From: Astropecten irregularis
Lineage: Eukaryota > Echinodermata > Asteroidea > Paxillosida > Astropectinidae
Reading direction: 5' to 3'
Assembly (NCBI GenBank): GCA_963971285.1
Contig: OZ020246.1
Span: 8,291,217 to 8,355,216, forward strand
Length of the DNA stretch: 64,000 bases
Shown here: positions 1-64,000 of the stretch, one piece after another
How positions within the stretch are numbered: position 1 is the stretch's first letter
Layout of the letters: each line of letters begins with the position of its first letter
The notes under the pieces: model-generated
Databases searched by the model: none
What the model saw: the letters and a program-made list of their open reading frames with translations, nothing else
Told to the model about the DNA's origin: nothing
Made by a program: the position numbers and the translations under genes

Positions 1-3000
1 TTTCTCTAATTAAATACACATCGCTGATGTTGTTTGATTCAGCAAATAAATGATATCGTCTTCGGGAAATGATTTCTCGTTTTAATCAAAAGAGGGCGTT
101 ATTCAAAACCGTGCGCTCGGAAAATACGGGTGCAGCCAAGTAAATACATGTAGTGGCCAAATGGGTCCGCCGAGCTCATGAATAAAAGTTAAGCACTCAA
201 TATATTTGAAATAAGAGAGTTGTGAGAGCTATGAAAATGAAGGATTGAAGAAATACGGCACTGGACCTCCTGCCCGGTCTCTGGGCTTCCATTTGTGACC
301 ATTTTTGATGCAATTGGGTGAGAAAGTGGGTCTATTTCAGCCGCTTTGCAGAGGGATGGTTTTTTTTGTGAAAATGGCTTCTTTGACTGGAGTGATCCAT
401 ACCTTGTTTTAGGGGTGGTCAGCTGAGAATGAGTATAACTCAAAATTCAACGGTCACCCTACCATAAAATGAACAGAAAATGAAAGGTTACATGTTCATC
501 ATCATTTTTCTGTGCAACTTGAACAGCTGTGAGAGTTCTGTATATTTTTTAATGATTTTTGAAGTTTGAGGATTTATCACTGTTGTCCACGGGAGTTTAT
601 TTACTTGGGTGCAACCTTACGTACTGAAAACGGTATAAGTAGATTGCTGCGCGTGCGTGGTTGTCTGGTCAAAACACGGGTCAAAACCAGCATTTACGCT
701 GCTTTGCTGGAAACTATGATAAGGAAGTAAATGAAAAAACGGCATATATAATCCAGGCAATCAAACGTCTGAACGCGCCTTGTATTTATGTTGTTTAAAT
801 CGTATGTTTTATTTAATGACCAATATTTTCACGTACAGAGCAACCTACATCGAGAGCATTTCGATTAAGATTTGGTGCTGGTATTTAATGATATATAAAA
901 GGAATTACGTGCAAACTATGGCAAGTTGTAAACGACGTTTTGTGTCACGGAATCGGACATGTGCATTGTATGTTATACACAGTGAATTGCGTACGTAGGC
1001 CTACATGTACACTGTACATAGTGTATGGGAAATTGATCGAGCTTTATGTTTTGTACAACGACCACGTTCACGTAATCTGTGTACAAAGTGAACGGGCTAT
1101 AAAATATTTTTAAAAAATCATATAAAATCAAGTTTTGACGTCATGATAGTGAAAAGTTTCGGGGCACAACTACCCTATATGGACTTCATTCAGACCAAGT
1201 TTGGTTAAGATCGGCTGTTTTAAAGTAACCAAAGTGCCGCGCAGAAAAATCTGTGTACAAAGTCTATGGGCCACAGAACAAACTCAAAAAAAATACTAGA
1301 GGTTGTGTCTGTTGAAAACAGAACACAAGGCTTTTCCGCATATGATATAAAATATTTCTCAAATTAAATACACATCGCTGATGTTGTTTGATTCAGCAAA
1401 TAAATGATATCGTCTTCGGGAAATGATTTCTCGTTTTAATCAAAAGAGGGCGTTATTCAAAACCGTGCGCTCGGAAAATACGGGTGCAGCCAAGTAAATA
1501 CATGTAGTGGCCAAATGGGTCCGCCGAGCTCATGAATAAAAGTTAAGCACTCAATATATTTGAAATAAGAGAGTTGTGAGAGCTATGAAAATGAAGGATT
1601 GAAGAAATACGGCACTGGACCTCCTGCCCGGTCTCTGGGCTTCCATTTGTGACCATTTTTGATGCAATTGGGTGAGAAAGTGGGTCTATTTCAGCCGCTT
1701 TGCAGAGGGATGGTTTTTTTGGTGAAAATGGCTTCTTTGACTGGAGTGATCCATACCTTGTTTTAGGGGTGGTCAGCTGAGAATGAGTATAACTCAAAAT
1801 TCAACGGTCACCCTACCATAAAATGAACAGAAAATGAAAGGTTACATGTTCATCATCATTTTTCTGTGCAACTTGAACAGCTGTAAGAGTTCTGTATATT
1901 TTTTAACGGTTTTTGAAGTTTGGGGATTTATCACTGTTGTCCGCGGGAGTTTAATAACTTGGGTGCAACCTTACGTACTGAAAACGGTATAAGTGGATTG
2001 CTGCGCGTGCGTGGTTGTCTGGTCAAAACACGGCTCATAATCAGCATTTACGCTGCTTTGCTGGTAACTATGATAAGGAAGTGAATAAAAAAACGGCATA
2101 TATAAACCAGGCAATCAAACATCTGAACGCGCCTTAATTTTATGTTGTTTAAATTGTATGTTTTATTTAATGACCAATATTTTCACGGACAGAGCAACCT
2201 ACATGGAGAGCATTTCGATTAAGATTTGGTGCTGGTATTTAATGATATATAAAAGGAATTACGTGCCAACTATGGCAAGTTGTAAACGACGTTTTGTGTC
2301 ACGCAATGGGACATGTGCATGGTATGTTATAACACAGTGAATTGCGTACGTAGACCTACATGTACCCTGTACGTATACGCGTATGGGAAATTGATCGAGC
2401 TTTATGTTTTGTACAAGGACCACGTTCACGTAATCTGTGTACAAAGTGAACGGGCTATAAAATATTTTTTAAAAATCATATAAAATCAAGTTTTGACGCC
2501 ATGATGGTGAAAAGTTTCGGGGCACAACTACCCTATATGGACTTCATTCAGACCAAGTTTGGTTAAGATCGGCTGTTTTAAAGTAACCAAAGTGCCGCGC
2601 AGAAAAATCTGTGTACAAAGTCTATGGGCCACAGAACAAACTCAAAAAAAATACTAGAGGTTGTGTCTGTTGAAAACAGAACACATGGCTTTTCCGCATA
2701 TGATATAAAATATTTCTCTAATTAAATACACATCGCTGATGTTGTTTGATTCAGCAAATAAATGATATCGTCTTCGGGAAATGATTTCTCGTTTTAATCA
2801 AAAGAGGGCGTTATTCAAAACCGTGCGCTCGGAAAATACGGGTGCAGCCAAGTAAATACATGTAGTGGCCAAATGGGTCCGCCGAGCTCATGAATAAAAG
2901 TTAAGCACTCAATATATTTGAAATAAGAGAGTTGTGAGAGCTATGAAAATGAAGGATTGAAGAAATACGGCACTGGACCTCCTGCCCGGTCTCTGGGCTT

Positions 3001-6000
3001 CCATTTGTGACCATTTTTGATGCAATTGGGTGAGAAAGTGGGTCTATTTCAGCCGCTTTGCAGAGGGATGGTTTTTTTGGTGAAAATGGCTTCTTTGACT
3101 GGAGTGATCCATACCTTGTTTTAGGGGTGGTCAGCTGAGAATGAGTATAACTCAAAATTCAACGGTCACCCTACCATAAAATGAACAGAAAATGAAAGGT
3201 TACATGTTCATCATCATTTTTCTGTGCAACTTGAACAGCTGTAAGAGTTCTGTATATTTTTTAACGGTTTTTGAAGTTTGGGGATTTATCACTGTTGTCC
3301 GCGGGAGTTTAATAACTTGGGTGCAACCTTACGTACTGAAAACGGTATAAGTGGATTGCTGCGCGTGCGTGGTTGTCTGGTCAAAACACGGCTCATAATC
3401 AGCATTTACGCTGCTTTGCTGGTAACTATGATAAGGAAGTGAATAAAAAAACGGCATATATAAACCAGGCAATCAAACATCTGAACGCGCCTTAATTTTA
3501 TGTTGTTTAAATTGTATGTTTTATTTAATGACCAATATTTTCACGGACAGAGCAACCTACATGGAGAGCATTTCGATTAAGATTTGGTGCTGGTATTTAA
3601 TGATATATAAAAGGAATTACGTGCCAACTATGGCAAGTTGTAAACGACGTTTTGTGTCACGCAATGGGACATGTGCATGGTATGTTATAACACAGTGAAT
3701 TGCGTACGTAGACCTACATGTACCCTGTACGTATACGCGTATGGGAAATTGATCGAGCTTTATGTTTTGTACAAGGACCACGTTCACGTAATCTGTGTAC
3801 AAAGTGAACGGGCTATAAAATATTTTTTAAAAATCATATAAAATCAAGTTTTGACGCCATGATGGTGAAAAGTTTCGGGGCACAACTACCCTATATGGAC
3901 TTCATTCAGACCAAGTTTGGTTAAGATCGGCTGTTTTAAAGTAACCAAAGTGCCGCGCAGAAAAATCTGTGTACAAAGTCTATGGGCCACAGAACAAACT
4001 CAAAAAAAATACTAGAGGTTGTGTCTGTTGAAAACAGAACACATGGCTTTTCCGCATATGATATAAAATATTTCTCTAATTAAATACACATCGCTGATGT
4101 TGTTTGATTCAGCAAATAAATGATATCGTCTTCGGGAAATGATTTCTCGTTTTAATCAAAAGAGGGCGTTATTCAAAACCGTGCGCTCGGAAAATACGGG
4201 TGCAGCCAAGTAAATACATGTAGTGGCCAAATGGGTCCGCCGAGCTCATGAATAAAAGTTAAGCACTCAATATATTTGAAATAAGAGAGTTGTGAGAGCT
4301 ATGAAAATGAAGGATTGAAGAAATACGGCACTGGACCTCCTGCCCGGTCTCTGGGCTTCCATTTGTGACCATTTTTGATGCAATTGGGTGAGAAAGTGGG
4401 TCTATTTCAGCCGCTTTGCAGAGGGATGGTTTTTTTGGTGAAAATGGCTTCTTTGACTGGAGTGATCCATACCTTGTTTTAGGGGTGGTCAGCTGAGAAT
4501 GAGTATAACTCAAAATTCAACGGTCACCCTACCATAAAATGAACAGAAAATGAAAGGTTACATGTTCATCATCATTTTTCTGTGCAACTTGAACAGCTGT
4601 AAGAGTTCTGTATATTTTTTAACGGTTTTTGAAGTTTGGGGATTTATCACTGTTGTCCGCGGGAGTTTAATAACTTGGGTGCAACCTTACGTACTGAAAA
4701 CGGTATAAGTGGATTGCTGCGCGTGCGTGGTTGTCTGGTCAAAACACGGCTCATAATCAGCATTTACGCTGCTTTGCTGGTAACTATGATAAGGAAGTGA
4801 ATAAAAAAACGGCATATATAAACCAGGCAATCAAACATCTGAACGCGCCTTAATTTTATGTTGTTTAAATTGTATGTTTTATTTAATGACCAATATTTTC
4901 ACGGACAGAGCAACCTACATGGAGAGCATTTCGATTAAGATTTGGTGCTGGTATTTAATGATATATAAAAGGAATTACGTGCCAACTATGGCAAGTTGTA
5001 AACGACGTTTTGTGTCACGCAATGGGACATGTGCATGGTATGTTATAACACAGTGAATTGCGTACGTAGACCTACATGTACCCTGTACGTATACGCGTAT
5101 GGGAAATTGATCGAGCTTTATGTTTTGTACAAGGACCACGTTCACGTAATCTGTGTACAAAGTGAACGGGCTATAAAATATTTTTTAAAAATCATATAAA
5201 ATCAAGTTTTGACGCCATGATGGTGAAAAGTTTCGGGGCACAACTACCCTATATGGACTTCATTCAGACCAAGTTTGGTTAAGATCGGCTGTTTTAAAGT
5301 AACCAAAGTGCCGCGCAGAAAAATCTGTGTACAAAGTCTATGGGCCACAGAACAAACTCAAAAAAAATACTAGAGGTTGTGTCTGTTGAAAACAGAACAC
5401 ATGGCTTTTCCGCATATGATATAAAATATTTCTCTAATTAAATACACATCGCTGATGTTGTTTGATTCAGCAAATAAATGATATCGTCTTCGGGAAATGA
5501 TTTCTCGTTTTAATCAAAAGAGGGCGTTATTCAAAACCGTGCGCTCGGAAAATACGGGTGCAGCCAAGTAAATACATGTAGTGGCCAAATGGGTCCGCCG
5601 AGCTCATGAATAAAAGTTAAGCACTCAATATATTTGAAATAAGAGAGTTGTGAGAGCTATGAAAATGAAGGATTGAAGAAATACGGCACTGGACCTCCTG
5701 CCCGGTCTCTGGGCTTCCATTTGTGACCATTTTTGATGCAATTGGGTGAGAAAGTGGGTCTATTTCAGCCGCTTTGCAGAGGGATGGTTTTTTTGGTGAA
5801 AATGGCTTCTTTGACTGGAGTGATCCATACCTTGTTTTAGGGGTGGTCAGCTGAGAATGAGTATAACTCAAAATTCAACGGTCACCCTACCATAAAATGA
5901 ACAGAAAATGAAAGGTTACATGTTCATCATCATTTTTCTGTGCAACTTGAACAGCTGTAAGAGTTCTGTATATTTTTTAACGGTTTTTGAAGTTTGGGGA

Positions 6001-8143
6001 TTTATCACTGTTGTCCGCGGGAGTTTAATAACTTGGGTGCAACCTTACGTACTGAAAACGGTATAAGTGGATTGCTGCGCGTGCGTGGTTGTCTGGTCAA
6101 AACACGGCTCATAATCAGCATTTACGCTGCTTTGCTGGTAACTATGATAAGGAAGTGAATAAAAAAACGGCATATATAAACCAGGCAATCAAACATCTGA
6201 ACGCGCCTTAATTTTATGTTGTTTAAATTGTATGTTTTATTTAATGACCAATATTTTCACGGACAGAGCAACCTACATGGAGAGCATTTCGATTAAGATT
6301 TGGTGCTGGTATTTAATGATATATAAAAGGAATTACGTGCCAACTATGGCAAGTTGTAAACGACGTTTTGTGTCACGCAATGGGACATGTGCATGGTATG
6401 TTATAACACAGTGAATTGCGTACGTAGACCTACATGTACCCTGTACGTATACGCGTATGGGAAATTGATCGAGCTTTATGTTTTGTACAAGGACCACGTT
6501 CACGTAATCTGTGTACAAAGTGAACGGGCTATAAAATATTTTTTAAAAATCATATAAAATCAAGTTTTGACGCCATGATGGTGAAAAGTTTCGGGGCACA
6601 ACTACCCTATATGGACTTCATTCAGACCAAGTTTGGTTAAGATCGGCTGTTTTAAAGTAACCAAAGTGCCGCGCAGAAAAATCTGTGTACAAAGTCTATG
6701 GGCCACAGAACAAACTCAAAAAAAATACTAGAGGTTGTGTCTGTTGAAAACAGAACACATGGCTTTTCCGCATATGATATAAAATATTTCTCTAATTAAA
6801 TACACATCGCTGATGTTGTTTGATTCAGCAAATAAATGATATCGTCTTCGGGAAATGATTTCTCGTTTTAATCAAAAGAGGGCGTTATTCAAAACCGTGC
6901 GCTCGGAAAATACGGGTGCAGCCAAGTAAATACATGTAGTGGCCAAATGGGTCCGCCGAGCTCATGAATAAAAGTTAAGCACTCAATATATTTGAAATAA
7001 GAGAGTTGTGAGAGCTATGAAAATGAAGGATTGAAGAAATACGGCACTGGACCTCCTGCCCGGTCTCTGGGCTTCCATTTGTGACCATTTTTGATGCAAT
7101 TGGGTGAGAAAGTGGGTCTATTTCAGCCGCTTTGCAGAGGGATGGTTTTTTTGGTGAAAATGGCTTCTTTGACTGGAGTGATCCATACCTTGTTTTAGGG
7201 GTGGTCAGCTGAGAATGAGTATAACTCAAAATTCAACGGTCACCCTACCATAAAATGAACAGAAAATGAAAGGTTACATGTTCATCATCATTTTTCTGTG
7301 CAACTTGAACAGCTGTAAGAGTTCTGTATATTTTTTAACGGTTTTTGAAGTTTGGGGATTTATCACTGTTGTCCGCGGGAGTTTAATAACTTGGGTGCAA
7401 CCTTACGTACTGAAAACGGTATAAGTGGATTGCTGCGCGTGCGTGGTTGTCTGGTCAAAACACGGCTCATAATCAGCATTTACGCTGCTTTGCTGGTAAC
7501 TATGATAAGGAAGTGAATAAAAAAACGGCATATATAAACCAGGCAATCAAACATCTGAACGCGCCTTAATTTTATGTTGTTTAAATTGTATGTTTTATTT
7601 AATGACCAATATTTTCACGGACAGAGCAACCTACATGGAGAGCATTTCGATTAAGATTTGGTGCTGGTATTTAATGATATATAAAAGGAATTACGTGCCA
7701 ACTATGGCAAGTTGTAAACGACGTTTTGTGTCACGCAATGGGACATGTGCATGGTATGTTATAACACAGTGAATTGCGTACGTAGACCTACATGTACCCT
7801 GTACGTATACGCGTATGGGAAATTGATCGAGCTTTATGTTTTGTACAAGGACCACGTTCACGTAATCTGTGTACAAAGTGAACGGGCTATAAAATATTTT
7901 TTAAAAATCATATAAAATCAAGTTTTGACGCCATGATGGTGAAAAGTTTCGGGGCACAACTACCCTATATGGACTTCATTCAGACCAAGTTTGGTTAAGA
8001 TCGGCTGTTTTAAAGTAACCAAAGTGCCGCGCAGAAAAATCTGTGTACAAAGTCTATGGGCCACAGAACAAACTCAAAAAAAATACTAGAGGTTGTGTCT
8101 GTTGAAAACAGAACACATGGCTTTTCCGCATTATGATATAAAA
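1..8143. repeat. Satellite array, about 1358 bp unit, six copies
   Basis: Head-to-tail copies start at 1, 1355, 2713, 4071, 5429 and 6787; the last ends near 8143, where the sequence departs after the TTTTCCGCAT motif. The first copy is 1354 bp in the window and carries scattered substitutions; the next five are 1358 bp and look nearly identical by eye. The array probably continues beyond the left edge. Each unit repeats the same short frames (84 codons on minus, 60 on plus), but these change in step with the DNA and carry no recognisable domain, so I treat the array as non-coding satellite. A diverged single relative of the unit's second half lies at 26545-27361. Confidence 0.95.
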
Positions 8144-9049
8144 AAATCGTCACAACCTTTGAAGCTTTCAAGTTATAGAAGAGTGCACCTTTAATCTTAA
8201 GTCACGTAACTTTTGGTTGTGTTTGTGCATGGAGCTATAAATAGCTCCATGGTTTGTGTCACAATTAAGGAAAGACCTTGCCTAACATTGACTTTTGTTG
8301 AAAGAATCATGAATGATCCTAGCTCTTACCACTTTTGAATGAGGAGCTTTTAAAAAAATCGTATGCTTTTAGGCTAGAAAAATTCATTCATCCGATAGCG
8401 ACTATTGCGGCCGACGGATATTATGCATAATCCACGCGCGCGATGTATAAAACAAAACTTGAGAGATCAACTGACACAATTCGGCTTCCGTACAACAAGC
8501 ACCGTTCTGCGCATGTCTTAGGCCGCGTTCCGACGTCTGCAGTCAATGGCTAGTGGCTTCTATAGGTACGTGCGTAATTTCCATCCGCAGCCATAGAATT
8601 GGGACACGGGCTTACTTCGGGGTGCATTTTGGTCGTGTATCCTGTCTCAATGAGAGTGTTTACTATCTACAGCTTGGAGGAGAACAATCTATTCATGACA
8701 ATAGTGTTTTTTCACCACGCCAAGTAAGTAAGGTTATGAATGCTTTATGAAATAAAAATGTTTGTTTTTGTGTATATTTCAGTGAGTAGTGCGAGGTACA
8801 TGTACTATCTAAGTCTTTATAAACTAGCGTCTGTTGCGATTGCCATAATATGTTTGAAGAGGATTTCGGTTAACAAATAATTTGATGCAAAGGCTAACGT
8901 TAGGAACTTGTTGGGGATTAGTATTGTGACGATGACTAACTTTAATATGCTTCCTGAGTAATGTCTTGTTAATGTTATGTTGTTGTGGTTCAGTGTATGT
9001 GAACATGGTCATGCTATAGCTATGGTCAGTATGGATTATTGCCTATGTG
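8144..9049. other. Non-coding stretch between satellite and hAT MITE
   Basis: No convincing gene. A perfect palindrome with 11 bp arms around a TATAAATA-like core lies at 8228-8251. GT-rich donor-like sites occur after position 8572 (GTACGT) and near 8723 (GTAAGT), so a short 5' non-coding exon for the downstream Helitron frame is possible, but nothing confirms it. Confidence 0.5.
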
Positions 9050-9351
9050 CAGGCGCGGTTCTAGAGTCAAAATTTTTGGGGGGCTAGAAGAGCCATTGTT
9101 TTTTTGGGGGGCTAGAAGACCTAATATTTTGGGTTCTTCTAACACTCGCTTCTGTTTATATGTCTTATTAGGGGTCGAAAAACATGCACATTATAGCCCA
9201 CACAACGCGTTTTTTATGTAATTGGCGCTGAATAACTGAAAAAATCCAGTATTTTCAAGAATTTTTTTTTTCACTTGCATTTTTTTTGGGGGCTAGACAA
9301 AATTTTTTGGGGGGTGTAGCCCCCCCTAGCCCCCCCGTAAAACCGCGCCTG
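9050..9351. mobile_element. hAT-type MITE, copy 1
   Basis: The termini are CAGGCGCGGTTCTAG and its near-complement ending AACCGCGCCTG. The element is flanked by an exact 8 bp direct repeat, CCTATGTG, at 9042-9049 and 9352-9359. CAG..CTG ends and an 8 bp target-site duplication are hallmarks of the hAT superfamily. The interior has G-rich GGGGGGCTAG tracts and no transposase. It is the reverse complement of the copy at 49581-49897. Confidence 0.9.
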
Positions 9352-10536
9352 CCTATGTGGAGTAGTTTGTATGATCTTGTATAGTTTTGCCTCAATTTGA
9401 ATCTATCCATCCATGGGTGGCCTAGCCATTCATTTATGTCATAAATTAAACATGGATGATAACACTTAATTCAATAATTGTTTTATTAATTAATGTTCAG
9501 TATAATCATGGAGAAAGGACTCCTCATTAATTTAGGACGTCTGCATATTTACTTATTTTTCCTTTTTTTACGTAAACATTATGTCCTTCATACCTGTACA
9601 TTATTGTGCTGTAGCACACTTTTTGACTGTTGGGTTTATAACCAGTGGCTACGTATCTCACTTGTGTTTGAATCATATTCAACATTTTATGTAAATTGAA
9701 GGATTTTTAGTCAATGGTGTATATTTCTGTTATTGATTTGTTTGATTGAGTCTGTCAATGCCAATGTTCTTAATAAGATAATTATGAAAATCATGATGAA
9801 TTCTTGTACTTTTTTGCACTTGTCCAGTACACAAAAGTTATTTTTTTGTTCTGATTATGTATTGGTGTTTTGAAGTAATATCTGCATTTTATACTATACT
9901 TGGACATTTATGTCACTTGTGTATGTCACTTGAACAGCATTTCAGTATAGAGGAAATCAAACAGTGTCTTTGTACAGTAACTTGTTAACAAAAATTATGA
10001 AAAACCTTGAACAAGGTAGTACATGTATATGAATATGCTTTGTAATAAACAACTACGGAAGTTGACGGCATTTGCTTAAGTCAAGAAGAGCCAAGAAATC
10101 TGACTGATGGAGGACTTGAACCTGCAACCTCCTGGTTACTGAACCAGCTTTTGACTGACCTGCATTGTCCAGCCCTACATTGGCAGCGTCCTAAATTGTA
10201 CCTTTTTTGGTTTTCAGTCAGAAGCTATGAAAGCAGACATTACTGTATTATTACTGCTATTTCCGAAGGATCAATTTATTCATTGTAGCAACAAAACTTC
10301 AGGAATCTCCCAAAGGGGAATGTTCCGGCTTATTTTGTATCAAAACACAAAATAAACCAGAACGGGAACTGAAACTGAAAATATTGATTGAAGTAATTTA
10401 AAGAAGAACAAACCACTGACTGAAGCAGTTGAACCTGAAAAATACAAATGAATAAAAATGACATGAAATGCAACCACTAATATCTGGGCCATCTTGCAAC
10501 AGTCAGTAGAGTGGGTTAGGAAAACATCCCTTTTAT
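9352..10536. other. AT-rich flank upstream of the Helitron frame, with tRNA-like repeat
   Basis: Mostly AT-rich sequence without a gene. About 10075-10340 is a degenerate, minus-strand tRNA-like repeat: a CTTGAACCTGCAACCTCC segment (decayed B box) and the downstream CAGTCAGAAGC word are shared with the better preserved copy at 50160-50395. The segment just before 10591 is pyrimidine-rich and looks like a 3' splice site. Confidence 0.45.
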
Positions 10537-13500
10537 GTGTTTTGTCTACTGACCTTATATGTTTCTGTTTTTCTTTTCAATTTGTTTTCAGGAAAAATGC
10601 CCAAGTACCAGCGACTCCAGCAAGCTAAGACAGTGAAGGATGATATGGGGATCCTGAAGATGAGGAGGCCCGTTGGAGGAATGTACGTTTCCTCCAACAC
10701 TTGCACGTTTCTTTCTGACTTGTCTAGTCTTTCTTTCCTCAGCTGTTCTTGTGTTAGTTCTCATGTCCGCTCTCTTTCTCTCTATTCCTCTTTCCTTTCC
10801 TTTCCCACTCAAGTCCACTCTGGGCTTGTGACTCGAGCACTCTTGCTTGAGGACGTTGCTGAGAACCAGGCACCAGTGCTTGCTATCAGCAACAGCCATA
10901 CATGCCATGTGAATAAACCAAAGATAACAATGAACCTCAAAATGAACCTCAGAATGAACCTCAAAATGAACCTCAAAATGAAGCTCGGAAATAGAAGGCT
11001 CGTTAGCTTTCGTCATAATGTAAAGCGTTTATGTCATGGTATAAAGAAATGTGTTGAACAAATGAGTTATAAGAAAAGCTATGAGACAAGCTGTGACACG
11101 AGCCATGAGGTGAGCCATGATACAAGCTGCGATGTGAGTCATGAGGTGAGCCATGATACAAGCTGTGATGTGAGTCATGAGGTGAGCCATGATACAAGCT
11201 GTGATGTGAGTCATGAGGTGAGTCATGAGGTAAGCCATGATATGAGTCATGAGGTGAGACATGATACAAGCTGTGATATGAGTCATGAGGTGAGACATGA
11301 TACAAGCTGTGATGTGAGTCATGAGGTGAGTCATGAGGTAAGCCATGATATGAGTCATGAGGTGAGACATGATACAAGCTGTGATGTGAGTCATGAGGTG
11401 AGACATGATACAAGCTGTGATATGAGTCATGATATGAGTCATGAGGTGAGACATGATACAAGCTGTGATATGAGTCATGAGGTGAGACATGATACAAGCT
11501 GTGATGTGAGTCATGAGGTGAGACATGATACAAGCTGTGATATGAGTCATGAGGTGAGACATGATACAAGCTGTGATATGAGTCATGAGGTGAGACATGA
11601 TACAAGCTGTGATATGAGTCATGAGGTGAGACATGATACAAGCTGTGATATGAGTCATGAGGTGAGACATGATACAAGCTGTGATATGAGTCATGATATG
11701 AGTCATGAGGTGAGACATGATACAAGCTGTGATGTGAGTCATGAGGTGAGACATGATACAAGCTGTGATATGAGTCATGAGGTGAGACATGATACAAGCT
11801 GTGATATGAGCCACAAGGTGATACATATGAAAGGCTGTGGGTTGAGGTATATGAGATATAAGAAGTGTACTAAGCATGTGAAAGGTGTATTTACAATACC
11901 ATTGAAGCAGAAGAGTCCTCGTACATTGAAGAGACAAGTGATAGCAACATGTACATGTTCAAATAGTTGGAAGTGTCGTCAACACACAATGAATCGGAGG
12001 TGTCAAACAACTGGATACACGGTTCCAAAGCGAGTAAGAATGACAAGAAAGGCCAAGAAACATGTTATGTATAATTACAGAAGAAATGGGAAATCAATCG
12101 AGCAGCGTATGTCTAAGAAGGACAGACAAGTACATGAAGAAGTAATGAAATCTACATTTTGTCATACAAGAAGATGTATTAGCAAAGTTATTCATGTAAG
12201 ACGGACTGTAAAGAGAAGGAGAGGAAAGAATGTCTGTGAAATGTCCAAAGTTATGAAAGGAAGCAAGAATAGAAAGACCTGTCAAGTAAGAGAGGAGAAA
12301 GTCAAGGACCTGGAAACAGAAAGTGATAATGGCAATGTGTGTTGGCTTTGTGATAAAAGTGATGGGTGTAGCAAAAGGAAGATACAATGTGATAAATGTT
12401 GTGTGTGGTTTCATACGACTTGCACAGGTATTTTGAACATTAAGGAATATTTGACTGGTAAGACATTCACTTGGGTTTGTTGTAAATGTGGACATAGTAA
12501 TTACTCTGACAGTTTGTTTCACAATTTTGGTATTTGTACAGATGAGAATCAGTTTGATATGCCTTGCAGTGCAGTAGACCAGTGTTCAGGTGGACCTATT
12601 GATGAAGTGTCTGACAAGGAGAACAGAAGGAATGATACACCAAAGACAGGAAATGGGTATGTTAAACTAAGTACTGGTAAACAGTCAATTAGACAACAGA
12701 GTGGTGGTTACTTCTTAAGAAAGAGGAAAACAATTTCACCTGATACTTCAAGTGAAAAGGAGAAATGTACAGATAAACAATCACAGCCCAGAGTGTGTCC
12801 ACAAAAGTGTGAGAGACGTCAAAGTGAGAAATCCTTACCCCACACTGATGACACTAGACAAACAGAAAGTCACAGCAGAAACAAGGATGGCACTAAAAAT
12901 GATGTCAAGAGAACTGGAATTAGATCTGTAAATAATGCCAGCAAAATTAACGTGACAGGAATACATCCAAATAGCAGGAGAAAGAGAAAGGTTGATGCAG
13001 ATTTGAAGAATAAGATGAATGAAATGCAGTCTAATGATGTGGTAAAGCCTGCTAAGATACAGTGTTGTCAGACAGTGAATAGTAGACAAGTTGATCAATC
13101 AATTGTTGCACAAGGTAGTTGTCATCAAGGAGATGTACGGTTTGGAAGAAATATTGGAAAGCAATGTGTGGCCATGTCCTTGAGTGCAATTATGAAAAGT
13201 CAGATAAAATGTATGAATAATTGGGGAAGGAATGACATGGACAATGTGCTTAACACTGGCAATGAACTGTATGGATTTTTGCAGCGAAGCTCAACTATGA
13301 ATAATGATTATCTGCTTATCAATGAATTACCAACTGATTTGAATGTGTATGAAAACAACTTTAGCATGAATTATGCGGAACCTGTAGTAGGAACATTCAA
13401 TGAACAGGATTCAACTTTGGCAGAGTTCAACATGATTTCACTGAAACTAGCTATAGAACAAACAATTCAGAAATATCAAGCATGTTTCATATGTTTTCAT

Positions 13501-16500
13501 GGAAATACTTTTGCAGTGATTTCCCACGTTGGAATTTATTATGTATTTGATTCACATTCCAGAAGTGTTCATGGCCTTCAAGTTCAAGATGGAACAAGTA
13601 TTTTGCAGCGTTCTTTGACATGGCAAGGTGTGTACAGGTATTGTACTGAACTTGGACATTCTATGAATCTGTCTGATAGTGAGCAATTTGAAATTACAGG
13701 TGTTCATATTTCCATTAGTCATGACCTCAGTATCTGTAGTGATCAACACATTGACAGTTCTAATAGTGCTTGCACCAGTAGTTGTACACAATGCGTGGAC
13801 ACTCAATGTTTAAGTGAGACAATGGAAACTAATGAAATTCAAAACAATGAAGAAATTTATGGAGTCAAAGCAAATACATCACACAGTGTTTTGTCAGATA
13901 ACATGCATAATATAGAATTTGATCATAAATTAAGTGGTGATAAGAAGAGTGGTAATGATTTAGAAATTATACAGGTTACTGAACCAGTTCCTTTGACATT
14001 TTTGCCACTGACTAAAAAAAGGAAGATTACATTGTGTCAGAAATTTGGGTTGAGCAAAGTACGGTTGAATACTGATGAGATTTCCACAAGATGTGAGAAC
14101 ATGGGAAGACCTGATTCTATAAAGAAGATTAGAGGTGATGGGAACTGTTTCTTTAGAGCAATTTCTTGTGCTATATCAGGAACAGAGGAAAATCATAGAC
14201 ATGTGAGAAATCTTACTGTAAATCATTTGCTGAAATATGCTGATAAATTTATGTGCTTTTTAAGAGAAGGGTTTTCTACCATACAAGATTATGTGGCTAG
14301 GCAGAGGTTGTTTCAGAGTGGTACATGGGCAACAGAAGTAGAAATCATAGCAGTGGCTGACATGTTGGGTGTTGATTTATACACGTATAGTGAGGGAAAT
14401 AATTGGTATGTGTTTTGTCGTTCATTCAGCAATACAGAGAGATTGTCAGATTGTGGAATTTATTTGTATCATAGAAATGAAGTTCATTATGATTTAGTTG
14501 TGAATGTTCATGAACATGTTTCAAGTAGTCTGGGTGACAATTTGGAAAACATTTGTAACACAGATATATTGTCTGAAGGTATTTATACGGAGCCACTCAG
14601 TAATGTTCATGGAAATGGAAAAAGTAATTCTAGAAGGGAAGATATTGGAACGCATTCTCAGCATAAGCGAAAGAGACGTAGCCGTGTAAATGTGGCATTG
14701 AAACGGAAATTGAACAGAGAAAGAGCAAGAGAAAGATACAATAAAACAAGAAATCCAAAAATTGCAGAAAAGAACAGAGCATACAGGGAAAAGCAGAATG
14801 ATGCACAAAGACAGAAATATACTGATTGTAAAGAGTTCAGAGAAAAGAAACTTGAATATGAGAGGAAGAACTATGCAGAAAATGGTGGTAAAAAAAAGAA
14901 ACTCTTGAAGCAGAAGTATCACAATGATAGTGTACGCAGAGAAAGAAAGATTAATAGTACAAAAGCCAGGTATTATGAAGATGCTGTATATAGGCAGAAA
15001 AACATTAAGCGTGCAAAACATAAATATCGCAGTAACCGAGTATACAGAAATGCTGTCATTAACTCTATCAAAAAAAAGTATTGGAGTAATCATTTGTACA
15101 GAATGAATTTGATAAAAAATCTTAAATGCAAGTATCGTCGTGATGTTGATTATCGTAAGAAAATAAAGCAGAGGGTTTTAAGACAGAGACATGCAAAAAT
15201 TCAACAAGCAAGGAACATGAGGAATGTTATTCGAAATTGGAAGAAATCAGTGTCAACAGGACCTGAGTATGTTTGTGCAGTTTGTTGCAAACTTTTGTTT
15301 AAAAGACAAGTTATTAGATGCAATAAAGAAAAATACAGCAACATAAGTTGTATATCTGACAAATATTTACATAGATGTTTATGTACAAAAGAGTGTGGAA
15401 ATGAATGTCTTGTATCAAAATCTAGCAGGTCTAGATTATGGATATGTTACACATGTCATAGAACATTACTCAAGAAGAAGATACCAGCAGAAGCATGTAC
15501 AAATAATTTACAGGTGATAGACATTCCTCAAGAATTGGATTGTTTGAATATTTTAGAGGAGCATCTCATTGCAATTAATATACCATTCATGAAAATGGTA
15601 GCCTTGCCGAAAGGTGGACAGAATTCAATACACGGTCCAGTTGTATGTGTACCATCTAACATTACAGATACAGTGACAGCATTGCCGAGATGTAGAAATG
15701 AAAATCAATTAATTCGAATCAAACTAAAAAGAAAACTAACTTACAAAGGATATTATCAATATCAGTTTGTGACCAAGGAACATGTGGAAACTGCATTAAG
15801 CTATCTTAAGCAGAACAATGTATGGTATAAAGATATTGAAATCAATTGTGATTGGAATGATCCCCTGTTAGATGATGTGAATGATGAGGAACATGAAGAT
15901 GACTTAGTACATGAGTCTGATGAAGCCAGTTTAAGTGATGAAGAAACAGATGAAGATCGTTTGTGTGGTATTCCACTTGATACATGTCTACAGCCTATAG
16001 ATATTGGACAAGAAGTGCTTGATCAATATTTTGATGATATACTTTGTGTTGCACCTTGTGAAGGAAACAATCCAGTTAGAGTGTTAATGGAGAAAGGTAA
16101 TGAGGCCAAATGTTTTCCAGCATTATTCCCAGCAGGCTCACCTATATTTGATGATGCACGTGATGGAAAACTGACACGCCTGAGATATTTTCATAATAGA
16201 TTGATGAATGCAGATAACAGATTTGCCAATTGTACTCAATATATCTTTTATGCCCAGTATTTATCAGAAATTGAAAAGGTCATGTCTAATGTTTCAATTG
16301 CTATGCGTCAAAGTTCAGGTCAAATGCATTATGGTCAAAGTGTGAATTCTAGCATGATTAATGATAGAGATCAATTAAATGATATTTTAAAGTCTGATTG
16401 TGGATATAAATTTTTAAAACCAATTAGAGGTACACCGTCATATTGGCAATCAACTCAGAGAGATGTCATGGCTATGATTAGACAACTTGGAATACCAACA

Positions 16501-19500
16501 TGGTTTTGCTCATTTTCTGCAGCTGATATGAGATGGCCTGAAGTCATTAATACATTATTGAGACAACAAGGGGATTTCAGAAACATTGAAGATTTGGATT
16601 GGAATGATAAGTGTACAGTATTGAGAAGCAATCCAGTGACTGTTGCTAGAATGTTTGAGAATCGATTTCACACATTTTTGAAAGATGTTATTTTGTCAAG
16701 TGCAGCACCCATTGGGAGAGTCAAGGACTATTTTTATCGAGTAGAATTTCAGCAAAGAGGATCTCCACACACACATTGTCTGTTTTGGATTGAGAATGCT
16801 CCAAAATTGAGAGAAGATAATGATAATGAAGTAGTAAATTTTATTGATTCATACATAAGTTGCAAGTTACCAACTCAGGAAGAAGATGAAGAATTGAATG
16901 AAATAATCAGTCATGTGCAGCAACATAGTAGGAAACATACCAAGTCTTGTAAAAAGAAGGGTTCTGAATGCAGATTTAATTTTCCAAGACCACCATCTAA
17001 TAGAACATTTATTGCCAGTCGTGATTCAGCTGATGGCTGTGATGATGAAGAAAGTGAGGATGATGAATATAATCATGAAGAAAGTACATCCATTAGTAAT
17101 GATGAAAAGAAACGCAAAGCAGCCAAGGAATTATTGCAGTCAGTATGGAATACAATCCAGGATGAGAAGAATCAACACATGTCCACATCTCAATTATTTC
17201 AAAGTATTAATATTACACAGACTGATTTTGAGAAGGCCAATGATGTTTTGAGCAGGAAACCTACTATTGTTTTAAAGAGAGAGCCTCAAGATGTATGGGT
17301 GAATCTGTATAATCCTGATTTAATTAGAGCCTGGAATGCTAATATGGATATTCAATATATCACTGATGCATATGCCTGTGCAGCATACATAGTATCATAC
17401 ATGTCAAAGTCAGAACGAGAATTAGGACAGTTGTTAGAACATGCGCAGAGTGAGGCTAAAAAGGGGAATTTAGATGCTAGACAGAGTATGAAGGAAATTG
17501 GATGCGTGTATTTACACAATCGGGAATTATCAGCTCAGGAAGCAGTGTTTCGTGTTTGTGGTCTGAGGTTGAAAGAAGGTTCTAGAAAAGTGGAGTTTAT
17601 ACCTGTAGGTGAAAATCCTGTAAGAATGAGTTTGCCTCTCAGTGTAATTCAGAGCAAATGTGAGGAGGAGGATGACATATTCATGACTAATAAAGTTGAT
17701 CGTTATAAAGCAAGGCCAGATATTGATGAATTTCATGGCATGTGTCTGGCAACATTTTGTTCAAAGTACAGAATTATTTATAATACAGGTGCTTGTAATG
17801 TATCAAGAAAATCACCAGTGTATGCATTGAAACATGGTCTGGGTCACATACAGAAACGTACAAGAACTGAACCAGCAGTCATAAGATACCCAAGGTTTTC
17901 AGTGACAAAATATCCAGAGAAATATTACCACTGTGCATTGCAGTTGTTTCTTCCATATCGTATTGATGCACAACTGAAGCCACCACAGTTTGATCACTAT
18001 GAACAGTTTTATAAGAGTGGCTCTGTTTGTTTAAATAAACAAATGAAAGCTGTAAGTGTTGTTGTTGAAGGTAATCGGTCTAAATATGAGAAGAATGTGG
18101 AGGCTCTTGAAGCAGCTAAACAATATGTAGAAAAACATGGTATGCAGGAAGATGCATGGGCTTTGATTTCACCAATATCTGAGCAGGAAAGAATGGAATG
18201 TGAAGCAGAGCGTGAGCCAGTATTATCAGAAGATGATGATTTGGATATTCCTGACCTACAATCTCACAAGAAAGACAAAGTGTGTAATATTGAACCACAC
18301 TCATTAAAAATGTCAAAGCAAGATGCACTAAGTTTATTGAGGTCATTGAATACACAGCAAAGGGAAGTGTTTAATAAGATTCGAGACTGGTGTTTACAGA
18401 AAGTGCAAGGCAAAAACCCTGAATCATTTCATGTGTTTATTACTGGTGGAGCTGGAACTGGGAAAAGTCATTTGGTTAAATCAATACATTATGAAGCAAC
18501 AAGAATCTTCACAAGAATGATTCATAATCCTGATAATGTGTCTGTAATGATAACTGCACCTACTGGAGTAGCAGCTTTTAATATCAATGGAAGTACAATT
18601 CACAGTGCTCTGTCAATCCCCACTGATGCACGTTTACCTTATCAACCTCTAGGTGAGGAAAAGTTGAATACTTTAAGGAATGAATTGCAAGATCTTCAGA
18701 TTGTTATTATTGATGAAATATCAATGGTTGATCATAAAATGTTGTGTTACATTCATGGACGTCTGCGTCAGATTAAGCAAACACGTGATCACAAGCCATT
18801 TGGAAAAGTGAGCATCTTAGCTGTTGGTGATTTTTATCAATTGCCCCCAGTCAAAGGAAAATCATTGTTTCAGAGAGATATTACAGTAGATCTGTGGAAT
18901 GACTGTTTTAAGAAAGTAGAGTTGAGAGAAATTATGAGACAAAAGGATGATATGCAGTTTGCAGAAACTTTGAATAGGATACGTGTGAGATCTAAGCAGG
19001 ATAAGTTATTGGATGAAGATGTTATAATGTTACAATCACGAGAAACTGGAGAAGAGTGGGATGATGCTTTACATATATTTCCATGTAATAAACAGGTTGA
19101 TGAATACAATAAGAAGATTCTGTTTGCAAAGTGCAGTGATTATTTCTGTATTTTAGCAAATGATTTTCAGAAAGAGTCTCAAACAAAGACAAGAGTGAAA
19201 ACACCCCAAAAATCAGTGCATACAACTTTGCCTGAATCATTGTGGCTAGGTACTGGTGCTAGAATTATGCTGACAAAAAATCTTGATGTTTCTGATGGAC
19301 TTGTTAATGGAGTACTTGGAACTGTTTGTGAAATCATTCTGTCACATGATGAATCTACCCCTGAATACATACATATTGTATTTGATAGCAGTAGTGTTGG
19401 ATCAAAAGTAAAAAGGAAAAATGCAGTAAATGATGGATATATTAGAATTCAGAGGGAAGAAGAATATATAAGCAAACAGTGGATAAGGCGTCAATTTCCA

Positions 19501-20415
19501 TTGAAATTAGCTTGGGCCTGTACAGTTCATAAAGTACAAGGAGTTACTACAGACAGAGCAGTGGTGTCTCTTGAACGGACATTTTCACCAGGTCAAGCAT
19601 ATGTTGCACTAAGCAGAGTAACATCTCTAATTGGACTTGTGATTGAAGGGTTTAATGAAAAGTTTGTTTATTGCAATAAAGCAGTGAAGGAATCATTGAG
19701 TAATATGATGCAATTTATTGAAGAACCTAATGTAAGAACACTACCATCAAATGGCACTGTAATCAATATAATGATGCATAATATCCAAGGATTGAAAGAA
19801 CACTTTGAAGACTTAAAATGTAATACTGATATGATAACATCAGATTTCATTTGTTTGACAGAAACATGGAGTGAGAATGAGTTTGACTGTGAGACAGAAT
19901 TAAGAGATTTTAAATGCTACCATCAAGTCAGAAGTGCATCATATAATAATTCATGCAGTGTTACTCACATGTTAAGCAAACAGTGTCATGGAGGTGTTGC
20001 TGTGTTTGGTAGAAGGAACAAGACATTCAGTAGACTGATGTTACCTGTACACAACTTGGAGTATATTGCAATACAAGTCATTAGTGATTTGTCATATTCT
20101 ATGATAACAATTTATCGTCCAGCATCATATTCCATGATTGAGTTTATTACCAACATGAAAGGTCTACTTCATGAACTTCATAAAGTATCTAACAGATGTA
20201 TTGTCATGGGTGATTTTAATGAGAATATTCTGAAACAGCATTCACAAATTGGGAAATTAATGTGTGAGCATGGATATAAACAATGTGTGACCGATGCAAC
20301 AACAGAGAATGGGACATTGATTGATCATGTATATGTGAGAAATATGGAATCAGTATGTGCAACTGTAATTCCTACTTATTATAGTTATCATGAAGGTGTG
20401 TGTATTAATATGTGA
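10537..20415 (+). CDS. Helentron-class Helitron Rep/helicase polyprotein
   Basis: This 3292-codon frame encodes the replication protein of a rolling-circle transposon. In order: a Cys/His/Asp repeat tract (about 183-425); PHD finger (about 602-652); a region like herpes-tegument/C76 peptidases with C877 and D1005/H1007; OTU peptidase with D1201-G-N-C1204 and H1317; basic Tyr-rich repeats (about 1360-1560); a DUF6570-like Cys-rich region (from about 1580); Helitron Rep with H2078-T-H2080 and Y2284/Y2288/K2291; Pif1-type SF1 helicase with Walker A G2637-S2644 and DEISM at 2726-2730; and an endonuclease/exonuclease/phosphatase domain (about 3077-3292, GDFN at D3226). A C-terminal endonuclease after the helicase is typical of Helentrons. 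The first 20 codons look like intron ending in an AG at 10590-10591, so the Met at 10597 is the likelier start. No stop or frameshift interrupts it, suggesting recent activity. Element termini were not identified. Confidence 0.93.
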   Translation: MFCLLTLYVSVFLFNLFSGKMPKYQRLQQAKTVKDDMGILKMRRPVGGMYVSSNTCTFLSDLSSLSFLSCSCVSSHVRSLSLYSSFLSFPTQVHSGLVTRALLLEDVAENQAPVLAISNSHTCHVNKPKITMNLKMNLRMNLKMNLKMKLGNRRLVSFRHNVKRLCHGIKKCVEQMSYKKSYETSCDTSHEVSHDTSCDVSHEVSHDTSCDVSHEVSHDTSCDVSHEVSHEVSHDMSHEVRHDTSCDMSHEVRHDTSCDVSHEVSHEVSHDMSHEVRHDTSCDVSHEVRHDTSCDMSHDMSHEVRHDTSCDMSHEVRHDTSCDVSHEVRHDTSCDMSHEVRHDTSCDMSHEVRHDTSCDMSHEVRHDTSCDMSHEVRHDTSCDMSHDMSHEVRHDTSCDVSHEVRHDTSCDMSHEVRHDTSCDMSHKVIHMKGCGLRYMRYKKCTKHVKGVFTIPLKQKSPRTLKRQVIATCTCSNSWKCRQHTMNRRCQTTGYTVPKRVRMTRKAKKHVMYNYRRNGKSIEQRMSKKDRQVHEEVMKSTFCHTRRCISKVIHVRRTVKRRRGKNVCEMSKVMKGSKNRKTCQVREEKVKDLETESDNGNVCWLCDKSDGCSKRKIQCDKCCVWFHTTCTGILNIKEYLTGKTFTWVCCKCGHSNYSDSLFHNFGICTDENQFDMPCSAVDQCSGGPIDEVSDKENRRNDTPKTGNGYVKLSTGKQSIRQQSGGYFLRKRKTISPDTSSEKEKCTDKQSQPRVCPQKCERRQSEKSLPHTDDTRQTESHSRNKDGTKNDVKRTGIRSVNNASKINVTGIHPNSRRKRKVDADLKNKMNEMQSNDVVKPAKIQCCQTVNSRQVDQSIVAQGSCHQGDVRFGRNIGKQCVAMSLSAIMKSQIKCMNNWGRNDMDNVLNTGNELYGFLQRSSTMNNDYLLINELPTDLNVYENNFSMNYAEPVVGTFNEQDSTLAEFNMISLKLAIEQTIQKYQACFICFHGNTFAVISHVGIYYVFDSHSRSVHGLQVQDGTSILQRSLTWQGVYRYCTELGHSMNLSDSEQFEITGVHISISHDLSICSDQHIDSSNSACTSSCTQCVDTQCLSETMETNEIQNNEEIYGVKANTSHSVLSDNMHNIEFDHKLSGDKKSGNDLEIIQVTEPVPLTFLPLTKKRKITLCQKFGLSKVRLNTDEISTRCENMGRPDSIKKIRGDGNCFFRAISCAISGTEENHRHVRNLTVNHLLKYADKFMCFLREGFSTIQDYVARQRLFQSGTWATEVEIIAVADMLGVDLYTYSEGNNWYVFCRSFSNTERLSDCGIYLYHRNEVHYDLVVNVHEHVSSSLGDNLENICNTDILSEGIYTEPLSNVHGNGKSNSRREDIGTHSQHKRKRRSRVNVALKRKLNRERARERYNKTRNPKIAEKNRAYREKQNDAQRQKYTDCKEFREKKLEYERKNYAENGGKKKKLLKQKYHNDSVRRERKINSTKARYYEDAVYRQKNIKRAKHKYRSNRVYRNAVINSIKKKYWSNHLYRMNLIKNLKCKYRRDVDYRKKIKQRVLRQRHAKIQQARNMRNVIRNWKKSVSTGPEYVCAVCCKLLFKRQVIRCNKEKYSNISCISDKYLHRCLCTKECGNECLVSKSSRSRLWICYTCHRTLLKKKIPAEACTNNLQVIDIPQELDCLNILEEHLIAINIPFMKMVALPKGGQNSIHGPVVCVPSNITDTVTALPRCRNENQLIRIKLKRKLTYKGYYQYQFVTKEHVETALSYLKQNNVWYKDIEINCDWNDPLLDDVNDEEHEDDLVHESDEASLSDEETDEDRLCGIPLDTCLQPIDIGQEVLDQYFDDILCVAPCEGNNPVRVLMEKGNEAKCFPALFPAGSPIFDDARDGKLTRLRYFHNRLMNADNRFANCTQYIFYAQYLSEIEKVMSNVSIAMRQSSGQMHYGQSVNSSMINDRDQLNDILKSDCGYKFLKPIRGTPSYWQSTQRDVMAMIRQLGIPTWFCSFSAADMRWPEVINTLLRQQGDFRNIEDLDWNDKCTVLRSNPVTVARMFENRFHTFLKDVILSSAAPIGRVKDYFYRVEFQQRGSPHTHCLFWIENAPKLREDNDNEVVNFIDSYISCKLPTQEEDEELNEIISHVQQHSRKHTKSCKKKGSECRFNFPRPPSNRTFIASRDSADGCDDEESEDDEYNHEESTSISNDEKKRKAAKELLQSVWNTIQDEKNQHMSTSQLFQSINITQTDFEKANDVLSRKPTIVLKREPQDVWVNLYNPDLIRAWNANMDIQYITDAYACAAYIVSYMSKSERELGQLLEHAQSEAKKGNLDARQSMKEIGCVYLHNRELSAQEAVFRVCGLRLKEGSRKVEFIPVGENPVRMSLPLSVIQSKCEEEDDIFMTNKVDRYKARPDIDEFHGMCLATFCSKYRIIYNTGACNVSRKSPVYALKHGLGHIQKRTRTEPAVIRYPRFSVTKYPEKYYHCALQLFLPYRIDAQLKPPQFDHYEQFYKSGSVCLNKQMKAVSVVVEGNRSKYEKNVEALEAAKQYVEKHGMQEDAWALISPISEQERMECEAEREPVLSEDDDLDIPDLQSHKKDKVCNIEPHSLKMSKQDALSLLRSLNTQQREVFNKIRDWCLQKVQGKNPESFHVFITGGAGTGKSHLVKSIHYEATRIFTRMIHNPDNVSVMITAPTGVAAFNINGSTIHSALSIPTDARLPYQPLGEEKLNTLRNELQDLQIVIIDEISMVDHKMLCYIHGRLRQIKQTRDHKPFGKVSILAVGDFYQLPPVKGKSLFQRDITVDLWNDCFKKVELREIMRQKDDMQFAETLNRIRVRSKQDKLLDEDVIMLQSRETGEEWDDALHIFPCNKQVDEYNKKILFAKCSDYFCILANDFQKESQTKTRVKTPQKSVHTTLPESLWLGTGARIMLTKNLDVSDGLVNGVLGTVCEIILSHDESTPEYIHIVFDSSSVGSKVKRKNAVNDGYIRIQREEEYISKQWIRRQFPLKLAWACTVHKVQGVTTDRAVVSLERTFSPGQAYVALSRVTSLIGLVIEGFNEKFVYCNKAVKESLSNMMQFIEEPNVRTLPSNGTVINIMMHNIQGLKEHFEDLKCNTDMITSDFICLTETWSENEFDCETELRDFKCYHQVRSASYNNSCSVTHMLSKQCHGGVAVFGRRNKTFSRLMLPVHNLEYIAIQVISDLSYSMITIYRPASYSMIEFITNMKGLLHELHKVSNRCIVMGDFNENILKQHSQIGKLMCEHGYKQCVTDATTENGTLIDHVYVRNMESVCATVIPTYYSYHEGVCINM
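10930..10985 (+). repeat. 15 bp coding microsatellite in the Helitron frame
   Basis: Five imperfect copies of a 15 bp unit (ATGAACCTCAAAATG phase) encode a Met-Asn-Leu-Lys repeat inside the Helitron frame, just upstream of the larger minisatellite. Confidence 0.85.
11085..11812 (+). repeat. In-frame 36 bp minisatellite built from 12 bp subunits
   Basis: Three related 12 bp subunits alternate: AGTCATGAGGTG, AGACATGATACA and AGCTGTGATATG. Together they form a 36 bp higher-order unit encoding SHEV-RHDT-SCDM, with occasional insertion or loss of a 12 bp subunit. Because every subunit is a multiple of three, length changes never break the Helitron frame. The opposite strand is also open in two frames across the same tract, for the same arithmetic reason. 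Confidence 0.95.
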
Positions 20416-20879
20416 TATTTTGTATGGAGTTGTTGTACACATCAATGGAATATTTATCTTCATAAGAAAATGTAATCTACATGGCCTTTATCATCATTTA
20501 TCACAAACATTTTCACACTCATGAGTAATACATTTGAGTTGAAGATGCAATTTAAGAAAGGTAGATTAAATTGTTTTTATTTATTATTAATGGTTTGGAA
20601 AGTAGTAAAAGTGCATTCAAAATTAAGAGCTAAAACAGCTGCACATGTATAATATATAAATGCGAATAGGACCAAATTTTCAAGCAGTTTTTTCTTTTGT
20701 GATTAATATGGTGCAGTTTCAAATATTAATTAGTCAACTTTGATTTTTCAGCAGTGAATATTAACTCAATGAAAATGTTGAAATAATTTAAATAGAATTG
20801 AATAAATTGAATATGAAGAGCATTGGAGATGCACATATTAATTTCAAATAATGAAGGTTCATTTTAATACACTCCACAG
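20416..20879. other. AT-rich 3' flank of the Helitron frame
   Basis: AT-rich sequence with no recognisable gene. It may include the 3' untranslated part of the element, but I could not identify a Helitron terminal hairpin or CTRR-like end here. Confidence 0.4.
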
Positions 20880-22435
20880 ATATTTGTGAATGGTACATTC
20901 AGCACTCAGCAGGGCCTTGTCCACCCGGCTACCTTCGCTGCTTGTGACCATGGCTGTGACTGATACACTCAGCAGGGCCATGTCAACCCACGGCCAGTCT
21001 TCACGTATACCATTGTCATCTTGCCACCATGGCTGTGACTGATACACTCAGCAGGGCCATGTCAACCCATGGCCAGTCTTCATGTATACCATTGTCATCT
21101 TGCCACCGTGGCTGTGACTGATACACTCAGCAGGGCCATGTCAACCCATGGCCAGTCTTCCCTACAAATGTCTTCTTGCCACCATTGCTGTAGTAGATAC
21201 CCTCAGCAGGGCCATGTGAACCCATGGCCAGTCTTCCCTACAAATGTCTTCTTGCCACCATTGCTGTAGTAGATACCCTCAGCAGGGCCATGTCAACCCA
21301 TGGCCAGTCTTCCCTACAAATGTCTTCTTGCCACCATTGCTGTAGTAGATACCCTCAGCAGGGCCATGTGAACCCATGGCCAGTCTTCCCTACAAATGTC
21401 TTCTTGCCACCATTGCTGTAGTAGATACCCTCAGCAGGGCCATGTGAACCCATGGCCAGTCTTCTCTACAGTTGACATCTTGCCACCATGGCTGTGACTG
21501 ATTCACTCAGCAGGGCCATGTCAACCCATGGCCAGTCTTCACGTATACCATTGTCATCTTGCCACCATGGCTGTGGCAGATACACTCAGCAGGGCCATGT
21601 CAACCCATGGCCAGTCTTCACGTATACCATTGTCATCTTGCCACCATGGCTGTGACTGATACACTCAGCAGGGCCATGTCAACCCATGGCCAGTCTTCAC
21701 GTATACCATTGTCATCTTGCCACCATGGCTGTGGCAGATATACTCAGCAGGGCCATGTCAACCCATGGCCAGTCTTCACGTATACCATTGTCATCTTGCC
21801 ACCATGGCTGTGACTGATACACTCAGCAGGGCCATGTCAACCCATGGCCAGTCTTCACGTATACCATTGTCATCTTGCCACCATGGCTGTGGCAGATACA
21901 CTCAGCAGGGCCATGTCAACCCATGGCCAGTCTTCGCGTATACCATTGTCATCTTGCCACCATGGCTGTGGCAGATACACTTATCAGCAGGGCCATGTCA
22001 ACCCATGGCCAGTCTTCCCTACAAATGTCTTCTTGCCACCATTGCTGTAGTAGATACCCTCAGCAGGGCCATGTGAACCCATGGCCAGTCTTCTCTACAG
22101 TTGACATCTTGCCACCATGGCTGTGACTGATTCACTCAGCAGGGCCATGTCAACACATGGCTGTGACTGATTCACTCAGCAGGGCCATATCAACCCATGG
22201 CCTCTCTACACTGTAGTTGTCATCTTGCCACCATGGCTGTGACTGATTCACTCAGAATGGCCATGTCAACACATGGCTGTGACTGATTCACTCAACAGGG
22301 CCATGTCAACCCATGGCCCCTCTACACTGCAGTTGTCATCTTGCCACCATGGCTGTGACTGATTCACTCAGCAGGGCCATGTCAACCCATACCCAGTCTT
22401 CACAGTTGTCATCTTGCTATCTGGATATTGACTGG
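20880..22435. repeat. 76-79 bp minisatellite downstream of the Helitron
   Basis: About 19-20 tandem copies share the core CAGGGCCATGTCAACCCATGG and a CTTGCCACCATGGCTGT segment. Spacing measured at successive TGTCAACCCA words is 79, 79 and 76 bp, reflecting two unit subtypes (an ACGTATACC type and a CTACAAATG type). The last copies decay and shorten from about 22130. Open frames across it follow the repeat and are not treated as genes. Confidence 0.93.
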
Positions 22436-25400
22436 TACGCTCAGCACTCTTCTATGGTCATAACCATTTCAGGTATAGCAGCTGTTAATAATTTTTTTAG
22501 ATTTTGTGTTGACATTTTTGGAAAATGTAACAATGTAGCCACAAAAAGATTTTCACTCTGTCTTTACAATTTCTGTACAAAAATTTGAAAAACAGAAATG
22601 TTATTACATTTTCACAGAAATGTCTGTTGACTCTAAAACTTGTTCTGTTCCAAGCCTATTTCTGTTCATGGTGCAAAATTTATTGAAAGATTTATTGACA
22701 TTTTATTAAAACACCAAAATCACCTTAATTTTCAAGCGTATCTTCTGTCTTTTTATTCCACCTTCTCATTTTATAGTTTGGAATATTGGACAAGCTTCAA
22801 TACACCAGCAGTAGACAGCCACTTTTGTAAACATTGTGGACTGCACATAGAGACTAACCAACTGTGTGTTGCTTCGTGGCATGTATTCAGCAAACCTAAT
22901 TGACTGCTACCGTTGTTGCCAAGGAGATAAACATGATGTAACATCAAGCAAAGAAGACATTCCCCTGTTTGTCAACCAGCCAGACTCACATTGGTCACTA
23001 CATGTGACATCTGCTAGAAACTTTGTGGCTCAAGGATGAGAGTTGTAAACCATCAGAGGATCAGTCATCTCTAGCATTCATCTCATCAACATCTTCAATA
23101 AACTGTGTCTCTTCAGACAACTCAATATTACACATTGTATTGCAAAAAGGTTATTATAAAGGGAAGCAATTTTTGATTCAACATTTGGTTCTTTATTCAG
23201 GGCATCTTCAGGAATGATTTCTTCCTGTGCAAAGCATCTTTGTACAAAACAAATTTACTACAAGTAAATGTGAAAGGCATGACATAGGTCAATTTATGAA
23301 AAGAAATCTTCATTTTCTAGCTGACGGCCACTTAACAAGAAGTGCTGTAGCCTAGTAGTATGTTGAGTAGTATGGCTAATGGTGCTTGCGTCCTTGGCAT
23401 GGGCAAGACGCTCTGTCACATTTTCCTCGTCACCCATGAATATGTTGCAGGTCGTGAGGGTAGAGATGGCTTTGTACTTGGTTAGTCTGTGTGCTCCTAA
23501 TTACAGCAACCTGAGTTGTATACTCCCCGGGGAGTTGATGTTTTCAAGAATGTACATGTAAATGCAGCCCGATGACCAAGTACATGTACATTAGTACAGT
23601 GTAATGTGCAGTTGTGCACATAGAGACATCATACATTTATTGTGGTATGCACTGCCGACTATGCAGTTTATTACCTATTTTCATTATTGTTATTAAAGGT
23701 ACAGTATAGTATAGTGCTGGATTTCACAAAGCACTAAGATTAATCTTAAGGCTGAGTTATCAATTTCGCCATAATGTTTTGTATTGTGACATCACACATA
23801 TTGCTTGGCAATTAAGATTGATTCACAATTAAGATCAGTAGTAGTGCTTCGTGAAATCGGCCGCAGGATTGGTAACATACCCAAACAGAAATATTCATAG
23901 ATTTATGTATAACTCCTGCTATTATAATAATTATTATATGAAGATGGTGCTGTTGATATATTTCCACCTGGAATGGTATATTTATCCAGAAATTAGTCAA
24001 ACAAAGACTGAAAACAGTTTTGATCTTGCGGTAAATCACAACCATCCTTTATGTTTTAGAAGAAAAAATGATTCAGGTTTGTGTAATTTTCTTGGGACTC
24101 CGATGTCAGATTGAGCTAAATTGTTCACAGGTTTATCAATTCATGTATTTTTTATAAGTTAAATCAAACAAAGTGTGAGTACTATTTTGTGACCTTCATC
24201 AATCATGTATTATACCTTTAATATCATCGTCATAGTACTATTACCAATACCCTGTGAAATATATTTCCCTCTGAAATGTAATCTCCAATGAAATGATCTA
24301 TTTTGATGTTACGCAAATCACAAGTACACATACACCTTGAAATTTTGTTGTATCATGCAGTAGGATTGGTTTGACAAACATGCATCGCAGCTTTCTTTAC
24401 ACCAATGTACTTTGTTGGAGTAATGAGAAAAAACTCCTTTCTTTGTTTTCATGTTGAGAAATTCCAAGGTATTGAGCCAAAGCATTATGTCATTCAAGGC
24501 AAAACAACATTGTCTGCATAGTTTTGTGTACATTTTAAACATACAAAGTACATTATATATTTTCTTGCTGGTCATGTAAGTTACCTGTTATGGCTTCTGA
24601 CTGGCAAATGAACCAATATAATTGACCATCGTGGACACCTCCAACATATAATAGTTCAGATTCATCAGTTTGTAGAGTCTAGTATATGGTATTGTTGGGT
24701 TCACAGGTTCTAATTCCCCTCCAGTCAATATGTATTTGGTCACTTTTTAATAATTTTAAATTAACTCAATCAATTTGCCTTGTACTTACAAAATTGTTGA
24801 TGATTTTGAATGACAAATCATTGTACTGTTCTCATGCATGAAAGGACTAGTCTGTGTGTGTAGTTAAACAATCAAAATAGTCCTCTTTAAGACCTACAGG
24901 TATTGATCAAAGGATGTTGACAAAATGGGAAAAGTATAATAAACCCTATTCGCAATTTATGTACAGTTTTTATTGTCGTGGCATAATTATAGCAGGGATG
25001 AGATTTCTCAGATTAAAATCTGATTGCAGACTTTGTTGTTTTGGATTTCAGATTTTTTCCCCTCTTAGGTTGTGTACAATCATGTATAGGAGATTTTCAG
25101 AGTTCAGACTTTTTATGCTCCCTGTCAGCTGTTTTCAGACATTTTTTGTCATTGGTCAATCTCATCCCTGTTACAGTATTATGTATGCAAACAAGTCAAG
25201 CTGAAACTGTGTACTTTATGTTTCATTTATTTACATTACAATTAGTCAATATTTCAGAATGAATGTGTACTTTACATTGTATTTATTTTGTTTAAAACAC
25301 TGATTACTAGTTCACCTAAAGAAAAAGAATTACATGTATGGTTGTGCACAGCTGAACAAGCTGAATCAAGTTATATGCATTTTCTACATGTTTCCACCCA

Positions 25401-26305
25401 CCATGTGAAATCATATTTGTAAATAATTATATTTTTTTGAAAGCAGAAAGTATTCATAATTATCTGCAGTAAAATGCATGTTGGTTCAGACGAAACATGA
25501 ATGAAGCAAAATGTAATGTTTACAAATGAAGCAAATAAATTGCGAATTATTTATGCTTCTAGTTCTAATTGACACATGTATTCAAGTAAAATGGCAATAT
25601 GGTTTTGGATTATTCTATATAGATAAGTTTTGAAATAAAATACATGTCATTGGCAAGTTGTGTGAGAAATCGTCATTTCTTGTTCTATTTGATTTGTCAT
25701 CTATCCTTATAAGAAATAGACTTCTCCTTTATTCATATTATAAACACCATGTCAACACCATCCCGTTTTTACTTATTTACAACAATATATGTGGGGAAAT
25801 TACTTGTCGGAAAAGGCAACCAGCTGGATGGAAAGGGTACGGTAGTATATTTCTTAATATCAAACAAAGGTATTGATTTATTCGCATGATGGACAATGTG
25901 TAGCGCAAAATATGGAATAGGCGAGTTCAATACACATTACTTTTCTATGGGACGAATAGACCCTACGTTGTGTGTGAAGTGCATTATCACTATTCATTAT
26001 CTTTTTCACATAATGAGGGCGCGCTCACTTGACACTGATATAATTTTATACACTAGGGCGCGGATTGTTTGTTTAATGCAGAGGATCACAGATTTTGCTG
26101 ATCCGGATTCTATTTTAGCATACCCTGCATAGGACGTGGAACCGCAAATTCGGGATCCTTTGCCTTAAACAAGTTTGACAAAAACCTAATAACTATATGA
26201 CGCGAGCGAGTCCCATGTCGACTTGTTGCAACGAATCTTGGAATCCCAGTTTCGTTGACGGATTAATAAATCCGTTGTGTTCAGAGATATATAGCATTTT
26301 AATGT
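22436..26305. other. Non-coding stretch with nested MITE fragments
   Basis: No supportable gene. About 23694-24040 is a TTAA-family MITE (starts TTAAAGGTACAG, later the ATTCATAGATTTATGTATAA and ATTTATCCAGAAATTAGT segments) interrupted by a second fold-back element near 23717-23865 whose arms read GATTTCACAAAGCACT and AGTGCTTCGTGAAATC. A short Cys/His-containing frame near 22780-22900 is not recognisable. Confidence 0.5.
25003..25170. mobile_element. Small MITE with CAGGGATGAGATT inverted termini
   Basis: The left end CAGGGATGAGATT is matched exactly by its reverse complement at the right end (AATCTCATCCCTG). The interior has no coding capacity. Flanking TTATAG and TTACAG look like a decayed target duplication, so the superfamily is uncertain; CAG..CTG ends would fit hAT. 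Confidence 0.6.
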
Positions 26306-26512
26306 TTGAAAATTAGTATAAAAAGTAGTAGGCCTACCGACGAACATGGGAGGAAGTATGGCATTTTCAATGGGGAAATTGAGTCAATCGGGAATCACAT
26401 GCACGTTTCACACAAGGTCAAGGGCACGTACAAAATATACTGCTTTGACAACAAGCGCCATGGCATGGCCTATGAGTATAGTGACTCTAGGCCTAACGTC
26501 CCATATATATAA
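26306..26512 (+). pseudogene. Possible GOLD/p24 (TMED-like) exon remnant
   Basis: The 68-codon frame contains a stretch resembling the end of a p24/TMED GOLD domain: a beta-rich segment followed by VKGTYKIYCFDNKRHG, close to the family's GTYKFCFDN core. There is no signal peptide, coiled coil or membrane segment around it, and it stops soon after. It ends just before the diverged satellite copy. I read it as an isolated exon fragment or exon relic; chance resemblance is possible. Confidence 0.3.
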
Positions 26513-26544
26513 TAAAAAAACAACGTCCCGTATGTACACGATTC

Positions 26545-27361
26545 ATGAAAAAACGGGCTAAGTAGATTGCTGCGCGTGCGTGGTTGTCTTCTCAAAAACA
26601 GCATTTACGCTGGCAACTATGATAAGAAAATGAAGGAGAATACGGCATATATAATTAAGGCAGGCAAACAACCGTGCGCGCTCCTTGCATGAATAAAAAT
26701 CTTATGTTTTATTTTATGACCAATATTTTCACGTACAGGGCTCTGTACAAGTCAATGGGCTAGCGTGAGAAAGATTTTAAAAATCATTAAAAATCACGTG
26801 ATGACGTCGTCGTGACGTTACTTCATAATTACAATCTCCGACCTCTATTTCACCACCCTACCAAATTTCAAGGCGACCGGCCAGTCCTTCTATGTATTAT
26901 AAAAATTGCATTTTTTTGACGTCATGATGACGTCACATTATTTTCATCTGCTCAGTGTTCATCTATGTTGTATGCTTAAGAAGTATCAAAAAGAAATTCA
27001 AAGATATCTTGTTTCGTTTACTAGATATCGTTAAAAGAACTTCAACCAACAGTTTCAATAAATCATAAAAAATCAGAGGATGACGTCATGATGACGTCAT
27101 TGCATTTTTTGGATATAACACTTCCAAACTTATTTACATACCAAGTTTCAACTCAGTCAGACTAAAGGTTCATTCATAATTGATGTCTGAAGTTTGCTCC
27201 TTTAAGACACTGTCACGTGACACCTGATGACGTCATCATGGCGAAAAGTTTCGGGAGACAACTACCCTATATGGACTTCCTTTAGACCAAGTTTGGTTAA
27301 GATTGGCTTTTTAAAAGGGACCAAAGTGGCGTGTAGAATGCCCCTGTGTAAAGTCTATGGG
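26545..27361 (+). repeat. Diverged single relative of the 1358 bp satellite unit
   Basis: It begins with AGTAGATTGCTGCGCGTGCG and ends with the block AACTACCCTATATGGACTTC through AAGTCTATGG, in the same order and orientation as about 618-1270 of satellite unit 1. It carries about 170 bp of additional internal sequence containing TGACGTCA dyads (around 26918, 27078 and 27226). This looks like a dispersed repeat family from which the array at the left edge was amplified. Confidence 0.8.
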
Positions 27362-27409
27362 AAATCAAAATGGAAGAAGAAAAGAAAAAAAAAACAGAAC
27401 AAAAATAAA

Positions 27410-27686
27410 GGGTTTTCGCTGACGCGGAAAACCCAAAAAAAAAAATCAGAACAAAAACAAAGGCTTTTCCGCTATCACGGAAAAGCCAAAAAAATCAGAA
27501 CAAAAACAATACCTTTTCCGATTAAAATCGGAAAAGCCAAAAAAATCAGAACAAAAACAATACCTTTTCCATTGAACATGGAAAAGCCAAAAAAAAAAAA
27601 AAAATAAGAAAAACAAAAGCTGTTCCGCTGCATGCGAAACAGCTAATAACAAAAACAAAAGCTGTTCCGCCGCATGCGAAACAGCT
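27410..27686. repeat. Array of six short hairpins with A-rich spacers
   Basis: Six small inverted repeats lie at 27410-27434, 27462-27487, 27511-27538, 27562-27588, 27618-27644 and 27660-27686. They are separated by A-rich spacers, the first four containing ATCAGAACAAAAACAA or a close variant. Stem sequences change between hairpins (for example GGCTTTTCCG/CGGAAAAGCC, CTTTTCCAT/ATGGAAAAG and an AGCTGTT..AACAGCT pair), mostly with matching changes in both arms. It directly follows the satellite relative. Confidence 0.8.
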
Positions 27687-27689
27687 AAA

Positions 27690-27795
27690 AATGAACCAAA
27701 ACCTACCAAAGGTGTCTAACGTTAGATTCCCTCCGTTTGCCGTCAGTCGGCCATTTTGAATAGTGCGCAGTGCCATCTCGACCAAATTACGTCTC
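27690..27795 (-). repeat. Exon-like inverted repeat, left copy
   Basis: About 105 bp nearly identical, in reverse orientation, to about 32755-32860. On the minus strand it reads ATGGCACTGCGC..., and the segment corresponding to a splice donor is GGTAGGTTT, weaker than the GGTAAGTTT in the right copy. A 7-8 bp duplication (CTAACGTTAGA region) distinguishes this copy. It contains an AAAATGGCCGAC motif reminiscent of YY1 sites. It may be a duplicated promoter plus first exon. Confidence 0.75.
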
Positions 27796-28002
27796 CATAT
27801 ATATACTGGATATGACACCGTGTCCAATGAGCGTCTGCGTGTGCGTTTTGTCAGACGGGTAGGAAACGAACGTGTGGTTTTTCTGTGCGCACACATTTGA
27901 ATGGACGTTTCAAAGAAATGGAGATCATTTTCTTCTTCAAATGGTCTGCTTTTGCCAAAAAATGTCATTATGTGAATGAATTTGGTAATTTCTTAAACAA
28001 TA

Positions 28003-28609
28003 ATGGTCAAGGTGTGCGCAGCCATAAATTGCCTGGAGAGGGATGAAAAACTGAGACGTGAGAAAGGAATAACTTTTCACAGGTAAGTTGTTGGCTTTAA
28101 CGTACTGCATAGGCCTATACTGTGTACTGCTACAGTGCTACTCGCACTAATGACGTCACAAAATCCCCGGCTGTCAGACGAACATTGTCTCACACGCGTA
28201 TTGTACATGGACGCGCACACCCACGCACGTGCATGGTTGCAATGTTTTTCTGAGATCCGGTGCTATTTTTAGCGTAAGTGCGGAGCGCTAATGACGTCTT
28301 ATACGTAGTGTCTTATGTTTTTTTATCGGTGTTGTTCAAACTTGTTCCTGTGCGTAGTGGTCATCTCTCTAAATACTGATACTGACTGGGTCTTCCTCCC
28401 GTGTTTTTTTCTCCAGGTTTCTCGAAGAAAAGTCTATACGAAAGAAAATGACTCGGGCTTGTCCGACGCGTCAACCCTAAACTAAAAAGCTACGGACAAC
28501 GATCGAAGTGCAACTAATTGTGTGCTCCAATCATCTTGAGCCAGAGTCTTTCCACGACGGAGGAAAATAGGGGAATTGAAGCGTGGAGCAGAACCAACGT
28601 TATTCCCAA
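28003..28609 (+). pseudogene. Broken THAP-domain gene, two exons
   Basis: Exon 1 (28003-28082) starts at an ATG and encodes CAAINC, the first C-x4-C of a THAP zinc finger, ending in GITFHR at a GTAAGT donor; an intron directly after FHR is common in THAP genes. Exon 2 begins at 28417 after CTCCAG and continues FLEEKSIRKKM.., then VCSNHLEP (second Cys and His) and, in another frame, LKRGAEPTLFP, matching the family's AVPTIF box. It carries an in-frame TAA at 28478, a TAG at 28568, a frameshift between CSNH and the AVPTIF box, and Met for the conserved Trp after RKK. It could be a host THAP relic or a P-element-like transposase remnant; sequencing error could explain the frameshift but hardly all the lesions. 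Confidence 0.72.
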
Positions 28610-28612
28610 TTG

Positions 28613-29524
28613 CAAAACATGATCAATAAGAATAAAGACCAGTTTTGTTCTATCAAACTTTTTCCCTCCTTAAAAGAATATGAATGCTTAATTCTACTGA
28701 CGAAAACCCACCACATTAAAATAGTGGAAGAAAGAATGGCAGATCCGGTTTCATCAACAGTTACTAGGCCCTAAGCACATGTACAATATACGTGCTACTT
28801 ATAGGCCTATAGCTCCTTCTATCATCATTAATCCAAAGTTGACTCCAAACCTAACTTTTCACCACAGTAAAACGTTTACAGGTTTCAGTCATAAATTTCG
28901 TTCCTTCACGTCATTACTTCCTGTTTTTCCTACACGTTCTTATTGACGTGTTTTACCTTTTTTTTTATCTTCAAACAATTTTGCTTTGTTTTTTCTCAGT
29001 TTGCAATAAATGTACCAGCGTAATTGTATGAATGCAAATATGTTTCTCTGAGACAATGTTTTTTCATTAAAAGTTGGTCATTAATGTTAGGATAAAGAGA
29101 ACCAGAATGTAGACATAGCGGATTCAGTTTTCCTTGACTTACCCACACTGTGCATTATGTACACACGTACACATGTGCATAATAAGGGTAGAACGGCCAC
29201 ACTGACTTATCTGTCAGCAATCACAGTGACCACAAGGTCACAAGTGGTCAGTTTGGCTACTGGTGGTCCAGTCAAATTACGGTTCCTATAAAGAGGGTCT
29301 GCTATAGACCTGGTCCATGGAAGTACCGTGCACCATAAATAGAAGCTGGACCACGAAATAATGATCATCAACAGTGATGCAATGCCAGTAAAATTTATCA
29401 ATGCCTTCGAAGTGTCAAAATAAATACCGGCAATTTCTGTACACAACGGCTGTCCGAGAACAATGCAACAACTTTTTTCATAGATATAAAAGCTAATTTC
29501 TGTTCTTATGAATGGTAAGTTATT
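28613..29524. other. Non-coding stretch between THAP relic and LINE
   Basis: AT-rich sequence. I see no gene, structured repeat or clear regulatory site in it. Confidence 0.4.
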
Positions 29525-29536
29525 AGCATTGTCATT

Positions 29537-31495
29537 CACTCACTCATCCCATGACCGGGGTGGTCGTCGGGGGGGGGGGGGGGCATGAGGGATGCTGCAA
29601 CAGTTATTCCTTGCCATATGTCTCTGTTGGCGGCTGACCGAAGGAGATCCGGCGTGGAGAGGGACGTCTAGTCTTTGATGTTGTCAGACCAGGTCTTGCG
29701 TTGGCGTCCTCTTCTGCGTCTGCCTTCCAGGGTGCCTTGGAGGATGGTCTTGGCCAGGCAGTTGTGACGGGTGACATGTCCATACCACGCCAGCTTCCTC
29801 CTCTTCACTGTTGCAAGCAGAGGCTCCTGGGGGCCTACCATGGAGTTGATTGTACTTCGCACGTGTTGATTTGTTTTATGTTCTGTGTATGAGATGCGCA
29901 GAAGTCTTCGTAGGCATCTGAACTCGAACGCCTGGATGCGTCTCTCAGTCTCGGCATGAAGTGTCCAGGTCTCGCATCCATAGAGAAGTGAGGAGACAAC
30001 CAGGGATCTATAGAGCTTGTATTTGGAAGCAAAGCTCATGTTGCTCTTCCACACACGGGAAAGCCTGGCCATTGCTGCTGATGCTGTGGCGATCCTAACA
30101 AGGATTTCGGCAGAGGAAGTGCCATCGTTGGTAATTAAGGCACCCAGATATTTAAACCTGTGTACTTCCTCCAGCTGTTTCCCGTTCATAGTGATGCCGA
30201 CATCGATGTTAGTAGCGCTGTTTGACATGACTTTGGACTTCTCTGTGCTGATCTCCATGCCGTAGGCTCCTGCTCGGTCGACCAATCTGTTAGTTAGCGA
30301 CTGTAGTTCGTCTTTACTGCCAGCCATTAAATCAATGTCGTCGGCAAACCTAAGATTGGAAAGAGGTCTGCCACCAATTGAGATGGAACTGTGGTGGTCT
30401 TGGAGAGTTTCAATCATGATTCTCTCTAGGAACAGATTGAAAAGTGTTGGGGAGAGAAGGCAGCCTTGTCTCACGCCGACAGTCGTACGGAAAGGAGTGC
30501 CGATGATATTGTTGAGGAGTACTGCACTACTTGTATCCCCGTACAGTGCCTGGATGACCTGTACCAGGTTCTCATCGATCCCAAAGCCTCTTAGCACGGT
30601 CCATAAACCGTCGTGCCACACCCGGTCGAATGCCTTCTTGAAGTCGATGAAGTTGTGGTAAAGGTGCCTCTGGTGCTGTAGGTGTTTTTCTATAATGATA
30701 CGGCAGTTGAAAATCTGCTCTGTGGTGCTCCTACCTGGTCTGAAGCCCGCCTGTTCTTCGGCTAGAAGTTCTTCTGCCTTGGACTTCAGCCTGTTGAGGA
30801 TCACTTTGAGCATGACCTTGCTGGGATGGCTAATCAGGCTGATGGTCCTGTAGTTCTGACACTGGCGAATTTTCCCTTTCTTGGGCAGGGGGATGACTAG
30901 CGATTTGGTCCACTCCGCGGGCCACTTCGATTGGTCCCAGATTTTCTGGCAGAGTGCTGTGAGGGCTGTCACTACCCCCTCGCCACCATGCTTCAGTAGC
31001 TCGGCGGGGATGTTGTCTACACCTGGGGATTTTCCTGATTTCATAGACCGTATTGCTTCCTCGACCTCTTCTTTGAGAACAGGTGGACTGTCGTCTTGGT
31101 CGGGGGTGGAGGGGGTCGGCGTGTCCTGCAGGATGGTGTGGTCAGGATGCAGTTCATAGTTGTACAGGCTATCACAGTACTCCGTCCACCTTGCCGTCCT
31201 TGCGAGGACCTCCTGGCCGTCTGTCAGGAGCTGGCCGTCTTTGCTCTCAATTGCATTTGTTCTTGACTGGTGAGTTCTGGTCAAGGCTTTGAGTGTGTCG
31301 TATGCTCGTTTGCTGCTTCCAAAGCGCATGTATCTGTCGATGTTGTTACATTGGTCATCTATCCAGTCTTCTCTGGCCTGCTTCATTTTCTTCCTTACTT
31401 CTCTGTTCTTCATTTGATGTTTCTTTCGAGCCTCCTCGTTCATATGCCGCTCTGCCTTCAGGGCTCTTCTTTCGTCACAGAGCGCAAGAACCAAG
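29537..31495 (-). mobile_element. 5'-truncated RTE-like LINE insertion
   Basis: The insertion is bounded by an exact 12 bp direct repeat AGCATTGTCATT at 29525-29536 and 31496-31507, a typical target-site duplication from target-primed reverse transcription. The minus-strand 3' end has a short TGAGTGAGTGAATGA-like tail, as in RTE-type elements. The endonuclease half expected upstream is absent, so the copy is 5'-truncated. Confidence 0.85.
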
Positions 31496-31506
31496 AGCAT
31501 TGTCAT
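29668..31506 (-). CDS. LINE reverse transcriptase, 5'-truncated and prematurely stopped
   Basis: The 612-codon frame encodes a non-LTR reverse transcriptase: SGKSPGVDNIPAELLK, AGFRPGRSTTEQIF, FIDFKKAFDRVW, GVRQGCLLSPTLFN and catalytic FADD (about 387-390), then a thumb/C-terminal part with LLYGCETWTL and RRRRGRQRKTWSDNIKD. In related proteins the terminus continues DWTSLSTPDLL; here that W codon reads TAG at 29668-29670, and TSLSTPDLLRSAANRDIWQG follows it in frame. A 15-base G run at 29569-29583 disturbs the frame further down. The first codons (Met-Thr-Met) lie in the host target-site duplication, so this start is accidental and the true ORF, including the endonuclease, was lost by truncation. 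I place it in the RTE-like group from memory of its motifs. Confidence 0.85.
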   Translation of the reverse strand: MTMLLVLALCDERRALKAERHMNEEARKKHQMKNREVRKKMKQAREDWIDDQCNNIDRYMRFGSSKRAYDTLKALTRTHQSRTNAIESKDGQLLTDGQEVLARTARWTEYCDSLYNYELHPDHTILQDTPTPSTPDQDDSPPVLKEEVEEAIRSMKSGKSPGVDNIPAELLKHGGEGVVTALTALCQKIWDQSKWPAEWTKSLVIPLPKKGKIRQCQNYRTISLISHPSKVMLKVILNRLKSKAEELLAEEQAGFRPGRSTTEQIFNCRIIIEKHLQHQRHLYHNFIDFKKAFDRVWHDGLWTVLRGFGIDENLVQVIQALYGDTSSAVLLNNIIGTPFRTTVGVRQGCLLSPTLFNLFLERIMIETLQDHHSSISIGGRPLSNLRFADDIDLMAGSKDELQSLTNRLVDRAGAYGMEISTEKSKVMSNSATNIDVGITMNGKQLEEVHRFKYLGALITNDGTSSAEILVRIATASAAMARLSRVWKSNMSFASKYKLYRSLVVSSLLYGCETWTLHAETERRIQAFEFRCLRRLLRISYTEHKTNQHVRSTINSMVGPQEPLLATVKRRKLAWYGHVTRHNCLAKTILQGTLEGRRRRGRQRKTWSDNIKD

Positions 31507-31507
31507 T

Positions 31508-32548
31508 AACCAAGTAATAATGTTGCATGATTTTCAGTAAGCTGAATTTTATTTTCATCCCTGACATTCTGAGAAGAGATGGCGCGATTGTGTCGAACCG
31601 ATTTGTGATGTCTTGTCATTTGGGGGATATTTTCGGCGCAAGTATACCGTAAAATTTTAAGTACGATTTTTCCGTGTACTACTACTAGAGATGTCGAATT
31701 AACTCTGCAAGGGATTTTTGGGGGGCTAGTCTGTTCCTTCCTCTATGGACCAACCTCCTCCCCCACCCCCCAAGAAAAAAATAAAGAAGCCAGTTCAGTG
31801 CTCAAACAGGAGTCTACCTACTACTCCACTATACTGACACTAGAATATAATAACAGTGCAACCCTTGTGACCTATCATGCATAATGCATGAGCAACCAGT
31901 GGGAGACTTTTGGAGAGGGCTTTCGATAGAGGGCAGCAAACTACCAGGCTCCTTAAAACTTTTTTACACGCTGTAAGTACGGCGGTTGTCCAAAAACTCA
32001 CCGGAAAACGCAGGAAAATACTGTGAACATTAAATTCAGGCCATTTACAATTAATTTGTATATTCACAACAGCCGCCCACCACGATTTCAATGCCCGAAA
32101 ACACAAAGTTAGGTGAAATTCTGATGTTTGGCGAGGAATAATGTGATAGGCTTTGCTTGCAAAGTAACAACTCTGTGCACAAAACTGAATGCTCAAGTGT
32201 TTGCCGTGGGCCACCGTGATCATTTGTAATTCGCCCTTTTAGTGGCCAATCTCCACAAATTCTGCATTTGTTTGTTCTTGGGGAACTCATGTCCTCCCAT
32301 GTCACCACAACCGGACACTGCACAGTATTTACCAGGCATTTTCATTGCGATTATTTACGCCTGTTGTGTTAACGATGAACATTCGTGCACAAAAGCAATG
32401 ACAACAAAATCAATACACTTTTCCCGAGCCTGGTGAAGCGCGCCCTCTTGTGATTAACAATGGTTAGTCAAAAGTCTCCCATTGGAATGCTTTATTGGGG
32501 TCCCGTCTTCATCGTGTGGTATGAAACATAAAATCGCTCTCGGCCTAT
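31508..32548. other. Non-coding stretch downstream of LINE
   Basis: No supportable gene. It holds short C-rich tracts near 31760 and otherwise unremarkable sequence. Confidence 0.4.
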
Positions 32549-32685
32549 CTCACCGGTCGACCTGTCTCAACGGTCGACCTGTCTCACCGGTCGACCTGTC
32601 TCAACGGTCGACCTGTCTCAACGGTCGACCTGTCTCACCGGTCGACCTGTCTCAAGTCGAGTTGTCCCACCGGTCGACTTGTCTG
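32549..32685. repeat. 17 bp tandem array (CTCACCGGTCGACCTGT)
   Basis: About eight copies of a 17 bp unit alternate between CACCGGTCGACCTGTCT and CAACGGTCGACCTGTCT, the last ones degraded. GTCGAC occurs in nearly every unit, itself a 6 bp palindrome. A frame runs through it but follows the repeat. Confidence 0.9.
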
Positions 32686-32754
32686 ACCCCCATTCTGGGA
32701 ACACCCATGGGGCTGTGAGTTTGAGTTTGAAAGGTGGAACAGCCAAAACGGCAT

Positions 32755-32860
32755 TTCCCATAACGTAATTTGGTCGAGATGGCACTGCGCACTATTCAAA
32801 ATGGCCGACTGACGGCAAACGGAGGGAATCTAGACACCTTCGGTAAGTTTTGGGTCATTT
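32755..32860 (+). repeat. Exon-like inverted repeat, right copy
   Basis: Inverted partner of 27690-27795. It contains an ATG at 32779 followed by a short frame and a good donor (TTCG followed by GTAAGT, exon end 32842). It lies about 400 bp upstream of gene A, whose leader has a CCAACTGCAG acceptor at 33175-33176, so this could be gene A's first, non-coding exon. The reading frame would close soon after splicing, consistent with a leader rather than protein. Confidence 0.65.
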
Positions 32861-33239
32861 TTTCTGCATATAATGATCGATCGATCTTTCGATATTCAAA
32901 GTGGTTTTATATGACTCATTGATAAGTACCAATCAGATCCATGTAGTCAGATTTTGTGTTTGGATTTTGGAAAGTGGAAAATTAAGGGGAATTGTATTTC
33001 ACAAGTTGGCCAAAAAGTTTGTATCCATTTTTGTTATCAGTTTTATCGTAACCCTAAGGTCCCCATGTCAGACCTAGGGTTACGATCATCGCAACTAGAA
33101 TCACGGGACATAAAATTACAAACATAGAACAGACAGACAATTGGATTCTTTGTTTCCAATAATGTCCCCAACTGCAGGATATAAGCTCTGTGCTGCTAGT
33201 GACTTCTGAAGAAAGCTTGACAGATTCTTGTAGTTCACC

Positions 33240-35498
33240 ATGGCGATCGATGAGGATGAGTTGGCCAATCTTCTGGTTAAAATCATCAAAAAGGGTCAAA
33301 GGTGGAAATTATTTCTGAAAATTGCCTCCATTTTCGCTGTGAGTCTTACCTATGCTATCTGCGCCGGGGTCATGAGGGACAAAAAAGATGGTAAGTACAC
33401 ACAATCCTATTACAATCCTATGCATTTCGGGGCGATCAAAGCTATAGCAGGTTACGATAGGCCTGACGTGAACTGCCCAATTAATTTTGTCTAGGCCCCT
33501 ACCCCTCTGTAAATGTTGTTTTTTCTTTCCTTTTCTCCCCTTTTTTGCTGAAAGAAAATGTATACGCCCCACGCCCCCTGGATCCGCCCTTGTATAAGTA
33601 ATCTTGTTATGATCCGCGAAAAAAAAAGACTCAATGTTTGAGCAAGTACGGAAGTATATTATACGGAAGCCTAGAGCTGTCAAGAAGTAAAACAAACATT
33701 TCCGAAACTAAGTCGCACACCGCGTGACGAGATATAAGTCGTCCACGGTAATACGTCGAACGTACGAGATAATACATTTACTATACATTGTGACGATTTT
33801 GTGTATTTGAAAAAAGTTGTTGAGGAGTCCTCTTCTCTTCTTCCCAACATTAAAATAACTTGATTGGGTTTCTACATTTCTGGGCTGTTTTGCAAGACGA
33901 AGCCCCGCATCCCTATACCATTTTGCAACACATAACACTTCAAAACAGCTGGAATGTTTAATAACATCAGATCAACCATTAAAGGCATTGCATACGTTTG
34001 GTAATGACTCTGAAAATTTATGGCAATAAAAACTTACTTGGTGAGAAGTACAGCTGCTTTGGATAGTATAATGCATATTGAGAAACGTTCAATTCGAAGT
34101 ACCGCGGTTATGGAAAAATATGTCACTTTTTATCTCCAAAAATTATGAATCTGAGAAGCGTTATGGCCGTAACGCTTCTCAGCTATTGACTTACTGTTAT
34201 CTGGCGTGAAATAACCGCTCTAGTTTGTCGCCAAAATCTTACAAACGCTACCACCTTTTGAATTGAAACTTTCACAGGTTAGTTTTATGGTATATACGTA
34301 CAATTATATTGGTTTGAAACTAACAATAGGCTCAAATTACCAAACGTATGCCATCCCTTTAACACTATTGTGCCATTCTTAAAAGTCAACACTTTGGCTA
34401 GTTAATCTAATAGGTCTACCGCCAGGGATGGTTTTGAACACAATTGTATGATCAGTTGAACACTGCCATTTCATTAAAGGTAATATCATACTTTTGTTTT
34501 TATTAAAGAGCCTACTGTTTGTTTCAAACCAATATAATTGAATATATATACCATAAAACTAACCTGTGAAAGTTTCAATTCAAAAGGTGGTTGCGTTTTT
34601 GAGATTTTGGCGACAAACTAGAGCGGTTATTTCACGCCAGAGAACAGTTATATAATTATAGTCAATATCTGAGAAGCGTTACGGCCATAACGCTTCTCAG
34701 ATTCATAATTTTTGGAGATAAAAAGTGACATATTTTTCCATAACCGCGCGGTACTCGAATTGAACGTTTCTCAATATGCATTATATTATCCAAAGCAGCT
34801 GTACTTCTCACCAAGTAAGTTTTTATTGCCATAAATTTTCAGAGTCATTACCAAACGTATGCAATGCCTTTAACATGTTTTTTGTTTCAAAACAGAAAAG
34901 TGTCTGTATTGGCCTTCATTATCTTAATTATTAAATAAAAACCTTTGCATATTCTTTTCAATCAAAAGAAATTATAGCATATTTGAATTATCGTGAAAAA
35001 TATAATCATTAAGAAATAACCCAACCTTAACACGTTTTTCAAAATAATCTGTGTTTATCTCTTATGTGCGACTTAATCTCGTACACAGTTTCGCCATTTT
35101 TTTCACACGGCTTGACAGCTCTACGCTTCCGTTCTTTCCTAATTCCGTTCCTGTTGGCTGATTTCAATAACCTGTTAATTAATTCTTCCGTCTCTGCTGT
35201 AGGTGTAACTGTTGGGTTTGTGGTATTCTTCGTGACACTGGGAGTTTTGGCTTTCGTTGCACGTTACGCCAGTTTCAACAAATCCATAGATAAAGCCGAA
35301 GTCCTTTCAAGTTTGACCGAAGAAGGGAAAGTTCAACTTCATGAACACTTCAACGCATACTTCACAAAAAAACAGTTAAGTGATTTCAACGACGACGGCA
35401 CAGAAATTGATTATTTGGAGGAAAATTTAACGGTAAAGAGTACCAAAAGGCTGCTGACACAATTTATGAAGAAAACAAATAGACTGTCCCTTCCTTAA
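33240..35498 (+). CDS. Gene A: small two-pass membrane protein, unknown family
   Basis: Two coding exons: 33240-33390 (donor GTAAGT) and 35203-35498 (acceptor CTGCTGTAG). They join in phase 1 to give a 148-residue protein. Residues about 22-45 (WKLFLKIASIFAVS...) and 52-73 (VTVGFVVFFVTLG...) are hydrophobic and likely membrane-spanning, separated by a short charged loop with the exon junction in it. The last 75 residues are charged and probably helical. The start is ttcaccATGG, shared with gene B, as is the preceding leader (CCAACTGCAGGATATAAGCT). Gene B at 37666 is a tandem paralogue with the same exon lengths and phase. I do not recognise the family. AATAAA at 36509-36514 is a possible poly(A) signal. 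Confidence 0.8.
33983..34358 (+). mobile_element. TTAA-flanked MITE family 2, copy 1
   Basis: Flanked by TTAA on both sides (33979-33982 and 34359-34362). Ends read AGGCATTGCATACGTTTGGT and the complement of AGGGATGGCATACGTTTGGT. The centre contains a hairpin with arms TGAGAAGCGTTA and GTAACGCTTCTCA. No coding capacity. Confidence 0.85.
34480..34869 (-). mobile_element. TTAA-flanked MITE family 2, copy 2 (inverted)
   Basis: Inverted copy of 33983-34358, ending CAAACGTATGCAATGCCT before TTAA at 34870-34873. Its other end (AGGTAATATCATACTTTTG, after TTAA at 34476) instead resembles the termini of the second TTAA family seen at 53191 and 58078, so this copy looks chimeric. Confidence 0.75.
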
Positions 35499-37665
35499 GA
35501 CGAAGAACGACACGCGTCTTAAAATAATGGCAGTGTCGCCGATTACATCAACCAGGCTATAAGGCTTGGTAGAAAAATGAAGGATGATAAACCATATACA
35601 TGTATGTATCACCTCCAAACCAAGGTCTCGAATCGCTTAAACTTGAAAAATAACTGCTTAAAGCTGTGAACACGCCGTTGATAATTATGTAAACAAAACA
35701 TTTGTGACTGTAAACCTCTTATTCATAAGCTAATATGAGAAAGGTGTAGACTTGCATCGTCTGCAAAATATTGGTCAGCTTCACCATTACCACACTCCTG
35801 CACATAATAATTTTGATCAATATTTCAGAAGTTAGCTGAAGGGGTGGGGGAACAACAATACCGGTACTTATTGAAGCGTGCAGAAACAACCGGGAAAAAC
35901 ACTTGAACACCACCCATGTTTAAAATGATGGCGGCCAATAAAACTTGTATGTTGAATTTCTGTATAAACTAACTATATTTGTAAGCGTTTTGCCACTAAT
36001 AATAATAACATAATTATTGCTTGTATCATGGAATGCCATCATGGACTTTTTATGCTTTCTGTAGTTTATGTTTGCAATGTCTATACTTTGTCTAGGTTAC
36101 ATTTTACATTGACTTCTTCACAAAAGTTATATCGAATTGATGGATACTCAGATTATGAGAAGAAAAAAGAACAGACAAAAAGCGGGGAAAAAGAACATAA
36201 AATAAAAACAAAACTAAACAAACAGAGAAATGGAAAATGATGTGAATTCACTTCACAAGTTAATTAAGTAGAACGAAAACGAAAGACACTCTGTTTAGAA
36301 ATTCATTCTTGTCATCGCACAGTAATGAAAATGTCATATCAGTCATTGCTCGTAACTTAACTTACATGTTGTTGATAGTAAATACAATTCCATGTATTTT
36401 TGTAAATGGTTAATTTTTAGTGTAATTTGTATATAACATAATATTTTTAGACACGCAAAACCAAAACGAATTTCTCTGTACTAATATTTGGTTTTTTTTA
36501 CAAGTGACAATAAAGCATTATAGCATTTTTGCTATCATCCGTTGAATTAATTGTGTTTGCCGAGTAGCCAAATCTTAAGGATATTGAGAGTATAAATATA
36601 TATAATTATACTGTAGAATCCCCCCCCCCCGGCCCCCCGGGGGAGGGGTCGGGATTTGGATTTTCCCAATTATTATCCCGTTCATTTAATTTTCTAATTT
36701 TCACAAACTCTAACCTGTAAAAATCTTTTCAAAACGATTAATTGAGTCGATATTTAAGGGGACGGTTTTTCCTCATTTTTAATTGCTGCAATTAAATAGT
36801 ACGTGCCCCCGGCCTCCCCCGTCCACGTCTTATGATAGTTAGGTCTATCGTAATTCCTGGATCAGTAAAATACCCATGTGCTGTGGATGATTTGCATACG
36901 ACAAGTTCATGACTACCGCATAACCCAGGGTCAAGGAAATAATAACAATGAATCATTATTATGGTTGCGCAATGTCAGGCGGGGAATCCCTGTACTATGG
37001 TGGACTTTAAAGGACATTTTCAGTGTTGGTTATAACTATTTAACAGTCTCGCGAAATGGTCCGTTAGACGTTCCAGAGAGATTTTCCTCGTCTTTTACAG
37101 CATTTTGTGATATTCCTCTTCACAGCTAATGAGACAGTAAAAATAATGATTTTTAGTTTGCGTCTCTTAAAAGCTCTTCCGACAGAAGATGTCATTTATG
37201 AGACACAGTAGATATCGAACAGCAATCGACAGTGTATAGGCCTTGCTAGCGGTTGACATTATTTTTAGTCCAAACACTGAGCGCTATAGACTGGACCACA
37301 ATATTTATCCGTTTGGCGTGTATAGACGAAAGCAGCATTTCCACATTTCCAAGGTAATGAGATTGTATTTTGTCAATAACATGTCTAAATTGTAATTGCT
37401 AAATTTGTACTTTGTAAAGTAATATTCAGTCGGCCTTGTTATTAAATGAAGAGCTGGTCAGTCTATAAAGTGCACGATTATTTATATAAAAATCATACTG
37501 TTATTAAAAAAACGACTTCGCCAGGCTGATTCGGGCAGGAATCACGGGCCAAAGGCAAGCAAGGAAACACAAACATTGTTTCAAATGATATTCCCAACTG
37601 CAGGATATAAGCTGTGTGTGCCAGTGACTTCTGAAGGAAGCCCCGAGACTCCAGTCTAGTTCACC
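35499..37665. other. Non-coding spacer between genes A and B
   Basis: AT-rich, with a C/G homopolymer-rich spot near 36620-36650. No gene seen. The 60-70 bases before gene B match gene A's leader and are likely its 5' untranslated region; the CCAACTGCAG acceptor-like site lies at 37602-37603. Confidence 0.5.
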
Positions 37666-39251
37666 ATGGCTGTCCATCCGGAGGAGTTTGTCAATCTTCT
37701 CGTTAAAATCATCCAAAAGAATCAAAAGTGGAATTTGATTGTGAAAGTCGCTTTCATTTTCGCTGTGAGTGGTATCATTGCTATCAGCGTGGGGGTCTTA
37801 AGCTCCACAGGAGACAGTAAGTATACATAATATAAACTGGTTCTCCCAGGCGCGGTTCTAGGGGGGGGGGGGGGGGGGGGGGCTAGGGGGGGTGAGCCCT
37901 CTAAAGTAGCCCCCCCCCCCCAACAAAAACAAATAATAATAATAATGGCTCTTCTACCCCCATAAAATCAGGGCCGCTCTAGAACCGTGCCTGGGTTCTC
38001 CCTCCCCTTTTAAGCACCATGTTACTTGCCACGTCTTATTTATGCATGTAATTGAGTGAGGAATTTAATTAGAACGGGCCACAATCTTGTTTAAGGTGTT
38101 TTTGCCATTCTTTGGTTTTTATCAAAGAAATACAGATTCAGGGGCAGAAATATCAAGACAGATACAGTAACAGTCATCTGTGAAAATTTCAGCCCATACG
38201 GTGCCCATTTTTTGAGAAAACAGTGAAAACGGCTACAGTATTTCTTAAGTCTTTTCTCTTTTATTTTTTATCTTTTTAAACGATCAACTGAAATTTTCGG
38301 TCGTTGTTTTACTAATTCCTGGATAAATACACCGTTTCAGGCGGAAACATTTTAACGGTATGTTTCTACCACCATCTTCATACCTTGTAAGTTATAAGGA
38401 ACTCTGTGAACATTTGTGTTTTGGTTTCTTACCAAAGTATGATACTAAAGACCCACCGTTTCTTATTATCTGTTTCAAAGGAAAATAACATTAAACTTAA
38501 AATTGAAAGTATTATTATTGAAAGTATTATTTGGGACAATTTAGAACATGAAAGACCCTGCAATAATGACACCGATTAAATCTTTAGCAAAAAAATGATA
38601 TTTATTTAATAATATAATAATGGCAGCTTTAATGAATCTGTGTCATGCTTCTTGTTCAGTCGCTGTTTAGTAACCAGGGGCCAATTTCATAAAACTGTTA
38701 AGCACAAAAATTTGCTTAGCACAAAAATGTCTCGCCCAATAAAACGAAGCACCATTGAAAATTCCATTTGATATTCATAGTAAGCGAACAACAGCCAAAG
38801 AACAATTTCAAGTGATACACAACACGTGGAAATTTGGTTGTTAACACTGTTTTTATAAAGACAGAAATGTCATGCTTAGCAAATTTTTGTGCTTAACAGT
38901 TTTATGAAATTGGTCCCTGTACAATTGAACGTATTATTCTCCCGTCTCTATTTCGTAGGTGTAACTGTAGGGGTTGTGGTGTTCTTCGTAATACTGGGAA
39001 TTTTCGCCTCTGTTGCGTGCTACATCAGATTCGACAAATCCATAAACAAAGCTGATGTACTTTCACGTTTGAACCAAGAAGAGAAAAGCAAGCTTCATAA
39101 GTTCTACGTACGATGGTTTGATTTAAACAACAAACGCACCAATATTGGTCTCTTGGAGAAACAGTTGACGAAAGACTGGGAAGCATTCATGAAATCATTG
39201 ACACAATATTTAGAGAAACTTTCATATCGAACTTGTGTATATAATGTCTAA
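37666..39251 (+). CDS. Gene B: tandem paralogue of gene A
   Basis: Coding exons 37666-37816 (donor GTAAGT) and 38959-39251 (acceptor TTTCGTAG) join in phase 1 to a 147-residue protein. Exon 1 is exactly 151 coding bases, as in gene A, and 26 of the first 51 residues match A by my count; the second segment is similar or higher (VTVG-VVFFV-LG, then F-KSI-KA-VLS-L). Two hydrophobic segments (about 22-45 and 52-73) are followed by a charged tail of about 74 residues. The start context ttcaccATGG and the leader are conserved. The tails diverge most after about residue 100. No family or function recognised. The pair clearly arose by tandem duplication. Confidence 0.8.
37847..37993. mobile_element. 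hAT-type MITE, copy 2 (internally deleted)
   Basis: Ends CAGGCGCGGTTCTAG and CTAGAACCGTGCCTG, flanked by the exact 8 bp repeat GGTTCTCC (37839-37846 and 37994-38001). It is 147 bp, a deletion derivative of the longer copies, and lies 31 bp into gene B's intron. Confidence 0.9.
38092..38447. mobile_element. TTAA-family MITE, degenerate copy
   Basis: Shares the interior (TTATCAAAGAAATACAGATTC through CCAAAGTATGATACTA) with copies at 39269, 53191 and 58078. Its left terminus is altered and reads AAGGTGTTTTTGCCATTC, a word also found just left of the 39269 copy. Confidence 0.75.
38675..38919. mobile_element. CAGGGGCCAATTTCAT MITE, copy 1
   Basis: Long inverted termini: left CAGGGGCCAATTTCATAAAA, with the GTTAAGCACAAAAATTTGCT continuation, and its near-perfect complement on the right. 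The same family recurs at 46256, 50694 and 50922. Non-coding. Confidence 0.85.
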
Positions 39252-39268
39252 GGTGTTTTTGCCATTAA

Positions 39269-39630
39269 AGGTAGTAGGCATATCATACTTTGGTTTTTAT
39301 CAAAGAAATACAGATTCAGGGGCACAAATATCAAGACAGATACAGTAACAGTCATCTGTGAAAATTTCAGTCCCATACGGTGCCCACTTTTTGAGAAAAC
39401 AGTGAAAAACAGCCACAGTATTTCTTAAGTCTCTTTTATTTTTGATCTTTGAAAAGATCAAAAAGATTTTCGGTCGTTGTTTTAATCTTTTCTGGATAAA
39501 TACAGCATTTCAGGCGAAAGAAATGTTAACGGTATGTTTCTACCACCACCATCTTCATACCCTGTAATTAGTTATACGTAAATCTGTGAACATTTCTGTT
39601 TAGGTTTCTTACCAAAGTATGATACTACCT
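39269..39630. mobile_element. TTAA-family MITE
   Basis: TTAA at 39265-39268 and 39631-39634. The right end is ACCAAAGTATGATACTACCT; the left has a short insertion in AGGTAGTA..TATCATACTTTGGT. It starts 18 bp after the gene B stop codon, so it is likely part of that gene's 3' untranslated region. Confidence 0.85.
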
Positions 39631-39779
39631 TTAATATATTACTTTTATTACATTAGGCCACCAGAGAATGATGATATTTTTTGTAGTTTATATTTTTTGC
39701 GGTGTAAATATTATTAATGGTTTGTTTAAAATCATATACGACTGTTAACAGCTGAATTGCCACGTGTGAACATTATTAA

Positions 39780-39935
39780 AGGTATAGTATCACACTTTGG
39801 TTTTTGTCCAAGAAATGCAGATTCATGGGCAACAATAGCAATAAAGATTATACAGTGTAACAGTCATCTGATGATGTGAAATTTCCAGTCCCACACGGTG
39901 CCCTCTTTTTGAGAAAACAGTGAAATTGCCCATAT
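39780..39935. mobile_element. TTAA-family MITE, left fragment
   Basis: Starts after TTAA with AGGTATAGTATCACACTTTGG and matches the family through TTTTTGAGAAAACAGTGAAA, then stops. The right terminus is missing. Confidence 0.75.
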
Positions 39936-40687
39936 AGTATACAAATGTTACTTATAATGATAATTATGATCACTACACTCAGTTATCATTATACCTTGAT
40001 GTGTATAGGGCCTCATCCAAATCATTATGTTGTATTATACCAATATGACGTCTCTTACTGTCAAAATGGCCTGCTCGGCAAGTTTTTTCTTGCAAATGAT
40101 TATAATTATTGTCAGAAATGTAATTGCATTTTGGTTTTGATGATTAGAAAAATAGTAATGCCGATTATTAACGTCATTGGTCAGTGTGTTTGAGGGCGAA
40201 AAGGTAATCCGCCCGGACGAATTAGCATTTTTCAAAATCTTGTTTTAACTAAGTTTCAAAGTAACACGTTTCCATAGCTGCCTCATTGTACACCTGACAA
40301 CTTGAGTTGCAGACAGTTGTTTTTCCTCATGAATAAACCTTCAACTAAAACAATGTAACTACAGTCATAGCTATCAGTGCCAAGAAGGTCATTATGAATA
40401 CATTGAAATTAGCGAATGGTAATTATGTGTGCTATGTTCAAGTTCTGTTAAAATGGAGGGAATTTTGCGAAACAATGATAAGACATACATAATGTGATAT
40501 AACTTATTGGCCAGTAAAAGGCCGGCAACAAGTCCAGTCGTGGTATATAGCGCAAATATGCAGCAATCATCGTAGATCGTGTCGTGGAATAAAAAATAGC
40601 AAAGACTTGAACGAAGACTAGTGAGGACTTGAGCTAATTCCAGGCTTGAATCAAGTCTAGTCTCTGTTGAGCGGTGTAATGTACATA
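39936..40687. other. Non-coding stretch
   Basis: AT-rich; no gene or structured element recognised. Confidence 0.4.
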
Positions 40688-41582
40688 GGGGCCGTCCATA
40701 AAGTACGTACGCACGAAATGCCGACTTTTTGACCCTCCCCCCCCCCTCTGTACGCATTGCGTACGCAGTGGTCCCCCCTTCCCCCTCCCCCCCCCCCCCG
40801 TACGCATACGCATTCTACATTAGTTTTTTTTTACTTTTCGTGGTACGTACCTTGCTTTTAATAGCATCATTAAAAAGTCAGAGTAATCCGGGCCGGTACC
40901 GTAGTATTGGGACGTCACTTTCAAATTCTGAAATGAATGACTAAAGTACAACAGGTTTTTACACATTTACAGACGAATTTTACTATTTTTCATTATATTG
41001 AACAAGAAAAAAGAAAAGAAAAAAACAACAATCCCAGTGCTTTTTTCTCGTTTTTTTTTTTTTACCTCTCTTTTCGCGCTATATGGCTACGCAAATGTTT
41101 CGTTTGCGCACGGTACGCATTGGCCTGGCCTGAACCTCCCACCCCCCCCCCCCCCCCTGTACGCATGGCGTACGCATTGGTAACACGTACCCCCCCCCCC
41201 CCCCCCCCCTTCGTGCGAACGTACTTTAGGCCATACAAAAAATTGTTGTATTGGAGTAACGGAGGGTTGGAAAATATGCTAGGGCGGGCGGATTGGTTTT
41301 TTTTTTTATTAATTTTTTCCTGTATTTAATGCTTTTCCCCCCTGTATATCACAGTATTTGAAGAGTCAAATAAAGACAAGAAATTACGTAACAACTTTAA
41401 CCAGGCTGGTTTCCATCTTTTGCTCATAATTTTTTTTTTCCACGATATTTTATTTTATTTTATTTTAACTTTTTTTTTGGGGGGGGGGGGGGGTTTAAAC
41501 TGTTTACAGTCGGGGCATATTTTTGGGTCGGGCGGGTTACGCCAATACAAAAATTTTTGTTATGGCCTTATGGACGGCCCAT
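40688..41582. mobile_element. Composite GGGGCCGTCCATAA element
   Basis: Left end GGGGCCGTCCATAAAGTACG and right end TTATGGACGGCCC are inverted. An internal second right end (CTTCGTGCGAACGTACTTTA, 41210-41231) mirrors the left end's continuation, suggesting two overlapping or nested copies. Long C/G runs and repeated GTACGCAT words fill the interior; frames across the poly-C tracts are artefacts. Confidence 0.65.
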
Positions 41583-41635
41583 AGAGCTATATTAATATTA
41601 ATTTTAATATAGCTCTATGCATGGGACGGCCCCAT
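41580..41635. repeat. Perfect hairpin next to the composite element
   Basis: CATAGAGCTATATTA is followed 10 bases later by its exact reverse complement (15 bp arms), then by a second GGACGGCCCC end. It probably belongs to the same element family. Confidence 0.75.
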
Positions 41636-43016
41636 ATATTTATACACACAACGTGTACATACATAATGTATACACCCACATGTTTGTTGTAGAGTGTACA
41701 TACAATTATGGTGTTTCATTTGTGCCGTCGCCGCGTAGCATTTTTTTGTTTCCCATCGCATTTCTTTGGCACGCATTTCGATTTTGCGTAACTTTTTTTT
41801 GCCAAGCTCAACGAAAACTTCATCTTCAAGAGGCATAGAATATAGTTCTATAAGAAGGTGGGTGGTCGGATAGTAACTAGTGGGGTGGGGTGGGGTGGGG
41901 CGGGGTTGTAAATGAGGAGTGGGGTGATGTGTGGCGTTCATTCAAAACCCACCACAGGCGGCGGGCGGATTGTACCGGATTTAACGACCAATAATACAAT
42001 GCAAATTAATTCAACACAAGTATAATAAAAACTGCCAGAAACTGCTCATCGGCCGAACAGTAATGACTTACAAATAATTAATGGAGTTAGGATCTAGAGG
42101 GCCTGGCGCGCTTCGGTCCAACAGAATCTTTTCAGCTTAATTCCTGCTAGAAAAAAAACTCTCTATAATTCTCTATAATTTCGTATGTCAATCAAAAGCT
42201 GTTTGTTTATGGTCAGATGGTCTTCTTTTATACACGTTAATGTCCCGCACATTGCCTTTGGTCGGACAGGTTGAACTGCTCCGCCTCAGTTGACCTCGAC
42301 CCACCATCAAACTCGCTTGGCTAATTTTGTGGTCGGGACTGCTGTTTTTTCTGATTTGTGTTCGACGTCAGTTCCTCGGCTACTTTGTGGATGGAGTATT
42401 CTATAATCGTTGTAATAATATTGTGAACCTTGGAAAATTGTATACACCATAGTATCTATTGTATGCACATTGTCGGAGTGGAGGTTAAAGTTGAACTAAC
42501 TGATCACGCGATATTCACGTGATGTAATGACGTCAACCAAAAATGCCGCGCGACGCCCCCAAAAAAATGCGACGCCAAAAAATAAATCGACGAGAAACCA
42601 AAAAATACGACGCAGTGACGGCACAAATGGAACACCATACCATTTTCTTGGTTTACCAAGCGTGTTGTTGACGTTGACGTGATAGAGCAAGGTAGTTCAC
42701 GGTAGTGCAAGAAATGCAATTTATGAGGCTTTCATTATCAGAGTTGTGTCTTTTTGTTGCTTTTCTCTCAGAATCCGATAACTAAACTCAGTTTACTTAG
42801 GCCTAGCCCCCCTGTACAAATATCTGTCCTCTTCGATTCGTGTGCCCGGTCAATAGCACTGAGTGCTGCGCTACTACGTTCACCGTTACTCCGTTACTTA
42901 TCTGGTTGTGAATGTACACCACGTACACTGTTGTATATCGTTAGTCCTAACGTTAGTCCTATGAATGATGCATGTGCACAGAGTGATATAATGAATGACT
43001 TGGCATTTTTCGTATA
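41636..43016. other. Non-coding stretch upstream of putative promoter
   Basis: No gene recognised. GT-rich and TA-rich segments, including a (GGGGT)n-like patch near 41880-41905. Confidence 0.4.
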
Positions 43017-43101
43017 GAGTATATAAGGACCAGGGGCCTGGAGAGTGCGAGACAGAAGCTGGAGTTGTGTGGTTTTGTTTTGTTGTACACAATAATCAGG
43101 T
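43017..43101 (+). promoter_or_regulatory. Possible TATA promoter and leader exon
   Basis: A TATATAAG motif at about 43019-43026 is followed about 75 bases on by a donor, CAG followed by GTGAGT (GT at 43100-43101). This could be the start of a non-coding first exon spliced to the glutathione synthetase exon at 47086, whose acceptor is TTTCAG. Orientation and spacing fit, but no other evidence ties them together. Confidence 0.3.
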
Positions 43102-43266
43102 GAGTATAAACATAAGTTATTCTGATTTGGGCATTAGTCTTTAGTTTTACACCACCCATATTAAATATTATTTTCAGTATTTAGACCTAGGCCTATGGCC
43201 TATTTGGGGAAAGGAAACTGCTTTTTCACTGAAATATTTCCGAAATATGTTCAATTTTAGTCCGAC

Positions 43267-43372
43267 TTACTGGGCCGTTAGAGCTCCTTTTTAACGATTT
43301 TGACATCATCGATCGTGTTAGTGCGATCGATGATGTCAAAATCGTTAAAAAGGAGCTCTAACGGCCCAGTAA
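43267..43372. repeat. Perfect 49 bp inverted repeat with 8 bp loop
   Basis: Arms 43267-43315 and 43324-43372 are exact reverse complements; the loop is TGTTAGTG. The outer ends read TTACTGGGCCGTTAGAGCTC. It would form a very stable hairpin in DNA or RNA. Confidence 0.97.
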
Positions 43373-43885
43373 CTTGTGGGACTAGCCTAGTTCATTTTAC
43401 TAGGGTTAACAGGACCCATGTATATTTGCTTTAAGTAACAAATCTCATTTTGGAACAGTAGCAGCTAAATACTACATGGGTTGCGCAAAAGACACTAACC
43501 CCGACTAGTAGTACTAGTACTGGTTGCATCATGCATCATAGACCTGGAGGAATCCATTGGCCTATGTCACTTGTCAGTATCGTCCAGTCATGAGTTTCCG
43601 ATAGACATACGTTTTCGGTTCCCAAATTCGATTCCCGTTTACCGCGAGACCATGCGTGATACTTCGTGATCAGTATGCCTGAACTTGAAGTGATGACTAC
43701 ACTCACCGCTATTTCCAACATTCAGGATATTGAGAATAAAGTTTCCAGTCGTGTATGTGTAGAGTGGTGGAAATTCACTCTGTTTATTTCAGTAAATCTT
43801 GTGCCCTGACTAAAAAGTTGTACTAAGGCATTTGTTAAGCGCTTAAGCACCAGTCTGTTTGCTATGGTCAATGCACTGACCAATT

Positions 43886-44122
43886 GGGCCCTTTTCCAAA
43901 CCTCGGCTCCGGCTCAGGCTCCGGCGCTGTCATCCATATGCCGAAAATGTAGGTTGTGGCTTTTCATTGAAGCTGAATCTCTGTTTTCCTGTTCAAAATA
44001 GAGTATCTACTTCCAATCCGTAACCAAAAGCCTCTATTTTGATACCTGTTGTTCAAAAATGGAGTCATGAAATGGAGCTGAAGCCGGAGCCTGAGCCGGA
44101 GCCGAGGTTTGGAAAAGGCCCC
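43886..44122. mobile_element. MITE with GGCTCCGGCTCAGGCTCCGG termini
   Basis: Inverted termini: left GGGCCCTTTTCCAAACCTCG, continuing into CGGCTCCGGCTCAGG, and the matching complement on the right ending GGTTTGGAAAAGGCCCC. The interior shares the CCTCTATTTTGATACC region with the element at 45888-46143. Confidence 0.8.
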
Positions 44123-45887
44123 TGGTTACTGCAGTCAGTGAGCAGCCAGGCAGCAGTGAGGCAACACCTGTAAATACATAACTGTAGTTGACCTTCCTTG
44201 TAAATAGTGGACAGACTGCCTTTCTATGAAGTTCTGCTCAATCTAACTGATTGTCTCTTATACCGTCTGATTGTACTTGAGAGTGAATCCTCTATTAGTA
44301 CTGTGTTGGTTTTGTTTGGATTTTTTTGTTTGGTTTTGGGGTCTTTTTTTATTCTTGTTTTTTTTATTTTGGCTTTGCATTCTAGGTTTTCATTTTTATT
44401 GTTTTTTTTTTGGAAGTTAATAAAGAAACATTTTATTTTTTTGTGGAACCTAAATTTCTTTTCTATGTCCCAACTTTATTGAGTATTTTGCGACTTGTCA
44501 ATTGAACCAGGAGCTTTAGAAGATGATTTTTGCAATTTTTTTAGTGTTTAATTTAGTGTACGGATTTTCTCCGCTACATATGCACAACTGGAAACTTTAT
44601 TCTCAACATCCTGAAATGAGTATGAGTGAAACTAACAAGTTAACAAACTATGTAATTTTGGGTACAGATTATTAATGCATTTTAAGACCAATGTGTAGAA
44701 AAGACACAATTTGTGTTCAAATATTCCAACTAAACTGTCGTCTGGTCGAACAACTTTCATTCTTCCGATGTCAGACGGCAGGTCACGTGATCCCGTTGCG
44801 ATCTGGGTTTTAGGGCATGCCAACGTGACTAAAGTGTTAAAGTCTTTCTCAAATCAAAGTGCCATTGTTTTATTTTTATTTTTTTAACTTGAAACTTTGA
44901 TATGGTGATGAACTTAAGCTGTCCACGTTTAGGCCTCTCATAATGATGCCAGACATTGTAATAAATAAATGGAAGACCAGTTATCGCCAGTACGTACTCC
45001 CATGAATATTTCACTAATAAATAAATAAATAAATAATCTGCACCACATTTGTGAACTGTACTGGGGAAATTATTCACTGTGGATGTCATAAAACCCTGTG
45101 ATATTTAAATGGATAGCTATAAAATTTAGAATTCAAGCAAAGGGAGATCTCTTATGAGAAACAAATTCCACTTTCCAGTTGTCTTCACCCCTTGATCTCC
45201 ACGCTACAAAAAGACAAGAAAAAAATCAAGATGTTAAAAAAGATTGAATAAACTTCATGGCCGCACGCGCACCAGTGCACACAGCTTAAGACTACAATGA
45301 TCTGTACCAATTTCTCCTTTTGATAATTCAACCATTTATTTATAAATAAATATTTTATAAATAAATCCATTGACCCAGCTACATCAAATCGAGTCAGGAC
45401 AATATTCCAGCCATTTTTGAGTGACTTGGCGCGCCGTAGCTTCTCCGATGTCAACAAACTTTGCCGCACAGCCAAGGTACCAAAAGCTAGTGATGCCTAA
45501 TTTACATAGTGGAATCGGTGTCGCTGTATACAACAGACAATATTTCAGACAAGAAAAGACTTGAACTTCGAGGATTTTTACAGATTATCTGGAAGTGTCC
45601 AGTTGAAAGTTAGTGGAGTGATTTTATGAAACTTCATTTCGTTTCTGTTTTAGAGACGTTTTCCCGTTATCCTATCGGAAACCGATAACTGCAGGCTATG
45701 TGGTCGATTTCACAAAACACTATCAAAGCTCCTTCCTCCGTGGTGATACTGACAAATCAACTTTTAAGATAAATCTGAGTGTTTTATGAAATCCAGCACA
45801 AGTGTCATGATGGTTGCATGGTTGTATTTTTAATTAGGCCTTTTTTGCAAAATAACATATTGTCCCATAAGGTATTTTGGTGACATA
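44123..45887. other. Non-coding stretch
   Basis: No gene seen. 45710-45800 contains a small fold-back of the GATTTCACAAA..TTTATGAAATC type also present near 23720. Confidence 0.45.
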
Positions 45888-46143
45888 GGGCGTTTACGAA
45901 ACGGAGGCTCAGGCTCTGTCTCAGCCTAAGCCTGAGACTCTCAGGCTCCGGCTCCATTTCGTGAATCCCTTCTAAATAATTGGTATCAAAATAGAGGCAT
46001 CTGTGGTTTAGAAGTAGATTCTCTGGTTTGAAAAGGAAAACAGACCTTCAGCTTCTATGAAAAACCACCACCTATATTTTCAGCATATGGATTTCAGAGC
46101 TGTAGCCCAAGCCTGAGCCTAAGCCTCCGTTTCGTAAACCCCC
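45888..46143. mobile_element. MITE related to 43886-44122
   Basis: Ends GGGCGTTTACGAAACGGAGG and CCTCCGTTTCGTAAACCCCC are inverted, and the interior (ATCAAAATAGAGGC..) matches the 43886 element on the opposite strand. Confidence 0.8.
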
Positions 46144-46255
46144 AAGCATGGGGGGTTTACGAAGAAATTGTCGAAATTAGTACTCAAAGTTCTAGTACTA
46201 AGCACAACCGTGGAGTTGCCAAATTAAAAAAGGGAGGGCTGTGCCCCGGTTGGTC

Positions 46256-46497
46256 CAGGGGCCAATTTCATGGCGCTGCTTAGCACAAAAATTAAGCATG
46301 ACATTTCAGTCTTAATAAAAACTGGATTAACAACCAAATTTCCATGTGTTGTGTATCGCCTTGTAATTGTTCTTTGGCTGTTGTTGACTGACCATGAACA
46401 TCAAATGAAATTTTTAACTGTGTGGTGTGTCTTATTGGGCAAGACATTTTTGTGCTAAGCAAATTTTTGTGCTTAGCAGCGTCGTGAAATTGGTCCC
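46256..46497. mobile_element. CAGGGGCCAATTTCAT MITE, copy 2
   Basis: Starts CAGGGGCCAATTTCAT and ends GTGAAATTGGTCCC, with GCTTAGCACAAAAATT in both arms. Same family as 38675 and 50694. Confidence 0.8.
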
Positions 46498-46684
46498 AGG
46501 TCTATACCTAGGGCCTAATAAACTGGTTCAATGATAATATCACAATTAGATTCTTTTGTGAACAGACTATGGACACATGTGCTGCAGACCTTGAGATGGT
46601 CTGAGATATTCTTTCCTATTGAGTCACAGAAGCTTTGATAGTTTCAGCACTAAGCTAAGGCTTGGACATTTACTTAATATATTT

Positions 46685-47025
46685 TGGGGGCATAGGTGGC
46701 AAGTGCATTAGGCACTCTCCTCTCACCAATGTGGCCCGGGTTCAATTCCGGCCTGGGTCATATGTGAGTAGAGTTGTGCGTTGGTTCTCTCCTGTGGTAC
46801 GAGGGTTTTTCTCCGGGTTCTCTGGTTTTCCTCCCTCCACAAAAACCAATAACTTTCAATCTCGGGCTGTACTCCGTGATGGGTTGATATGGCTGACAGC
46901 CAAGGGCGCCCATGAAAGCCTGCAACTTGATCACGTTGAAGTCGCATCCTTCGCAATTCAGCACCCCAGCTGCGAGTAAGGATGATTAGCCTCCCAAATT
47001 ATTATTATTATTATTATTATTGATG
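46685..47025 (+). mobile_element. tRNA-derived SINE with (ATT)n tail
   Basis: A box-like TGGCAAGTGCATTAGG and B box GGTTCAATTCC (46739-46749) form a tRNA-like head. A body with GGTTTTTCTCCGGGTTCTC and a 3' tail of ATT repeats (47001-47020) follow. It lies just upstream of the glutathione synthetase coding start. Confidence 0.8.
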
Positions 47026-47125
47026 TTCACAATATTGTGTATTATCTTTGTTAAATAATGAGTGCTTTTATGGCATCCATTTCAGATACATGTGACACCT
47101 GTTGTTGGAAAGAACATTCATCAAA

Positions 47126-50100
47126 ATGGCATCAGCACCAGAGAAGCACTCTCAGTCTTGTGTCCCTCTTCCTTTGGATGAAGAGGTCTTGAATGACCTC
47201 CAAGAGTCCTCCAAGGACTGGGCCCTGACCCACGGCCTGGTAGTCATGTACATGTCACCTGATCAGGTCTGTTGTCCAGACCGCATCACCTACGTGCCAC
47301 ATACTCTGCTGCCCTCGCCTGTTCCTAGGCAGCTCTTTGAGCGCTTGGTGAGTCTCCAGCCCCACATCAATCTTCTGATGCACAAGGTCTGTGAGGATCG
47401 GGACTTTCTGACGTCAGCTCTTAAAAGGTTGGTAAGAGAAAGACGACACATTTTTCACGTAAAGTACTTGTAATGTTATGCACTTGTAGAGACGGCCCGG
47501 AGATTTAAAATAGGTCTTGCTAGGGTATAGCAAATACACTATGATGAAACTTGTCTAAAATCACCTTTTTGTTTGTTTTAATGATTTTTACAGCACAATA
47601 GAAGTGGACGATTTTACCCGGAAACTGTTTGAAATCTATGAAGAAGTTCACAAAGCTGGATATACCAAGGTAACCACTTACATGCTGGAATTCCTTCATA
47701 TTCTTGCAAATATGTCTTTAAAGTAAAATGTTCTTGTAGCTAAATGATGGAAATATATCTTCTCGTTTAGAAGGGAAATCATGTCATTAAAAATGTCAAT
47801 GGAAATCAGTTATACATTGAGGTAAAATGAGAACGCATGAATCCTTGTGAAGCTCACACCTTCTTGAAAGTAGAATACCCCGGTTACCTTGTAAACACAC
47901 AAAGGCTTATCATACGTTCAGCTTTCTCCACATATAATCTATTTTCGCATTTAACGACATTGTCCAATGTCCATGATCCCCGTTACCAGACTTGAACTCT
48001 TAATCTGTGGATTTTATCCACATGTTTTTTGAATTAAATGCACCAGTTCTCCAGTCACAGCACTCACTCCACCTGCTAACTCATTAAGTAAGCAGGTCTC
48101 CTGATGAGTACTAGAGCAAACTAGTCGAAACATTGAGACCTTAATTGCGAGAAGTGCAAAACGATATAGAAGTGCGAAAGTACAAACAATTCTTACATGG
48201 TGTTTCTGCAAACCGATCCACATATCATTAAGCATCGGTTTTAAACTGTTTGTTTGTTTTTCACCTTATATCTCACAGCCAGTGAAGTTGACTCTTCTTC
48301 GTTCAGACTACATGGTAGACGCCACCAGTCAGCATCAGGCCTCTAAGCAGGTAGAGATTAATACAGTGGCCAGTAGTTTTGGTGGTCTGGCTGCCAACTT
48401 GGCTCATCTCCACAAGTAAGGACATGCAGACATTTTACATTCACTCATCATTGAAAAGTTGTGTAGTTACTAGTTAATACACGTAAACGGTCACCATACG
48501 ACCTAATGTATGTACCGGTATATGAATAGCTTATTATAGCATTGGTCTTATAAGTTATAATCAGGGGTGCGTTCCACTCCAGCTACGCACGCACGGTGCC
48601 CACTGTGTGCTAACGTTTTCAAACCGGAACGCGCTGTTCACCATACATGAACACAATGTTCGCCTAACATAGCTAATGGTGTAGAGGAGGTGTTTGCTAA
48701 AGTTGTCTAACTACATTGAATGGCAGATGGACGCAATACACAACACATGTTCGCCAGTTGTTGTGTGTGCGTTCCACTTTGAATTTCAAGCATAAAGCAA
48801 ATGTCGTGAACATGTTTGCGTATGTTCGCGCAAGCAGAACGCACCCCAGGTCTGAAATTTGACCCAGATTTGTAAAAAGCCTTGCAGTATTTAGCAGAGA
48901 TTACCTCTTTGCAAATTGATATGTTGAGCAAAAATCATGGAGAAGGACTTTATTTTGCATATGCATGGATTTTTCCTAGTAACCATTGCTTGTTAAGCAG
49001 TTTCATGTACATCTTTTGTGCTTAGAATGTTGGTTTTAGTGCTTGGTTGACTAGTGTTCGTGTGACATCATACAGTTTACATTTATGGGGCCAATAATTG
49101 TCCGTTCAAACCCAATAAATAGAATTGCTCTTGCAAAATAAAATTTGTAAGCAAACCTTACCTTACTTTTGAGTTTTCAAAACAAAATTTATCATCCAAT
49201 CGGTTGGTTATAAATTCCTAATTGATTACCCAGCACTGGTGCAATCACTGAAACATATTTAAAAAAAAAAATCTGTTTAAATCCAATATTTATTTGAACC
49301 ATAAAATGGGGAAACCCTTTTTTGTTCGTTTTATTCTTCTTCGGTCTGCTAAACCTGCTTTTCCCACCCCATACAGATACACACTGGGTCTGCATTCACC
49401 CACCGATAGGAGCTTTGAAGATCACATGCCTGTTAATAAATGCTTAGAAGCCTTGGCAGAGGGAATGGTCAGAGCGTGGCAGCTGTATGGCAGAAAAGAG
49501 TAAGTTGTGACCAACACCTGTGTTTGATCGACGAATAATGTCAATTTAGGCCACCCGCCGGTGTCCCCTTGTGTCAGATGCAGGCGCGGTTCTACGGGGG
49601 GGGGGGGGGGGGGGGGGCTAGGGGGGGTTGTAGCCCCCCAAAAATTTTGTCTAGCCCCCCAAAAAAAATGCAAGTGAAAAAAAAAAATTTCTTGAAAATA
49701 CTGGATTTGTTCAGTTATTAAGCACCAATTACATAAAAACCGCGTTGTGTGGGCTATAATGTGCATGTTTTTCGACCCCTAATAAAACATAGCAGAAGCG
49801 AGTGTTAAAAGAACCCAAAATATTTGGTCTTCTAGCCCCCCCCCCAAAAAAATGGCTCTTCTAGCCCCCCAAAATTTTGGCTCTAGAACCGCGCCTGGTC
49901 AGATGACATCAACAGTCCGCAACCAACAAGTACACAACAATGCAATATAATACAATCATATGATGATTGATCATATAATTACAACAAAAATAGGAAAGAT
50001 CAGATAATTTGCAAAGATACAAATTAAAGTAAAATTTGGAGAAGGAGGTAAGACATTTTTGTGCATTTTCTTCTTCCATATTTTAAACTAATCATCAAAT

Positions 50101-53100
50101 AACCACAAGGGAAACTGACTGAATTTTAAAGTCATTGAAAAGTGAACAAAGGAAAATTTAATGGAGCGGGATTCGAACCGGCGACCTCCTCTACCAACTG
50201 AGCCATCCATCCCTACGTTGGTGGCAACCATAATAGTCAATTGTCTTTGTTAGTTTGGCAGTCAGAAGCCATGAAACCACACACACACCACCATACCCCA
50301 AGGATCATTTCACCGATACACACAGCAATGCTGCAACATGGGAAAGGCACATGGGGGATCACTCAAAGAGGATACGGCTTTTAAACTAAATGAGATTCGT
50401 TTTATTAGGAAGGGAATTGTTTTAATGCATTGAGCGTCAGGTTGTCACTGATTTGTAACAGGTGGAATATCAAAAGATTGTTGTTGTTGATTGATTGATT
50501 TATCTGCTCAGGGCCGTGGTGTGTTACATGGTGTGCTGCCCAGAACAGAACATCTTTGACCAACGCTTGCTGGAGTTCACCATGAAGAAGCAAGACTCTT
50601 GTATTCGTGTGATTCGTAGGAGTTTGTCTGACATGGGCAAAAGAGGAAGCCTATCTGAGGATAGACGGCTGTTCATGTGAGGAACTTTCTTATACTAAAA
50701 AAAACTGTTAAGCGCAAAAATTTGCTAAGCACGACATTTCTGTCTCAATAAAAACAGGGCTAACAACCAAATTTCCACGTGTTGTGTATCACTTGTGATT
50801 GTTCTTTGGCTGTTGTTTTCTGACCATGAATATCAAATGGAATTTATAATGGTGGATTGTTTTATTGGGCGAGACATTTTTGTGCTTAACAGTTTTATGA
50901 AATTGGCCCCTGCCTTTCAACCAGGGCCCAATATCATTGAGCCGCTTAAGCACAAAATTTGATTAAGCATGAAAAGTTTTCCTTGATTTAAAACAGGATT
51001 ACCAACCAAATTTTCATGTGATGTTTACTGCTTTTGACTTTACTGTATTTGGCCATTGTTTACTGAACATAACATGTACATGACGTTTTGGCTGGCATAC
51101 TGATTTTATTAAGCAATATTTTTGGTGCTTAAGCAAATTTGGGTGCTTAAGCAGCTCTATTAAAATGGCCTCATGATGAAGTAAATGACTGTCCACTAAT
51201 AAAACTCCAAAGAGCTTGTCCACTCCATGATTAAGATTTGTCTGGTGTCCTTGTGAGAGAAAAAAAAGATGGAAGGCTTTGAAACCAGCAACAACTACAT
51301 ATGTGTATTTTTTATTATTTCTTTGTAGAGATGGCTTAGAGGTCGCTGTGGTGTATTACAGAGTTGGGTATATTCCGTCACACTTCTGCTGTGGTGATAA
51401 GGCAAGTCGTTCTTTTGGGGTTTCTACTCAAATTCATCTATTTTTGGGGGAAATGTCTTTTAGGCTAGGGGTCCATGAGTATTGATACTTAATTACAGTG
51501 GAATGCCACTGTAACGAACACCGCTATACCAAACATTTGGCTTTACTATACTCAACACCATCCGTGGCTCCCAATTTTTGTGTTCAATACACACCGAATA
51601 TGGTTCTTTAAAGGTAGTATCATACTTTGGTAGGAAACCAAATTTTCTTTTAAAGATCAAAAATAAAAGAGAAAACACTTAAGAAATACTGTGGCAGTTT
51701 TTCACTGTTTTCTCAAAAAGTGGGCACTGTATGGGACTGAAATTTTCACAGATGACTGTGACTGTATCTTCCTTGATATTTTTGCCCATGGATCTGTACT
51801 TCTTTGACAAAAACCAAAGTATGATATTACTTTTAAATCACTGTAACAAACTATCATGAGTATAACAGACAATGTCTGTGCATCCCGCCCTGTTTGTTAT
51901 AGCGGCATTCCACTGTATGACAAGGATCCCTATGGCACATTCTTTGGTAAAGTTGGGCCAGTACGGCCCTATAGTAAGTAATGGTCCATGAGCCCTATGG
52001 ACTTGATTCCCTCAGTTGCTGTATAAATGGACATTAGTATATGTGCTATGATTTGGGTTGATCAACCGCAGTGTATGGGCGCGATATAAGTTGTTTAATG
52101 AGCTAAATCCATCTCTCTGTACAGGCTTGGGCTGCTAAACTTTTGGCAGAGAAGTCCTTAGCAGTTACTTGTCCATCGTTGGACTGGCATCTTGCGGGCA
52201 CCAAGAAGATCCAGCAGGAGCTGTCCAGGCCCGGGGTCCTAGAGAAGTTCCTTGATGACCCCAAGGTCATTGCAGACATCCGGGAAACATTTGCTGGCCA
52301 GTACCACCTTGAGCTGGTAAGTGTGATGAATGTGTGTGAATTAATGTCTTGTGAACTTGTGAAAGGCAAAATCAACAAACAGGATAGGCCCTTACCACGA
52401 TGTTGAATATACAGTAAAAGTAAAAATGTTGATATTGGATTCGATTCACCCCGCTGATCCCAGCTTGCTCGGTGGCCTAGCGGTATGGCATCTGCACTAG
52501 TAAGCAGGAGGTCGTGGGTTCGAATCCCACCTGAGCCAGCATGTGATTTTTTCATGTGCACTCACAAGCACTGAGTATACAGTGCTTATCTACATCGGTT
52601 AAGGGCAAGCCTAATTTGCAAATGTTGACATTGATGGCAAAGTGAAGAGTACAAAGTTTATTTTGTTGTGGTGGAAATAATACCTGTAATAAACTGCTGC
52701 AAACTGCTCATCAGTCAAAATAATGATCTGAAATTTATAACACGCTTGGAGTTTGGCTAGGAGTTAGTTTAGACTTTGATAAAGATCCTGCTAGGATCGA
52801 AACGCAGCAGGACCTCCTAACTCCAAGCATTTTATTTTAGTCTCAACCAATTGTCCTAGTGTTGATTTCCAACCTGTGTCTTCATGAGAGTTGTGTAATG
52901 CCGAATTGTTGGAGGAAGAGAACTACAACCAAGAGTTAAATTTGTGAACTAATTTTGTCATCTCTTATTTTCGCTGTGGTACTAGAATGAAGAGGGTAAT
53001 GCAGCAGCTTTGATGGGCATCATGAACCCAGACAAATTTGTCCTGAAACCACAGAGAGAAGGTGGAGGTAAGAATTCATTGGAATGATTGAGTTGGGAAG

Positions 53101-55058
53101 GGGGCCGAGCCAGAACTGTATTTGATATGTTTGAGCAACTTTCTGTCTAAAAAGAACCTTGGCCCACAAAGGAAGTTTGGTATAATTTAAAGGTAGTATC
53201 ATACTTTGGTAAGTAACCAAAACAGAAATGTTCACAGGTTTACGTATAACTTACAGGGTATGGAGATGGTGGTGGTAGAAACCTACCGTTAAAATGTTTC
53301 CGCCTGAAATGGTGTATTTATCCAGAAATTAGTAAAATAACGACCAATTTTTGTGTGGATCTTTTAAAAGATCAAAAATAAATGAGAAAAGACTTATGAA
53401 ATACTGTGGCTGTTTTTCACTGTTTTCTCAAAAAGTGGGCTCCCTATGGGACTGAAATTTTCACAGATCACTGACATTACTCTATCTGTCTTGATATTTT
53501 TGCCCACGAATCTGTATTTCTTTGACAAAAACCAAAGTATGATATTACCTTTAAGGTGCAATATAACCTCATTTTTATAATGAATTTTTTGTTTTCTATT
53601 TTGATAATTTGAAAGGAAACAACTTCTATGGAGATGAAGTGAAGGAAAAACTTGAAGAGATGGATGGCAAAGAGGAGCGAAAGGCCTACATACTGATGGA
53701 ACGTATTCACCCACAGGTCATTCAGAACTATGAAGTCAGGGGTAACCAACCTGTACAGTTGAGCGACATGGTCAGTGAGTTAGGCATCTTTGGCATATTT
53801 GTGAGGTAAGATGATCTTTCAAGTTGACCTTTCAGAGACCTTAATTGCGAGAAGTGCGAACAAAATAGAAGTGCGAAAGTACGAACGATTCTTACATGGT
53901 GTTTCCGCAAACCGATCTACATACCAAGTGTCACCATGCAACGCCTAAAATCTTCCTTTCAAGTTTGTTCAACGATGAATAAAAGAGGGTCTAAGCCAAT
54001 ATCTAATTCTGTCGTGGATGATGGTTGGAGTGGATCCGACCTATTGGTCTTTAGGCCTTTTCATACTAGAGAACATCTTCAGGTTGTACATTGGCCTGAC
54101 CCATGTAAAAGGGTCACATTGTAAGATTTTAAAGGGTTCCTGCAGTGCTTTTTTTCAGTCAGGTTATTTTATTGCCTTCATACAGAGAATATACTGACAG
54201 ATAATGAATGGCAAGTCTTATTTTGGTTTCAAACTAGCATTTGGCTTTCATTTGAATGGCTTTGCAAAATGGGGGATTTTCATGCATGCTCATGTGGGGA
54301 ACCAACAGCAAAAATATAATGAAAAAACATAAAAGAAATGAAGTGGGAAAACTTGCCCCACACAAATGGATTGGCAAAAAAAAAAAACACCAGTTGAGTG
54401 AAATGAACTCATTCGGCACAAAAAACCTGTTAAACGACCCCAACATTTTGTGCACAAATCAATTGGGTTACTGCTCTCAGTTACCCAGATGACATCACAG
54501 TTTTGCTCATGAATATGGAAATGCTAATTAGCATACAAAACTCTGAAACAGTGTGAGGAAGTGGGTAGAATCACAGGCCCCATAAAACAGCTGCGTTTTG
54601 GCACATGTTCAAACCATAATATTCCTATGGCAGAGACTCTTTAACACAGCATGGACCAGTGAAAATCACTTGACTATTGAAACTTACCCTACTTTTGAGG
54701 TGGGTTGAGGGCATGAGCAATTGACTTTATGTTTTACGTGGTGGCTTGAATATTTTAAAGGGCATTTTGTTTTGTTGCAGTGAAATTCAGAGCAGTATTG
54801 ACCCATGTTGATATTAGGAAGAGTTGACTTGAGGTACTGTTAAAATGTTGACACATTTGTAAAAGGTACTGACCAAACGCAGAAAAGAAACAGTGGCAGC
54901 TTTGGACTGAACAAGATAATAATTTATTCCACAGCCAAGGAAGTGACGTGATTCTGAACACCTCGGCTGGACATCTACTGCGGACAAAGAATGTGAAGAC
55001 CAATGAGGGTGGTATAGCAGCAGGAGCATCATCAATGGACAGCCCTTACCTGGTATAG
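47126..55058 (+). CDS. Glutathione synthetase (EC 6.3.2.3), 10 coding exons
   Basis: It joins gamma-glutamylcysteine and glycine with ATP, the second step of glutathione synthesis, in the cytosol. Coding exons by my splicing: 47126-47427, 47594-47669, 48279-48415, 49377-49499, 50512-50676, 51329-51401, 52125-52316, 52986-53067, 53616-53805, 54935-55058; total 487 residues, against 474 in human. Family signatures appear in order: RSDYM, VEINTVASSFGG, EQNIFDQR, VVYYRVGYIP, LAGTKKIQQELSRPG, FVLKPQREGGGNNFYGDE (glycine-rich ATP loop), YILMERI, SELGIFGIFVR, GHLLRTK and the terminal EGGIAAGASSMDSPYLV lid. All joins keep frame, so the gene looks intact. The acceptor at 47084-47085 implies an upstream leader exon. 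Oddities: intron 6 has a GC donor and intron 1 a weak GTTGGT donor. Introns are loaded with MITEs and SINEs. Confidence 0.95.
48564..48847. mobile_element. MITE with GGGGTGCGTTC termini in GSS intron 3
   Basis: Left GGGGTGCGTTCCACT and right AGAACGCACCCC are inverted; the interior has paired TGTTCGC/GAACA words. Non-coding. Confidence 0.75.
49581..49897. mobile_element. hAT-type MITE, copy 3, in GSS intron 4
   Basis: Ends CAGGCGCGGTTCTA and TCTAGAACCGCGCCTG with an exact 8 bp duplication GTCAGATG (49573-49580 and 49898-49905). It is the reverse complement of copy 1 in orientation and nearly the same length. Confidence 0.92.
50160..50395 (-). mobile_element. tRNA-like repeat in GSS intron 4
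   Basis: On the minus strand, a TGGCTCAGTTGGTAGAG A box and GGTTCGAATCCC B box (50168-50179) form a tRNA-like head. Adjacent CAGTCAGAAGCCATGAAA is shared with the degenerate copy near 10075-10340. Confidence 0.7.
50694..51172. mobile_element. Two adjacent CAGGGGCCAATTTCAT MITEs in GSS intron 5
   Basis: 50694-50912 has a truncated left end and a right end GTTTTATGAAATTGGCCCCTG. 50922-51172 is a second, more diverged member starting CAGGGCCCAATATCATTGAG. They are separated by only nine bases. Confidence 0.75.
51494..51917. mobile_element. Tc1/mariner-like MITE with a nested TTAA MITE
   Basis: Termini CAGTGGAATGCCACTGTAAC and the complement GTTATAGCGGCATTCCACTG sit between TA dinucleotides (51494-51495 and 51916-51917), the Tc1/mariner target. 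A TTAA-family MITE (51612-51832) sits inside it and is therefore the younger insertion. Confidence 0.8.
51612..51832. mobile_element. TTAA-family MITE, nested and internally deleted
   Basis: Flanked by TTAA at 51608-51611 and 51833-51836. Left end AGGTAGTATCATACTTTGGT. About 140 bp shorter than full copies. Confidence 0.8.
52467..52620 (+). mobile_element. tRNA-derived SINE in GSS intron 7
   Basis: A head of 73 bases (52467-52539) has A box TGGCCTAGCGG, B box GGTTCGAATCC, a 5 bp T stem and a terminal CCA. Only six acceptor pairs form (GCTCGG/CTGAGC), and an unrelated body follows, so it is a SINE head rather than a working tRNA. An antisense frame through it is the familiar spurious protein of such repeats. 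Confidence 0.7.
53191..53550. mobile_element. TTAA-family MITE, full-length, in GSS intron 8
   Basis: TTAA at 53187-53190 and 53551-53554. The 20 bp ends AGGTAGTATCATACTTTGGT and ACCAAAGTATGATATTACCT are inverted with one mismatch. About 360 bp, non-coding. Confidence 0.92.
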
Positions 55059-55871
55059 TGTCCTTACGTATTTTTGTGGCCGCCATGATGCATGACATTA
55101 TGGGCGAATCACAACCACTAACTGCATATCGTTATTGCACTTTTTGCGGCAGTTGACTGCTGTTTTGATATTTTTTGTGTACATTTTACTTGATTTTTAA
55201 TTATCCTAAACTAAAGCAAACAAACATTATTCAGAAAAAAAATCATGTCACTATAAAAACACACAAAGACAGATGTGCGCAGATTTGTGATGTACGATGT
55301 ATTGTTTACGTCATTATAATGCATAACAAAACTACGCATATATTTGTTAATTTGTGATGTACGATGTATCAAACATCACAAATGTGTGAGAAGATATTTC
55401 TGATGTTCGCTGTTCCTCTTGCGCCACCTTTCTTTGCCGTCTTGCACATGATATGCATTGTTAGTTTCACACTGAATAATGTAATGAGTGCCCCAAGTGT
55501 CATGTGTCATGGCGACCACCGCATCTCGCACTGGATACGAAACCACGCTATAATTAAGTTTGCGAGTTTTGGAGAGGTGTCTCATACCTTGGATGTCCTA
55601 AGCAATGTTGGTGTGTATTTGAAGTGTGTGACGTGGAGTTACATGGTACTGAAAGGGGCTGTGTGGATAAATTTTAATAATGATAGGTATATATAAAGTA
55701 TCTTTTAAAAAAGACCAAAGATCTGTAAAAAAAAGAAAAAAGATTAGATGAGAAATTAAAAGACAAAAATGTGGGTTACAAACAGCAAAATGTTTTAGGA
55801 CGTTCCCAGAGATTGGTGATAGTAGGAGCATTCCTGATGTTGATGCAGACAGAGTTCCGCAGTATGGGACC
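55059..55871. other. GSS 3' flank
   Basis: No gene recognised. It should contain the GSS 3' untranslated region, but I saw no convincing AATAAA near the stop. Confidence 0.4.
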
Positions 55872-56011
55872 TGGGGTCAAATTCACGAAGCTCTACGATT
55901 GATCGCAACTCGAGTTACGAAGGATCACCCATCGTATCCTATGCAGAGCTGCATTGCATTGTAAGTCCTACGATTGATAGTAAGTTACGATGAGTTTGGT
56001 GAAATCAACCC
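55872..56011. mobile_element. Small fold-back MITE
   Basis: GGGGTCAAATTCACGAAGC at the left is complemented by TTTGGTGAAATCAACCCC at the right, with CTACGATTGAT words in both halves. Confidence 0.6.
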
Positions 56012-56039
56012 CGGCAATAAGAAGGATCTATCAATATGC

Positions 56040-56475
56040 TTGGTCAGAGTGTGTTGGATATGGAGGTCAACGGCCTAGAAGAGGCATGTTGATGTGTACT
56101 CATGTTGTGTAGCATATGGAAGCAAACTTTTTGTAAAGTGAATAGTAGTGAAGAGGGCTATGTGGATGTGTTCAAGGTCACAAGGTGTATGGGATATGGA
56201 GGCTAACTGTACATAGTAGATTGTATTGAAAGGGACTATGCACAGATGTATACTCATAGTATGTGGGACGCCAACGGTGTGTAAAGTATATGGTACTGAA
56301 AGGGACTATGCAGGGACTATGCAGATGTATGTGGGATATGGAGGCCATGGCCAACTGTGTGTAAAGTATATGGTACTGAAAGGGGCTATGCAAAGATGCA
56401 TACTCATAGTATGTGGGATATGGAGGCCAACTAAGTACATAGTACTGAAAGGGGCTATGTGGATGTGTACTCATA
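56040..56475. repeat. Degenerate minisatellite
   Basis: Four to five imperfect units share GTATGTGGGATATGGAGGCC, AACTGTGTGTAAAGTATATG and GTACTGAAAGGGGCTATG. A further trace of the unit occurs at 55640-55665. Confidence 0.8.
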
Positions 56476-56803
56476 TGATCTTTACAAAATGATGCTAGGC
56501 TTAGGATTTATTTTGGTGTACTAGATGGGCTGATTGGATGTATTCTCCAAGTATTTGGGGAAGAAAATGATGCATGTAATTATCTTAAGTAAAGTCACTC
56601 ACTTTTTTTTTACCAGTGAATGGGAACTTATTGCTTGACAGCTAGGCAAAGCAAGACAAATAAATGTGGTTACATTCCGAGGGCATTTTCTTTATTGTCT
56701 AAGGATTCTCATAATGCAATATATAGCCCATATATTTTCTTGTAAAAAAAATTGCTGATGATTTCAATCATAATTATTAGTATGTCCTATCGAGAGAATG
56801 ATG

Positions 56804-56839
56804 GCAAATAAATTAGGAATCGATTCCTAATTTATTTGC
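56804..56839. repeat. Perfect 36 bp palindrome
   Basis: GCAAATAAATTAGGAATC is followed immediately by its exact reverse complement, with no loop. Confidence 0.97.
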
Positions 56840-58077
56840 ATTCGAATCATGTAATCTTTGAAACCTTTTGGTGATAGATTTAATATAGATTGCTTATTCA
56901 TCTAACGTGGGTAACAGTTTTTAACAGGTGCCCATGTTTATGTTGTTTTGTTGTTTATTGGGAGGTGGTTTTTGAGATTCGATGTTAGTTTGTAAGAATG
57001 CTCCTAAAATTGGTGTGTACGCTGATTGCCGTAGAGGGCAAGGAATAATTAGTCTTTCACATTGAGCTTCCTAAGCAGCTGATTTGCTAAGCAAACAAAA
57101 AAATGGTTTTGTTTTGTCTCTGCTCTGCAGTCACCAGCTACCAGCCAATAGGTCATGTACATGTAATGTGCATTTCTGTTGTCTGATACTATTTTTGCTT
57201 TAGTTTGATACATACATGTAATCATCAGAATTGTCTGCTAGGTAGCTCTGTGAAGTAAAACCTTGTAGCATTGAGTAATTGTTTCACTGAAAATTTCTGA
57301 TTATAATATTCATTTGATTTAAAAAAATTTATATTCCTGATCTCTTCCTTATGTACAAATTATACCAATTTGTTATAAGGGACATATAATGGTTAGGGTT
57401 GTATATATTTACATGTACATTTCAATGCACAAATTATATTTGAGGTGATCTTTGGATGAACTCTTTTGGTTTTTAGTGATGATAATATCAGATTTTTTTT
57501 CTTTTAGATTTTAAACAGTGATTTTCAATATAAGATTATTAGTGTACTAATGTTGTATCCCTGAAAATCGTCTTGGATTTACAATGTGATGGAGGTATAC
57601 TTTTTCAAACGAAATTTATCTAAATCATGTCTTTACTGTAGTAATGTGGTAATTTATCATGGTGGTATATGACTATTGTAGAAAGCTGAGATGATGATTT
57701 TTGGATTGTTTTTGGTAATATGTTTCTCCTTTTGAATTTAATTATTTGACTCAATAAATATAGTGCCTTAACATCCTTCCAACAGTAAATTTGTATTAAT
57801 GGGAAATTGAGCATGGCCTGTTTCAATCCAGTTTTTATGTAGTCTTAACAAGAAGAGAAACACCTGCTTTTGTATTATATCTACCTCCGAATATCATCAG
57901 TAGATATGATGAGGCATTGTCTGTGGTTGATAAAAAAGCAAAATCATGAAATTGGCTTCATATTTCAAAATTCAATCCTAGCTGGACTTTGTCAAAGACA
58001 TGAGGGCAGGATATAATGCTTATGTACCCTATTTTATTGGTTTATTTCCATTGCTTTCAGAACGCGGTATCACTTAA
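56840..58077. other. AT-rich non-coding stretch
   Basis: No gene or clear element identified. Confidence 0.4.
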
Positions 58078-58440
58078 AGGTAATATCATACTTTGGTTTT
58101 TATCAAAGAAATATACAGATTCATGGGCATAAATATCAATGAAGATACAGTAACAGTCATCAATTCTGTGAAAATTTCAGTCCCGTATACGGTGTCCACT
58201 TTTTGAGAGAACAGTGAAAAACAGTCACAGTATTTCTTAAGTCTTTTCTATTTTATTTTTGATCTTTTACAAGATTAAAAAGATTTTCAGTCGTTGTTTT
58301 ACTAATTTCTGGATAAATACACCTCTTCAGGCGAAAATATTTAATGATATGTTTCTACCACCACCATCTTCATACCCTGTAAGTTATACGTGAATCTGTG
58401 AACATTTTTTGTTTTGGAATACCAAAGTATGATTCTACCT
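58078..58440. mobile_element. TTAA-family MITE, full-length
   Basis: TTAA at 58074-58077 and 58441-58444. Ends AGGTAATATCATACTTTGGT and ACCAAAGTATGATTCTACCT. Inverted orientation relative to the 53191 copy. Confidence 0.92.
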
Positions 58441-58842
58441 TTAATGCAAACACCTGTGTGTATTTATATTACATACATTTGGTATGTTTCTGATTATTGA
58501 TATAAATGTGTGCAACAGGTATGTTTGTGCAGATATTCTGTATCTTTTATCTATGCACATTTTACATTCTGTGTGTTTATGTCAGTAGAAGTGGAGAATT
58601 GTTAACAGTTGACCCACTGATTGGTTCAGCATATATGGTAAGCAGTGTTTCTCTGACATCTCTGTTTACTATACCAAGAAAATTTGCTAAAGCTTAAACA
58701 TATTTAATTTATTTGCATCATTGCTTCACAGATTTTAAGCATTTTAGTGTTGATGAGTTAATCACACACTTTCTGTGATTAATGTTAAACAGCACTATTG
58801 ATCATTAATGATAAAATCACATCTTTAAGCAGCTCATTATGA

Positions 58843-59206
58843 AATAAGCCATTTGCGAGTTAAATCTGAAAAGTATCTGGTACGCAGACTTCTTTCATTG
58901 CATATAAACACCCCGATTTGAATTTCCCAGACTAAAGACTGTTGCTATATCACGTGATTCGGGGCAAGCTTTTGCATAGCGATACCCATCTCTGGAGTGG
59001 TCTGGTTCCTTTGTGCCATTCTTATCCATTATGAACAGTACATTGGTGCAAGACGTCTGTTATGTAACTAAGCAAAAGCTTGCCCCGAATCATGTGATAT
59101 AGCAACAGAGTCTTTAGTCTGGGAAATTCAAACTGAGGTGTTTCTATGCAATGAAAGAAGCCTGTGTACCAGATACTATTCAGATTTAACTCGCAAATGG
59201 CTTATT
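58843..59206. mobile_element. Fold-back element with about 134 bp arms
   Basis: Arms 58843-58975 and 59072-59206 are near-perfect inverted repeats (outer AATAAGCCATTTGCGAGTTA, inner GGGGCAAGCTTTTGC) around a loop of about 96 bp. No coding capacity. Confidence 0.9.
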
Positions 59207-59691
59207 GGCCCCATGTTTGGGTGTTACTGTTAGCACATGAGGGGTATTGTCACTTTTTACAGTATGGCTTCACACATGACTTCCATCCTTGACCCTGAGG
59301 GCGAATTGTATGAGTTAGGGATGGAGACATTGTTGCCAGAAAACTTGTTTCAATGGAGTTCTCTGATAACAAATTCAGAATTAAATACTTCTTAAAGATG
59401 GGAATAAGAACAAATGCAGATGTGCTTACTGAACTCTATCTGGATGTTCAAGTAAAATATTATTTTCCTGTCTGTATTAATTTTATGAATCAACTCAAAT
59501 GGCCAGTCTTTCTTTTTAATCTGAAAACGATGTGATTAAAATAGTTGACAGCATAATAAACATGATTTTATTCAAAAGAACAATTCCATTGTAACCAAGT
59601 ACTGTAAAAACAATTGAAACAATTGAAGGCAAAGAGTCTGCTAGCATTAAATAATATTTATTATATATCAACATGTATATTCACCTGGATC
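59207..59691. other. Non-coding stretch
   Basis: AT-rich; no gene recognised. Confidence 0.4.
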
Positions 59692-59945
59692 GGACCTTAG
59701 GGAGACAAGGTTTGCTATAAATTCGACCTTAGGGAGACACCGAACATTAAGGAGACATTTTGATGTCTCCCTAATGTTTTAGGTACCTTTTATAGACACA
59801 ATTTTTGCCGTCCAAATTTTTATAGAAAATAGAGAATGCTCTCAACAAAAACATGTCAATTTCAAGTTCATTGGTTTGGAGGATGGTTAGAAATAGGTAA
59901 GTAAAGTTCAGTGCACAACCCTATGGGAATGTCTCCCTAAGGTCC
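59692..59945. mobile_element. MITE with GGACCTTAGGGAGACA termini
   Basis: The 16 bp ends GGACCTTAGGGAGACA and TGTCTCCCTAAGGTCC are perfectly inverted. The core repeats the motif as CGACCTTAGGGAGACA and TGTCTCCCTAATGTT. No clear target duplication. Confidence 0.85.
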
Positions 59946-60089
59946 CATTTAGGATAATATAATATAAATTATATATTAAAATTATAAACATGTATTGTAG
60001 GTTATAATTTTGGTGACTAGCAAAGTGCTACAAATGATTATAAACTGATTCAATACATATCAGTGTACATGTATAGGGACGTCACCTGC

Positions 60090-60620
60090 ATCAACTGATT
60101 TACTGTCAATTGTGAGGACTCCATTTTATTTGAAATGCTACCTACATGCTTGTGAGAACTCCTTTTTATTTGATTTAATACTTCCTGCCAGCTTGTGAGG
60201 ACTTCACTTGTATTAACTGATTTACTGTCAATTGTGAGGACTCATTTTCATTTGATATGATACTGACATGCTTGTGAGGACTCCACTAGCTGATTTAATG
60301 TCAATTTGTGAGGACTCTGTCTTTCTTTGATTTACTACCCGCCGGTTTGTGAGGACTCCTCTTGCATTGACTGATTTACTGTCAATTATAAGGACTCATT
60401 TCCATTTGATATGATATGATATGATATCTACTTGCTTGTGAGGACTCCACTAGCTGATTTCTTTTCAATTTGTGAGGTCTCTTTTTTCTTTGATTTACTA
60501 CCCGCCGGTTTGTGAGGACTCCACTTGTATTGACTGATTAACCGTTAATTTATGAGGACTCCTTTCATTGGATGTACATGTACTACCTATCAGCTTGTGA
60601 GGACTCCACATGCATCAACT
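60090..60620. repeat. TTGTGAGGACTCC minisatellite at the 3' end of the CRAL-TRIO gene
   Basis: Imperfect units contain TTGTGAGGACTCC, then alternating ACTGATTTACTGTCAATT and ATTTGATATGATAC segments. The last unit reaches the CRAL-TRIO stop codon at 60615-60617. Confidence 0.9.
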
Positions 60621-62665
60621 GATTTCACTTTCTGAACCCTCTTTCGCTGCCTCAGCTTGTAGGGCTTGTATGATGTTAGGATGTGGTCGGTGGATACTCA
60701 AGTTCTTAGCAGATAGGTTACCATTCATCTCAGCTTGAACAACATCTTTGCAGTATCTGTCAATATACTGACTCACATAGGAGGGGCACCCCCTGGGATC
60801 GTGCTCCTTGTCATTCGTTGGTTTCTTCCAGAAGTGCAGCTGGGTTTGTGAGACTGCATGACGACTATTCAGCTCAGTTTCTCGAATGAGCCACTCCCGT
60901 AAATCATCTGGGAACAGTTCTTGGAAGAACCTTTCCATGTTGGAACTGCGGCACAGCCTGAGTTTGTTGGCCGTTCTCGGGTCGACAAAGAGTTTGAACC
61001 CTCGCCATATTGCTTCAAAGAAGATACCGTGATTGACTACGACCACAAGTCCCATTCTCTCAGGGTAGTGCTCACCAACTACATGGTTCACTGCTCTTGC
61101 TAAGGATGGATTGCAGGCCGACACTGTAAGCCCTGGAATAATGAAAGTTGGTATACCAATTCACTGAAGGCAGTACTAAATTTACTGATGACTCTATTGA
61201 GTCTTGCATCACTATTGACCGTTCAAAATGTATCATTCATCTTTCACCCTTGCAGTTGCAGGTGCCCAATTTATCCATTCTAGGAGAAGAAATTATTGAC
61301 AAATATCTTGCTGAAACGAATAACACGATCAAGCTCTTGATGGAGTCAATTACTGGCATGTAGGCAGGTAGCTAATTACGCATCAATGCAAAGCTCACTG
61401 TACATAAAGGGTCTATCTGAGGGACACAGGCACTACAGCTTGCATCCGACCTGAAGACTGGGCCTTGCACAAATTAATAAAAGGAAAACCGACATCAAAA
61501 TCAATTGTGTGCATGATTCTTCTTAGAAATTTGCTTTTAAAGCACCCTTTTCCACAGGTGGTCTTTGCAGATCAGAGAGCATCTCAGTCACGTACAAATA
61601 AAACACAACACAGAGGACATCAAAGACTCCCTGGATAAGGCTCCATCTGCTTGAAACGTACCTGTACAGTCTAGCACCCAGACCCATCGATACTCCTCTG
61701 GCTTCATGCACTTCTTGGCATTCTCCATCAGGACGAGCGTGTGCTGCACATTGTCCTCTGCAGTGAAATGTCCTGTTGCTTGGACAAAAGATGAGTACAC
61801 CACGGGCCTGCCTAGCCTGTCGATGCCCACTTGTCGCTGAGGGTAGTTTGCAAAAAAGGATGAGTCAACAAAGAGACATATCAAAATATTACTCAGTTCA
61901 TAAGTAAATTCCTCAGACTCCATCGTGTTAAACTCTAATAATTAACATTCTAAAGGACCCAAAGCGAAGAAGCTGAACTATTGCTTTTACCCATGAATGA
62001 AAGCCTGGATTCTCCTCGCAGTATCTACATTCAGCCTCCCATGGCCTAATTTTCTGCCGCCATTCCAACGTTGCTTTTAGCTTTTGATGGGCCGTGTCGA
62101 CATTCCATTCGTAGCCTCGGAGATACCTAAGAAGACTGTAATGAAAGGTAAGAGAGAGTTTGATCAGGTGCGGTCAGTGCATTAGCGCTAAAATTTTGCT
62201 ATATTGCCTAGCTGTGCCATGAAGGAGAAAAAAACATGAAAGAACAAGCGAGGTTCTAACTTGCGATAATTAACGGTTCTTTTTCATCCATTCCGTTCCG
62301 AGGTGGAATGCCCACCGTTTCAACTTCTCAGGATAACGCGAATCAAGTGGGATGAACAACCTAATTCAGGAATGTCGTCGATAGGATTCGAAGCGGAGAC
62401 CCAAGAGGTGGAAGCCAATGCGAGGATGATCGCGCCTCTCGCCAGTTAAACTCGCCCCGGGCACGGAACTTTCGCAAAGGTGCAGTTAGAGCATGGTTTG
62501 AGGCATATCTTGATTTCGACAAAAGAAAGAGAATAGCACTGACTTGTATTTGTCGTTGAGAAATCCTTCTTCGTCTTTGAGTCCCGTTGAACGGCCCTGT
62601 AACTCCTGCAGTCGGCGGTCTTGCTCTTCTTGGTCAGGTTCGTGGCGATGGTCGTGTGGTGACAT
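60615..62665 (-). CDS. CRAL-TRIO (Sec14-like) lipid-binding protein, 4 exons
   Basis: Proteins of this family bind a lipid in a hydrophobic pocket and move it between membranes, or present it to enzymes. Minus-strand exons: 62665-62544, 62135-61991, 61836-61662 and 61132-60615, joined in frame to 319 residues. Exon 1 is hydrophilic; exon 2 holds the CRAL-TRIO N-terminal helices (NLLRYLRGYEWNVDTAHQKL..ATLEWR). Exons 3 and 4 hold the Sec14 core: VGIDRLGRPVVYSSF, VWVLDCTG, then YPERMGLVVVVNHGIFFEAIW and RTANKLRL. All junctions use GT-AG sites (exon 1 donor GTCAGT, exon 3 donor GTACGT). No GOLD domain follows. The C-terminal residues run into the minisatellite at 60090-60620. I cannot assign orthology within the family. 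Confidence 0.9.
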
Positions 62666-64000
62666 CGCTGTGTCTGATGAGTTTAAACAAGATATCTATC
62701 TTCAGAAGACGATGGAAGATGTTGGAGAGAGCCAGGCTGTTTTGCTTGGAGTGTTTGTAAAGGATTGATGAACACGTGGGACTTAGGAACAGAGGTAATA
62801 ATTATTCCGAGAACTTGAGAACCACATCGAAATATTTGCCACTCGGCCTTGGGAATTTATTCACCGGCATTACAAACTGGCGTCAAAAAGAAACTTGTAG
62901 TAGTGGTTGATGAATGAGCATAAACGAAAATGTTGCAAGTCGGCGGCAGACGATGAATACATGCAATTTAGATTGAGGAACTTATCAAAGTTTAGTGACA
63001 CGTATCACATGGAACTTCCCAAACGGCAATTGGATAGTTTTAAATGTGATATCATGACACTGTATCATCTAGCCACATGCTGCAACATGGCAATTTGGTC
63101 AGGCCTACAGCCGCGTTGAAGCACATGTTGCAAGGAAGTTAACACTGATAAAAGAAACTCATTTCCGAATTTCGGTGAGGTATGATAGACTCAAACTGCA
63201 TGCAGCCTAGGGGAAGCTGTACCACACTGACCAGGCCGGCCGGGAGTGGACGGATGTTAGAGCGGCCGCAGTTATATTCGTATGCCAGGTTGACAGACAT
63301 TCACCTGTTTGATCATGGCGGAAGTATAGCTTAGATTGATACACTGTTGTGGATAACAATTCCTAATTGTTTAACCCAACTTGAGCTATATGAACAAACG
63401 CCGTTTGGTCCATAAATTCACTGTGTCATTATTTTTAGTAGGCATGGAAGAGGAAAACGGTTTCATTCCACGTACAGGCTAAAGTAATACAGGAGAAAAA
63501 TGTGATATAGTTTTCTCGTTATCTTGAATGTATACTGTATTCACACGGTGTTGGACTAACACCATAATAGACTAGTGTTATATAGGCCTATACCTACACA
63601 CAACGATGAATTTATCATCACTAGTGAATTATACTTGTGCCGCTTTGCTGTAAACGAAATAATTTACCCTGACGTTAGGTCTACTTTAAACGACAGCGTT
63701 ATTGTCAATCATTATACATTAATACATTATTAATTAACTTACCTTTTCCCTCCGCTCCCTGTTTGCACCAGCCGTTTATTTCAAACGAATATTCTCAATT
63801 TTCCTGTATAGTGTCATCTATGTTTTTCCAATCATCATCATCCTATTCCTATATAATGAACAACTGAGTGGCGTTTTCATGCTGACCTAGCGGCTAATAA
63901 TGCCTGCTCAGTGTAGCGTTGTGGACTGACCTTCGATCCCTATGGAGTGTATTCTATCTCTGATGATGTAAGCCTAAGCTCTATAGGCTAACAACGGCGC
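62666..64000. other. 5' flank of the CRAL-TRIO gene
   Basis: The leader and promoter of the minus-strand gene should lie here, but I see no clear TATA box. No other supportable gene to the right edge. Confidence 0.4.

Follow-up and report, generated by a model that had tools for sequence, protein, structure and literature searches.

What a transposon might do with two different cysteine peptidases is the question raised by a single giant reading frame within the 64,000-nucleotide stretch of Astropecten irregularis DNA analysed here (the window). From the letters of the sequence, the initial annotation had proposed that one Helentron frame combines two different candidate deubiquitinases with a PHD finger and an endonuclease, and at the sequence level this proved right. 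The best explanation, to which a probability of about 0.6 is assigned, is that the locus is a Helentron-class rolling-circle transposon encoding one giant polyprotein, in which a viral-tegument-like deubiquitinase (VTD) and an OTU peptidase protect the transposition machinery. It draws on what the sequences show, namely the order of the domains and the catalytic residues, together with the conservation and the purifying selection seen when genomic copies are compared.

Reading frame and domain organization

The frame is open from stop to stop over 10510-20415 (3,301 aa), its sole stop lying at the frame end. The codon at 10537 is not ATG, and the first methionine, at 10597, gives a polyprotein of 3,272 aa (10597..20415, + strand); residues are numbered below from this methionine (protein P0001). 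Position 10597 is the better start because, as judged by eye, a splice-acceptor-like pyrimidine tract ending in CAG (TTTTCTTTTCAATTTGTTTTCAG) directly precedes it, and the first 20 residues counted from 10537 are probably non-coding. Counted from 10537, the residue numbers given in the initial annotation are exact (C877, D1005, H1007, D1201, C1204, H1317, H2078, H2080, Y2284 and Y2288). An in-frame pyrimidine-rich stretch at 10690-10810, with up to 93% C+T per 30 bases and a translation rich in S, L and F, could be a short in-frame intron; no GTAAGT, GTGAGT or GTATGT donor was found for it. Further downstream, an in-frame 36-bp tandem repeat of ~20 copies (11081..11826, +) encodes a 12-residue S/H/D/E/C repeat.

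The domains follow in the order PHD finger, herpes-tegument-like peptidase (the VTD), OTU peptidase, Lys/Arg/Tyr-rich repeats, DUF6570 (15472..15852, +), HUH Rep, Pif1 helicase and AP-type endonuclease. Pfam was applied with its curated cutoffs to the whole protein and, separately, to pieces of it. In the whole protein, Helitron_like_N (123.8 bits, cutoff 28.9), PIF1 (102.2, cutoff 25.9), DUF6570 (78.9, cutoff 24.3), Herpes_teg_N (37.6, cutoff 25) and Exo_endo_phos (24.7, cutoff 24.5) exceeded their thresholds, as did AAA_19, AAA_30 and Pif1_2B_dom. The PHD finger and the OTU are absent from the whole-protein listing at E<=1 and appear only when pieces are scanned apart. NCBIfam returned helicase, relaxase and ATPase matches only, all far under their cutoffs.

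The transposition domains place the element among the Helentrons. The Rep (16189..17400, +) carries the HUH residues H2058/H2060 and the tyrosines Y2264/Y2268, and lies in one protein with a Pif1 helicase (18346..19332, +) with Walker A, Walker B and 2B domain; the HUH, Tyr and Walker residues are present in 21/21 copies (the window and 20 others). The C terminus is formed by the AP-type endonuclease (19780..20412, +), which scores 31.2 bits against a cutoff of 24.5 when scanned as a piece. Two of its five residues examined are seen in 17/21 copies and three in 16/21, the remaining stretches ending earlier, and its last motif reads SYH, the usual form being SDH. The Rep motif FYRVEFQQRGSPHTH fits the pattern [FY][wlyk]R-[VI]ExQxRGSPHxH, described as diagnostic of Helentrons by Thomas et al. 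2014 (PMC4067079). Going by their families, the Rep would nick and join DNA, the Pif1 helicase would unwind it, and the endonuclease would cut target or helper DNA.

The two peptidases

The VTD (13108..13701, +) contains Q844, C857, D985 and H987. As a piece it matches Herpes_teg_N (PF04843) with 43.0 bits (cutoff 25, E 4.9e-11), and its best match among solved structures is 8ADD, the crystal structure of zebrafish DrT1-VTD2 (E 1.2e-7), followed by three large tegument proteins (E 0.019, 0.26 and 0.56). A profile of the VTD from 17 copies matched 8ADD with E 6.1e-8 over positions 4-196 of 198, with the Q, C, D and H residues aligned. The resemblance of this region to the C76/tegument-type peptidases, suggested earlier from the catalytic residues, is thus borne out by a profile match. 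AlphaFold, run on the single sequence without an alignment, gave no readable fold for either the VTD (pLDDT 31) or the OTU (pLDDT 37); the predicted papain-like fold of the VTD is supported by homology to the solved domain 8ADD.

The Q-x12-C and D-x-H residues of the VTD are present in 21/21 copies. The glutamine of a VTD supplies the oxyanion hole. Cys plus Asp-x-His is the rule for the VTD catalytic motif given by Erven et al. 2022 (PMC9741609). In the 8ADD alignment, D376-E377 of the zebrafish domain correspond to N909-E910 of the element, the glutamate being kept and the aspartate position occupied by asparagine in all 21 copies. Since a D-to-A change at zebrafish D376 strongly lowered chain cleavage in the work of Erven et al. 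2022 (PMC9741609), N909 bears on the activity of the VTD. Deubiquitinase activity is predicted for this domain by its homology to the assayed zebrafish Helitron VTDs.

The OTU peptidase (14131..14520, +; D1181, C1184 and H1297) scores 42.9 bits in Pfam as a piece (cutoff 23.3, E 8.8e-11), and its region matches OTUD5 among solved structures (E 8.1e-13). The D, C and H of its catalytic D-x-x-C...H pattern are kept in 21/21 copies.

Genomic copies and selection

The genome searched (G000; 475.7 Mb in 168 contigs) contains the window, and the first 1,464 bases of the frame gave 92 matching pieces in it, several per copy. Twenty ten-kilobase stretches were compared, taken mostly from the top of the match list and therefore biased to well-kept copies. 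The PHD finger, VTD, OTU, basic repeats, DUF6570, Rep and Pif1 occur in the same order in 20/20 of these; 16 also show the endonuclease, and the remaining four stretches stop short of it. Because these 20 copies keep both order and residues, the arrangement is beyond chance. The frame is open over all sequence read in 17 of the 20 and broken in L018, L021 and L022; nine of the open copies remain so throughout the stretch, with no stop in the sequence read, and eight have their own stop, with 3,061-3,327 codons.

Values of pN/pS with a codon bootstrap were obtained from 18 sequences, three near-duplicates (5 or 6 differences per 10,000 bases) being left out; sequence pairs are non-independent, so the 95% intervals understate the uncertainty. 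The VTD gave 0.35 (0.23-0.52) and the OTU 0.29 (0.20-0.44), compared with 0.34 (0.24-0.48) for the endonuclease, 0.21 (0.16-0.26) for Rep, 0.19 (0.14-0.24) for Pif1 and 0.13 (0.08-0.20) for DUF6570. The PHD finger gave 0.35 (0.18-0.71), the PHD-VTD linker 0.45 (0.32-0.63), the VTD-OTU linker 0.71 (0.52-0.96) and the basic repeats 0.53 (0.44-0.63). Corrected dN/dS sums resemble these values. Both peptidases are clearly constrained, at about the level of the endonuclease and more loosely than Rep and Pif1; the intervals of the PHD finger and the VTD overlap that of the linker between them, and neither is separable from it. The purifying selection on VTD and OTU speaks for the importance of both peptidases to the element, and does not identify a substrate. 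Synonymous divergence is high in the basic repeats (pS 0.33), which may reflect misaligned repeat units and is given no weight as evidence, and pS is 0.09 in the VTD versus 0.12-0.21 in the PHD finger, OTU, DUF6570, Rep, Pif1 and endonuclease.

These values also bear on the idea that the accessory domains are captured passengers without function. Helitrons do capture host sequence, according to a review of giant transposons, and the pN/pS interval of the PHD finger is wide and overlaps those of the linkers. Against this stand the catalytic residues kept in 21/21 copies and the pN/pS of VTD and OTU well under 1. Non-viral VTDs reside mostly in Helentron-type Helitrons, and the VTD and OTU pair recurs in 121 others as described by Erven et al. 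2022 (PMC9741609). The passenger reading is very improbable overall, and for VTD and OTU it is largely refuted.

Several copies lie within 185 kb on one contig (C11, 16.21-16.39 Mb), where L016 and L017 have the same 10,000 bases and L015 departs from them at 6 positions; these may be a cluster or a segmental duplication. Two further copies on different contigs, L013 and L014, show 5 differences in 10,000 bases. The element is apparently young and probably active.

Element ends and adjoining repeats

The element probably spans ~8085 to 27391-27690, or 19.3-19.6 kb. Its 5' end (8085..8140, +) begins with ACTAGAGG..., followed by a weak palindrome and then GGCTTTTCCGC; the folding of this palindrome is not exceptional, 25 of 200 shuffles doing as well (z -1.3). 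The C20 copy (L031) matches the window from 8085 (ACTAGAGG...), and L030 matches it closely from ~8076, with a diverged relative before that. The C10 copy is 99.8% identical to the window over 8000-9742, 97% identical over the N-terminal part including the tandem repeat, and 100% identical in each of the further stretches compared, at 21656-23155, 23156-24655 and 26984-27391. Past the equivalent of 27391 the C10 copy switches directly into another ACTAGAGG start, whereas the window continues into a 3' end (27391..27690, +) with hairpins such as GGCTTTTCCG...CGGAAAAGCC. By eye there are about six of these tandem modules (27385-27690), with periods of 51 and 42 bp; three were folded (z -4.0, -6.5 and -3.4), the one at -6.5 as single-stranded DNA. 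The arm of one such hairpin contains the GGCTTTTCCGC also seen close to the 5' end, and in the C20 copy a like hairpin lies immediately ahead of the 5' end. We infer that the 3' hairpins are part of the element, and they are possibly multiple termination signals. No empty insertion site was seen among the copies, the neighbours being head-to-tail relatives. A 12-bp inverted repeat at 8175/22444 was considered as the element ends and rejected, as the genomic copies put these at ~8085 and at 27391 or later.

Inside the element, 3' of the frame, repeat analysis identified a 79-bp minisatellite (20903..22446, +), and a diverged array of this kind is also present at the C1 copy. To look for captured coding sequence, six ORFs were scanned against Pfam, four from the 3' region and two from the 5' region, and none reached a family cutoff. 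A short repeat is nested in the 5' region at 9050-9336 and occurs inverted at 49611-49897 (91% alike); by eye it has the ends GGCGCGGTT...AACCGCGCC and is flanked by a directly repeated GCCTATGTG, appears MITE-like, and is missing from L006 and L007 at the corresponding place.

Adjoining the element, positions 1-8143 hold a 1,358-bp unit repeated head to tail about six times, the repeats being 97-99% alike. ACTAGAGGTTGTG is found at 1295, 2653, 4011, 5369, 6727 and 8085, its only occurrences on the + strand of the window. Because each unit contains the 5' start of the element and shares pieces with its 3' region, the units look like non-autonomous derivatives, and the array is a probable satellite-like series of head-to-tail Helentron derivatives; by eye, the units are without terminal hairpins. 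Tandem Helitrons have been explained in print by bypassed termination, and Helentron-borne satellites are known in oyster (PMC7492417).

Elsewhere in the window, a frame of 621 codons containing a reverse transcriptase domain lies at 29668-31533 on the - strand (RVT_1, E 2.2e-40; Pfam), a tRNA gene-like match at 52466-52538 on the + strand (Rfam), and a frame with a CRAL/TRIO domain at 60615-61160 on the - strand (Pfam).

PHD finger, basic repeats and possible targets of the peptidases

The PHD finger (12340..12489, +) has a complete C4HC3 set, all eight ligands being kept in 21/21 copies. Its Pfam score as a piece is borderline, 24.0 bits being exactly at the cutoff of 24, and its matches to solved PHD fingers are headed by 1WEE (E 1.3e-5), with TAF3 at 2.2e-4. 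TAF3, BPTF and MLL, all among the PHD fingers matched, are H3K4me readers. The Lys/Arg/Tyr-rich repeats (14740..15220, +) have an 18-residue period attained by 0/1000 shuffles and no Pfam match; they vary more between copies (46-100% identity) than any of the other seven regions compared, and possibly bind DNA.

The deubiquitinases might accordingly be guided by the PHD finger to host targets, such as H2A/H2B chromatin ubiquitin or innate or germline defence factors. The finger and its ligands in every copy and its matches to the TAF3, BPTF and MLL fingers speak for such targets, as does the expression of domesticated VTDs in the male germline (Erven et al. 2022, PMC9741609); its borderline score speaks against them, and this explanation is considered unlikely. 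A further proposal, held to be rather improbable, is that of a dual-deubiquitinase transposase directed to chromatin, in which the PHD finger and basic repeats would place VTD and OTU, with differing linkage preferences, at nucleosomes of insertion or replication sites, where editing of histone or replisome ubiquitin would permit rolling-circle transposition.

The initial annotation had also raised processing of the polyprotein by its own peptidases, which would cut it into Rep-helicase, endonuclease and accessory parts in the manner of viral DUB-type proteases. A multi-domain frame of 3,272 aa is what such processing would act on, and a GG at RQQSGGYFLR, in the PHD-VTD interval, is found in 15/17 of the longest copies (with T for S in two), the exceptions being the mutually identical L016 and L017. 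Canonical Helitrons, on the other hand, work with Rep and helicase fused. P0001 contains no LxGG (ubiquitin-tail-like) motif, and neither do the longest frames taken from 17 copies, which leaves self-processing unsupported, other sites being possible. Viral deubiquitinases often do both jobs and have di-glycine-flanked sites, but the Helitron VTDs that were assayed act on ubiquitin, two out of three accepting NEDD8 as well (PMC9741609). Self-processing of the polyprotein is regarded as quite unlikely.

In the preferred reading, protection of the transposition machinery, VTD and OTU would by homology strip the transposition protein, or proteins helping it, of ubiquitin, and the transposition complex would thereby escape proteasomal removal. 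The PHD finger and basic repeats may anchor the protein on DNA and histone tails, the least certain step. Protection of transposition proteins from proteasomal degradation was proposed by Erven et al. 2022 (PMC9741609).

Comparison with known systems

The OTU of the element shares its D/C/H residues with OTUD5 (3TMO) and OTUD3 (4BOU), members of the same family to which it is only distantly related. Two scans of viral contigs found no relative. With the Helentrons and HINEs described by Thomas et al. 2014 (PMC4067079) it has in common the Rep motif, a C-terminal AP endonuclease and, probably, a 3' hairpin; its 5' palindrome is weak by comparison, and the OTU, placed by those authors in additional ORFs, is here part of one frame in a ~19 kb element. 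The terms "tegument" and "deubiquitin" are absent from the text of that paper as available. Likewise, "phd" is absent from the available texts of Erven et al. (PMC9741609), Thomas et al. (PMC4067079) and the giant-transposon review. Among the matches listed in the open-access literature, no Helitron PHD finger was apparent from title or abstract start, and papers with both Helitron and PHD terms had other subjects by title, which is weak evidence of absence.

The closest known systems are the VTD-containing Helentrons of Erven et al. 2022 (PMC9741609), whose named hosts are vertebrates, insects, cnidarians and molluscs, and which share the catalytic C and D-x-H with the element. Its VTD is identical to 8ADD at 52/188 aligned residues (28%). 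According to Erven et al., three zebrafish Helitron VTDs cleave K48 and K63 di-ubiquitin, one of them from the VTD and OTU element DrT2, and no catalytic activity of transposon OTUs had been tested as of that report (PMC9741609). By its description, DrT2, with a single active VTD and an OTU, combines Rep, helicase, AP endonuclease, VTD and OTU in one element, as here. The pairing of VTD and OTU is thus already published (2022), and the present element is a well-preserved further example. Its PHD finger and 18-residue basic repeats have no counterpart in the wording of Erven et al., whose main text is without mention of PHD, zinc finger, chromatin or histone. What is new is the set of 20 copies in the same genome with the PHD, VTD, OTU order, the catalytic residues and purifying selection on both peptidases. 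Its near-identical copies are found at different sites, the frame is still open in most of those read, and both peptidases are under purifying selection, which makes the element a good natural test system for what transposon-borne deubiquitinases do.
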